Source: a virus
IMG/VR virus record: IMGVR_UViG_3300043399_000826
Location: 1 to 41,066 of that record
Reading direction: 5' to 3' (one strand)
DNA: 41,066 nt
Part shown: positions 1 through 41,066 of the stretch, one piece after another
Layout: each line of letters begins with the position of its first letter
Position numbering within the stretch: position 1 is the stretch's first letter
Program-made: the position numbers and the translations under genes
The notes under the pieces: model-generated
Told to the model about the DNA's origin: nothing
The model's database searches: none
Seen by the model: only the letters and a program-made list of their open reading frames with translations

Positions 1-2000
1 AAATGATATATTGAATTCATCTCCAGTAATGTTAACATTTCTTACATAATATGTAATACCAGGTAATATTCCACCTATTAGATTACTAAATGTTATGGGT
101 GTACCTTCAACAAAACTACCTCCACTAACAGTGACCACAGTCTCGGGTGCTACTGAAAATGAGGTTACACTTAATTGAGAACTACCCACATTTTCTGTAA
201 TTCCACCAACAGTTTGACTTAGCGTTATATAAGGTGCACCCGTACCTATCATACCCAAATCTGTTAACTGCGTTGTCAACGAGACTGTAGGACCATTAGG
301 AGCTTTACTAATAGTAAATCTGTTGCCAGGTAAAATATCTTTTACATAATATGTGGTGCCCAATTCAACTAAACCCAAAGATTCTTGGCTAAAGATTATG
401 GGCATATTTACATACAGTGAGTCAACTGAGTCGCATAACAAGGTATTATCAAGTTGTAGAGTTTCTGTTACATTAACGGTTATTAATCCTAATTCATTTA
501 TATAGTAAAGGCCCTCCGCTAATCCGTGGAAGTCGTCTTTTATAGTTAATGGAAGGTTTACATATAAATTATCTAACCCATTTTCAAAGTCAGATAAAAC
601 AATCCTATTAAGATTATCTATCGTGACTGCTATTTGACTAGACAATAATCCTGATCCTTCTAACGCTACCCCAGTTCCCGTACCTATATCAGTAGTAGCA
701 ACAAAAGTACCTCCCACTTGTGGCACCCCTATATATCCCACAGAATTCCAGTTAGTGGTACCTATAGTATAAATTCTATAAGTATTGCCTGGTATTAACT
801 CACTGACATTAACAAACAAATTACCTATCTGATCGACAAATTCAGTTGATGTATCAAATAATGTAAACTTCTGACCATTAATTTGTCCTGGACTTACAGG
901 TAAAGATATATTGATAACCATATTTGTACCTGAATCAGTTGTGAGTCTTACTACATCCTTTTGGTTAGTTATAATTGATGATCCTACAACATTTGAAGTT
1001 ATATTTAATAATGGGCCAAACAATGATGTTGCTAATTTTATTTGATTAGAAGATAGTATTTCTGAAACATAATAAGTTGTACCTGAAACTACTCCGCCCA
1101 TCGATGGATAGAAGGCTGTACTTACGGCTTTACCTAGACCTTCAACTGCCACACCTGTTTTTAATGGATTTCCAACTGACCTAGCTATAAATGTACTACC
1201 TACTGAATATGTTTCACCTATAGTTCCTGCGATAGAATTCCAGTCAGTATTACCCACTGTATAAATTCTGTAGGGATTTCCTACAATGAATGATCCATCA
1301 TTAACAAATTTTCCTGGTTCAACGACAACAATTGTACTACCTTCCGCATATCCTTCATCTACGGTTCCTGCAATATAATTCCAATCTGTTGTACTTAACT
1401 CGGTAATTCTGTACTCTTTACCAACTTCTAACCAACCTGCAAATGCGATTATATCAGTAACTATTACCGCATCGCCTACAGTAAATCCTACTGTAGAATC
1501 TAAAGTTATAGAATCATTACTGCTATCTGTTTGAGATAAGTTTGTATAAACTGGATTTTCTTCTGTGGACATAGTAAATCTTTGATTATCCACTACAGTT
1601 GTTACATAATAAGGTACATTTTCAATTATTCCACCAAAGGTTTGCCCAGTAAAAAATATAGGTGTACCAATGAATAACGTATTCGTTCCACCTGAACCTG
1701 TATTATATAAAGGTATTGTTATATAATTTGTTCCTGCCTCAGTATTACTTACAGGAAGTATGCCAGGATAATTTAATGTAAGTATTGCAGTATTTGTTTC
1801 ATTACCTGTATATCCTAATAATCCACCTGAGCCCACTGTGCTTGTACTCATAGGCAATATGTCACCGTCTACTGTTGCAGAAATAGTAAACTTAGTATTA
1901 TCTATTACAGATTTTACATAATATGTGGTATTAGTTAGTAAGGTAGTAGTTCCTGGATCCCCACTAAAGTAAATTGGCATACCTATTGTGAAGCCCAAAG
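1..2000 (-). repeat. Degenerate beta-rich repeat modules in the giant protein
   Basis: Two module types recur. One reads G(I/T)TYYV(K/R/S)-x(6-9)-F(T/N)IS, with copies near plus positions 43-60, 350, 1072, 1610 and 1915, and more distant copies near 6145 and 12113. The other reads YRI-x-(T/E)-(V/I/L)-G/S-(N/T)-T-(D/N)-W-N, then a Val-Gly-x-x-F strand, with copies near 1390-1430, 1230-1285 and 705-795. Repeats of both types are common in giant proteins of marine phages (recalled, not searched). Confidence 0.6.
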
Positions 2001-5000
2001 TAGATTGTGATGCATTATCTGTGCCAGTCACTGGTTGTAATGTAATACTGTTATCTAAACTTGAGGTACTAATAATGTTGCGTGTTAGCGAAGACCACTT
2101 CAATACCTGTTCGTTCTCTACATCAGCAATTTCAAATGGTATTCCTCCTCTGCTTGCTAAAATCTTAGCTATATTAGGTTGAGTGCTTTGTAAACTCAGT
2201 GACGAGCTTGCTAATACAGCATTATAATATGAACCTGCAAAGAAAGAACTATAGAATTTACCTGCTTCCCAATCGATTAGATCACTATTATAAGTAGTTC
2301 TGTCAAATCTTAATGTTATGTTGTTTTCTCTTACAGGACTTGCAGTTGTTATACAGCTTGCCTTAGCGCCCAAATTCAATGAATGATTGGCACCTGATCC
2401 TGCATCATAAAACTCTATTCTATCTTGGTTTCTAACAGCATCACTAAAGCTGCGATATAGCCCTACAATATAAGTAGGGGTAGTTTCTAATACGTTTACA
2501 TAATACCATTGATTAGGTTGTAACCCTCCTATAGGAGTTGTGTCTGTTGATACTTTATATTGAATCAAATCCCCAGTAACTAAATCAGGAGCAAATATTT
2601 GTATAGTATTAGAAACAACATTAACCTGATTAGATGTAAATACCGATGATATTGCGCTATCTATTCTAATTTCGGGAGTTACAGCATAACCTCTTCCAGG
2701 ATTTTCAACTTCTATTTGCAGAATAGTATCACCACTCATTACAGCTTTTAATATAGCTGCCTCAAGAGGTGCAGGATAAACATTAGTATCTATATAAGCA
2801 CTTACTTTAGGAGGTTCCGTATATCTTCTGCCACCATCTAATACCACTACTGCGGGTATATTCATGTATATTTGTGTGCCTGGCGAGTGCGTACTTATTT
2901 GTGTTCCGTCTACTCCCCTAAAAATGCCTGTCAATAAATTTAGGTTCCTGTCTACATCAGCGTATGATATTTTCTCACTACCTATAGTTATCACGCCACT
3001 GATAGGGAACCCCGATGCATTATCTACTGTAATGAATGGAGAATTTAACGATATGTATGATGCCAATACTGTTATAGGATAGTTATTCTGACCTACTAGG
3101 CTTAGTCCTCTGTTATTAAACCAATTACTATATTCAGGATTTTCCCAAATAGGGTTATCGGGTGTATATTCGTTAACCTGATTTGGATTAGAATATACTA
3201 ACATTGGAGTAATAAATTGAGTGTAATTGGGATTATAGTCTGCAGGTAAATCAAAGTCAGTAATGGTGCCTCCATATAATTCTTCGCCTGTATACTTAAA
3301 TACAAATTCTTTAATAACTACGTGATAAGGTTTTACTTCGTTTATATATCCTTCTAAGAAATCTTGATTATCGCTTTGGAAAACTTCATAGGGTTTTAAC
3401 TGACGAAGAGTATGGAATACATCAATAAAGGATGTCTTATTTAACCACGGCAAGTAGTTTTGTGATTCTAAACTTTCGTTTTGAATGTATTCAAATAGTG
3501 TAATTAATCCACGATTTCTATAAATCAAAAGCTCATCTATTAGTATTTCTTCATTCAATGCGCGTAAAATATATCTTGTTTCTTCACTTGGATATTGGTC
3601 GTATGGTACTGTATCAAAGAAGTTGTCGCCGAATCCTGTGGATGTTTCTTGATAATCCCATAGACTTGAATTAAATCTTATTGTGCCACCTGAAAGACCT
3701 ATTCTTTCCCAAGTACCTACGTTGTCTACAACCCTATAAATGTATGTTTCACTAGAGCCATTGTTGTTTTTACTCACACGTACAATAGTATTAGGTGCTA
3801 TATTTAAAGTAGATAAATCTGCGTATAAGGGAACTTGTATTACTGACTTAGTTGTATCATCATAACCTGGTGCCCACCAGTTAATGTATTCCCAATAATC
3901 AGGAGTATCATATAATGGTAATGGGGGGCCTTCCCACAGTGGATTTCCTACTGTAGAGGGATTTATATTTCCTACCTTATTCAAAAATGTGCTTGCGGTA
4001 TTTCTAATCTCAGTAATAGGGAACTGAACTAATACGCTGTTTACATATTGGAAATAATTCTTTAATGCACCATAACGGAATAAGAAAAAGCTCTGTCTAG
4101 GTCTTGCTAAAATACCAGTTTGTACTGCTTTAGGTAAGAATGGGTCAGGAACTACTTTACCCATTTCATCAACGCCTGACATACTATCAAGTAGTCTGTC
4201 ATACAATCCTTGAGGCTGTGAACTTAATAAGCTAGGTAATCCAGGTAAGAAATCATCAGCAAAATTAGAACGTATTAAATCGAATTGTGTATGTGCTACT
4301 TCATTAGATGTACCTGTATTAAATCCAATATGTAGTACTGAATCATTAGCGTTTATATAGGCAGCCGCATTATATAATCCATATAGATTAGGTAGCAATG
4401 GTGCAAAGTAGCTTATACCTGAATTTTTAGGATTAGCAATATATGATTGCAGTATAGTATCAGATAATGTTTTACCTTGTTTAGTAAAGATAATGTTCGT
4501 ATTGCGTACCCAGAAATAATATACAGGGGCAAGCTCACCTGAGGGTGTTATATCAAATTGTATGCTATAGCTTTGTATGTCAAATACAGTACCTGGTCCT
4601 GCATATGCTATAGGTGGCACATTAGATGCTACCCAACTGTACACTGCCACATCACTACCTGGGAAAACTATTCCCCATACTTCACTATTGTATGTGTTAT
4701 CATCTTGGTGATAGTTTAAGAACCTGATATTTGTTGTGTCTAACCAAAGTTTACCTACATGTTCTGCACCCCAGAATAGTGTGGAGGTATTATTAACATC
4801 ATCATTAAGTGTGTTATAACCAGCAGGGTCTACATTAGAGATATAGTCTAAATTTTCTCTTGCAACACCCAAAATTTTACCTTGTAGCGGATCTATGTAG
4901 TCCAAATTGTCTAGTGTGTTATTAGTTTCTGCACTGAAAATTTGTATATTTTCAACTTTAGAAATATCCACAATAGCTGAAGATTGACGGTAAATTGTCC

Positions 5001-8000
5001 AGTCAGGTTTACTTACTAGGCTTTCAAAAACATTTACCTTACCATTAATTGTGCCAGGTAGGAATCTAGGAGTGCCTACTATAACTGTGTTTTTATTAAA
5101 GTCTAAAGCTTCGCCATAATATGGTTGTAAGCCATAATCTAATGTTGTATCATTAATACTTTGAGCATATACATACTTACCAATGTTGGCGAAAGATTCG
5201 TTGTAATTAGGCAAGTAATCAAACATGTATACTGCACCTGCATTATTAAACTGATCTATCCATTGCGTTGCATTATTATCAAATACTGTATCATTGTCTA
5301 ATGTATCATCAGTAATAACATCAAATGTCGTAGCAACAAATCTTGGACCTACAGGGGCAGATATTACTAGTGATCCCATTTCACTAAGTGCAATAGTTTT
5401 ACCAAACTGAGTAGGTCCTGTATTATGTGGGCATTTAATTTCTTGTGTTTTTACATAGGTAACTAAGCCCAATTCTTTTAAACCTTCAGGCGCATCAGAA
5501 TCAACATCTACTATAGTTAATTTAGATCCTGCTGTGCCTAAAGTACTGTCGATCAACTGAATAGTTATTGTGCCATTAATATTTGCTACTGCTGACACAT
5601 TTGGTATATTAGCATTAGTTATGGCTATTGCCGTAGACGTAGCATCACCTACTGGTATCTGTACAGCAAATCCGTTTATTAAAATAGTACGTGGAACAGT
5701 TATGGCGACAGATGTATTACCTGTTATGTAACCGTATTTTTCCCCACCATTTGTAAATCTATAAACTGTACCTTCTTGATTGTTACCATCTAAATCAAAT
5801 GGTGCTCCAACTAAAATTTCATTAGCAAAATTATTTGTCGCAGTAGAATATCCAAACTGAGTACCTACTCGTTCATCTTTTCCTGTCGTTAGTTCTTGAG
5901 CTAATCTAAATGTTTGCCCACTTATACTTAATAGATCGCCTGGCACTAAGGGCTTAACAACAATAATTTCGTTGCCTATATAAGCATAATCAGCTTCAGT
6001 AAGCAACTCACCATTAACTGTAACAAAAAGTTCTGTTAACTGTGGATAAGCATTCATTGTTAAACCACTAGTATCACCTAATTCTATTACAGAACCACCC
6101 TTTTCAGCCGATATTGTGAATTTGTCAACACCTATGAATTGTTTTACATAATAAATTGTATTGGGTGCTATATTACTACCTGAATAAGGACTAGTAAAAA
6201 TAATAGGTGTGTCTACTGCCAAACTTCCTGCAGGTATAGGAGATATTGTTAATGTATTATTACTAGATAAAGTAGCTGTTATTATTAGTGGTTCTGTATC
6301 ACTTGGTGACCAAGGTAGAGCAAATGTCTGTATTCCACCTTCAATTGTAGGCAGTTGAATGTTATAGTTCTGAACTATACGGTGGAATACATAAGTTTTA
6401 CCCCAATTCTGAGCAGTAATGCCATCAGCATCAGGAGTGCCTATGATAACGGTATCACCATAATAATCAGTACTTATGCTGTAACCAAAATTGTCAGCGG
6501 CTCCTAAAGTAGGAATCAATAAAGCATCGTTGTTAGTTACATCAGGATCTACATTCGTAACTAACTCGTATTGATTACTGCTTTGACTTAGCCTATAAAC
6601 ATATACTTTAGCTAAGTCAGGTGCCGAAACATAAATCCATTTTTTATCACCTGAAATCGCTACTGATTTGCCCCAATTTGTTGAAGAGCCTACTGCAGGT
6701 AATATTTGGAAAGGTTCTAATCTGTTTACGGCATCGCCTTCATCATTTATAACCACAAATTGATACAAATGAACTCTCGGAGTCCCCGTTGTTTCGCTGA
6801 TAGCAAACAAATTATCCTGGTATGCTATGGTTGTACCAAAGCTTGAACCAAATGTCAACTCTTGTCTTAAATCATATTGGAAACTCAATGTATTATAAAC
6901 ATAACGATATACTTTGCCTAAACCCGCATCGCCTATTAAATAACCTGCTTGAGGTGTATATGCTACAGCACTTCCATAGGTTAAAGAGGGTTGATCTGTA
7001 AATTCTGTTAACGGATTGTAGTTTATAGTTTTACGATATACTGCCCAATCTCCTGTTTGGCTTTCATCGACCCAAACTTTATTATTTGAAAATTCTGCCG
7101 ACAATAATGGGGTATTAGCGATGTCGCTGGGTTTACTTACTCGTTGTGATTGGAATAATAATCCAATACCTTGTCCTGCTATATCTCTAATAGATGGACT
7201 CAAGCTCAAATTAATAATTACTCTGTTTGGATCCACTACTAACGCTACTAAGTAGTAGCCATCAATTTGTTCATTGAAGTTTACAATAGAAAAAATATCA
7301 AATTGTTTTAAATTATGGGGCCTATCAAATGTTATAGTTACTGTCTCGTTCAAATTGTTTTTAGCAAAAAGAACTTGACCTAATGATAATGGAGTCAATA
7401 TTTGCCAGTTACTTAAATAATTGGCTAACCAAATATAATCTCTTACATATAATTGCGACAGGGGTACGATAACTCCATACTTATTTGTACCAGTAGGTAG
7501 ACCTGAGTAAAAATAAGATGATAGTTTTACATCGTCAAGATTCACGTATCCTGCATCCATGTAAACCTGATTAGGAGTATTTACTGGTAGTGTTTGCAGA
7601 ATATTTTTTGTTGTTACAGGCCTACTATAATTGAATAATGAATATAAGGGTACCTCTTGTTGTGATCCAACTGTAGGTGTTCCATCATTTAATGCCACTA
7701 TAGCTGGATTACCAGTTAGAGAACTTTGTGCTAGTTTAAATTCTACGAAATTTCTTGAAAGCGTTCCACCAAATTCTGCTGCCTTTATAGCCCAATTTTC
7801 ATATACATCATAATCTATTCCGCCCTGAGGTAATACGGCACCTCTGAAGGCATCCACTGCATTACGTGTACCTTTATTTCTCATAATGTTTTGATATAGA
7901 TTTACTTGTGTTATATCTGTCAAATCAGCAGTAGACATATAATCACGTGGTCTAAAACCAATCAATGAAAAGCTCAATAGATCAGCATCTTCTTCAAGAT

Positions 8001-11000
8001 TAGCTTTATTTACATCATAATATAATGTGCTTTCAAAGGAACGTGTACTGCTATTAGGCAATAATCCTTTTTGAACTTCGTTATAATCTGTTTCTTTCCA
8101 ATCTGTTTCCTGAAAGGTTTCTCTTGGTTGAATAACTCTTAGCGCAATGTAATATTTGTTTTTAAATGTTACTATAGAACCCGTTGTATATTTTGTAGCC
8201 GGATTCCATTCAATAATATTATCTTGATTTAGTATAAATCCTGCTGCATCAATAGTACCATTCCATTCAGCAGTTTTACTACCACGAACATATATACGGT
8301 TTTGTTTTAATCCTGTAATTAAATTATAGATAGTATCGTTGAATAATGTTGTATTATCGAACACAATACCATGTTCAAAATTGTTGATATTAAATTGTCC
8401 ATACCCTATAGAGTCACCTTCGTTTAAAGGTTGGACAGCAAATAATGTTTCTTCGCGTACAACACTTAAGTCTTTGCTTTGTATAGGATATAGATTCTGA
8501 TTCAATACAAAGTTCTGATTAGTAATTGTTAGCGGCTGAACTATATAACCGTCTTTGTTTATCGTTAAATTGGTAGCGGCAGGATTCAATGTAGTAATAC
8601 TTCCCTCTTCCCATCCTAACTGTGCCCAATATAAAAATTCAGCAACCATTTGTCTCCAAGTTATTTCAAGTCCATTTTCTACTTGGTTGAAAGTCATTCC
8701 TTGTTCTGTAAGATATGCTCCATAACTAGTCAAGAATGTTGCTATTTCCTGCACATTATTAAATTCTGTACCATAAGGAACAAATAATCTTCTATCCGTA
8801 TAGTCGACTGGAACTCTCACAGTTAAGTTTTCTATGTCAATAGTATCGTTGTTCCCATTATTTTCAGGAACTAGAATTGTAAAGTATGCTTTTGTTTGCG
8901 AATTACCATATACAGCAAATCCCTTACTAGTTTTTTGAACTACAACACCGCTATAAATTATTCTATCAAAGGGTTGATTATCATATAACAGTAAAGCATA
9001 GCTTTCATCAGGTATTAACAATGAAGCATTTCTTGAGCTTGGTACGCTTTTTTCAACAAAGAACTTTAATAGATTTTTATCGCTAAAGCCTGCTAATCTA
9101 TATACTAATCTAACGTCTAAGTTATTTAATAATGATGTTATATTAGCTGTGGCGTCGACTCCTAATTGTTTTTCATAGTCTACAATCCAGTTGATGTAAC
9201 TTGTTTTAGCTATACCTGAACCGTATACTTGAATATCTTTTATGATTAGGTGTCTACGATCATCAACCAAGTATTGGTTGAATTCTTTACTGTACTTGTA
9301 ATTATCTAAGTCTACCCCTAAGTTAAAAAACTGTGCTGGCTTAGTCAATGCTAATATCTTCATCAAATCGAACGGCCAAGATGAGCTACGACGATATGAG
9401 AATTCTGCAGGACCACTGTCGCCTACTTTCCAGTTACGCTTGAATAGTTTTCCTGTATAGTTGCCTACGATAGCGTTAAATGGAGACAGTAATTCACCAC
9501 TACTATCTACAGGTAGTACGGTGAGTAATTCTGGGCGAACATATTGAGGTTTTACTACTGGAGCTCCATCATTATAATCTATACCCTGAGCCAAATCATT
9601 CCATAATACTAAGTTGTCGCTTGTATAGGGTGCAGGTCCATACTTATTTTCCCACCAAGTAGGTTGTGTAGTATAACCAATCATTTGCCAAGGTTGACTA
9701 TTTACATTCGTTGTATCAAAATAATATTGATAAATTCCTCTCCAATTACCTTGTTCTATTGGCTGCTTGTTTATTTTGTTTCCACTTTGCCAATAATTGT
9801 ATGTAAAGAAATCGTCAACATTATATGACTGTGATTGAAAATCTATTCTGTTTTGTCCTACCCAATTTAGGAATAGCTCACTATAAATTTGTAGAATTTC
9901 ATTGTTTGTATAATCTGTTTCTCTCCAGAAACCAGGCATAACTTCAGTTTCAGGTACAGGTATTGAAGCACTAATCTTTAAGTTGTTGTATATTCTCTTT
10001 TCAAACTCTAGTAGTGCCTGATCCCTAAAATCCACCAATCTACCTGTGACAGGATCATAACTACCATATAATTTATTATATGATCCGTCGTGTCCTCTAA
10101 TGAAATATGTAGGTATAGTATAATTGTTGTCTAATACTACACTAGGTATAGTAGCAGGATATAAACCTAACTTAGTGGGTGTATTGGGTATGTAACTACC
10201 ATAAGTTTGATTATATTCATTAACTATAATAGTATCTCCCACTTGGAGTGAAACATTTACAGTTAATGAAGGGGCTATATCACTGATTACATAATCTACA
10301 TTTCTTATAAGTTGATTGTATTGTAATAAATCTCCTACTTTTCTTACAAGATAAACTAATATGCCATCATAGTTGGCTTTCTTGAAGTCATAAACTTTAC
10401 TTAAAGGATAAACTGATGTTGTCAAGGAATTTATATTAAAGGAATATGTATTTGATATGTAGGGAGCCTTAGAAGGTAGCATATCACTCCAAAAGAACGG
10501 TGATGTATCCGTCCTTGAAGTAGTAATTTGAGTTAACGCATCATCTAAAATATCTGCAGGGGATTGATAAACACTATATTCTGTTTTGTTTACGACGTCA
10601 ATCAATAATGTTTTAAAGTTAATATAACTTCTGCTATTATATTCTACTGCATTAAAGAAATTATGATTTTGATTTTGATTTCTTAAAAATGTACCTGGCA
10701 GTACTAGTGAGGCGCTATTCTGTATAATTCTATTACCATATGGTACAACATTACCTAAATCACGATAGTTGTTTGATCCAAAAACTTGTCCAACGGCGTT
10801 GGGGTTATTATAAAAAATAGATTGATATTGTCCTCTAATATCGCCCACGTTTACAGTTGTAAGAGTATCATTAAACGGATTATTAGTTAAGTTTATTGGC
10901 ACACTGTAGTAAGCATTACTACTAACTTGGTCACTGATTATCAATATTTGTACTACAGTTTGTTCTATAGGATCCAATCCTTCTGTAATTGTGATTAAGG

Positions 11001-14000
11001 TATTAGTACCTGTGGCAACAGTATATTGACTAGATGTCAGTAATGTGTTATTAGCATAAACTTGAATTATTGGCCAATTTGTATAACTATCGTCTACAGG
11101 TAACACATCGACATCAAATATTGGTGATTGAGTTTCTGGATTAAAATTAAATTCAAAAACTTGATATTGTACGCTAGGGGAAATTGTAGTTTTCCAGCCT
11201 GTTTCTCTAACAAAATTATCTCTCGTAAAGTAATTATAAACATATCCTGTGTTAACGTTCTGAGTGATAGGTTTGTTGTTTAATACATATTCAAAGGTAT
11301 CTGAATTTAGTGATACGTCAAAGCTTATATCACCTATATTATCTATTGAGCTATATCTTAATGGGAAATTAAGTATTATATCATCCAATCCCGTGCCCAC
11401 ACCATAAGCAAATAACTTGCATCCTTTAAAAGAGCTACCTGAATAATAATCTTTATTTCCAAAACTTATACCATTGCTATCAAAAATATCAAACAACGGA
11501 GGTTGGTTTAAAGCAACTTTTTGTTGTGATGTAAACCAGCCATTTTCGTAACGAAAATCTTTACCTTCATTATAAAATCCCCTATAAGCCACAACTTGGT
11601 TATTATCAAGAATATTGCCATCGTTAGCTTCAAATAGTGTAATTACTAAAGGACCACCTGGCACTAATTGAGAAAGGTTAGTTACAAAAATCTTGTTTTT
11701 TAAATTTTCATCTTTAGCGAAAACTATTCTAGCTCCGTCAAATAGCTGAAAATTTTCCAAGTTTGATGTAGACATACTTAAGCAAGCTTCAGAAGTACCT
11801 ACAATAGTATTAAATGCATCCCATCCAACTTGTATTTCAGTTATTTCGTAAACTTCAGGTAACTCAGGTTTGATCCTTTTTATTGAAATTATCTGAGAAT
11901 TATTAGGGAGCATTAATGTGTCGTCTGCTATATATTGACCAGGTTCTGGCGAATTAGTAATATCTGTGCTCTTTACAGTAACAATTGTAGACAGAGGTGT
12001 TACTGTAATGTCCATTGAGGTATTGATACCAGGTAGTACATCAGATTGTAGCATTGCTGGTCCAAATCTTTCCAGTGATATTGTAAATAAAGTACTGCTT
12101 ATAATTTCAGAAATGTAATAAGTAATGCCTGATTGCAGTAAACCAAACTGGGTTACAGGAGAATTTGCAATTTTCATATTAGTGAATGTTACTTCATCAC
12201 CATACTTAAATCCTTCCGTACTCAAACATTCTATTCGGTTACCTACTAGTGAAGTAGATAGGCCTGTTGTATTAATATTACCTGTAATTGGTTCTATTGT
12301 AGCCGTTCCAGGATATGCTGTCCAAGCAGTTATGTCAGGGTAATAAACTGTTTTTCCTGCAGCTTGTTCAAACGCATCTGTTGTTCTAAAATCCATAAAA
12401 TCAATTGGTGCTTTACCCTCTGTACCTGAATTGAAAAGTTTCAGATTAGGATAAAATTCAATTATAGGTCTGATAGCTTTGTTTTGTTTATTAGCATACA
12501 AACTAATTAATGTAGGATCATTGTTGTAACTCGCTGTTGCATTAATAACGTCTATGTGAAACCAACGATTACTTCTTGACCAAGCATTTCTGCTTATTGA
12601 ATTTTTAGCTATCGTAATATAATCAGGTGTTTTAGGTATGAATAGGTTAGCGTCATAGTTTCCAATATCATACGGTGTGTCGTCAAAAGGTAAAAATTCA
12701 GTTTGGGTAAATGTCTGAGGAGCGATAAGGTCTGTAACCGGAATAAGTTCTATAGCAGTGCCTACTCCTTCTACATAGTATTCACCCTCAAGATAAGACT
12801 CGGGTATAACATCTCCCTGAAATACTACTTTTAATCCATTTGTAAATACAACACCATTATTGGCAGTATATGATTTTTTACCTAAAATTTCATTAACATT
12901 TAATGGATTTGTTGCATTGGTATCTATGAGTTTAATTACGCCTACTTTACCCGCAGTAGTACCATCTTGATAATATAAAGTATCTAGCTCTGCGCTTAGA
13001 TAAGGGATTATTTCAATGGCTCCAAAAACATTTTTGAAGAAGTTTCTACCTACCCATTCAGTGCCATATTGTACTGTAATTTTTTCTGCTGTTGGTATTG
13101 CACCAATTTCTTCCAATGTAATAATTGGATCGAGATCCACAAATCCTGCATAGACAATTCTGTAAAAATAATTATTTTCAACTTGGTCCACTCCTGTGTT
13201 ATAAAACATCACAGTTAAATCGTTGAGTGAAGAAATACCATCTATATTGCCAAAGGTTGAAAGTAAAGCATTATTAATTTGATCGTAAGATAATGTAGAT
13301 ACTAAATCTACTGTATTGTTTCCAGGAAGATTGTATTGATCTTGTGCTGTTTTAAAGGGTACGTTAAATGTAACTGTACCTTCACTAGCACCATTATTTT
13401 CTACTCCTAAAACTTCCCTAGTGTTTAAGTTTGATTGTACTGGGCTAGCTCCTGAAACACCTGGAGCGCCTTGAATCCAAAATTGAGAATTTTGATTTAC
13501 GACAAACCGATAACTACCCCCTCTCAACAAAGTAAGAGTAGGATTTAGGCTGCCAGGTAATGATGGATTATCTGTGATATTATAAGCATTAGGTAAACTT
13601 GATACTAAGTATTCTTCTTCATTAAATACTGTGTCTTGAGTAACTATAACTGCTTGTGGCCCATTAGGCAACCAATAATATTGATTATAATTTATGATTT
13701 TATCTAGATCAATAAAGGAATCCCAAGAATAAAACTGGCTATTAAATAGTCTGTTATTATCCTCTGTTAGCCCCCCTTCTAATTTGATAGAGTCTATTAT
13801 CCCAGGATAGCTAATGAAATCTTTAGCGACTGTTTCATTTGCTTTAGTAAAAACAACGCCTGGTTCTAGTTGATAATCTTTTCTAGTTTTAGTGGGTTCT
13901 GTTACATAAAAATCTTTAGGATCAACTCCATAACCAAATTTACTACCCACAAACCCTTGAATAACTTTAGTATTAGGTTGATCTACTATTTGATCTAATG

Positions 14001-14079
14001 TGGCTCGTAAGAATTGAGCGTTAGTGGATGTTTTAAATATTTCTGGAAGAAAATTTAGTGTCCGGATTCTAGTTGCCAT
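1..14079 (-). CDS. Giant virion structural protein downstream of gp6 (partial, C-terminus outside window)
   Basis: The frame opens at the ATG at 14079-14077 and I found no stop in the many lines I read codon by codon to base 1, so at least about 4,693 residues are encoded and the end is missing. The N-terminus (MATRIRTLNFLPEIF..., then NQYYWLPNGP near residue 145) resembles the very long, uncharacterised structural proteins that follow gp6 in marine T4-like phages. Residues about 2330-3010 hold FG-GAP repeats (for example FGYSISTDYYGDTVIIGTP near 2530 and FGKTIALSEMGSLVISAP near 2890), typical of an integrin-alpha-like beta-propeller. NEVKPYHVVIKEF lies near 3585. The last 700 visible residues are beta-rich repeats built round YYV and DWNSIAG-type motifs. 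It starts 27 bases after the gp6 stop, with only a weak ribosome site. A role as a baseplate-attached fibre or adhesion protein is inferred from position and domains. It could also carry gp7-like wedge functions at its N-terminus. Confidence 0.85.
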   Translation of the reverse strand, partial: MATRIRTLNFLPEIFKTSTNAQFLRATLDQIVDQPNTKVIQGFVGSKFGYGVDPKDFYVTEPTKTRKDYQLEPGVVFTKANETVAKDFISYPGIIDSIKLEGGLTEDNNRLFNSQFYSWDSFIDLDKIINYNQYYWLPNGPQAVIVTQDTVFNEEEYLVSSLPNAYNITDNPSLPGSLNPTLTLLRGGSYRFVVNQNSQFWIQGAPGVSGASPVQSNLNTREVLGVENNGASEGTVTFNVPFKTAQDQYNLPGNNTVDLVSTLSYDQINNALLSTFGNIDGISSLNDLTVMFYNTGVDQVENNYFYRIVYAGFVDLDPIITLEEIGAIPTAEKITVQYGTEWVGRNFFKNVFGAIEIIPYLSAELDTLYYQDGTTAGKVGVIKLIDTNATNPLNVNEILGKKSYTANNGVVFTNGLKVVFQGDVIPESYLEGEYYVEGVGTAIELIPVTDLIAPQTFTQTEFLPFDDTPYDIGNYDANLFIPKTPDYITIAKNSISRNAWSRSNRWFHIDVINATASYNNDPTLISLYANKQNKAIRPIIEFYPNLKLFNSGTEGKAPIDFMDFRTTDAFEQAAGKTVYYPDITAWTAYPGTATIEPITGNINTTGLSTSLVGNRIECLSTEGFKYGDEVTFTNMKIANSPVTQFGLLQSGITYYISEIISSTLFTISLERFGPAMLQSDVLPGINTSMDITVTPLSTIVTVKSTDITNSPEPGQYIADDTLMLPNNSQIISIKRIKPELPEVYEITEIQVGWDAFNTIVGTSEACLSMSTSNLENFQLFDGARIVFAKDENLKNKIFVTNLSQLVPGGPLVITLFEANDGNILDNNQVVAYRGFYNEGKDFRYENGWFTSQQKVALNQPPLFDIFDSNGISFGNKDYYSGSSFKGCKLFAYGVGTGLDDIILNFPLRYSSIDNIGDISFDVSLNSDTFEYVLNNKPITQNVNTGYVYNYFTRDNFVRETGWKTTISPSVQYQVFEFNFNPETQSPIFDVDVLPVDDSYTNWPIIQVYANNTLLTSSQYTVATGTNTLITITEGLDPIEQTVVQILIISDQVSSNAYYSVPINLTNNPFNDTLTTVNVGDIRGQYQSIFYNNPNAVGQVFGSNNYRDLGNVVPYGNRIIQNSASLVLPGTFLRNQNQNHNFFNAVEYNSRSYINFKTLLIDVVNKTEYSVYQSPADILDDALTQITTSRTDTSPFFWSDMLPSKAPYISNTYSFNINSLTTSVYPLSKVYDFKKANYDGILVYLVRKVGDLLQYNQLIRNVDYVISDIAPSLTVNVSLQVGDTIIVNEYNQTYGSYIPNTPTKLGLYPATIPSVVLDNNYTIPTYFIRGHDGSYNKLYGSYDPVTGRLVDFRDQALLEFEKRIYNNLKISASIPVPETEVMPGFWRETDYTNNEILQIYSELFLNWVGQNRIDFQSQSYNVDDFFTYNYWQSGNKINKQPIEQGNWRGIYQYYFDTTNVNSQPWQMIGYTTQPTWWENKYGPAPYTSDNLVLWNDLAQGIDYNDGAPVVKPQYVRPELLTVLPVDSSGELLSPFNAIVGNYTGKLFKRNWKVGDSGPAEFSYRRSSSWPFDLMKILALTKPAQFFNLGVDLDNYKYSKEFNQYLVDDRRHLIIKDIQVYGSGIAKTSYINWIVDYEKQLGVDATANITSLLNNLDVRLVYRLAGFSDKNLLKFFVEKSVPSSRNASLLIPDESYALLLYDNQPFDRIIYSGVVVQKTSKGFAVYGNSQTKAYFTILVPENNGNNDTIDIENLTVRVPVDYTDRRLFVPYGTEFNNVQEIATFLTSYGAYLTEQGMTFNQVENGLEITWRQMVAEFLYWAQLGWEEGSITTLNPAATNLTINKDGYIVQPLTITNQNFVLNQNLYPIQSKDLSVVREETLFAVQPLNEGDSIGYGQFNINNFEHGIVFDNTTLFNDTIYNLITGLKQNRIYVRGSKTAEWNGTIDAAGFILNQDNIIEWNPATKYTTGSIVTFKNKYYIALRVIQPRETFQETDWKETDYNEVQKGLLPNSSTRSFESTLYYDVNKANLEEDADLLSFSLIGFRPRDYMSTADLTDITQVNLYQNIMRNKGTRNAVDAFRGAVLPQGGIDYDVYENWAIKAAEFGGTLSRNFVEFKLAQSSLTGNPAIVALNDGTPTVGSQQEVPLYSLFNYSRPVTTKNILQTLPVNTPNQVYMDAGYVNLDDVKLSSYFYSGLPTGTNKYGVIVPLSQLYVRDYIWLANYLSNWQILTPLSLGQVLFAKNNLNETVTITFDRPHNLKQFDIFSIVNFNEQIDGYYLVALVVDPNRVIINLSLSPSIRDIAGQGIGLLFQSQRVSKPSDIANTPLLSAEFSNNKVWVDESQTGDWAVYRKTINYNPLTEFTDQPSLTYGSAVAYTPQAGYLIGDAGLGKVYRYVYNTLSFQYDLRQELTFGSSFGTTIAYQDNLFAISETTGTPRVHLYQFVVINDEGDAVNRLEPFQILPAVGSSTNWGKSVAISGDKKWIYVSAPDLAKVYVYRLSQSSNQYELVTNVDPDVTNNDALLIPTLGAADNFGYSISTDYYGDTVIIGTPDADGITAQNWGKTYVFHRIVQNYNIQLPTIEGGIQTFALPWSPSDTEPLIITATLSSNNTLTISPIPAGSLAVDTPIIFTSPYSGSNIAPNTIYYVKQFIGVDKFTISAEKGGSVIELGDTSGLTMNAYPQLTELFVTVNGELLTEADYAYIGNEIIVVKPLVPGDLLSISGQTFRLAQELTTGKDERVGTQFGYSTATNNFANEILVGAPFDLDGNNQEGTVYRFTNGGEKYGYITGNTSVAITVPRTILINGFAVQIPVGDATSTAIAITNANIPNVSAVANINGTITIQLIDSTLGTAGSKLTIVDVDSDAPEGLKELGLVTYVKTQEIKCPHNTGPTQFGKTIALSEMGSLVISAPVGPRFVATTFDVITDDTLDNDTVFDNNATQWIDQFNNAGAVYMFDYLPNYNESFANIGKYVYAQSINDTTLDYGLQPYYGEALDFNKNTVIVGTPRFLPGTINGKVNVFESLVSKPDWTIYRQSSAIVDISKVENIQIFSAETNNTLDNLDYIDPLQGKILGVARENLDYISNVDPAGYNTLNDDVNNTSTLFWGAEHVGKLWLDTTNIRFLNYHQDDNTYNSEVWGIVFPGSDVAVYSWVASNVPPIAYAGPGTVFDIQSYSIQFDITPSGELAPVYYFWVRNTNIIFTKQGKTLSDTILQSYIANPKNSGISYFAPLLPNLYGLYNAAAYINANDSVLHIGFNTGTSNEVAHTQFDLIRSNFADDFLPGLPSLLSSQPQGLYDRLLDSMSGVDEMGKVVPDPFLPKAVQTGILARPRQSFFLFRYGALKNYFQYVNSVLVQFPITEIRNTASTFLNKVGNINPSTVGNPLWEGPPLPLYDTPDYWEYINWWAPGYDDTTKSVIQVPLYADLSTLNIAPNTIVRVSKNNNGSSETYIYRVVDNVGTWERIGLSGGTIRFNSSLWDYQETSTGFGDNFFDTVPYDQYPSEETRYILRALNEEILIDELLIYRNRGLITLFEYIQNESLESQNYLPWLNKTSFIDVFHTLRQLKPYEVFQSDNQDFLEGYINEVKPYHVVIKEFVFKYTGEELYGGTITDFDLPADYNPNYTQFITPMLVYSNPNQVNEYTPDNPIWENPEYSNWFNNRGLSLVGQNNYPITVLASYISLNSPFITVDNASGFPISGVITIGSEKISYADVDRNLNLLTGIFRGVDGTQISTHSPGTQIYMNIPAVVVLDGGRRYTEPPKVSAYIDTNVYPAPLEAAILKAVMSGDTILQIEVENPGRGYAVTPEIRIDSAISSVFTSNQVNVVSNTIQIFAPDLVTGDLIQYKVSTDTTPIGGLQPNQWYYVNVLETTPTYIVGLYRSFSDAVRNQDRIEFYDAGSGANHSLNLGAKASCITTASPVRENNITLRFDRTTYNSDLIDWEAGKFYSSFFAGSYYNAVLASSSLSLQSTQPNIAKILASRGGIPFEIADVENEQVLKWSSLTRNIISTSSLDNSITLQPVTGTDNASQSTLGFTIGMPIYFSGDPGTTTLLTNTTYYVKSVIDNTKFTISATVDGDILPMSTSTVGSGGLLGYTGNETNTAILTLNYPGILPVSNTEAGTNYITIPLYNTGSGGTNTLFIGTPIFFTGQTFGGIIENVPYYVTTVVDNQRFTMSTEENPVYTNLSQTDSSNDSITLDSTVGFTVGDAVIVTDIIAFAGWLEVGKEYRITELSTTDWNYIAGTVDEGYAEGSTIVVVEPGKFVNDGSFIVGNPYRIYTVGNTDWNSIAGTIGETYSVGSTFIARSVGNPLKTGVAVEGLGKAVSTAFYPSMGGVVSGTTYYVSEILSSNQIKLATSLFGPLLNITSNVVGSSIITNQKDVVRLTTDSGTNMVINISLPVSPGQINGQKFTLFDTSTEFVDQIGNLFVNVSELIPGNTYRIYTIGTTNWNSVGYIGVPQVGGTFVATTDIGTGTGVALEGSGLLSSQIAVTIDNLNRIVLSDFENGLDNLYVNLPLTIKDDFHGLAEGLYYINELGLITVNVTETLQLDNTLLCDSVDSLYVNMPIIFSQESLGLVELGTTYYVKDILPGNRFTISKAPNGPTVSLTTQLTDLGMIGTGAPYITLSQTVGGITENVGSSQLSVTSFSVAPETVVTVSGGSFVEGTPITFSNLIGGILPGITYYVRNVNITGDEFNISF
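5050..7090 (-). repeat. FG-GAP beta-propeller repeats inside the giant protein
   Basis: Within the giant frame, successive segments of about 60-150 residues each carry FG/YG/WG, then S/A-I/V-A/S, then a hydrophobic strand ending in G/S-x-P. Read directly from the sequence: YGSAVAYTPQAGYLIGD, FGTTIAYQDNLFAIS, WGKSVAISGDKKWIYVSAP, FGYSISTDYYGDTVIIGTP, FGYSTATNNFANEILVGAP, FGKTIALSEMGSLVISAP and YGEALDFNKNTVIVGTP. Each is followed by a VY-x-F/Y strand. That makes about seven blades, the number in integrin-alpha propellers. Inserts between blades, around 5900-6350, contain a YYVK-type repeat module. Confidence 0.75.
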
Positions 14080-14106
14080 AAATTATCTCTATTTTATATT
14101 ATATAC

Positions 14107-17100
14107 TTATCTTTGTTGTAATTCAAAGGGAGTAAGTGCAGCAATTACTTGAACATCATCGGCTGTCGCCGCGTTTACGAAAATTTCATAAGGGGCACAT
14201 TTTATTTCATACAAATCACCAAAAGGTTTAGTGGGATCGTTAGGTACTAATACTACTGAACTTACTAATTCCCCTACTGTTGCATGTAAATATGCACTTA
14301 ATTCTGAAAAATAAAAGGTATCACCAAAGTTCCAATTGTTAATGTTAAAATAATTATTCATAGCAGTAAGCACTGCGCTCTTTATTTCACTATTACTTGC
14401 ATTAGTTTTTGATGCTTTAATTACTTTGATAGTAGCCCTTAATGCAGGTGCTGCTTTTGGTCCAAATAAAGGTTTAAAAATAACACTGTTTAGGATAACT
14501 GAATCAGTAAGCATTTTATAATTCTGGATTTGTCCATACTCTTGGTTGAGTTGATTTATGCTTGGTCTGTCAGGTTCAGGAACTGTATTAGTAGTATCCT
14601 GAATCCAATTTTGATATGCGGTATAATATGCTTGTGTTACAACATACAAATCAATAATGTTTGTAGTAGCAGGATCAATTCTTGTAGTATTGTTACTATT
14701 ATGGCGATATTGGAATTTTAAACCTTGGCGTCCCGGTTTCATCAAATACTGTATTTGTTCTACTAAGGAAAATAAAGGAGTAATAGATTGAGGATCTTCT
14801 ACTGTAATGTAGAATTTATTTTCAGACGTTGCGTAAAATAATTGACCTAAAGGATATTCATACTTTACTATTTCAATCGCATTTTTTGTACTATATGTAT
14901 AAATTACATCACTTGTAGGTATTAATTGTTCTCTTGTAAGAGACACAGCATCCTCTACAATTTCAAAGAACGCATAGATACCTGAGTTAGTTCCGCCATA
15001 CTGATACCCCGTAATTCTGTTGAAGAAGTCTGGATCATTGGTAATCAAACTATTGTTTATATCTATACTTGCAACTTCAACTTCAAAGTCATTTACATAT
15101 CCATCGCTTTGTATAGGTTGATCTACTATAGTCAATTTTAGTTCTCTACCCAAAGAGTTTGTTGAATTTGGTTGTGTATTTACAGGTAGTATAGAAACAT
15201 AATCTTGTAATAGTTTCCCAGAGAATGGGTCATAAATTAATTTACCTGCAGCAAATGCAAATCTAATATCGGTTATACTACCATAAAAATAAGCTAATGA
15301 CCTATAAGTTATTGAATACCTATTGTCCCCTAAACTTAAAAATCTCACAAACCAATTTTGATTGTCAAAGTTTTGCACGCTCCATCTATCTTGTGCTATA
15401 GTCAATGAGTTATTAAATACTAAAGAAAAATTCTGTTGAAGTTCCATTCTTAAAACACATTCATTGACTACATCATTTGAAAGGCTGTTATCAAATACTG
15501 GAATTACTTGTAATATTTGGACTCCATTAGGAACGAACCCATTTAAACTTACTGGTCCTGTGCCATTAATAAAATTGCCCTCACCAAAGTTATTGCCATC
15601 TTCGATAACATTTAACACTGTTGTCCAAATTTGTGTAGGATTGCTTCCTGGTAATCCTGCAACTAACCTATTGTTTGCATCAAAATAAAATCCACTAGGT
15701 GCTTGCAATAGTATTTGTGCTCCCTTAGTTACATATTTCAAGTTACCTGTTGAGAATGTTCCCAACGGTACCGGTGCTCCTGCTTGATTATAAAAATAAC
15801 CAGTAATACTGTTAGCGTTCACCGTAGACAATTTCCAAAATACATTATTGTCTCCCGTACTGCTATTTATAGCATATCTGGGATAATATTGAGTGTAATA
15901 TTGTCTTGCACGATTTTTATCCAAGGCTTCTGCTAAAGTACCAAACAAGAATCCCCTTATCACAGCACTATTAGTAATGGTTAAAGTTAAAAATCCATCA
16001 GCCTCACTTTGATACAACGCACCATCATTACCAAAAGAATTAACTGAGCTATATTTTCCTGTAGGATCTAATGTGTCTAGATTTTTAGAAACACCTACGC
16101 TTGATCGATTCAATGCTTTTGATTTGATTATTGAACTATAAAGAGTATAAGGGAAATTATTGTAATCTTCGCCATTTACCATTCTATTTTGTGTATAATA
16201 TCTTGTAGGGGCGCGCTGTTTAATTTCAGCTAATGGTTCTCTAGCCTGTGCATTTGAAACTGGTAACTGCAATTCTAGTCCTAACGTTAGGACTTCGGGC
16301 CTACCTTGCCTACTTATATATGAAATAGTCACAGTAATACCTTGCATTTCACTTGGATCTATAGTGTATGTTAGTGCGTTGCCTCCTCGTACATATGCCC
16401 TAAATGTTCCTACAGGTATTTCAGAGAATACTCCATCACCAAATATGTAACTCACCTGGTCATTAAAACGAGATCCAACAGAGAATATCTTTCTATCTGA
16501 CTGTTCTGTTTGTAGATAGGCATCTGCATAAACGTTTTCTACTTTGCGCCATAAACCAAAAGTAGCATTGTCATCGCTGACCTGATATAACCAAGTATCG
16601 GTATTATTGACACCTTGAATATCAATGTCTATAACTTGGTTACTAATTTGCTGTTCTAATGTAAAGTCAAAGTTCTGTAATGTTCCCTGTTTGAAGTAAA
16701 AGAAGAACCCTGTATTAGGGCTGCCAAATCCTAACTTATCATTACGATACAGCATATTGAATCGACCTGTAGGTGCAGGGGGAATTTCGTAAATATAATC
16801 TTCATCTAAGCTTGTAACACTTACAAGCTCAAAGCTCATAGTAATACCATCAACTGTAGCACTAAAAGGTACAATTGGTAATGTGTCAGGCGGTATGTTT
16901 AAAGTATATTCATCTGTTTTTACAGATAAAATATCCGCACTATTTCCAGGACGACCTACGCGCTGTGTGTTAATCAATGCTGCGTTGATAATAGTATTGT
17001 ATTGTTCTAACCAATTTGGGTTAGCTGGATCGTTCCACAGTACTGTAATGTTGCTTAAGTTAAGTCCATTTAAGTCAGTTAGATTTTGTGTAGTGCTTAT

Positions 17101-17466
17101 GCTGACTACTTTCAAGTATCCCTGTGCAGCTAAGTTTCTTTTTGGTGTGTATGAAACCAAATTAGCTAATTTTACTACACTATCGCGTCTTTCCGCGGTA
17201 TCGATAAAGTTCTCTCGTGTGTTTAAATCATTGCGGAATGCTAGACCTTGACCCATGAAGGCAATAACATCCATCAAAGCGATGAATTCAGAGCTTTCAA
17301 TGTAGTCGTTAAAAGTTTCTGGATAGTAAAGACGTAAATAATCTATAAAACTTTTTCTCAAAGTTTCATAATCATAGCTGCGAAAATCCGCCTCACGGAA
17401 AGTTTGATATATAGCTTTCCAATCATTTACACCAAAAAGTGCCGACTGCCTGCTGTTTGTAGCCAT
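14107..17466 (-). CDS. 6: Baseplate wedge subunit gp6
   Basis: A 1,119-residue gp6-family protein, much longer than T4 gp6 (about 660 residues) but in the range of marine T4-like relatives. The first 120 residues carry the family's best conserved stretch: a segment with LRLYYPETFNDYIESSEF, then ALMDVIAFMGQ, LNTRENFIDTAERR and LVSYTPKRN. gp6 dimers form the inner ring of the baseplate and clamp wedges together round the hub; the C-terminal part belongs to the baseplate-J-like fold that contacts gp25. The stop lies 27 bases before the giant gene, and gp25 is 49 bases upstream, so these three genes are probably co-transcribed. A late-promoter-like GATAAATAC sits 18 bases before the ATG. The start is supported by the conserved N-terminus. 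Extra length is spread through the middle, so additional surface domains are likely. Confidence 0.95.
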   Translation of the reverse strand: MATNSRQSALFGVNDWKAIYQTFREADFRSYDYETLRKSFIDYLRLYYPETFNDYIESSEFIALMDVIAFMGQGLAFRNDLNTRENFIDTAERRDSVVKLANLVSYTPKRNLAAQGYLKVVSISTTQNLTDLNGLNLSNITVLWNDPANPNWLEQYNTIINAALINTQRVGRPGNSADILSVKTDEYTLNIPPDTLPIVPFSATVDGITMSFELVSVTSLDEDYIYEIPPAPTGRFNMLYRNDKLGFGSPNTGFFFYFKQGTLQNFDFTLEQQISNQVIDIDIQGVNNTDTWLYQVSDDNATFGLWRKVENVYADAYLQTEQSDRKIFSVGSRFNDQVSYIFGDGVFSEIPVGTFRAYVRGGNALTYTIDPSEMQGITVTISYISRQGRPEVLTLGLELQLPVSNAQAREPLAEIKQRAPTRYYTQNRMVNGEDYNNFPYTLYSSIIKSKALNRSSVGVSKNLDTLDPTGKYSSVNSFGNDGALYQSEADGFLTLTITNSAVIRGFLFGTLAEALDKNRARQYYTQYYPRYAINSSTGDNNVFWKLSTVNANSITGYFYNQAGAPVPLGTFSTGNLKYVTKGAQILLQAPSGFYFDANNRLVAGLPGSNPTQIWTTVLNVIEDGNNFGEGNFINGTGPVSLNGFVPNGVQILQVIPVFDNSLSNDVVNECVLRMELQQNFSLVFNNSLTIAQDRWSVQNFDNQNWFVRFLSLGDNRYSITYRSLAYFYGSITDIRFAFAAGKLIYDPFSGKLLQDYVSILPVNTQPNSTNSLGRELKLTIVDQPIQSDGYVNDFEVEVASIDINNSLITNDPDFFNRITGYQYGGTNSGIYAFFEIVEDAVSLTREQLIPTSDVIYTYSTKNAIEIVKYEYPLGQLFYATSENKFYITVEDPQSITPLFSLVEQIQYLMKPGRQGLKFQYRHNSNNTTRIDPATTNIIDLYVVTQAYYTAYQNWIQDTTNTVPEPDRPSINQLNQEYGQIQNYKMLTDSVILNSVIFKPLFGPKAAPALRATIKVIKASKTNASNSEIKSAVLTAMNNYFNINNWNFGDTFYFSELSAYLHATVGELVSSVVLVPNDPTKPFGDLYEIKCAPYEIFVNAATADDVQVIAALTPFELQQR

Positions 17467-17484
17467 AATATTATTCTCTTTTTA

Positions 17485-17493
17485 GTATTTATC
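17485..17493 (-). promoter_or_regulatory. Late promoter box upstream of gp6
   Basis: The minus strand reads GATAAATAC, one of several copies of a T4-late-type box in this window. It lies 18 bases before the gp6 ATG, which leaves about 12 bases of leader if transcription starts some 6 bases after the box. The leader contains a purine-rich AAGAGAA. Confidence 0.55.
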
Positions 17494-17515
17494 ATACCTA
17501 AAAAGTGCTACTTTT

Positions 17516-17965
17516 TCAGTTTATTGTAGCCGTGCTTGTTTGTTGGTCAAAAAATAACGATAGCTGTTCTGCTTGATTAAAAGGTGATACCGCGAACTCT
17601 ACTTCAACAAGTATGCCATTGTCTTGTGGAAAAACAGATACAGTATTAAGTATTAGTCTAGGATCTTGTGCTGCAACTCTGCGTATTTCAGTTTCTAGCT
17701 GTGATGTTACGTCAAAGGTATTTGGCTCAAAAACAAATGACCAAAGCGTAGTTCCATAGTCAGGCTTACCTACTTTTTCACCTTTTTGTATGTTGAGTGC
17801 ATTTACTAGGTCTTGAACTACTAAGGGATAATCAACTAGCCTGAATTTTTTACCAGGAATTATTGGCCTAACCGTTGATCCCACACCTCCGTCTACCCCT
17901 GAATTCAAATTGGTTGACCGAGGTTTATTAGCATTAATAGTACTGAAACCGATATATGTTGGCAT
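17516..17965 (-). CDS. 25: Baseplate wedge subunit gp25
   Basis: A 149-residue gp25/gpW family protein (T4 gp25 is 132 residues). It begins MPTYIGFSTINANKPRSTN, and the core contains GKKFRLVDYPLVVQDLVNAL, PDYGTTLWSFVFEPNT and EIRRVAAQDPRL, matching the family fold and its conserved Arg-containing turn. gp25 is the conserved sheath-initiation and wedge core protein that binds gp6 and gp53 and to which the first sheath ring attaches. The start fits the family N-terminus. The stop of gp5 lies only 9 bases upstream, consistent with co-transcription from the gp5 side. A CATAAATAC at 17971-17979 looks like a late promoter but would start transcription almost on the ATG. Confidence 0.93.
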   Translation of the reverse strand: MPTYIGFSTINANKPRSTNLNSGVDGGVGSTVRPIIPGKKFRLVDYPLVVQDLVNALNIQKGEKVGKPDYGTTLWSFVFEPNTFDVTSQLETEIRRVAAQDPRLILNTVSVFPQDNGILVEVEFAVSPFNQAEQLSLFFDQQTSTATIN

Positions 17966-17970
17966 AATTA

Positions 17971-17979
17971 GTATTTATG
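17971..17979 (-). promoter_or_regulatory. Possible late promoter box between gp5 and gp25
   Basis: The minus strand reads CATAAATAC, overlapping the stop codon of gp5. If it were used like other late boxes, RNA would begin within a base or two of the gp25 ATG and have no ribosome site, so it may be a chance match. Confidence 0.25.
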
Positions 17980-20900
17980 TTGCTCTTATCCTATTTTGTT
18001 GATACTTTACCCCTTCTTCTAACGCTTTAACTCTCAATTCTTCAATTTTAGGATCACCTTCAGGAAGCGTCTTTTTAGCTTCCATAAATTCAGCATAAGC
18101 CATTTCATAGTCTTTTTTCAATAACTTATTTTTTTCAACTACGTCTTTAGCTGCGTTTAAGTTTTGTTGCGCTGCTGTTAAGCCTGCAAAACTGGCTTGT
18201 AACCTATTTCTAGTTGCTTCTATCTGCGTATTCGATACTATACGATCTTGTAATGTAGCAGAATAATTTGGTGGAGGTATTCCTGGATCACCTAATGCGC
18301 TCGCTGTTCCTGCATCTAAACTGGCCCTGTCATTTGTATTTTCTGCAACTTGTGGTATCTTTATACTACTTCCCCCTGAACCCAAAGAACCAATTGCATT
18401 TTGTATCTGTGCCGCTAAACCTGGAGGTAATCCTGATAATGCGTTTTTAGCAAGATTTCCTGCTAATGCCTGAGGATTGGCTAAAGCACTTAGCCCTCCC
18501 AGTCTACCTGGTAATCCTTCTGTTAATGATTTAAGACCACCAATAGTCTGTTGAATGCTTTGAGCGGAAACATTATTTGTCAATGCAGTGGATGCTTGTT
18601 TAGCTATATTACCTACATTTGCAACTAATGAATTAGTTTGAGCTTGAAAATTCCCTGCTCCCGTAACCACAGCGTCAATCGCTTGTTGTCCACCTGGTAA
18701 ATTATTTACTCCACTTGCTCTGCTTGCAATACTACCTACTTGTTTTAATGCTTCTCCAGGTATTTTTGCCGCTAAATTATTAGATTGAATTGTAGGATCT
18801 TCTGGAACATCTGAATTTTTCTTTGCTTCTGCTATTGTATCTACTGGGACATTAGCCTTGAAAGATTTAAATGACGCAGTAATTGCTTTAAAAGCACCTT
18901 CTGATACTGATTTGGCTCCGTCAACAATAACTGCTAATCCAGGAATACCTTTCATACCCGTAAGTGAAGTTGCTATACCAGACAAGCCACCTGTAACTTT
19001 GTCGGACAATTTTGTTGCAAAATTACCTGATGCAATCGAATTGACTATTTCATTTCCTGCAGTTAGCGCATTTTTAGCCGCTGTTAATTTTGTTTGTATG
19101 TCACCTACTATGGTACCTGATACTGTCTTTACTGCATCTATTACTTTAGTAACACCCTGTTGAGACCCCGCTAAGATAGGGCCACCTACTTGAGTAGCAG
19201 ATTCCTGTCCCGTCATTATACCACTATTTTGCAAACCAGTTTGTGCTTTTTGCATGTTAGTAACTTGACCAATTGTTTGAGCGGCTATATTTTTTCTAAA
19301 GTCAGCTAAATTAGAAACACCATTTTTACCTGTAAAAAAGCTAGGATCAAATGCTTTTTCTGGTGATATACCTGAATTAATGTTTGACAAAACTTTTTCA
19401 GCACTACCGGGCTTCAAAAATCCTGCGTCTTCCATTTGCTTAGGTGACATTGCGAATGCTCCCACTGCGGCTACTCTAGCACCAGCTTGTTCTACTACTG
19501 CTACTCCTTGTGTTACGGCCGCCGCAGCAGGACCTGTTGCGGCTGCAACTGCCGCAGCAGAGACTAAGCTTATAGTTGCATTTTTATCTACAGCATTACT
19601 AATAGGATTAGTTGGAGGCACTGTAGCTATTGTAGGTATAGTAGGGGTAGGTGGTGTAACAGCAGCGGCAGCGGCGTTTGTTGCCTCTACTGAAGGTGCT
19701 GCAGGTTTAGGTAAATTGTCTTCAGCATTTAATTTTGTCTGAACATTTACACCTTGACCTGCATTTGCCCAAGGGGCATGTGCAGGTGCCCTACTTACTA
19801 TACTAACTAGTCTTCCTGGGGCAGCAGCAAATCCTTTAACAGAATCATAAAGAGTATCTGTATGTGCAAATGTTTGTAAAGGAGGAACTGTAACAGGTAC
19901 TGTTGATGCACTTCCTGTGTTCAAGTTTATTTTACTACCATTTACAAACATTGTTCCAGCTGAAGCATAAGAACCCTCACCTCCTGCTGCCATTGCCATA
20001 GGACCATCTACTTTCCAAGTGTATTTGCCCATAGCATAACCTGTGAAGTCAGTACCTGACTTCATTGCTATACTTTTTTCGCTGTTTATTTTTATCGATT
20101 CTGCTTGTATAGATAAATCTTTTGCTGCATTTATGTTTATGTTATTGTCAGCGTGAAGATTCAAATCACCCTGTGTTCTTATGTTTACTGAGTTTGTGGA
20201 GTACATATCAATAGTACCCTCTTTACCTAATTCAATCCAACTTTGACCATTAGCGTGTATGATGTGCAAGCATTGTCCACTGTCGCTCAACAATATTTGA
20301 TGGCCCAATGTTGTTCTGATTCTAACTAATCTATCATTACCTACAAGGTCACCATCATCCATAATGAAAGTATGGCCTCCTCTACGTCCAATTACTCCTA
20401 ATCCACTTTGTTGTCCCTCTTGACCCGCAGCATCGCCAATAGTTTCATCGGTAAACCCACCTTCATATATAGGTCTTCCTGGTGTGCTTATTCCAAACCC
20501 CACCCTTGAAGGGGATTCACGTTGCGCGTTAGTAGTTATAGGACCTCTTATGTTATCTCTTATTAAACCTTGTTGTGCAAAGACTGTTGCAGCATAACTA
20601 TGCAAAGGTTTATTTTGAACTAAGAATTCACTTGTTTGTGCAATTTTAGGATCATTAGAATTTATATTGGTAACGGGCAAAAATAAAGCACCGCCATATC
20701 TGTCAGCTTCTACAGTATTAGCTATAATCTTATTGCTTGCCCCGATAGCTGGCACCATATGTAAAGCATCAGGGTCGGGTACGCATCCTATCCAAAATCC
20801 AAAATTAGGATCACCGTTAACAAATATACATATTACTGTGGTTCCTACATCAGGTGGACTTGTCCACATACCATAAGAGTGGGGGTTGTTTTTATAATTA

Positions 20901-21154
20901 CCATAGCCTGTATTTGGTGGATTACCATTGGTTCTACCATAAAAAGGTGTCATATAGCTTACAGTTACCCAACTTTCAGCATTATTAGGGTCATCACCTG
21001 AAAAGTCTGCTATGTATACTCTTAACCTACCTGAACGTATAGGATCTATATTATCTTTGACTACTGCAAATACGGGAACACTTCTGATATTAGCATTACC
21101 TGCATCAGGCTGACTTGCTTTTGTAGGACCTCTAGGCTTGAAAAAATCTTCCAT
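17975..21154 (-). CDS. 5: Baseplate central spike protein gp5 (lysozyme-less, long C-terminal extension)
   Basis: A 1,059-residue gp5/VgrG-type spike. Residues about 25-140 form the OB-fold (VPVFAVVKDNIDPIRSGRLR, GMWTSPPDVGTTVICIFVNG). Residues about 255-400 give the spike core: GRRGGHTFIMDDGD, then LGHQILLSDSGQCLHI and short repeats (SVNIRTQGDLNLHAD, NININAAKDLSIQAE) of the triple-stranded beta-helix. T4 gp5 has a lysozyme domain between these parts; none is seen here. After residue about 480 comes an Ala/Pro-rich linker and then more than 500 residues of Ala/Gly/Ser-rich, probably helical sequence ending in a charged coiled-coil-like tail. The ATG follows a good AGGAG, and the upstream gene stops one base earlier, implying coupling. 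The C-terminal half is unlike T4 and its role is unknown. Confidence 0.88.
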   Translation of the reverse strand: MEDFFKPRGPTKASQPDAGNANIRSVPVFAVVKDNIDPIRSGRLRVYIADFSGDDPNNAESWVTVSYMTPFYGRTNGNPPNTGYGNYKNNPHSYGMWTSPPDVGTTVICIFVNGDPNFGFWIGCVPDPDALHMVPAIGASNKIIANTVEADRYGGALFLPVTNINSNDPKIAQTSEFLVQNKPLHSYAATVFAQQGLIRDNIRGPITTNAQRESPSRVGFGISTPGRPIYEGGFTDETIGDAAGQEGQQSGLGVIGRRGGHTFIMDDGDLVGNDRLVRIRTTLGHQILLSDSGQCLHIIHANGQSWIELGKEGTIDMYSTNSVNIRTQGDLNLHADNNININAAKDLSIQAESIKINSEKSIAMKSGTDFTGYAMGKYTWKVDGPMAMAAGGEGSYASAGTMFVNGSKINLNTGSASTVPVTVPPLQTFAHTDTLYDSVKGFAAAPGRLVSIVSRAPAHAPWANAGQGVNVQTKLNAEDNLPKPAAPSVEATNAAAAAVTPPTPTIPTIATVPPTNPISNAVDKNATISLVSAAAVAAATGPAAAAVTQGVAVVEQAGARVAAVGAFAMSPKQMEDAGFLKPGSAEKVLSNINSGISPEKAFDPSFFTGKNGVSNLADFRKNIAAQTIGQVTNMQKAQTGLQNSGIMTGQESATQVGGPILAGSQQGVTKVIDAVKTVSGTIVGDIQTKLTAAKNALTAGNEIVNSIASGNFATKLSDKVTGGLSGIATSLTGMKGIPGLAVIVDGAKSVSEGAFKAITASFKSFKANVPVDTIAEAKKNSDVPEDPTIQSNNLAAKIPGEALKQVGSIASRASGVNNLPGGQQAIDAVVTGAGNFQAQTNSLVANVGNIAKQASTALTNNVSAQSIQQTIGGLKSLTEGLPGRLGGLSALANPQALAGNLAKNALSGLPPGLAAQIQNAIGSLGSGGSSIKIPQVAENTNDRASLDAGTASALGDPGIPPPNYSATLQDRIVSNTQIEATRNRLQASFAGLTAAQQNLNAAKDVVEKNKLLKKDYEMAYAEFMEAKKTLPEGDPKIEELRVKALEEGVKYQQNRIRAT

Positions 21155-21155
21155 G

Positions 21156-23477
21156 TTACGCTCCTAAAAATGGTGGGAGTGACGAAGCAGTACCTCCACT
21201 ATCTTCATCTTTCACAGGGTCAGGTTTGTTTGTACCTGTTGAATTACTTGCAGGTGTGCTTACCCCTCCAGTTACTGGAGGTTTAGCAGGTACAGTCCTT
21301 TGATTGGATGCTGTATTTGGTGTTTGTGTTTGAGATGGTGTAGTTGGATTTACTGGAGGTGCTTTTACTTCGGTAGGTGAAGTTTTAGCAGTTTGATTTT
21401 CATCCACAGTAACAGTTCTATCAACAAGTTCGTTATCTCCTGCAGCCGCAAAACCTGGCATTTGACATTCTAATACCTGAGTAAACTTTCCTTTTGAAAA
21501 ATTACTAACTACCGAAAACACTTGATATACCACACCTTTAATTTTATCTTGCACATCCTTTGGGTATTTCCAGAAAAAAATCTTATCGTTCACGTCTAAA
21601 ATACCTGTTTTACTTCCGTTATCATAGTCAATCGCTTCTTTAAAACTAATTTCAATAAAAACTTGACCACCATTAGCATTTATAGAATAATTAGGTCCAT
21701 AGTACTGGTTATAAACTTTTGCCACGTTTGAAATAGTAGGTAATATTAAATAATCAGGGTCTCCTAAAATTGTTATTTTAGCTGATATAGTTGATCCTGG
21801 ATCATATAAACTTGTTCTTACTGCGTTTGTCGATTCTCTGCTTACGTCAGGATCTCCCTGCCTTGTTTGATTTTGTCTTTTATTTGGGACTACTGGGCCC
21901 TGATTTTGTGTAGCATTTTTTTGACCTTGAGGTGAAGGATCTTTTTCATTCTGAATTGTAAAGAAAGCGTTATTGTATGTTTGCGAATATTCTATTATTT
22001 CTGAATTTTCTCCGGTAAAATAATAAGAGTATCTTTTATGCGGGCCATAATATTTTGTGGTTTTAGGTACATAGGCAGACCTAATAACTGGAGTTTTGTA
22101 GAGTTGGATTATATACTCGATTTGGTAACTATAATCTTGTCTTGATTCATTATATTCGCCTACAGTTACGTTTGGGCTTATGTGATACCATTTCAATTCT
22201 TTATTTTCATTTTGATTAATTTGATTATCGCCCGTATTACCTCCCTTTTGTTGCAAATTAGCTTTATAGATAACACTTAATGCAGATGTAAGGTATTCAC
22301 TTTGTGAAATTATATCATCAACGATTTGCAATACTGGTGTATCGCTTTTTATTTTAAATTGCCTTGTTTTTAATTTAGGTATATCTCTTAAACTAGTAGC
22401 ATCATTTACTTCTTTACTATTTTTTGAGGCAGACATTGCAGACTTGAGTTTGTTTAAATCTGCTTCACTATAAAACTCTGCGCCTGTAAGTGCATCTATT
22501 CCGTCACCCTGAAATGTAATTTTATATGAATTTTTTATGTCAGCTTTTTGTGAAATCTCTGTTAATTTGGTAGCAAGCTTAGTCAAAGCTTGTTCAACAT
22601 TAGTAGCTTCAATTTCTAAATTATTATCAGCCCTACCATATTTTATACCAAAACCTACATTGATTGAAGTTGAATTTGCAGTTATATTGTATACAGTCGA
22701 TCTACCATCTAATTTAAAATCTAATTTTGTAATCTGTATATCGTAGAACTGTTCGTATAATTCTGATGCGGTGCTCACAAAATCTAAACTGTTGTTTATG
22801 GCGTTACTTGGGGTCATGACATTGCCCTGTGCATCGTACCCAATAAATCGTACTCCTAATACGAAAAATTGTTGGATTGCATTGTTTGCATTTTTTATTC
22901 CCGGTATAGAAGTCTTAGCTTTTTTAAGTGTTTCCGACGCTAATTTTAATTGAGTTATAAAAGAAAATCCATAAGGTTCCACTATCTTAAAACTCATTGC
23001 AAGTGTATTTGTAGCTGATTTGTTTACATTTGGTGAGATATTAGATGTGATCTTAAGATCATCGATATAATAATCTAAATCTAAGTATGGGGAACGATTT
23101 TGATTTTTTCCAATTCCACCACTTTGAGCAACAATGAAAACTCCATTATTTTCGTTGGCGTTAAGGGATCCAATAGTTTGCGCTTGTCCAATAGCGTTTA
23201 TATTTGTTCTACCTGTTTCAGCAAAAGCGTTGTATGCCCCTGCACTAACCATATAAAGAGTAATCTGATAAGTATAGCTTGAAAAAATACTTAAAGGATT
23301 AGTTCTCCTAGATTCTAGGATTTGATCTTTTTGTTGTTCTGAAGCTTTTGGCGTGCCTTTTTTTCCTGCAACAGTTGTTCCTTTATTACCTCCTCTATCT
23401 TCATCTGCCCCGCCCGAGGCAATATAAGTTCGTTGTTGTTGTGCAGGGTCCACACTTTCTGGAAATTCTGTAGCCAT
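21156..23477 (-). CDS. Baseplate hub-like structural protein (candidate gp27-position hub)
   Basis: I do not recognise this 773-residue protein with certainty. It sits between gp53 and gp5. In its middle, VLQIVDDIISQSEYLTSAL resembles the helix of hub proteins that carry the spike. Near the C-terminus, ITILGDPDYLILP, FIEISFKEAIDYDNG, YQVFSVVSNFSKGKFTQVLE and CQMPGF look like the beta-barrel parts of gp27/gpD-type hubs. The first 70 residues and the last 90 are low-complexity (Gln, Thr, Pro, Ser-rich) and probably disordered. Position directly upstream of gp5 with a 1-base gap supports a hub that docks the gp5 trimer. The start has an AGGA at a good distance. No gp27 homologue is otherwise visible in the window. 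The gp27-like role is inference; a generic structural protein is the alternative. Confidence 0.6.
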   Translation of the reverse strand: MATEFPESVDPAQQQRTYIASGGADEDRGGNKGTTVAGKKGTPKASEQQKDQILESRRTNPLSIFSSYTYQITLYMVSAGAYNAFAETGRTNINAIGQAQTIGSLNANENNGVFIVAQSGGIGKNQNRSPYLDLDYYIDDLKITSNISPNVNKSATNTLAMSFKIVEPYGFSFITQLKLASETLKKAKTSIPGIKNANNAIQQFFVLGVRFIGYDAQGNVMTPSNAINNSLDFVSTASELYEQFYDIQITKLDFKLDGRSTVYNITANSTSINVGFGIKYGRADNNLEIEATNVEQALTKLATKLTEISQKADIKNSYKITFQGDGIDALTGAEFYSEADLNKLKSAMSASKNSKEVNDATSLRDIPKLKTRQFKIKSDTPVLQIVDDIISQSEYLTSALSVIYKANLQQKGGNTGDNQINQNENKELKWYHISPNVTVGEYNESRQDYSYQIEYIIQLYKTPVIRSAYVPKTTKYYGPHKRYSYYFTGENSEIIEYSQTYNNAFFTIQNEKDPSPQGQKNATQNQGPVVPNKRQNQTRQGDPDVSRESTNAVRTSLYDPGSTISAKITILGDPDYLILPTISNVAKVYNQYYGPNYSINANGGQVFIEISFKEAIDYDNGSKTGILDVNDKIFFWKYPKDVQDKIKGVVYQVFSVVSNFSKGKFTQVLECQMPGFAAAGDNELVDRTVTVDENQTAKTSPTEVKAPPVNPTTPSQTQTPNTASNQRTVPAKPPVTGGVSTPASNSTGTNKPDPVKDEDSGGTASSLPPFLGA

Positions 23478-23789
23478 TTATATTCCTAATGTTCTTACTA
23501 ATACATCTTGTTTAGGTATGTATATTCCTGTACCTGCAACAAAATCAAAATAAGGATCTTTTAGTCTATTTGGGTTTCTTTGTGCAAATACCCACCATAA
23601 TTTAGGATCATTATATAAATCATATGCCAACATATCAGGTCTATATTCATATACCTTAGTTATTTCCCAATATATGTCTGAATCTAGCATAGGTATGGGC
23701 CTATTAATCATAATATCTAAATATTTACCATTAACTATATCTGTGGACAAATAAGGGCTAGTTGCACCATATATTTCATTTGCTGCCAT
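23478..23789 (-). CDS. 53: Baseplate wedge subunit gp53
   Basis: A 103-residue protein of the gp53 family (T4 gp53 is about 196 residues). The N-terminal half carries YLSTDIVNGKYLDIMINR, and the C-terminal part has DLYNDPKLWWVFAQRNPNRL followed by a LysM-like stretch ending in GIYIPKQDVLVRTLG. This combination of tyrosine-rich wedge segment and LysM-like fold is typical of gp53, which bridges adjacent wedges next to gp25 and gp6. I place the start at the ATG at 23789, which overlaps the stop of the upstream gene as TAATG and is preceded by AGAGGAA; an in-frame TTG two codons earlier is less likely. The tight overlap indicates translational coupling with the tube-cap-like gene. Confidence 0.88.
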   Translation of the reverse strand: MAANEIYGATSPYLSTDIVNGKYLDIMINRPIPMLDSDIYWEITKVYEYRPDMLAYDLYNDPKLWWVFAQRNPNRLKDPYFDFVAGTGIYIPKQDVLVRTLGI

Positions 23790-25483
23790 TACCAAATTCC
23801 TCTTCCGTTAGTTTTTCCTCTACTGCCTGCATAAAAGCTGCCATTAGCATAATCTTTCAGGCTAAATCTCTTACTGATATCATTTCTAGTGACAATTGGA
23901 TTTGCTTGTAATGTAATTTGCATTTTCGTAGGTACATATGTTGGTTCACTAGCCGTAGGAAAAGCAGTCCTCCATTGTGGAGGTCCTTGAACCCCACCTG
24001 GTTTTAAATACTGCGGCAGTCTGACTTCTCTAGGACTAGGTGTATAAACAGTATTAGGCGGTGCTGACCCAAACGAACCAAAATAATATGATGACTTTAT
24101 ATAATCTACATCTGTTGGCAAGGTGTAGGTGAAGGCCGTAATTACTAAAGGGTGCTGATTAAATTGAAAAGCCCCCAAACCCGACAAATAGCATAAAGGT
24201 GGAGGAGTTCCTGGTTTGGGATTTTCATCTTTACCATAAAACATTTTAGTAACAGATTTAAAAAAATGTATTACAGCTAATAAATAGTTTGCTTCAGTAG
24301 TATCTTGTGCTGTAAATTCTCCAGCGATACTTATGCTATCTACTGCACTTTGTCTATAACTAAATATTTTGTAATTACTATGTGCGATTTCTGTTGGATC
24401 ATAACTCGCGGTATAATTTACTGATATAGCAGGTAGATAAGGGAAAATCACACCTTTAGTAGCGGCTAAAGGTTTTAGTATTCCTGGATCAGGTGAATTA
24501 TATAAATAATTTGACCCATTTGCTAAAGATAGCTTAACTCTCCAATCTGTGTTGGATACTTGGTTAGATGCATTGTTGTTAGATTGAGCACCCTGTGCAA
24601 TAGTTTTGTTTACAGTAAGTCCACGACCATTTGATCGGGCCAATGCTTTAGTCGATGCTGCAACATAATCTGGACTAACATATTGATCCCCAAATTCACC
24701 TTCTTCCCATCCAGGTAATAAATTACCATCATCATCTCTTGAAGGACCATATGGAACTGTGGGTTTTGGTGTAGCGTTAGCTATAGAAGCTATAGTACCT
24801 GAAATATGATTTGGGCCTACAAATTGATCGCCAAATTCACCTTCTTCCCATCCAGGCAATAAATTACCATCATCATCTCTTGAAGGACCATATGGAACTG
24901 TGGGAGTTGGACCCATTCTTGTTTTTTCAGATATATAATCATAGCCTACAAATTGATCGCCAAATTCACCTTCTTCCCATCCAGGCAATAAATTACCATC
25001 ATCATCTCTTGATGGTCCTGAAGGTAGGGCAGGACTATAATTTACGATGCCTAATGGATCAGGATTAGGTTCGTTAACTGCTGGTTCAGGTACTAAATTT
25101 TCTTGTGCAGCATTAGCTTGACTTTCAAAAAATCTAGCATTGCTCTCGTAATTAGCCACTTCAGTAGCTAATGTGTTTATTTTGTTATTAGTTGAAGGTA
25201 TAGTTTGAGTTTTAAGCTTTTTTGCTGCATTCTGTAAAGAGATAATATTATTAGCTGATATTTGCTGCTGTGCAGGACTTTGGCTCTGCATATCTTGTGA
25301 TATTTTGACTATAGCTTGTTGAGTAGCTCGCAGGTCAGCTTGTTGCCTTTTAAGTAATTGCTCTTGTCTATCTAGTTCAGCCTTTGATTTAGCCGCAAGG
25401 GCAGATTCTTTAGCTGCACTTTCTTTTAATTGATTTACTGTATCTTGGGCCATATTTTTCCCGATAAATAGACTTGTAGTCAT
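23789..25483 (-). CDS. Tail-tube cap/initiator-like baseplate protein (gp48/gp54 type)
   Basis: A 564-residue protein. The first 130 residues are a charged, Gln/Ala-rich coiled coil. Residues about 150-275 hold three near-identical copies of a GPSRDDDGNLLPGWEEGEFG motif. The C-terminal 250 residues carry the recognisable domain: ISVNYTASYDPTEIAHSNYK, then SIAGEFTAQDTTEANYLL, AVIHFFKSVTKMFYG, LCYLSGLGAF and TFTLPTDVDYIKS-like strands (actual sequence TYTLPTDVDYIKSSYYFG). This resembles proteins that cap the hub and nucleate the tail tube in myoviruses; T4 gp48 and gp54 are much shorter. The first ATG lies only 4 bases from a late promoter box, so the second ATG at 25453 (MAQDTVNQLK) may be the true start. 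The gene heads the baseplate operon. The assignment to gp48 rather than gp54 is uncertain. Confidence 0.65.
   Translation of the reverse strand: MTTSLFIGKNMAQDTVNQLKESAAKESALAAKSKAELDRQEQLLKRQQADLRATQQAIVKISQDMQSQSPAQQQISANNIISLQNAAKKLKTQTIPSTNNKINTLATEVANYESNARFFESQANAAQENLVPEPAVNEPNPDPLGIVNYSPALPSGPSRDDDGNLLPGWEEGEFGDQFVGYDYISEKTRMGPTPTVPYGPSRDDDGNLLPGWEEGEFGDQFVGPNHISGTIASIANATPKPTVPYGPSRDDDGNLLPGWEEGEFGDQYVSPDYVAASTKALARSNGRGLTVNKTIAQGAQSNNNASNQVSNTDWRVKLSLANGSNYLYNSPDPGILKPLAATKGVIFPYLPAISVNYTASYDPTEIAHSNYKIFSYRQSAVDSISIAGEFTAQDTTEANYLLAVIHFFKSVTKMFYGKDENPKPGTPPPLCYLSGLGAFQFNQHPLVITAFTYTLPTDVDYIKSSYYFGSFGSAPPNTVYTPSPREVRLPQYLKPGGVQGPPQWRTAFPTASEPTYVPTKMQITLQANPIVTRNDISKRFSLKDYANGSFYAGSRGKTNGRGIW
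24681..25020 (-). repeat. Three tandem copies of a coding repeat in the tube-cap-like gene
   Basis: Nearly identical blocks at about 24681-24764, 24821-24904 and 24950-25020 encode GPSRDDDGNLLPGWEEGEFG plus a few flanking residues, separated by diverged linkers. The 130-140 base spacing and almost complete nucleotide identity suggest recent duplication or continuing gene conversion. Confidence 0.9.
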
Positions 25484-25486
25484 TTA

Positions 25487-25494
25487 TATTTATC
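25487..25494 (-). promoter_or_regulatory. Late promoter box for the baseplate operon
   Basis: The minus strand reads GATAAATA, followed by TAAATG at the first start codon. RNA starting about 6-7 bases after the box would begin at or inside the first ATG, which favours use of the ATG at 25453. Confidence 0.5.
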
Positions 25495-25527
25495 ATTTCA
25501 AAAACTACTCATTTTTACCCTATCTAC

Positions 25528-25556
25528 TTGCTTTTCTGTTTTTATAGTTCTATAAT
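25528..25556 (+). promoter_or_regulatory. Sigma70-like promoter for gp55
   Basis: The plus strand carries TTGCTT at 25528-25533 and TATAAT at 25551-25556, separated by 17 bases. It lies 25 bases before the gp55 ATG and diverges from the baseplate late promoter. A direct repeat AAAACTACT flanks it (25501-25509 and 25561-25569). Confidence 0.65.
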
Positions 25557-25580
25557 ATAGAAAACTACTTTAGGAATAAT

Positions 25581-26468
25581 ATGTCTATAACAAAAAAACC
25601 CATCAACTACTTAAATAACAAAGATATTTTAAAAGAAATACATGAAAGCAAAAACACATATTGCTTGTTTACCAAACCTGAATATAACAGATATGATTAC
25701 ATAATCGATTTCCCACAAGATCCTTTAGAAAAAAGTCTACTTTATGCTACCAAGCCCAATATAATTGCCGAAGCTAAAGAAAATCGTGCGAATAGACTGA
25801 ACCAAGAATTAACTGAAAAAATTAATCCAGAAGATATACCTATTACAGATTTAGTATTCCGTGTTATGACTTGGGATCACATTCCTGTTTCTCCTAAACA
25901 ACCTCGTAAAACTACAAAGAAAAAAACAGCAAAGGATATGTTTGAGTTTGAAGATGATTTGGACGAGATTTTTGAGGATTTGGAAGATCCCACGACTGCA
26001 GGTGAAATAGATGATATGGTACATGTAAAGGTGAACTTTCCACCATTCCAACACTTCAAAGTAGATGAAAACAATACATTTTATTGTGTGGGTAAGAGTC
26101 ATTGGTTGGGCGATTTAAATACGGGTGAATTTTCAAAAGATCATGGACAGATTACTAATAAGTTGGCTAAAATGTACATGATGCTATGCGAAAAGTATGC
26201 TATGAAATATAACTATCGTGGCTATACATATAACGATGAAATGAAAGCTAGTGCTATATTACAATTAACTTATGTTGGTTTGCGCTTTAACGAAGCAAAA
26301 AGTGCTAATCCATTCGCATACTATACCGCAGCTATTACCAATTCTTTCTGTAGAGTACTGAACACCGAGAAACGAAACCAAAATATTCGCGATGATATAC
26401 TAGAGCTAAACAATCTAAATCCAAGTTGGACTAGAATGGGGACAAGTTCTGGAACATACGATGAATAA
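25581..26468 (+). CDS. 55: Late-transcription sigma factor gp55
   Basis: The C-terminal 130 residues of this 295-residue protein match the gp55 family: ITNKLAKMYMMLCEKYAMKY, GYTYNDEMKASAILQLTYVG, and NPFAYYTAAITNSFCRVLN followed by a basic EKRNQNIR segment. The second and third motifs correspond to the sigma region 2-like part that binds core RNA polymerase and melts the -10 box. In T4, gp55 works with the sliding clamp and gp33 to drive late transcription. The first about 130 residues are extra compared with T4 gp55 (185 residues in total): a Lys/Asn-rich start, a basic KQPRKTTKKKT patch and a very acidic Asp/Glu stretch. The start follows AGGAA at a good distance. A sigma70-like promoter just upstream fits early or middle expression, before its targets are needed. 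Confidence 0.88.
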   Translation: MSITKKPINYLNNKDILKEIHESKNTYCLFTKPEYNRYDYIIDFPQDPLEKSLLYATKPNIIAEAKENRANRLNQELTEKINPEDIPITDLVFRVMTWDHIPVSPKQPRKTTKKKTAKDMFEFEDDLDEIFEDLEDPTTAGEIDDMVHVKVNFPPFQHFKVDENNTFYCVGKSHWLGDLNTGEFSKDHGQITNKLAKMYMMLCEKYAMKYNYRGYTYNDEMKASAILQLTYVGLRFNEAKSANPFAYYTAAITNSFCRVLNTEKRNQNIRDDILELNNLNPSWTRMGTSSGTYDE

Positions 26469-26484
26469 TAGGTACAATCAAATT

Positions 26485-26512
26485 TTGTTTTTGTTTTACA
26501 TAATGATATAAT
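26485..26512 (+). promoter_or_regulatory. Sigma70-like promoter overlapping the gp47 start
   Basis: TTGTTT at 26485-26490 and TATAAT at 26507-26512 are 16 bases apart. Transcription would start near 26519-26520, right at the gp47 ATG, so any transcript made here would be leaderless. Confidence 0.5.
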
Positions 26513-26519
26513 AACCTTT

Positions 26520-27536
26520 ATGGGAAATTTATTCAAAAAAGCAGCAGTTTTTACCGACATACATTTTGGAGCTAAGTCTAACAGCTTAGTTCATAATACT
26601 GATTGTAGCAATTTCGTTGATTGGTTCATCACAAAAGCCAAGGCAGAAAATTGTGATACTTGTTTATTTTTGGGCGACTATAATCACCATAGAGCAAGTA
26701 TCAACATTCATACCCTACAATTCAGTTTGCGATCATTAGAAAAGCTTAGTGCCTCTTTTGATCGTGTATTCTTTATTCCTGGCAATCACGATTTGTATTA
26801 TCGTGATCGTAGAGACATTCATAGTGTAGAATGGGCTAAACATTTACCAAATGTAACTATCGTCAACAGCTTTTTTAAAGAAGGCGATGTTGTTATCGCT
26901 CCTTGGTTAGTACAGGATGACTGGAAAAAGCTACAAAAAATGAGTGGCAAATATATGTTTGGTCATTTTGAACTGCCCTATTTCTACATGAATGCTATGG
27001 TAGAAATGCCAGATCATGGTGAAATCAATGAAGATCATATGAAGGGGTTTGAGAGTGTTTTCTCAGGTCACTTTCATAAGCGTCAAGCTAGAAAAAACAT
27101 TTGGTACATTGGTAATGCCTTCCCCCACAACTATGCTGATGCAGGTGATGATGCTAGGGGTATGATGATATTGGAATGGGGACAAGACCCCGAATTTCAT
27201 TCTTGGCCCCATCAACCTAAATTCAGAGTACATAAACTTAGTGATGTACTAGAAAATCCCAGCGGGTTACTATTACCTGACAGTCATGTCAGAGTACACT
27301 TAGACATTGATATCTCATATGAAGAAGCTAATTTCATAAGAGAAACACTAATCCCAGCACATAAACTTAGAGAAATGGCACTAATACCTATGAAAGTTGA
27401 GCAAACTGGTCAAGATCCAAATACCGGTGATCTAAAATTTGAAAGCGTAGATCAAATTGTAATAGAATCTATCAACGCTATTGAAAGCGATGGTTTTGAT
27501 AAGAAACTTCTATTAGAGATTTACAATAAACTATGA
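26520..27536 (+). CDS. 47: Recombination endonuclease subunit gp47 (SbcD/Mre11-like)
   Basis: A 338-residue metallophosphoesterase, the length of T4 gp47. The active-site motifs are in order: DIH at residues 13-15, LGDYNHH with Asp53, IPGNHD with Asn89-His90, FGHFELP near 142, and SGHFHKR near 178. With gp46 it forms the Mre11/Rad50-type complex that resects ends for recombination-dependent replication. There is no Shine-Dalgarno before the ATG, and a TATAAT ends only 7 bases upstream, but the first motif so close to the N-terminus leaves no room for a later start. The next gene overlaps its stop as ATGA, so the operon runs gp47, sulfotransferase-like gene, gp46. Confidence 0.94.
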   Translation: MGNLFKKAAVFTDIHFGAKSNSLVHNTDCSNFVDWFITKAKAENCDTCLFLGDYNHHRASINIHTLQFSLRSLEKLSASFDRVFFIPGNHDLYYRDRRDIHSVEWAKHLPNVTIVNSFFKEGDVVIAPWLVQDDWKKLQKMSGKYMFGHFELPYFYMNAMVEMPDHGEINEDHMKGFESVFSGHFHKRQARKNIWYIGNAFPHNYADAGDDARGMMILEWGQDPEFHSWPHQPKFRVHKLSDVLENPSGLLLPDSHVRVHLDIDISYEEANFIRETLIPAHKLREMALIPMKVEQTGQDPNTGDLKFESVDQIVIESINAIESDGFDKKLLLEIYNKL

Positions 27537-28189
27537 ACAGTATAGAAAACAGAATTATTTGGGTTTTTAGAGAAGGTAGATCAGGTGGTACATCTGCGGC
27601 AGAGGTAATTTACCGAAAATTAAACAGACAGTATATTTTTGTTGATAGTTCTTTATATCCTTCCACATTTTATAAAAAACAGGGACATCAAATTTTTGTT
27701 CAAAAAGAACAAGATCACAAATTGTTGTTTAATACTCATTATTTCCCCGCACTTCATTCAATGTGCAATTACGATGATCCCATATTAATTAGAATTTCCC
27801 GCAAAAATGTTGTAGAACAATGCCTTAGTTTTTTAGCAGGGCAAAGTATGAATTGGAAGTTTACTAATTTAAAGGCAAATGGGGAAACACAAAATCTAGA
27901 AATTTTTGAAGAATTTATAAAATCCAAAATATTAATAAAAAAAAGTGATGTGGATTTTTTTGCTAGACACAGAATGAAGCAAAATTATCTTTGGAATCAT
28001 TATGCACCTGATTATGATAATCAAGTGATTTACTATGAAGATATGATGACAAATATTGACATTCCGTTACTAAACCTATACAATGTTACATTAACAAGTG
28101 AAACACTAAAGTTACCTGATTACAAAAAAGAAGTTTTTGTAAACTATGAAGATGTTGAAAAATGGCTATCAGTCTATCCTAATCTATGA
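27533..28189 (+). CDS. Sulfotransferase-like P-loop protein
   Basis: A 218-residue protein that is not part of the usual T4 recombination set. Near the N-terminus, WVFREGRSGGTSAAEVIYRK (residues 10-29) resembles the 5'-phosphosulfate-binding loop of PAPS sulfotransferases (R-S-G-[GS]-T-S). About 65 residues later, ILIRISRKNVVEQCLSFLAG resembles the 3'-phosphate-binding segment, with an Arg-Lys pair followed by a spaced Ser. A hydrophobic strand and ...VIYYEDMM near residue 164 also fit sulfotransferase topology. It overlaps gp47 upstream and gp46 downstream by four bases each (ATGA), so it is translated with both. Such enzymes could modify a host glycan or small molecule, but the substrate is unknown. 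The family call rests on motifs only. A general P-loop or glycan-modifying protein is the alternative. Confidence 0.6.
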   Translation: MNSIENRIIWVFREGRSGGTSAAEVIYRKLNRQYIFVDSSLYPSTFYKKQGHQIFVQKEQDHKLLFNTHYFPALHSMCNYDDPILIRISRKNVVEQCLSFLAGQSMNWKFTNLKANGETQNLEIFEEFIKSKILIKKSDVDFFARHRMKQNYLWNHYAPDYDNQVIYYEDMMTNIDIPLLNLYNVTLTSETLKLPDYKKEVFVNYEDVEKWLSVYPNL

Positions 28190-30255
28190 TTATACTTAAA
28201 AACCTAACTCTTAAAAATTTCTTATCTATTGGGCAAGTTACACAAGCCGTAAATTTCAATCGTCAAGACCTTACGCTTATTCTAGGTGAAAACTTAGACT
28301 TAGGGGGTGATGGTGCTAGAAATGGAACGGGTAAAACGACAATGTTACAAGCACTGTCGTATGCCCTATTTGGCTTGCCAATCAATAACATTCGTAAAGA
28401 TAACTTAGTAAACAGAACCAACGGTAAAAACATGTTGGTCACGCTAGAATTTTCTGTAAATGGCACAGAATACAAGATTGAGCGTGGTCGTAAGCCTAAC
28501 ATCTTGAAATTCTATGTGAATAGTGTTCAACAGAAAATTCAAGACGATGCTCAGGGAGAAAACAAAGAAACTCAGGCTGCGATTGAAAAGATTATCAGCA
28601 TGTCATCTGACATGTTCAAGCACATTGTAGCATTAAACACTTATTCAGAGCCGTTTTTGGCTATGCGTGCTAACGATCAGCGCACTATTATTGAGCAGTT
28701 GTTGGGCATTACATTGCTATCAGAAAAAGCAGAAACTATCAAAACATTGCTACGCGAAGCCAAAGATAGTATTCAGCAAGAAGAATTCAATATCAAAGCA
28801 ATCGAAGAAGCCAACAAGCGTGTAAAGGAACAAATTGAAAGCTTAAAGCGTCGTCAAAAGCTTTGGATAGCTAAACACGATGAAGATTTGCTAAAGTTAG
28901 TAAATGAGTATGATGAACTAAGCAAGATTGACATTGAAAGTGAGTTATTGGCTCACAAAGAATTAGCTGTTTGGGTTCAGAATAAAGAAAAACTAGATCG
29001 CTATAATTCACTATTAGCAAGACAAACTGCTTGGAAACAAAAGCAAGACGAAGATTTGGCTGCGCTAAACAAACAATTAGTCAAGCTAAACACTATCAAC
29101 ATAGAAGATGAGTTGCTGGCTCATAAGGACTTAGTAGTTTATAATGAAAAAGTCAAAGCTAGCGATGAACTAAAAGTAAAGATTAGTCAAGTCAAAAAGG
29201 ACTTAGACAAAGAAAAGAAGAATTGGGCTAAGTTGGATACCGAAGTCAATACTCTGAAAGAGCATAAATGTTATGCTTGTGGGCAAGACTTCCATGATGA
29301 TGAACATACAAAAGTATTTGCTAAGAAGCAAAGTGATTTGGCTGAGAGTAAATCTACATTAGACAAGCTATATGGTGAACTAGCTACATTAGAAGCAACT
29401 AATGTTTTTGTACCCACTAAGCCACAAACGCATTACAAAACTGAGGCTGAAGCTATTCGTCATAGCAGTGAAATAGACAATCTCAAACAAAAAATAGCAG
29501 CAAAAGAATCCGAAGCTGACCCTTATGCTGAACAATTGTTAGAGAATAGTGTAGTATTGGGTAAGCAACCTAAGACTCATTATGATACTGAACAAGAAGC
29601 AGTAAAGCATAGCAGCCGTGTAGAATCACTACTAACACAGATTACAAACAAGAATAATGAAGTTGATCCCTATGCTGAACAAATTTCAGAAATGGAATCG
29701 CAGGCGCTGCAAGAAATCAACTTTGACAAAATCAATGTTCTTACTAAGAAAATGGAGCATCAAAAGTTCCTGCTTGATTTACTAACAAGTAAAGATAGCT
29801 TTGTTCGTAAAAAAATTATTGACCAAAATCTTAGTTATCTGAATGCTAGACTAACACATTACTTAGACAAGATTGGATTGCCTCATCAAGTAATCTTCAA
29901 GAACGATCTACAAGTAGAGATTACTGAATTGGGTCGTGAGCTTGACTTTGATAATCTTAGCAGAGGCGAGCGTAATCGCTTGATCTTAGGTTTAAGTTTT
30001 GCGTTCCGTGATGTTTGGGAAAACTTGTACGCCCCTATCAATACACTATTCATTGATGAGTTGATTGACTCGGGATTGGATACGATGGGCGTCGAAAATG
30101 CTATCGCTATTCTCAAAGAAATGTCGCGTCGTCGTCAAAAGAGTATTTGGCTTGTAAGTCATCGTGAAGAACTTGCAGGGCGTGTGCCCAGCGTTCTAAA
30201 AGTTGTAAAAGAAGGCGGATTCACAAGCTACAGTACAAGTGTAGACATAGAATAA
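28186..30255 (+). CDS. 46: Recombination endonuclease subunit gp46 (SbcC/Rad50-like ATPase)
   Basis: A 689-residue SMC-like ATPase, longer than T4 gp46 (560). The Walker A region is ARNGTGKTT near residues 44-52. Two coiled-coil arms flank a zinc hook, CYACGQ, at about 362-367. The ABC signature LSRGERNRL lies near 591-599, Walker B TLFIDEL near 620-626, and the D-loop DSGLD directly after. The arms contain a duplicated segment (DELLAHKDL and SELLAHKEL motifs; THYKTEAEA and THYDTEQEA motifs), which may explain the extra length. It opens and processes DNA ends with gp47. The start overlaps the stop of the sulfotransferase-like gene. Confidence 0.95.
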   Translation: MIILKNLTLKNFLSIGQVTQAVNFNRQDLTLILGENLDLGGDGARNGTGKTTMLQALSYALFGLPINNIRKDNLVNRTNGKNMLVTLEFSVNGTEYKIERGRKPNILKFYVNSVQQKIQDDAQGENKETQAAIEKIISMSSDMFKHIVALNTYSEPFLAMRANDQRTIIEQLLGITLLSEKAETIKTLLREAKDSIQQEEFNIKAIEEANKRVKEQIESLKRRQKLWIAKHDEDLLKLVNEYDELSKIDIESELLAHKELAVWVQNKEKLDRYNSLLARQTAWKQKQDEDLAALNKQLVKLNTINIEDELLAHKDLVVYNEKVKASDELKVKISQVKKDLDKEKKNWAKLDTEVNTLKEHKCYACGQDFHDDEHTKVFAKKQSDLAESKSTLDKLYGELATLEATNVFVPTKPQTHYKTEAEAIRHSSEIDNLKQKIAAKESEADPYAEQLLENSVVLGKQPKTHYDTEQEAVKHSSRVESLLTQITNKNNEVDPYAEQISEMESQALQEINFDKINVLTKKMEHQKFLLDLLTSKDSFVRKKIIDQNLSYLNARLTHYLDKIGLPHQVIFKNDLQVEITELGRELDFDNLSRGERNRLILGLSFAFRDVWENLYAPINTLFIDELIDSGLDTMGVENAIAILKEMSRRRQKSIWLVSHREELAGRVPSVLKVVKEGGFTSYSTSVDIE

Positions 30256-30285
30256 ATTTTTCATGACGCTATTTTACACATAAGT

Positions 30286-30867
30286 ATGTTTATGCCATCA
30301 CCATCTAAAGCTAAAGGATCAAGTTTTGAACGAGAAGTTGCTACTTTTCTTTCAAAACTATACAACGAAAGCTTCATCCGAGCACCTGGCTCGGGTGCGT
30401 ATGTTGGTGGTAAAAATCAGGCTCGCAAAGAGTTTCTTCACGAGGGACAAATCAGATCCTTCAAGGGTGACATTGTTCCTGGTCAAAGCTTTACTAAATT
30501 GAACGTCGAATGCAAGTCATACGCTGACTTCCCCTTTCATCAACTTTATACAGGTGACTGTAAGTTGTTGGAGGGTTGGTTAGATCAACTTATGGATGTT
30601 GCTGAACAAGATGATGTAAATGTCTTGTTCATGAAGTTCAATAGGAAAGGTAGATTCGTAGTAGTACAAAGTAGCCTAACGTGGGGTGCTGATAACTTCA
30701 CTTACTACACGTCCAAATCACACGGTGATTGGATTATTATCAATTTTGAAAACTTTTTTAATTCAAACAGAGACCTTCTCAAATCATATTCTTCTGGTAT
30801 ATCAACAGACACCATGTCACGGACTATTCAAAACAAATCAACAGAGACCATCTCAAGGACTATTTAG
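30286..30867 (+). CDS. PDDEXK-type nuclease (candidate Holliday-junction resolvase)
   Basis: A 193-residue protein with a PDDEXK nuclease pattern: SSFEREVATFLSKL (Glu15/Glu17) on the first helix, RAPGSGAYVGGKNQ, GDIVP with Asp62, and VECKSYADFPF with Glu75-x-Lys77. This is the arrangement of Hjc-like resolvases and related phage nucleases. In marine T4-like phages such a gene often sits near gp46, and it would cut branched DNA made during recombination and packaging. The last 40 residues contain two similar segments (STDTMSRTIQ, STETISRTI) encoded by direct DNA repeats. An alternative start two codons downstream (MPSPSKAKG) is equally possible. Branched-DNA specificity is inferred, not visible. 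Confidence 0.7.
   Translation: MFMPSPSKAKGSSFEREVATFLSKLYNESFIRAPGSGAYVGGKNQARKEFLHEGQIRSFKGDIVPGQSFTKLNVECKSYADFPFHQLYTGDCKLLEGWLDQLMDVAEQDDVNVLFMKFNRKGRFVVVQSSLTWGADNFTYYTSKSHGDWIIINFENFFNSNRDLLKSYSSGISTDTMSRTIQNKSTETISRTI
30762..30864 (+). repeat. Three direct repeats at the end of the nuclease gene
   Basis: Copies at 30801-30828 and 30837-30864 are 28-mers differing at 4 positions, sharing ATCAACAGA, ACCAT and GGACTATT blocks. A weaker copy lies at 30762-30790. The 36-39 base period places them directly upstream of the TATAAT at 30870. Confidence 0.8.
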
Positions 30868-30869
30868 GG

Positions 30870-30875
30870 TATAAT
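30870..30875 (+). promoter_or_regulatory. Candidate -10 box for the structured RNA
   Basis: TATAAT lies 2 bases after the nuclease stop codon. A start near 30882 would place the 5' end just before the first helix at 30886. No clear -35 is seen; the direct repeats occupy that position instead. Confidence 0.45.
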
Positions 30876-31199
30876 CAATTTGTTTGGTCGGGGTTGCTCG
30901 ACCCTCCTTGAGCTAGCCGAGGTAAGGCTCGTTGCCAGCGGATCTGGAGAAGGCGTGGGTATAGTGATATACTCACGGGAACACCGACAGGGCACTCGAC
31001 ATAGATTGCGAACCCTGAGCAAGCTTATAGCTATTTTGTCTTGACGCTATAAGATGCGCGTTGCGGAGGCGGACGTTTGTTTAAAAGCACGAACTAGTCT
31101 CAACTACAGCCCAGTAATACCTTACAGAGCAACCGGTGGCGTTCATTAGCGGAACAGGCTGAGTGATCGTGGGACAGACAACAGAAGGATGACGGGCCA

Positions 31200-31266
31200 G
31201 CAATGGTGTATCCCTGGTAGTGCTGATCCAGCACTACCATGGCTTCAAGGCAGCAATGGTATCCCA
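31200..31266 (+). repeat. Repeated segment flanking a hairpin in the structured RNA
   Basis: AGCAATGGTGTATCCC (from 31199) and AGCAATGGTATCCC (from 31252) flank the perfect 10-bp hairpin at 31215-31239. The repeat could form equivalent loops or alternative pairings within the RNA. Confidence 0.6.
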
Positions 31267-31381
31267 GAAGTATAGTTACAGGAAACAATCTTTTAGAATA
31301 AAAACAATACCGAATTTTATGTGTAGCGTAAGCGGAACATAAAATTCAGGTATAGATGAGCGTAGCTCATCTTTAAAAGGA

Positions 31382-31405
31382 AATCCTCTAATAGCTTAGA
31401 GGATT
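31382..31405. terminator. Perfect 10-bp stem-loop, possible terminator
   Basis: AATCCTCTAA pairs with TTAGAGGATT round a TAGC loop. On the minus strand the stem is followed by TCCTTTT, so it could end gp26-gp51 transcription before it runs antisense to the RNA. On the plus strand there is no U-tract, and it may instead be the last RNA helix. Confidence 0.4.
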
Positions 31406-31439
31406 GTTAGTTAGGATAAATGAATAGGTACGGATAAAA

Positions 31440-31616
31440 TTAGAAGAACGGCAACTTAGTATTCTTAGTAGTTTCCATATTGGATTCAATGATTTCACTA
31501 ATCATTTTTCTTTCTTCTAATGACATATTAAGGACGTCTTCATATGAAACTCCGCCCCTCATGTACCATGAAAAGCTGAATGCCTGCTTTTTAATCTCAC
31601 GGCATTCAACTTCCAT
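31440..31616 (-). CDS. 51: Baseplate hub assembly protein gp51 (short form)
   Basis: A 58-residue frame from the only ATG available, ending in ETTKNTKLPFF. FSFSWYMRGGVSYEDVLNMS and the C-terminal LPFF pattern match the short gp51 proteins of marine T4-like phages as I remember them; gp51 is needed to assemble the T4 hub. The coding-like sequence continues upstream of the ATG for 18 codons (reading ...LDHEGVAKLIKD) with no ATG, GTG or TTG, and there is no Shine-Dalgarno before the ATG. This upstream part is reached exactly by a -1 shift on the slippery sequence at the end of gp26, which would give a gp26-gp51 fusion of about 351 residues. Independent initiation at 31616 remains possible. Confidence 0.75.
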   Translation of the reverse strand: MEVECREIKKQAFSFSWYMRGGVSYEDVLNMSLEERKMISEIIESNMETTKNTKLPFF

Positions 31617-31663
31617 ATCTTTTATAAGCTTGGCTACTCCCTCATGGTCGAGATATAGAAGCT

Positions 31664-32494
31664 TTAGCCGAAAAAATCAGTAGCGTTTATTACTATGTCC
31701 TGATCGTACTTGTTTTGGCATCCTGGGCAAACTACTTTCAGTGGCTTCATTGTGGTTGAATTTTTAAGTTCTGTACCATAATCTCTTATAGTCAAGTATG
31801 TTTTTTTGTCACAATTCTTTAAGAAGTCTAATATATAAGAAGGTTCTGATACTATAGTATCGGGTGTTTGAATGTATTCTATAGTTTTGGTTATTACATT
31901 CATAGTTAAATCAGTAATCATCTTTAAAGCTTCTTGACCCTTCTTAGACTTTTCAACGTCGTCCTTTTCTAATTCTAAATTAGAAAATACTCTTTGCATT
32001 TCAAATTGGCTTAGATTGATAGCATTCATTTCTTTATAAGTTAATGGTCTATATTTTATTTTAAGATCATTTACTTCTAAAGGAGTATTATAATCGGGCT
32101 TGTTGATGTTTGATAATAAAGATACCAAATTTACAGTATATGTAGCTACTTCTTCGCATTTTGGACACTGTGAATTTATTTCGTAATCGTTGCCTTGAGT
32201 GGCGGTTTTAATACCAATTAATATAGCATCAAAATCTATACTGTTGATTCCATAAGGATTCTTAATACTAGGTACACAACTTTTTATAAGTTCTGAAATG
32301 GCGTCACCGTTGAATAAAGCATCAGGGGTGCGGGTTATTATTTCATCAATGGCAGTCATAGGATAAACAGGCAATTCACCATTGTCAGGCATATCTACTA
32401 TGTCAGGTGTATATGATTCTCCGCCACTGGGAAGTTTCAAGTAAATTGCAGGTCTTCTAAAATATTGACGCAGTGGGTTGTTGTCGTTTGTCAT
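31664..32494 (-). CDS. 26: Baseplate hub protein gp26
   Basis: A 276-residue member of the T4 gp26 family (T4: 208 residues). The conserved stretch KIKYRPLTYKEMNAINLSQF lies at about 146-165. A four-cysteine metal site is likely, with CPKC at 110-113 and CPGC at 256-259. gp26 is required for hub assembly in T4. Here it is directly followed by gp51 and sits next to the tape-measure gene, the position held by tail assembly chaperones in other tailed phages. The ATG follows AAGGAA at good spacing. The last codons GAT TTT TTC GGC TAA contain a -1 slippery heptamer. Confidence 0.9.
   Translation of the reverse strand: MTNDNNPLRQYFRRPAIYLKLPSGGESYTPDIVDMPDNGELPVYPMTAIDEIITRTPDALFNGDAISELIKSCVPSIKNPYGINSIDFDAILIGIKTATQGNDYEINSQCPKCEEVATYTVNLVSLLSNINKPDYNTPLEVNDLKIKYRPLTYKEMNAINLSQFEMQRVFSNLELEKDDVEKSKKGQEALKMITDLTMNVITKTIEYIQTPDTIVSEPSYILDFLKNCDKKTYLTIRDYGTELKNSTTMKPLKVVCPGCQNKYDQDIVINATDFFG
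31670..31676 (-). promoter_or_regulatory. Candidate -1 ribosomal frameshift site between gp26 and gp51
   Basis: The minus strand reads T TTT TTC in the gp26 frame, two codons before its stop, a classical X XXY YYZ heptamer. A -1 shift continues as CGG CTA AAG into gp51. Downstream, GGCTA at 31665-31669 can pair with TAGCC at 31632-31636, or AAGCTT at 31659-31664 with AAGCTT at 31626-31631, which could provide a stimulatory structure. Confidence 0.6.
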
Positions 32495-32533
32495 AAAATT
32501 CCTTAATTAGTAAAATTTATGGTTTAAAATTAA

Positions 32534-32552
32534 CTAAATACATATTATTTAG
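32534..32552. promoter_or_regulatory. Palindromic pair of late promoter boxes between gp26 and the tape measure
   Basis: CTAAATA at 32534-32540 (followed by C) and its inverted copy TATTTAG at 32546-32552 are separated by 5 bases. The plus-strand box lies 25 bases before the tape-measure ATG; the minus-strand box faces gp26, 51 bases away. The two face each other, so the transcripts would overlap by several bases. A second minus-strand CATAAATT at 32514-32521 is closer to gp26. Confidence 0.5.
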
Positions 32553-32565
32553 TGGATAAAAAACC

Positions 32566-35289
32566 ATGGCCGATTTAAATGAAGAAACAATTAGAGACTT
32601 GAACGAAAGCATCCGAGAACTAACAGGCGTGATGCAGTCTGCTATGGGAATAACAGGCCGTAGTTCAGCAAGCATGATGGGTTTAGAAAAATCCACGGCG
32701 AGTGCTGCCACTGAAACAACAAAAGCATCTAGACGAACGATAGAATCTCAAAATGCGGTAGCACAAGCCGCATACAAAACAGGAGAGGTATTTAAAGGTC
32801 TTTGGGAAGCTACTAAAGAAGGTAAAGATGCGCTAATAACATTTGGTAAAACCATGATGGATACCCGCGAAGGGTTAGTCAAATATGGTTCAGCCTTATC
32901 GCAAGCTTCGGGCGCATTAAGCACAGGTTTATCAGCATTTGGTCCATTAGGTAGGGCTGCAGGATTAGCAATAAAACCTCTTACTGACTTAGCAGTTGCG
33001 TCTTTAGAATACAGAGACAATCTATTCAAAGCCAAAGATGAATTAGCTAAATTTGGTGCAGTAGGCTTACATTCGGCGGAAGATATCAGAGCGATGGGCG
33101 CGGCATCACGATATTCCTCACAGGAATTAGCAAAATATGCCAAAATGGCCACAAATGCTGGTACAGGATTAATTAGTTTAGGTGGTTCTGTAAATCAAGG
33201 GGTAGCTGAATTTGCAAAACTTACTGCTATAACTAAAGAAGAAGAGGCCCGATTCTTACGATTGGGTGTGTCAATGGACGATTTTGTCCAAAATACAGCA
33301 GACTTTGTAAAGTTGCAAAACTTATCTGGTAAAGCTATCACAGATACAGCAAGGGCTAACAACGGTTTACAACGCGCAGCTAAAGAATACACTGAGAACT
33401 TGTTAGTATTGGCTGCTTTATCAGGAGAAGATGTAAACACACAAAAACAAAAACAGCAACAATTGGCTATGGAACATGAAGCACAAGTTGCTAATTATAT
33501 GATGAGTATTAAGATTGCAGAATTGGAAAAAGGAAGTGCCGCCGACCAAGAAGAAGCAAGAAGATTAAAAAAACAAATGGACATGGAAGAAATGGCTGTT
33601 AAAAAGGTTCAAGTTGCATTGGGCATGGATGCAGCCAAGTCTTTTCAGCACTTTATTAAAACAGGTATTGTTACACCTGAAACCATGAAGATAATGAATC
33701 AATTTGGAATGTCTATCTTTGAGTTACGCGAAGGATTCCAAAATGGTAGAGATGACACAGATAAATGGATAGATGCAAGAAGAAGAAGCGATGTTGAAAT
33801 GATTAAATCTCAGGGATATGCAATCCAAAATACCCGAGAATATGCAAAGTTGACAGGAATGGAGGGAGAAAGACTTCAAAAAGGTGCTGCCAATCTTGGT
33901 AAATCATTTGAACAGCAAGCAAAGGAAGCGCAAGACAAAGTTGATAAAGATAAATTAGCTAATGATAAGGCTGAAAAAGAAAGAGCCGAGATGCTCCAAC
34001 AAGAAAAGCAAATGCGGTTAAACATGGATAATGCAGCAAAGGCTATAAGTGACCAAGTAGTACCTGTTTTTATAAGAACAGCAGCTAAAATTAATGAAGT
34101 ATTAACAGCATTAACAGATAACAAGTTTTGGGACGAAATAAAAACAAGGCTTAACGAATTTATAGGATATGTAAAAGCAGCAGGTATTGCTTTGGCAGCT
34201 ATAATAGGCGCAAAAATGTTAGGTGGTTTAGGTAGTGGTGCTAAAACAATAGGTGATTTGGCAGATGGAAAGGGAATTTTGGGTAAAGTAAGTAAAGCAG
34301 GGGATATTGCAGGGAACATAGCTAAAGGTGTTAAAGGTTTTGGTGTAGGTGGTTTAATTATGGCAGGTAGTAACCTTGGCGCTGAAGTTGTAGGTAAAGA
34401 TACGGGATTGGGTCAAGGGTTAAGTGCTGTAGGTAACATTGCAGGACTAGCAGGAACAGGTGCAATGGTTGGTAGTATTTTTGGTCCGGCAGGTACAGTA
34501 GTAGGAGGATTAGCGGGGGGCACAATAGGGGCGGGAATTGCAGCATATGATTATTTTACTAGAAAAGAAACACCAAAAGAAGAAGGTGGCAAACAGAAAC
34601 AAGAGGGTTCAGAACAACTAGATACGTTCTTCAACTTTACTGATAGATCAGGCTCTAAAGAAAACTTTATGCAGTTGAATCCTCAATTTCGTAGCGTCCT
34701 AATAGAAGCTGCTAAAGAATATCATCATGCTTCAGGTAAAAAAATAACTATAAATAGTGCATTTAGGGATCCAGAGGATCAAATAAGGTTGTACCAGGAA
34801 ACAGTTAACGCAGGTAGGCCCGGTAAAGGACCTTCAGGTATGGCAGTTGCTAAACCAGGAAGCAGTTTACATGAAAGAGGATTGGCAGTAGATATCAACG
34901 AGTTTGGCGATCCTCTTTTAGATTCCATATTGAAAAACTATGGCCTTGACAATACTGTAAAAGGAGATCCCGTACATTATACTTTACAAAAGATGCCAGG
35001 AGCTAGATTAGGGGGATCCTTCTCAGGTCCTAATTCAGGATATCCTGTTATGCTGCATGGAATGGAAACCGTTGTGCCTACTCCTAATCCTAATACAACT
35101 TTACTAAAGGTAGAAGGGGATGCAGCCACAGATAAAATTACATCTGCACTATCAGGTATGAATAGTGATGCTCTAAGAGATATAATGGAACAAATGTACC
35201 AAATGATGGATGATAAACTATCTGAAATGGTAGATAAACTTTCTACAAGTAACGACTTGCAAGATAAGTTATTAAAAGTTCAAATGTAA
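32566..35289 (+). CDS. Tail tape-measure protein with M15 peptidase domain
   Basis: A 907-residue protein with long alpha-helical, Ala/Lys/Glu-rich stretches (about 1-540), a hydrophobic segment near 545-565, a Gly/Ala-rich membrane-like region at about 640-690 and a globular C-terminal part. Residues about 700-815 match M15 (VanY-type) peptidases: NSAFRDPEDQIRLYQE, then SSLHERGLAVDIN with His about 769 and Asp about 776, and DPVHYTL with the second zinc His near 805. This combination fits a tape measure that sets tail length and carries a murein endopeptidase to open the wall during DNA injection. It replaces T4 gp29 by position rather than by visible sequence similarity. It starts 25 bases after a late box. 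The end, after a coiled-coil-like tail, is next to the portal gene. Confidence 0.85.
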   Translation: MADLNEETIRDLNESIRELTGVMQSAMGITGRSSASMMGLEKSTASAATETTKASRRTIESQNAVAQAAYKTGEVFKGLWEATKEGKDALITFGKTMMDTREGLVKYGSALSQASGALSTGLSAFGPLGRAAGLAIKPLTDLAVASLEYRDNLFKAKDELAKFGAVGLHSAEDIRAMGAASRYSSQELAKYAKMATNAGTGLISLGGSVNQGVAEFAKLTAITKEEEARFLRLGVSMDDFVQNTADFVKLQNLSGKAITDTARANNGLQRAAKEYTENLLVLAALSGEDVNTQKQKQQQLAMEHEAQVANYMMSIKIAELEKGSAADQEEARRLKKQMDMEEMAVKKVQVALGMDAAKSFQHFIKTGIVTPETMKIMNQFGMSIFELREGFQNGRDDTDKWIDARRRSDVEMIKSQGYAIQNTREYAKLTGMEGERLQKGAANLGKSFEQQAKEAQDKVDKDKLANDKAEKERAEMLQQEKQMRLNMDNAAKAISDQVVPVFIRTAAKINEVLTALTDNKFWDEIKTRLNEFIGYVKAAGIALAAIIGAKMLGGLGSGAKTIGDLADGKGILGKVSKAGDIAGNIAKGVKGFGVGGLIMAGSNLGAEVVGKDTGLGQGLSAVGNIAGLAGTGAMVGSIFGPAGTVVGGLAGGTIGAGIAAYDYFTRKETPKEEGGKQKQEGSEQLDTFFNFTDRSGSKENFMQLNPQFRSVLIEAAKEYHHASGKKITINSAFRDPEDQIRLYQETVNAGRPGKGPSGMAVAKPGSSLHERGLAVDINEFGDPLLDSILKNYGLDNTVKGDPVHYTLQKMPGARLGGSFSGPNSGYPVMLHGMETVVPTPNPNTTLLKVEGDAATDKITSALSGMNSDALRDIMEQMYQMMDDKLSEMVDKLSTSNDLQDKLLKVQM

Positions 35290-35297
35290 CTAAATAC
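35290..35297 (+). promoter_or_regulatory. Late promoter box upstream of the portal gene
   Basis: CTAAATAC begins immediately after the tape-measure stop codon and lies 21 bases before the portal ATG, the same box and similar spacing as for the tape measure. Confidence 0.55.
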
Positions 35298-35318
35298 TAG
35301 ATAGCTAAACGGATAAAC

Positions 35319-37106
35319 ATGACTTACAAGAAACGATTTCTAAACAGGACAGGTCAAAGCAGCCCTATTTCAGGTATAAACAGCAATACAGGGGCTTGGA
35401 ATGGATCACCTGGTCAAAATGGTAGCCCTACAGGCGGTTGGAACAGTCAAGAATTTGGCTATAAAAACTACATGAGTAGATTACCTGAAGTTTACACAGG
35501 TCATCCGAACCGTATCGAAAGATATAATCAATATGAAATGATGGATGTTGATGCTGAAATCAATGCATGTTTAGACATCATTTCAGAGTTTAGCACACAA
35601 AAAAATGAACATAACGGTACACCTTTCACCTTAGATTTCAAAGAAGAACCTACACCCCATGAAGTTGAAATATTAAGACAACAAGTGCAGCAATGGTGTA
35701 AGCTAAATGAATTAGATCAAAGAATCTTTAAAATTTTCAGAAATACACTAAAATACGGTGACCAAGTTTTTATTAGAGATCCAGAAAACTTTAAGTTATA
35801 TTGGATTGATATGACTAAAGTTATTAAAGTTATTGTTAATGAAACAGAAGGTAAAAAGCCTGAACAATATGTAATTAAAGACATAAACATTAATTTACAA
35901 AATCTTACAGCAGCACAAAAAACAAATACAGACTTTGCTGCTAACCCAGCTACAGGATTAGGTGGTTCAGGTGGGGGAGCACAGGCTACAGGTTATACTG
36001 TACCTGCTATGCCTTATAACACTACAGGCAGCAGATTTACATTAGGTCAAAGCGAAAGTGCTATTGATGCTAAACACGTAGTTCACTTAAGCCTAACAGA
36101 AGGCTTAGATAGATTTTGGCCTTTTGGTCAAAGTGTACTTGAAAACATCTTTAAAGTTTACAAGCAAAAAGAACTTTTAGAGGATGCGGTTCTAATTTAT
36201 CGCGTACAACGTGCTCCTGAGCGCCGTGTATTCAAGATCGACGTTGGTAACATGCCAAGTCACATGGCTATGGCATTTGTTGAGCGTATTAAAAATGAAA
36301 TTCACCAACGTCGTATACCATCAATTTATGGTGGTCAGAGTGTATTGGATGCGACATATAATCCACTTTCAATGAATGAAGATTACTTCTTTCCTGTAAC
36401 ATCAGATGGTAGGGGAAGTGATGTTACTACACTAGCTGGTGGACAGAATTTGGGAGAAATTGATGATTTGCGCTATTTTAATAACAGATTAGCTAGGGGG
36501 TTGCGTGTACCTAGCTCATATTTACCTACAGGACCAGACGATAATACTACCCCGTTGAGTGATGGTAGGGTAGGTACTGCTATGATTCAAGAATATAGAT
36601 TTAATCAATATTGTGAAAGATTACAAGCTTATGTAGCTCATAAACTTGACGAAGAATTCAAACTATTCTTGCGTTGGAGAGGGTTTAATATTGATAGTGG
36701 ATTATTCAGTTTAGCGTTCAACCCTCCACAAAACTTTGCTGCCTACCGTCAGAGTGAATTGGATACTGCTAGAGTATCTACTTTCTCTACAATGGAGCAG
36801 TATCCTTATATTTCTAAACGTTTTGCTTTACAAAGATTCTTAGGATTAACTGAAGAAGAAATCAAAGAAAACGAAAAACTATGGCGTGAAGAACAAAACA
36901 AAGATCAAACTCAAGAACCTAAAGGATCTGATTTACGAAATATTGGTGTTAGTGTGGGCGACATAGAAACAGACCAAGAAACTGCGGCAGATTTGGAAAC
37001 TCCTGAACCTGAAGGGGAAGTACCAGGTATGGAAGTAACACCTCCCGTAGCAGGAGGAACTCCTGGCGCTGCACCAGCACCACAAGCAGCACCTGGAGCC
37101 ATTTAA
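35319..37106 (+). CDS. 20: Portal vertex protein gp20
   Basis: A 595-residue gp20 family protein (T4: 524). Recognisable stretches are YMSRLPEVYTGHPNRIERYN, MDVDAEINACLDIISEF, LKYGDQVFIRDPENFKLYWI, LEDAVLIYRVQRAPERRVFK, VGNMPSHMAMAFVERIKNE and NRLARGLRVPSSYLPTGPDD. Gp20 dodecamers initiate prohead assembly, form the packaging channel and join the head to the tail. The last 60 residues are Pro/Ala/Glu-rich and probably flexible. The gene opens the head operon and is followed 13 bases later by a small basic protein gene. Confidence 0.95.
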   Translation: MTYKKRFLNRTGQSSPISGINSNTGAWNGSPGQNGSPTGGWNSQEFGYKNYMSRLPEVYTGHPNRIERYNQYEMMDVDAEINACLDIISEFSTQKNEHNGTPFTLDFKEEPTPHEVEILRQQVQQWCKLNELDQRIFKIFRNTLKYGDQVFIRDPENFKLYWIDMTKVIKVIVNETEGKKPEQYVIKDININLQNLTAAQKTNTDFAANPATGLGGSGGGAQATGYTVPAMPYNTTGSRFTLGQSESAIDAKHVVHLSLTEGLDRFWPFGQSVLENIFKVYKQKELLEDAVLIYRVQRAPERRVFKIDVGNMPSHMAMAFVERIKNEIHQRRIPSIYGGQSVLDATYNPLSMNEDYFFPVTSDGRGSDVTTLAGGQNLGEIDDLRYFNNRLARGLRVPSSYLPTGPDDNTTPLSDGRVGTAMIQEYRFNQYCERLQAYVAHKLDEEFKLFLRWRGFNIDSGLFSLAFNPPQNFAAYRQSELDTARVSTFSTMEQYPYISKRFALQRFLGLTEEEIKENEKLWREEQNKDQTQEPKGSDLRNIGVSVGDIETDQETAADLETPEPEGEVPGMEVTPPVAGGTPGAAPAPQAAPGAI

Positions 37107-37114
37107 GATAAATA
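37107..37114 (+). promoter_or_regulatory. Possible late promoter box after the portal stop
   Basis: GATAAATA lies just after the gp20 stop. Transcription from it would begin near 37120, on the first ATG of the next gene, so it would suit the second ATG at 37135 or be a chance match. Confidence 0.3.
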
Positions 37115-37119
37115 GTTTT

Positions 37120-37356
37120 ATGAAACTTTTTGAGATGTTTGAACCTCCTATCGCTGGATACCAAGATGTTGAAACAGACAACAGTAAGCCACGCTGGCGA
37201 GAATCCCGCAAAACTAAGCTAACACTAAAGCAAATTCGTAAGCTTAGAAAGATGATGGATGTTAGAAATTTTGAAAAGAAACAATACATAAAGAAAGTTC
37301 ACGAACAATACGGTGCAGCAGCCGCAGCACAAGAATCAGCAGCACCTACGCTATAA
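37120..37356 (+). CDS. Small basic protein between portal and prohead core genes
   Basis: A 78-residue protein I cannot name with certainty. It starts MKLFEMFEPPIAGYQ, has a strongly basic helical middle (TKLTLKQIRKLRKMMDVRNF, then KKQYIKKVHEQYG) and an Ala-rich end. Small proteins with the RKLRKM-D-x-x-N pattern lie at this place, between gp20 and the prohead core genes, in other T4-like phages. In T4 the two small genes here are 67 and 68, both prohead core components, so a core role is plausible. A second ATG 15 bases in (MFEPPIAG) may be the start. A 7-bp stem-loop (37357-37373) follows its stop. Confidence 0.7.
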   Translation: MKLFEMFEPPIAGYQDVETDNSKPRWRESRKTKLTLKQIRKLRKMMDVRNFEKKQYIKKVHEQYGAAAAAQESAAPTL

Positions 37357-37373
37357 ATCTTCGCAACGAAGAT
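37357..37373 (+). terminator. Short stem-loop after the small basic gene
   Basis: ATCTTCG pairs with CGAAGAT round a CAA loop, just after the stop codon. No run of T follows, so it is at best a weak or partial terminator before the next promoter region. Confidence 0.35.
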
Positions 37374-37386
37374 AAATTTGCATGTT

Positions 37387-37450
37387 TTGACTAAAAACGC
37401 GAAAAAACTATACTTATTGCGTACTTTTTCCTGATACAGTGTAAATACCT
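37387..37450 (+). promoter_or_regulatory. Tandem sigma70-like and late promoters for the prohead operon
   Basis: TTGACT at 37387-37392 and TATACT at 37409-37414 are 16 bases apart, a good sigma70-like pair. GTAAATAC at 37443-37450 matches the late box seen elsewhere. Both precede the acidic core gene, whose ATG at 37484 has AGGAG at 37473-37477. Confidence 0.5.
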
Positions 37451-37483
37451 ATTACAAAGCCATTCTATTCAGGAGAAATATAC

Positions 37484-38308
37484 ATGGACAACAAAAAATT
37501 TGAACAGCTTATTGAACTAATAATCAATGAGAATGAAGAACAAGCTCGTGCCTTATTTCACGACATCGTTGTTGAAAAATCCCGTGAGATTTATGAATCA
37601 ATGATGGACGAGGAAATGGACGAGGGTATGGGCGGTCAAGTAGGCGATTTGATGGATGAAATCAACGCTGAAGAAGCAGGTGGCATGACCGAAGAGGAAG
37701 AGTCAGATGAAGATGTCGAAGATATCGAAATGGATGACGAAGTAGAAATGGATGCTGACGATTCCGAAGATATGGGTGGTGAAGAAGACCTAGAAGATCG
37801 GGTAGTTGACCTAGAAGATAAATTAGACCAGCTAATGGCTGAATTTGAATCCATTATGGGTGACGAAGAAGGCGAGGAAATGGACATGGATATGGAAGCC
37901 GGCGATGAAGAAGGCGAAGAAATGGACATGGATATGGACATGGAAGCTGGCGACGAAGAAGAAGTTATGGAAGCAGTTCAGCTACAGAAAGTTTCTGTAA
38001 CACATGGTGACAACGGCGTTCAAACAAAGAGCCCTGGTCTACAAAATAGTGGTCAAGCTGGAATGGATAGCAAGCCTGTTAAATTCGCAGGTGACGCAGA
38101 AGCCGATCCAAAAGGACCAAAAGGACCAACAAATGCTTATGCTAAAGGTGAAACACAAGTCAAAGGCGCAGGCCAGTTCAAAAATGCTCCTGGACACAAA
38201 TCACAAGACTTAGCATCAGCACCAAAGCCAAAGCATGGTGATGACGGCGCTAACACAAAGAGCCCAGTTGCTGAGTCACGCAAAGTAACAAAGAAGATTG
38301 TTAAGTAA
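37484..38308 (+). CDS. Acidic prohead core protein (gp67/gp68 type)
   Basis: A 274-residue, extremely acidic protein. Residues 1-50 are a conserved-looking helix (KKFEQLIELIINENEEQARA, then FHDIVVEKSREIYESM). Residues about 50-165 are runs of Glu, Asp, Met and Gly, with a duplicated EGEEMDMDMEAGDE block. The last 100 residues are Lys/Gly/Pro-rich and probably disordered. Acidic core proteins of this kind fill the T4 prohead and are degraded by gp21 before packaging. Its place directly before gp21 and gp22 supports that role. The repeat block suggests slippage-prone coding DNA. Whether it corresponds to T4 gene 67 or 68 cannot be decided by eye. Confidence 0.75.
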   Translation: MDNKKFEQLIELIINENEEQARALFHDIVVEKSREIYESMMDEEMDEGMGGQVGDLMDEINAEEAGGMTEEEESDEDVEDIEMDDEVEMDADDSEDMGGEEDLEDRVVDLEDKLDQLMAEFESIMGDEEGEEMDMDMEAGDEEGEEMDMDMDMEAGDEEEVMEAVQLQKVSVTHGDNGVQTKSPGLQNSGQAGMDSKPVKFAGDAEADPKGPKGPTNAYAKGETQVKGAGQFKNAPGHKSQDLASAPKPKHGDDGANTKSPVAESRKVTKKIVK

Positions 38309-38322
38309 GGATATCTGAAATA

Positions 38323-38958
38323 ATGGCTTTGTACTTAAGAGAAAATCTAACATTCGACCACGCTAAAATCGTGGTCGAATCAGCCGAAGATGGAACAGGA
38401 AAATCCCTTTATATGAAGGGAATTTTCATTCAGGGCGGAGTAAAAAACGCAAATGAGCGTGTTTATCCAGTCAACGAAATCAATAATGCTGTAGAAACTC
38501 TTAATAAACAAATTTCAGAGGGTTATTCGGTTCTGGGTGAAGTAGATCACCCAGACGACCTCAAAATCAATTTGGACCGTGTATCGCATATGATAACAAG
38601 TATGTGGATGGACGGTCCAAATGGTTTTGGAAAACTAAAGATTCTGCCAACTCCAATGGGTCAGTTAGTAAAGACTATGTTGGAGAGTGGTGTAAAATTA
38701 GGCGTATCTAGTCGTGGATCAGGTAATGTAAGCGAAGCGGATGGCCGAGTCAGTGACTTTGAAATAGTTACTGTGGATATTGTTGCTCAACCAAGTGCCC
38801 CTAATGCTTATCCTAAAGCAATTTATGAAGGTGTCATGAATATGAAATACGGACATAAAACGCTACAGGTAGCAAAAGAAGCTCAGGGCAACAAAAAGGT
38901 AGAAAAATTCTTAAAAGAGGAAGTCATGCGCCTCATTAAGGATCTCAAAATAAAATAA
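38323..38958 (+). CDS. 21: Prohead core protease gp21
   Basis: A 211-residue serine protease, almost exactly the T4 length (212). The core motifs are GGVKNANERVYPVNEI, LGEVDHPDD with catalytic His76, LGVSSRGSG with the nucleophile Ser at 129 or 130, and ISDFEIVTVDIV-like strands (here VSDFEIVTVDIVAQPSAPNA). It cleaves scaffold and capsid proteins inside the prohead and then itself. AAGGAT precedes the ATG. Two perfect or near-perfect hairpins lie in the first 105 bases of the frame. It is followed 12 bases later by gp22. Confidence 0.95.
   Translation: MALYLRENLTFDHAKIVVESAEDGTGKSLYMKGIFIQGGVKNANERVYPVNEINNAVETLNKQISEGYSVLGEVDHPDDLKINLDRVSHMITSMWMDGPNGFGKLKILPTPMGQLVKTMLESGVKLGVSSRGSGNVSEADGRVSDFEIVTVDIVAQPSAPNAYPKAIYEGVMNMKYGHKTLQVAKEAQGNKKVEKFLKEEVMRLIKDLKIK
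38352..38427 (+). promoter_or_regulatory. Two tandem stem-loops inside the start of gp21
   Basis: ATTCGACCACG (38352-38362) pairs perfectly with CGTGGTCGAAT (38370-38380) round a 7-base loop. GAAAATCCCTT (38399-38409) pairs with AAGGG and ATTTTC (38416-38427, one bulged A) round a 6-base loop. They could affect gp21 translation or mRNA processing. Confidence 0.45.
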
Positions 38959-38970
38959 GGGGAAAGTGAT

Positions 38971-40071
38971 ATGCTAGACGCAATCAAACCGTTACTTGAA
39001 AGTGGGTTAATCAACGAAGATGTTGGACAAGCACTAAATGAGGCTTGGACACAAAAGTTGAATGAAGCTCGCGAACAAGTTCGTGCTGAACTACGCGAAG
39101 AGTTCGCACAAAAGTATGAACATGATCGTACAATAATGGTTGAAGCTCTAGATAAGATGGTAACAGAAACCTTACAGGGTGAAATTGCAGAATTTCACGC
39201 TGAAAAGCAGGCAATGAACGAAGATCGTGTACAAGCACAGATGAAACTTCGTGAAAGCGCAAGTAAATTCAATGAATTCATGGTTACAAAACTAGCTGAA
39301 GAAATCAAAGAACTACGTGCCGATCGCAAGATTCAAAAAGAAAGTCAACAAAAGCTAGAACAATTTATTGTTCACGCTCTTGCTCGCGAAATCAAAGAAT
39401 TCGCACAAGACAAGCAAGCTGTTGTTGAAGCTAAGGTTAAACTTGTTGCTGAAGGTCGCAAACAACTTGAAGCACTAAAAGCTAAATTCGTAGCTGAAAG
39501 TGCTAAGAGAATGAATGCAGTAGTTACATCTCATCTAAAGGGTGAATTAAACCAATTAAAAGAGGATATCAAAGTTGCTCGCGAGAACAGTTTTGGTCGT
39601 CGTCTATTTGAAGCATTTGCTAGCGAGTTCTCATCAACTCATCTAAACGAGAAAGTTGAAACACGCAAGTTGCTACAAGCACTTGCTGAGAAAGAAGAAC
39701 AATTAGCTGAAGCTAAACAAGTTATCAACCAAACAACAAAATTGGTTGAAAGTAAAGAACGTGAAGTTCGGATCATTCGCGAGTCAACTCAGCGTGAAAA
39801 GGTAATGGGCGATCTGTTATCTACTCTAAATGCTGAAAAGGCTTCAGTAATGAAGAACTTACTAGAAAGCGTACAGACACCTCGTCTACAAGCCGCTTTT
39901 GACAAGTATTTGCCAGCAGTTCTAAACGCTGGCAGCGAAAAGAAAACACAAAAGTCTATGATCGCTGAAAGCGTTACAGAAGTAACTGGTAATAAAACTG
40001 CCAAGAAAGTAGAAGTTGAAGTTGAAGAACGTGATAACGTCATCGACATCAAACGTCTGGCAGGGCTTTAA
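38971..40071 (+). CDS. 22: Prohead core scaffold protein gp22
   Basis: A 366-residue, almost entirely alpha-helical protein, longer than T4 gp22 (269). It opens MLDAIKPLLESGLINEDVGQ, as in other marine gp22 proteins. The remainder is a long charged coiled coil rich in Glu, Ala, Lys and Gln, with repeats of the type REIKE, and many (L/I)xE sites that gp21 could cut. It is the main scaffold round which gp23 assembles. GGGGAAAG precedes the ATG. Spacing of 12 bases to gp21 and 30 to gp23 supports one operon. Confidence 0.92.
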   Translation: MLDAIKPLLESGLINEDVGQALNEAWTQKLNEAREQVRAELREEFAQKYEHDRTIMVEALDKMVTETLQGEIAEFHAEKQAMNEDRVQAQMKLRESASKFNEFMVTKLAEEIKELRADRKIQKESQQKLEQFIVHALAREIKEFAQDKQAVVEAKVKLVAEGRKQLEALKAKFVAESAKRMNAVVTSHLKGELNQLKEDIKVARENSFGRRLFEAFASEFSSTHLNEKVETRKLLQALAEKEEQLAEAKQVINQTTKLVESKEREVRIIRESTQREKVMGDLLSTLNAEKASVMKNLLESVQTPRLQAAFDKYLPAVLNAGSEKKTQKSMIAESVTEVTGNKTAKKVEVEVEERDNVIDIKRLAGL

Positions 40072-40085
40072 TTTAAAGACAGAAT

Positions 40086-40092
40086 AAAGGAG
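40086..40092 (+). promoter_or_regulatory. Strong ribosome binding site for gp23
   Basis: AAAGGAG ends 9 bases before the gp23 ATG, the strongest such site in the window, as expected for the major capsid protein. Confidence 0.8.
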
Positions 40093-40101
40093 ATCAAATA
40101 A

Positions 40102-41066
40102 ATGTCTAAAGTTTTATTAGAAAGCCGTTGGGGCGAGACCAAAGAAGCTCTGCTAGAAGGCTTAAAAGGCACTCGCCGTTCAACAATGGGTGTTATCCTA
40201 GAAAACACCAAAAAGCAGCTACTAGCTGAAAGTACAGCTGGTACAACAACTGCAGGTAATATCGCAACTCTAAATCGCGTTATTCTTCCAGTTATCCGTC
40301 GTGTAATGCCAACAGTTATCGCTAACGAGCTAGTTGGTGTTCAGCCAATGACAGGTCCAGTAGGTCAGATTCACACTCTACGTGTTCGCTACGCTCAGTC
40401 ATTGCAAGACAATTCAGCAGCACAGACATCAGTTGTAGCTGGTGAAGAAGCTCTATCACCATTCAAGATTGCTCAGGCATACTCACGTACACCTCAGGCA
40501 GTTGGCACAGCAGACAGCTACACCGCTGCTCCAACAGCTAGCCTAGAAGGTAACGGTGGTAAGCAGATCAGCGTTCAGATTCTACGTCAAGCTGTTGAAG
40601 CTAAGTCACGTAAGTTGCAAGCTCGCTGGACATTCGAAGCCGCTCAAGACGCACAGTCACAGCATGGCATCGACGTTGAAGCAGAAATCATGGCTGCTCT
40701 AGCACAAGAGATTACTGCTGAAATCGACCAAGAGATTCTACTATCACTACGTACTCTAGCAACAACAGAGTTCACATACAACCAAGCTACCGTTTCAGGT
40801 ACAGCTACATACGTTGGTGACGAACACGCTGCTCTAGCTGTTCTAATTAACCGTGTTGCAAACTTGATCGCACAACGCACACGCCGTGGTGCAGGTAACT
40901 GGGCAGTTGTTTCAAGTGCTGCGCTAACTGTTCTACAGTCAGCAACAACATCAGCATTTGCACGTACAACAGAAGGTACATTTGAAGCACCAACAAACAC
41001 AAAATTCGTCGGTACACTAAACGGCGCAATGCGTGTTTTCGTTGACTCATATGCTCCTGACACAAC
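40102..41066 (+). CDS. 23: Major capsid protein gp23 (5' part)
   Basis: The ATG at 40102 opens a frame that runs off the window after 321 codons; T4 gp23 has 521. The translation begins MSKVLLESRWGETKEALLEG and contains LNRVILPVIRRVMPTVIANE, LVGVQPMTGPVGQIHTLRVR, SVQILRQAVEAKSRKLQARW, TFEAAQDAQSQHGID and GNWAVVSSAA, all typical of gp23. LLAES near residues 37-41 is a plausible gp21 processing site ((L/I)xE, cut after Glu). Codon choice is strongly biased, with CTA the usual leucine codon, consistent with very high expression. It is the last gene seen in the head operon. Confidence 0.96.
   Translation, partial: MSKVLLESRWGETKEALLEGLKGTRRSTMGVILENTKKQLLAESTAGTTTAGNIATLNRVILPVIRRVMPTVIANELVGVQPMTGPVGQIHTLRVRYAQSLQDNSAAQTSVVAGEEALSPFKIAQAYSRTPQAVGTADSYTAAPTASLEGNGGKQISVQILRQAVEAKSRKLQARWTFEAAQDAQSQHGIDVEAEIMAALAQEITAEIDQEILLSLRTLATTEFTYNQATVSGTATYVGDEHAALAVLINRVANLIAQRTRRGAGNWAVVSSAALTVLQSATTSAFARTTEGTFEAPTNTKFVGTLNGAMRVFVDSYAPDT

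Follow-up and report, generated by a model that had tools for sequence, protein, structure and literature searches.

We propose that the gene at positions 1 to 14,079 on the minus strand encodes an oversized baseplate-wedge structural protein of a jumbo myovirus, one whose gene sits where T4 has gp7 (and P2 has gpI) and which carries added modules that would build the outer, host-facing part of the baseplate. We put the probability of this reading at roughly 0.6. The window, by which we mean the whole stretch of DNA analysed, is an IMG/VR record in its entirety, 41,066 bases long. In the ORF listing and translation, one minus-strand frame stays open from the ATG at 14,079 to base 1, giving 4,693 codons without a stop, just as the original prediction described. 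Because the window is the complete record, the missing 3′ part of the gene lies outside it, and about 6,450 codons are expected in all. Gene order beside gp6, the detection of relatives in virions, purifying selection and a modular build support the wedge reading. Counted against it are the lack of detectable gp7/gpI homology, one isolate with its gp6 match elsewhere, the head and packaging category that PHROG gives the family, and an N-terminus that does not fold confidently alone.

The neighbourhood of the gene is that of a baseplate cluster. Directly upstream, at 14,107-17,466 on the minus strand, is a gp6-like baseplate wedge gene (phrog_10646, E 1e-263; phrog_219, E 7e-21), a region that hhalign also joins to the T4 gp6 family. 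At higher coordinates on the same strand lie a wedge gene at 17,516-17,965 that matches baseplate wedge subunit families and is called gp25-like from its size and position, a gp5-like baseplate hub / tail lysozyme gene at 17,975-21,154 (phrog_13211, E 5e-43), and, within a minus-strand block of further baseplate or virion genes, a wedge gene at 23,478-23,795 (phrog_7145) that is gp53-like by position. The plus strand carries genes for a late sigma factor, SbcCD-like proteins, portal, head protease and major head protein, a gene content that marks the virus as a T4-related myovirus. Two other plus-strand genes were recorded: a 218-aa gene without a PHROG match between the SbcD-like and SbcC-like genes (27,533-28,189), and a gene for a 907-aa protein (32,566-35,289) that is endolysin-like only at residues 699-812.

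This arrangement is conserved. The gp6 gene lies directly upstream of the giant gene in all 77 close loci with an identified start, and the same holds for 72 of the 73 distant loci that were tested. Of nine isolate regions, eight show it too; in the ninth, Salicola phage SCTP-2, the gp6 match is elsewhere in the genome. With a gene order of 53-5-6-7 in T4 and V-W-J-I in P2, gp7 and gpI occupy the slot that the giant gene takes here.

The protein belongs to PHROG 10938, which it matches with E 3e-246 over five stretches (the best at residues 1005-1954). PHROG files this family under head and packaging, and describes it merely as a 'virion structural protein'. In tblastn against 50,697 phage records, a query of the first 1,000 residues matched 34 records and one of the first 3,000 matched 58. 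All 58 were below 60% identity and all were jumbo phages, of the RaK2/121Q/CBB/GAP32, PA5oct, Atu_ph07/Phosso, SCTP-2 and Vibrio 2.275.O kinds, with hosts in Klebsiella, Escherichia, Salmonella, Erwinia, Pseudomonas, Agrobacterium, Salicola, Vibrio and others. Profile match, gp6 adjacency and the presence of both conserved halves in order all place the window gene in the giant, gp6-adjacent family of jumbo phages. The original prediction had likened the N-terminus to giant structural proteins beside gp6 in marine T4-like phages. The linkage to gp6 and the structural role stood up, the latter through the virions of CBB and PA5oct, but the likeness to marine T4-like phages did not, as no cyanophage was among the tblastn matches listed. 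As for virion presence, CBB_236 was detected in the CBB virion with 21 unique peptides and 7.7% coverage (PMC5259590), and the database record of PA5oct gp355 is marked for ESI-MS/MS.

Homologues measured 3,313-4,555 aa in nine isolate records. A wider profile scan of viral contigs found at least 598 relatives, and of the 80 loci kept, 51 had a closed longest ORF of 2,373-5,187 aa, a set that includes Atu_ph07 (L126) and one broken gene (L143). Given these ranges, the window's clade sits at the upper end of the lengths in a large superfamily. The extreme length claimed in the original prediction holds as large, but it is not unique: close relatives reach 7,256 aa, and for huge phages a maximum protein length of 7,694 aa has been reported (PMC7162821). 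The family was already known from isolated jumbo phages; members of this branch greatly exceed those in length and have additional modules of binding type. Among genome contigs, the clade N-terminus found no relative, and a broad profile matched bacterial MAG contigs at 10 loci, a good number of them marine isolates, which does not fix the host.

To describe the build of the protein we used an alignment of diverse members that retained 97 of 112 proteins. In window numbering, conserved blocks fall at residues 1-150, 400-570, 800-950, 1050-2350 and 2900-3620, with variable stretches between them, and past about residue 3,650 the sequence is lineage-specific. The isolate segments that match the window protein keep the same order. 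The N-terminal block (13,630-14,079, minus strand; residues 1-150) has an occupancy of 0.97-0.98 across the 97 members. An AlphaFold2 model of residues 1-610 was confident only at 142-451, leaving the N-terminal 141 residues without a confident fold on their own; its alignment started from 77 sequences with an identified start, of which 36 distinct ones spanned the region and 30 remained after a 95% identity cut. Within this model, a lineage-variable beta domain at residues 151-390 (12,910-13,629, minus) resembles cupredoxins in VIA, with rusticyanin (2cal) at Z 10.2, rmsd 1.8 and 93 aligned residues. No Cys-His set was seen by eye in this domain, and the likeness to cupredoxins is one of fold only.

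The most conserved part of the backbone, forming the first scaffold half, spans residues 1290-2170 (7,570-10,212, minus). In an alignment of 86 sequences, which took in 85 of 87 usable references with two left out, the KGT at residues 2069-2071 is nearly invariant, and the AlphaFold2 model built from it reached pLDDT 83 and pTM 0.70. This model matched no PDB entry with E ≤ 0.001, and in a viral structure library it matched predicted structures of its own family; the window protein sequence likewise matched nothing in the PDB at E ≤ 0.1. The sole credible PDB likeness of the model is a CBM5/12-like (chitin-binding type 3) module at residues 1953-1998 (8,086-8,223, minus). Over 45 residues it superposes on a baseplate chain of phage Milano (8fqc_P1) with rmsd 1.3 and a VIA Z of 7.3. 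Noise in such comparisons usually extends to a Z of about 8, but profile matches to chitin deacetylases and chitinases, with E down to 1e-4, back the assignment.

The main insertion site lies at about residues 2,350-2,950, where members of the window's clade carry FG-GAP repeats. In the window, an FG-GAP beta-propeller with nested modules covers residues 2366-3012 (5,044-6,984, minus), as called by Pfam (FG-GAP_2 at residues 2527-2565, E 3e-9, 37.5 bits against a cut-off of 23) and by our own blade profile, which found three or more blades; counted by eye on the sequence, there are seven blade-like repeats. Since the profile was trained on clade members, its 30 of 30 within the clade is by construction. 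Among distant environmental members it was positive for 44 of 64, whereas none of nine isolates and none of 103 shuffled proteins passed. A search of the open-access literature for phage, FG-GAP and baseplate together found no paper. Beyond the propeller, the second conserved scaffold half (residues 3020-3650; 3,130-5,022, minus) matches all nine isolate homologues at least partly.

Past this half, the variable C-terminal region starts at residue 4100 and runs to the window edge at residue 4693 (positions 1-1,782, minus) as repeated YYV-type and second-type modules. Both module types also occur in relatives, where their copy number varies. The last 173 window residues align to 27 of 29 complete relatives, and a median of 1,755 residues remain beyond that point, although some relatives aligned to a later repeat and so yielded lower values. 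In one relative, L008, the window end corresponds to residue 4,705 of 6,494. From this median and the L008 alignment, a full-length protein of about 6,450 aa is expected, with about 1,750 C-terminal residues missing. No relative is close enough to extend the contig: the last 500 codons match nine loci, at 29-50% identity. Past the window edge, a regular expression found SxDGxxW-like repeats in complete relatives, mostly around residues 4,850-5,500, with at least two matches in 25 of 29 relatives and few outside that region (0.26 per protein after shuffling), and these repeats may form a second propeller. The clade's C-terminal extension of about 2,000 aa was not found in isolates, and the 2,298 C-terminal residues of L008 gave one match, a weak one, among 50,697 phage records. 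Directly after the giant gene, all eight complete relatives inspected have a gene of 204-206 aa; in L008 (26,065-26,685) it is phrog_11259, with no function assigned, and its counterpart would lie just left of the window.

T4 gp7 and P2 gpI, wedge proteins of the TriB type, are homologous. In hhalign the giant matched neither of them (best 1.4%), and the control comparison of T4 gp7 with P2 gpI likewise failed (0.3%). The same method did find jumbo gp6 against T4 gp6 (69%, E 4e-5). Because the control shows that the method is blind here, we do not count the null result for gp7 as a failure, and the wedge assignment consequently rests on position, virion presence and build. The gpI profile was thin, since scans with gpI and gpJ returned near-identical sequences only, and the gpJ loci were not used. 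Similarly, a search for Pfam Gp7_5th in the window record found no match, as did its controls, and the absence of gp7 from the PDB matches listed for the model of residues 1290-2170 proves nothing. The fold comparison with the trifurcation unit of the (gp6)2-gp7 complex covered the models of residues 1-610 and 1290-2170.

The failure of profile comparison to find gp7 homology, together with the adhesin-type character of the CBM5/12-like module, the FG-GAP propeller and the repeated modules, would also suit a protein that is mainly a host-recognition fibre or adhesin, encoded beside gp6 and hanging from the baseplate rather than forming part of the wedge. We consider this unlikely. The most conserved parts of the protein are long scaffold blocks in which the CBM-like module is the only recognised adhesin module, these blocks stay fixed beside gp6 across very divergent phages, and PA5oct has a separate fibre-type gene annotated nearby. 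The same layout, two conserved halves with variable modules between them, could instead reflect a polyprotein or fusion that takes the place of several T4 baseplate proteins, gp7, gp8 and gp10 among them, and is perhaps cut after synthesis, the more so as T4 has gp7 to gp12 at the corresponding place. However, no protease or self-cleavage domain was recognised in the giant protein with PHROG and Pfam, and CBB_236 is listed as a single virion entry (PMC5259590), making this reading highly doubtful. Phage CBB, whose tail bears long hairs, has a 3,340-aa structural protein of the giant family, which raises the idea of a tail 'hair' or whisker protein; this is very improbable, as GAP32 has the giant gene, yet the authors of PMC5259590 expected hair genes to be absent from GAP32.

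With the window protein as query, 125 stretches that encode a relative came up in viral contigs, and 78 loci were retained. A closed, uninterrupted homologue is present in 35 of these; with six identical copies excluded, the 29 distinct ORFs on which our close-clade counts are based span 4,571-7,256 aa (median 6,460). The loci lacking a closed homologue are mostly truncated by the contig end. When the giant gene was compared codon by codon with four relatives, overall pS was 0.71-0.74, with synonymous sites near saturation, and overall pN was 0.15-0.28, with no aberrant or disrupted bin across the aligned codons. The frame is coding throughout and under uniform purifying selection, and the inference in the original prediction that so long a frame is maintained is borne out.

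The original prediction would have been refuted by a disrupted frame in the window or a split gene in relatives; on checking, neither overturned it, apart from scattered broken copies. In the close relative L069, a single in-frame stop follows residue 1,531 (about position 11,235) of a gene otherwise in frame; in the distant relative L143 the gene is split into two ORFs (break at about 13,285), whereas it is intact in its near twin L150 (86-91% identical); and in Salmonella phage SD-6_S16 the copy is disrupted at several places. These breaks lie at different sites and seem to stem from recent mutation or from errors in the sequences. Although such copies exist, the suggestion that the giant frame is an assembly or sequencing artefact is refuted on present evidence by the full-length intact homologues in many separate contigs and by the uniform purifying selection. 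The window gene is a real, intact but incomplete member of its family. The warning that gene callers may miss such frames also has a parallel: Klebsiella phage K64-1 (L379, NC_027399.1) has an open frame of 3,321 codons at 5,917-15,882, for which RefSeq gives one protein of 1,373 aa and numerous tiny ORFs on both strands.

From the presence of relatives in virions and the gp7/gpI position, we infer an enlarged wedge protein whose inserts and C-terminal part would make up the outer, host-facing side of the baseplate. We hypothesize that a scaffold built from the conserved blocks at residues 1-150, 400-950, 1050-2350 and 2900-3650 attaches to the gp6 wedge, presumably with one copy per wedge and six per virion, and that contact with gp6 might be made by the N-terminal 141 residues. 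Modules of the cupredoxin-like, CBM5/12-like, FG-GAP propeller and C-terminal repeat types would protrude from this scaffold, where they may enlarge the outer baseplate, hold fibres and contact envelope glycans, and binding by these modules could be relayed to the wedge and sheath. The length of the protein would then stem from accretion of modules and not from a longer core. A bolder version, which we rate as rather improbable, is that in this clade six copies of one polypeptide of ~6,500 aa (roughly 0.7 MDa) make up most of the outer baseplate and do the work of T4 gp7 to gp12, with the integrin-like FG-GAP propeller between the scaffold halves as a receptor-binding or signal-relay element.

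Across a broad group of jumbo phages, no gene is larger than this one. It has no described function, no solved structure clearly resembles its product, and its annotation is sometimes wrong. The family itself was known but unexplained; what is new here is the longer clade variant with its propeller and C-terminal extension. The resulting map shows two conserved halves, a single variable site at which insertions, often an FG-GAP propeller, are found, and a C-terminal extension specific to the clade, and it indicates where structural work should begin. It also gives a testable idea of the way in which a baseplate wedge protein could have expanded from fewer than 200 to more than 7,000 residues.

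Compared with known systems, the giant gene has the same slot after gp6/gpJ as T4 gp7 and P2 gpI. The wedge proteins T4 gp7, P2 gpI and XM1 gp17 themselves vary in size from 176 to 1,032 aa, and none has a demonstrated sequence or fold match to the giant. Closer kin are the PHROG 10938 proteins RaK2 ORF070, 121Q gp582, CBB_236 and that of K64-1, which have the same place after gp6 and align over both conserved halves, but are shorter (3,321-3,340 aa) and lack the C-terminal extension of the window's clade; the blade profile did not detect the FG-GAP propeller in RaK2, 121Q and CBB. Agrobacterium phage Atu_ph07 gp180 (4,449 aa) and its counterpart in Sinorhizobium phage Phosso (4,555 aa) share the place and the backbone, whereas what they carry at the propeller site is another insert, about 1,500 aa long, in which FG-GAP blades were not detected. 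Pseudomonas phage PA5oct gp355 (3,857 aa), in which the propeller site holds just a short stretch and no FG-GAP blades were detected, shares with the giant its place, its backbone and its N-terminal motif.

Follow-up and report, generated by a model that had tools for sequence, protein, structure and literature searches.

What does a phage with T4-type genes keep in a gap of 572 nt (30868–31439) between the stop of a nuclease gene (30867) and a convergent small ORF (31440)? The window analysed here, i.e. the whole stretch of 41,066 nucleotides from IMG/VR virus record IMGVR_UViG_3300043399_000826, has been the subject of a preliminary description, which read the gap as a large, ornate structured RNA lacking a credible ORF, either related to the phage RNAs GOLLD and ROOL or forming a new class. 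The stated size of the gap is right, and its ORFs are not conserved among homologues, in which the longest ATG ORFs range from 12 to 109 amino acids and are scattered over both strands. The gap is indeed richer in GC (about 41–42%) than most of the left part of the window (34–37%), but some parts of the right half are as GC-rich. Neither tRNA nor tmRNA was found in the window. Positions 1–14106 hold no closed ORF of at least 100 amino acids and probably belong to a very long gene that runs off the left end.

The + strand of the gap encodes a conserved, structured RNA that comprises a core (30880–31262) and two 3′ hairpins, and we consider it practically certain that this conserved RNA is functional. 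Homologues were sampled from collections of metagenomic contigs in two ways. Viral contigs chosen for their relatives of the nuclease and the baseplate hub protein provided 112 loci; the RNA query matches 97 of them, in nearly every case immediately downstream of the nuclease. A scan for the exact pattern TTWYAGNGCAACCGGTNGC, which does not depend on neighbouring genes, provided at least 120 stretches, 118 of which hold the RNA core among the matches listed. Altogether at least 217 homologous loci were detected by nhmmer and blastn in these overlapping sets, on contigs of up to 525 kb; this number includes repeated contigs (91 sequences are distinct at 95%) and a few loci (L070–L074) that match the 5′ domain only and represent a second RNA, type II (see below), the RNA of the window being type I.

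Among the matches listed, the nuclease lies upstream in 196 loci (three have no recognisable nuclease), and the convergent hub gene lies downstream in 202, which is every locus long enough to judge; no other genomic context was seen among the at least 217 loci listed. In nearly all type I loci, 0–163 nt separate the nuclease stop from the start of the RNA, and ten long contigs, one of them of 525 kb, carry one significant copy each. The RNA loci are thus compatible with a single position, preceded by the PDDEXK/RusA-like nuclease and followed by the convergent gene of the baseplate hub. When types I, II and III were searched at nucleotide level against 50,697 isolated phages, nothing meaningful and no cultured representative came up. 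The core motif gave 75 matches in 84,980 genomes of bacteria and archaea, none of them with the full RNA core, and a literature search with the terms tried found no description of this RNA. In the cultured jumbo phages PA5oct (L116, 6478–7992) and Phosso (L118, 6986–8001), the corresponding place is taken by gaps poor in genes, with strongly folding stretches and hairpins and with no HMM or covariance-model similarity to the RNA; these gaps may hold further divergent RNAs.

Covariation was assessed with a home-made G-test with APC and a pair counter, in place of the R-scape analysis on whose outcome the preliminary description had let its reading depend, and the signal is clear. A 53-pair model gives 94.6% canonical cells on alignment A1 (64 diverse sequences), with 44 pairs changed on both sides, as compared to 32–40% canonical cells if partners are slid by 1–3 columns. 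When all 82,621 column pairs of 91 sequences are ranked, 19 of the top 20 and 35 of the top 40 fall inside the model, against a background of 0.3%. The fold (Table 1) is under selection, and its compact core is tied by two pseudoknots, features absent from the preliminary description. H7 adjoins H6, and both together close the core. The loop of H5, a hairpin that includes 8 bp at 31024–31053, supplies one strand of pseudoknot A, which is canonical in 64 of 64 sequences (100%) with compensatory change at 5 of 5 pairs; pseudoknot B is 96.4% canonical, with compensatory change at 4 of 4 pairs. The value of only 71% paired cells for helix H8 is due to a slip of one base in the automatic alignment. 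Of 56 homologues, 22 have a GNRA loop on H3. Covariation also links position 31121 to the 30982/31138 pair, and the three bases may form a base triple. In four loci (L100, L140, L197, L216) an extra hairpin of the GAAGG..CCUUC type is inserted past the 5′ clamp of the type I RNA.

Table 1. Features of the RNA locus and of the flanking genes (window positions).
Feature	Position	Strand	Basis
Nuclease, PDDEXK_15 / RusA-like, co-directional, upstream of the RNA	30286–30867	+	Pfam PF24608 (E 2.6e-23), phrog_244, synteny
Conserved RNA body, type I	30880–31262	+	nhmmer/blastn homologues, alignments A1 and A2
H1, 5′ hairpin, 7 bp	30886–30903	+	Covariation, z 11–17
H2, clamp CUCC (30904–30907) with GGAG (30946–30949) around a variable hairpin	30904–30949	+	
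H3, hairpin, 10 bp, GUGA loop	30954–30977	+	Covariation
H7, 30982–30986 with 31134–31138, ACCG/CGGU	within 30982–31138	+	97.8% of cells paired
H4, hairpin with asymmetric internal loop	30988–31017	+	100% of cells paired, 6 of 8 pairs changed on both sides
H5, hairpin	31020–31056	+	98.7% paired, 10 of 10 pairs changed on both sides
Pseudoknot A, 31036–31040 with 31177–31181	31036–31181	+	z 7–24
H6, 31060–31065 with 31128–31133, GUUGC/GCAAC	within 30982–31138	+	94.5% of cells paired
H8, hairpin of variable length	31066–31101	+	GAAG..CUUC / GAG..CUC / GAGG..CCUC alternation in A1
Pseudoknot B, 31110–31113 with 31170–31173	31110–31173	+	z up to 22.8
Near-invariant single strand, consensus AAACUUUACAG	31118–31128	+	Alignment A1
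H10, hairpin	31140–31169	+	90.8% paired, 10 of 11 pairs changed on both sides
H11, long hairpin, UGGUAGUGCU..AGCACUACCA	31215–31239	+	Fold and alignment
3′ tail hairpin 1, 16 bp, inner GUAA loop	31307–31353	+	Fold, alignment
3′ tail hairpin 2, 8 bp, GUA triloop	31354–31372	+	
10-bp hairpin	31382–31405	−	Terminator score on the − strand; absent from the conserved set
Small ORF (58 aa), convergent	31440–31616	−	Kept beside the RNA
T4-type baseplate hub gene, convergent	31664–32494	−	PF12322, phrog_150

Folding energies are low for both strands of the gap (−188.8 kcal/mol and z −4.4 for the + strand, z −4.7 for the − strand; 0 of 100 shuffles as good in either case). The RNA is assigned to the + strand since G-U cells outnumber A-C cells in the alignment by 117 to 15. 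The hairpins listed in the preliminary description are all present, namely those of 10 bp with GUGA loop, of 16 bp with inner GUAA loop, the pair of 8 bp and that of 10 bp at 31382–31405. While both 10-bp hairpins exist, the one at 31382–31405 lies outside the set conserved with the RNA and probably terminates the hub operon, which runs leftward. The TATAAT box at 30870 that had been noted just before the first helix is private to the window; no conserved promoter motif was found upstream of the RNA among the homologues, and a promoter scan gave no excess over shuffles. At the other end, triloop hairpins of the kind of tail hairpin 2 are found no farther than 250 nt from the RNA in 41 of 63 loci, as against only five occurrences elsewhere in 640 kb. 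Being concentrated 3′ of the RNA, they belong to the RNA locus, and an interpretation of the tail hairpins as generic terminator palindromes was discarded on the same grounds.

The same slot holds other RNAs in related phages. More distant phages have a gap of roughly 400–650 nt at this place, and many of these gaps contain the type II RNA, which displays covariation of its own. H1 is common to both types: an HMM of the type I 5′ domain gives matches in 18 of the 124 type II loci, each with the expected strand and position, and none elsewhere in these loci. The H2 clamp recurs in type II as a compensatory CCCA/UUGGG. In type II genomes the RNA lies upstream of the small ORF and the hub gene, even where extra genes stand between RNA and nuclease.

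In the most distant phages of the slot (L075, L082, L083, L442–L453), the Rfam family RF01718 (Polynucleobacter-1) is found at 87–115 bits right after the homologous nuclease and before the hub gene; the genomic slot of the window RNA is thus that of RF01718 in related phages. The type II core lies downstream of the RF01718 match in these phages, and because the match continues into this core, RF01718 represents the 5′ part, about a third, of a larger RNA. Polynucleobacter-1 forms the 5′ part of a phage RNA of about 450 nt at L075:1557–1701, L082:6526–6660, L083:6615–6759 and L452:4499–4640. The 141-nt covariance model of RF01718 gives no match to the window at E up to 10, and the link between type I and RF01718 runs only via type II, through the 5′ domain shared by types I and II and the core shared by type II and the RF01718-bearing RNAs. 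Polynucleobacter-1 resembles the window RNA in its slot and may, by way of type II, be related to it, but its Rfam model covers a 5′ part only, and the two-pseudoknot core of type I lies outside that model. The motif was originally listed as probably RNA and probably cis-regulatory (Weinberg 2010; PMC2864571). In phages, a role as 5′ leader does not fit wherever the following gene is convergent. RF01718 scores above cut-off in 3 of 399 genomes of the order holding Burkholderiales; in the one case examined (L492, a chromosome of this order, about 7812–7945), Polynucleobacter-1 lies beside integrase-like genes and a DUF6641 gene, which suggests that it sits on a mobile island. As a tentative and broader hypothesis, the window RNA may be one branch of an old jumbo-phage superfamily bound to one locus (type I, type II and an RF01718-bearing type III), acting as an RNA machine, i.e. 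a self-assembling particle or a catalyst, that would differ from known RNAs as much as GOLLD and ROOL did on their discovery.

Judged from sequence, the locus is best explained as a phage gene, present in one copy, whose product is a large non-coding RNA with a body of about 380 nt, or about 490 nt including the 3′ hairpins. The gene is placed between recombination and structural genes, and its product is not a leader of the downstream gene, because the latter is convergent. Phage RNAs with structural roles have precedents. The pRNA of phi29, of about 174 nt, uses loop-loop pairing for assembly and serves a phi29-type packaging motor; the window RNA may resemble it as a phage structural RNA with loop-loop pairing, but differs in size and fold and shows no link to packaging. 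GOLLD, whose function is unknown, is a large structured RNA of phages that contains kissing-loop or pseudoknot pairs, ROOL is a large phage RNA with several pseudoknots and no known protein partner, and both are described as frequent near tRNA islands and as forming RNA-only cages (PMC12286853). We give about even chances to the window RNA being a stable structural RNA that acts in trans, comparable in spirit to GOLLD and ROOL but of an unrelated family. Such an RNA would form the 3′ end of the transcript of the recombination genes gp47, gp46 and nuclease, in line with the missing conserved promoter, would be released or protected by its 3′ hairpins, and would act in trans as a protein scaffold or by RNA-RNA assembly, as proposed for GOLLD and ROOL. 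On the other hand, the pseudoknots could equally be compatible with a catalytic or a 3′-UTR role, and type I could be tied so strictly to one operon because it acts in cis.

The 3′-UTR role would make the RNA a cis-acting element of the recombination operon, which blocks 3′ exonucleases or regulates the stability of the gp46/47/nuclease mRNA, with the 3′ hairpins ending transcription between the convergent operons. The short distance to the nuclease stop, the absence of promoter conservation at the start of the RNA, the convergent junction and the tail hairpins specific to the locus all agree with this model, but two pseudoknots and near-invariant single strands do not, and type II RNA is in some genomes separated from the nuclease by further genes and a distance of kilobases. 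We know of no 3′ stabiliser that approaches the complexity of the window RNA, and overall this explanation appears rather unlikely.

A ribozyme or RNP enzyme core, in which nested helices, two pseudoknots and the possible base triple form an active site, is improbable. The double-pseudoknot topology, the near-invariant AAACUUUACAG strand and a position covarying with a base pair would suit an active site; however, no ribozyme, intron or RNase P model matches even at relaxed thresholds, and the RNA is intergenic, with no flanking exon or intron signal. A group I-like order of strands was also weighed and rejected, since it offers no counterpart to H6 and since none of the models gave a match. 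A similarly low probability is assigned to a regulatory trans RNA acting as sponge, decoy or antisense on host or phage mRNAs or on ribosomes. Although H2 contains CCUCCUU, similar to the anti-Shine-Dalgarno end of 16S rRNA, the clamp changes by compensation in type II, i.e. pairing is kept and not sequence, by which an anti-Shine-Dalgarno role of H2 was dismissed, and so elaborate a fold is untypical of sponges.

Rfam yields no significant match for the window, with nothing at gathering thresholds and chance-level matches only at relaxed ones, and models of tmRNA, RNase P and group I or II introns do not match there, as the preliminary description had anticipated. Of its two suggestions regarding GOLLD and ROOL, the new class stands and membership does not: a divergent GOLLD or ROOL is very improbable, despite phage origin, size class, pseudoknots and GNRA loops, as both covariance models miss the type I RNA in the window and in nine other contigs of the lineage (ROOL, RF03087, is absent from the window, its best score in 10 records being 15 bits at an unrelated place), and as 35 type I loci of about 12–15 kb contain no tRNA near the RNA. 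Moreover, the 364-kb phage G002 (IMGVR_UViG_3300043418_000114; L493) carries a true GOLLD (RF02032) at 227205–227668 with 203.5 bits, within an island of 21 tRNAs that served as positive control for the tRNA search, and a type I RNA at 293629–293835, 66 kb away; the presence of both in one genome marks them as distinct, and simple membership is refuted. The window RNA is also shorter than GOLLD members of more than 800 nt.

To our knowledge, elaborately folded large RNAs are rare, and those that are understood are ribozymes, parts of RNPs or self-assembling particles. The window RNA is new: it matches no Rfam family, it occurs in more than 100 environmental phage contigs of up to 525 kb, and the known RNA of its slot is the orphan Polynucleobacter-1 of 2010, in relatives. 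Placing this orphan motif inside a larger phage RNA makes its function testable, and the 64-sequence alignment with its pseudoknot model is directly usable for structure work. Being single-copy and locked to one locus, the RNA is probably important to these phages.
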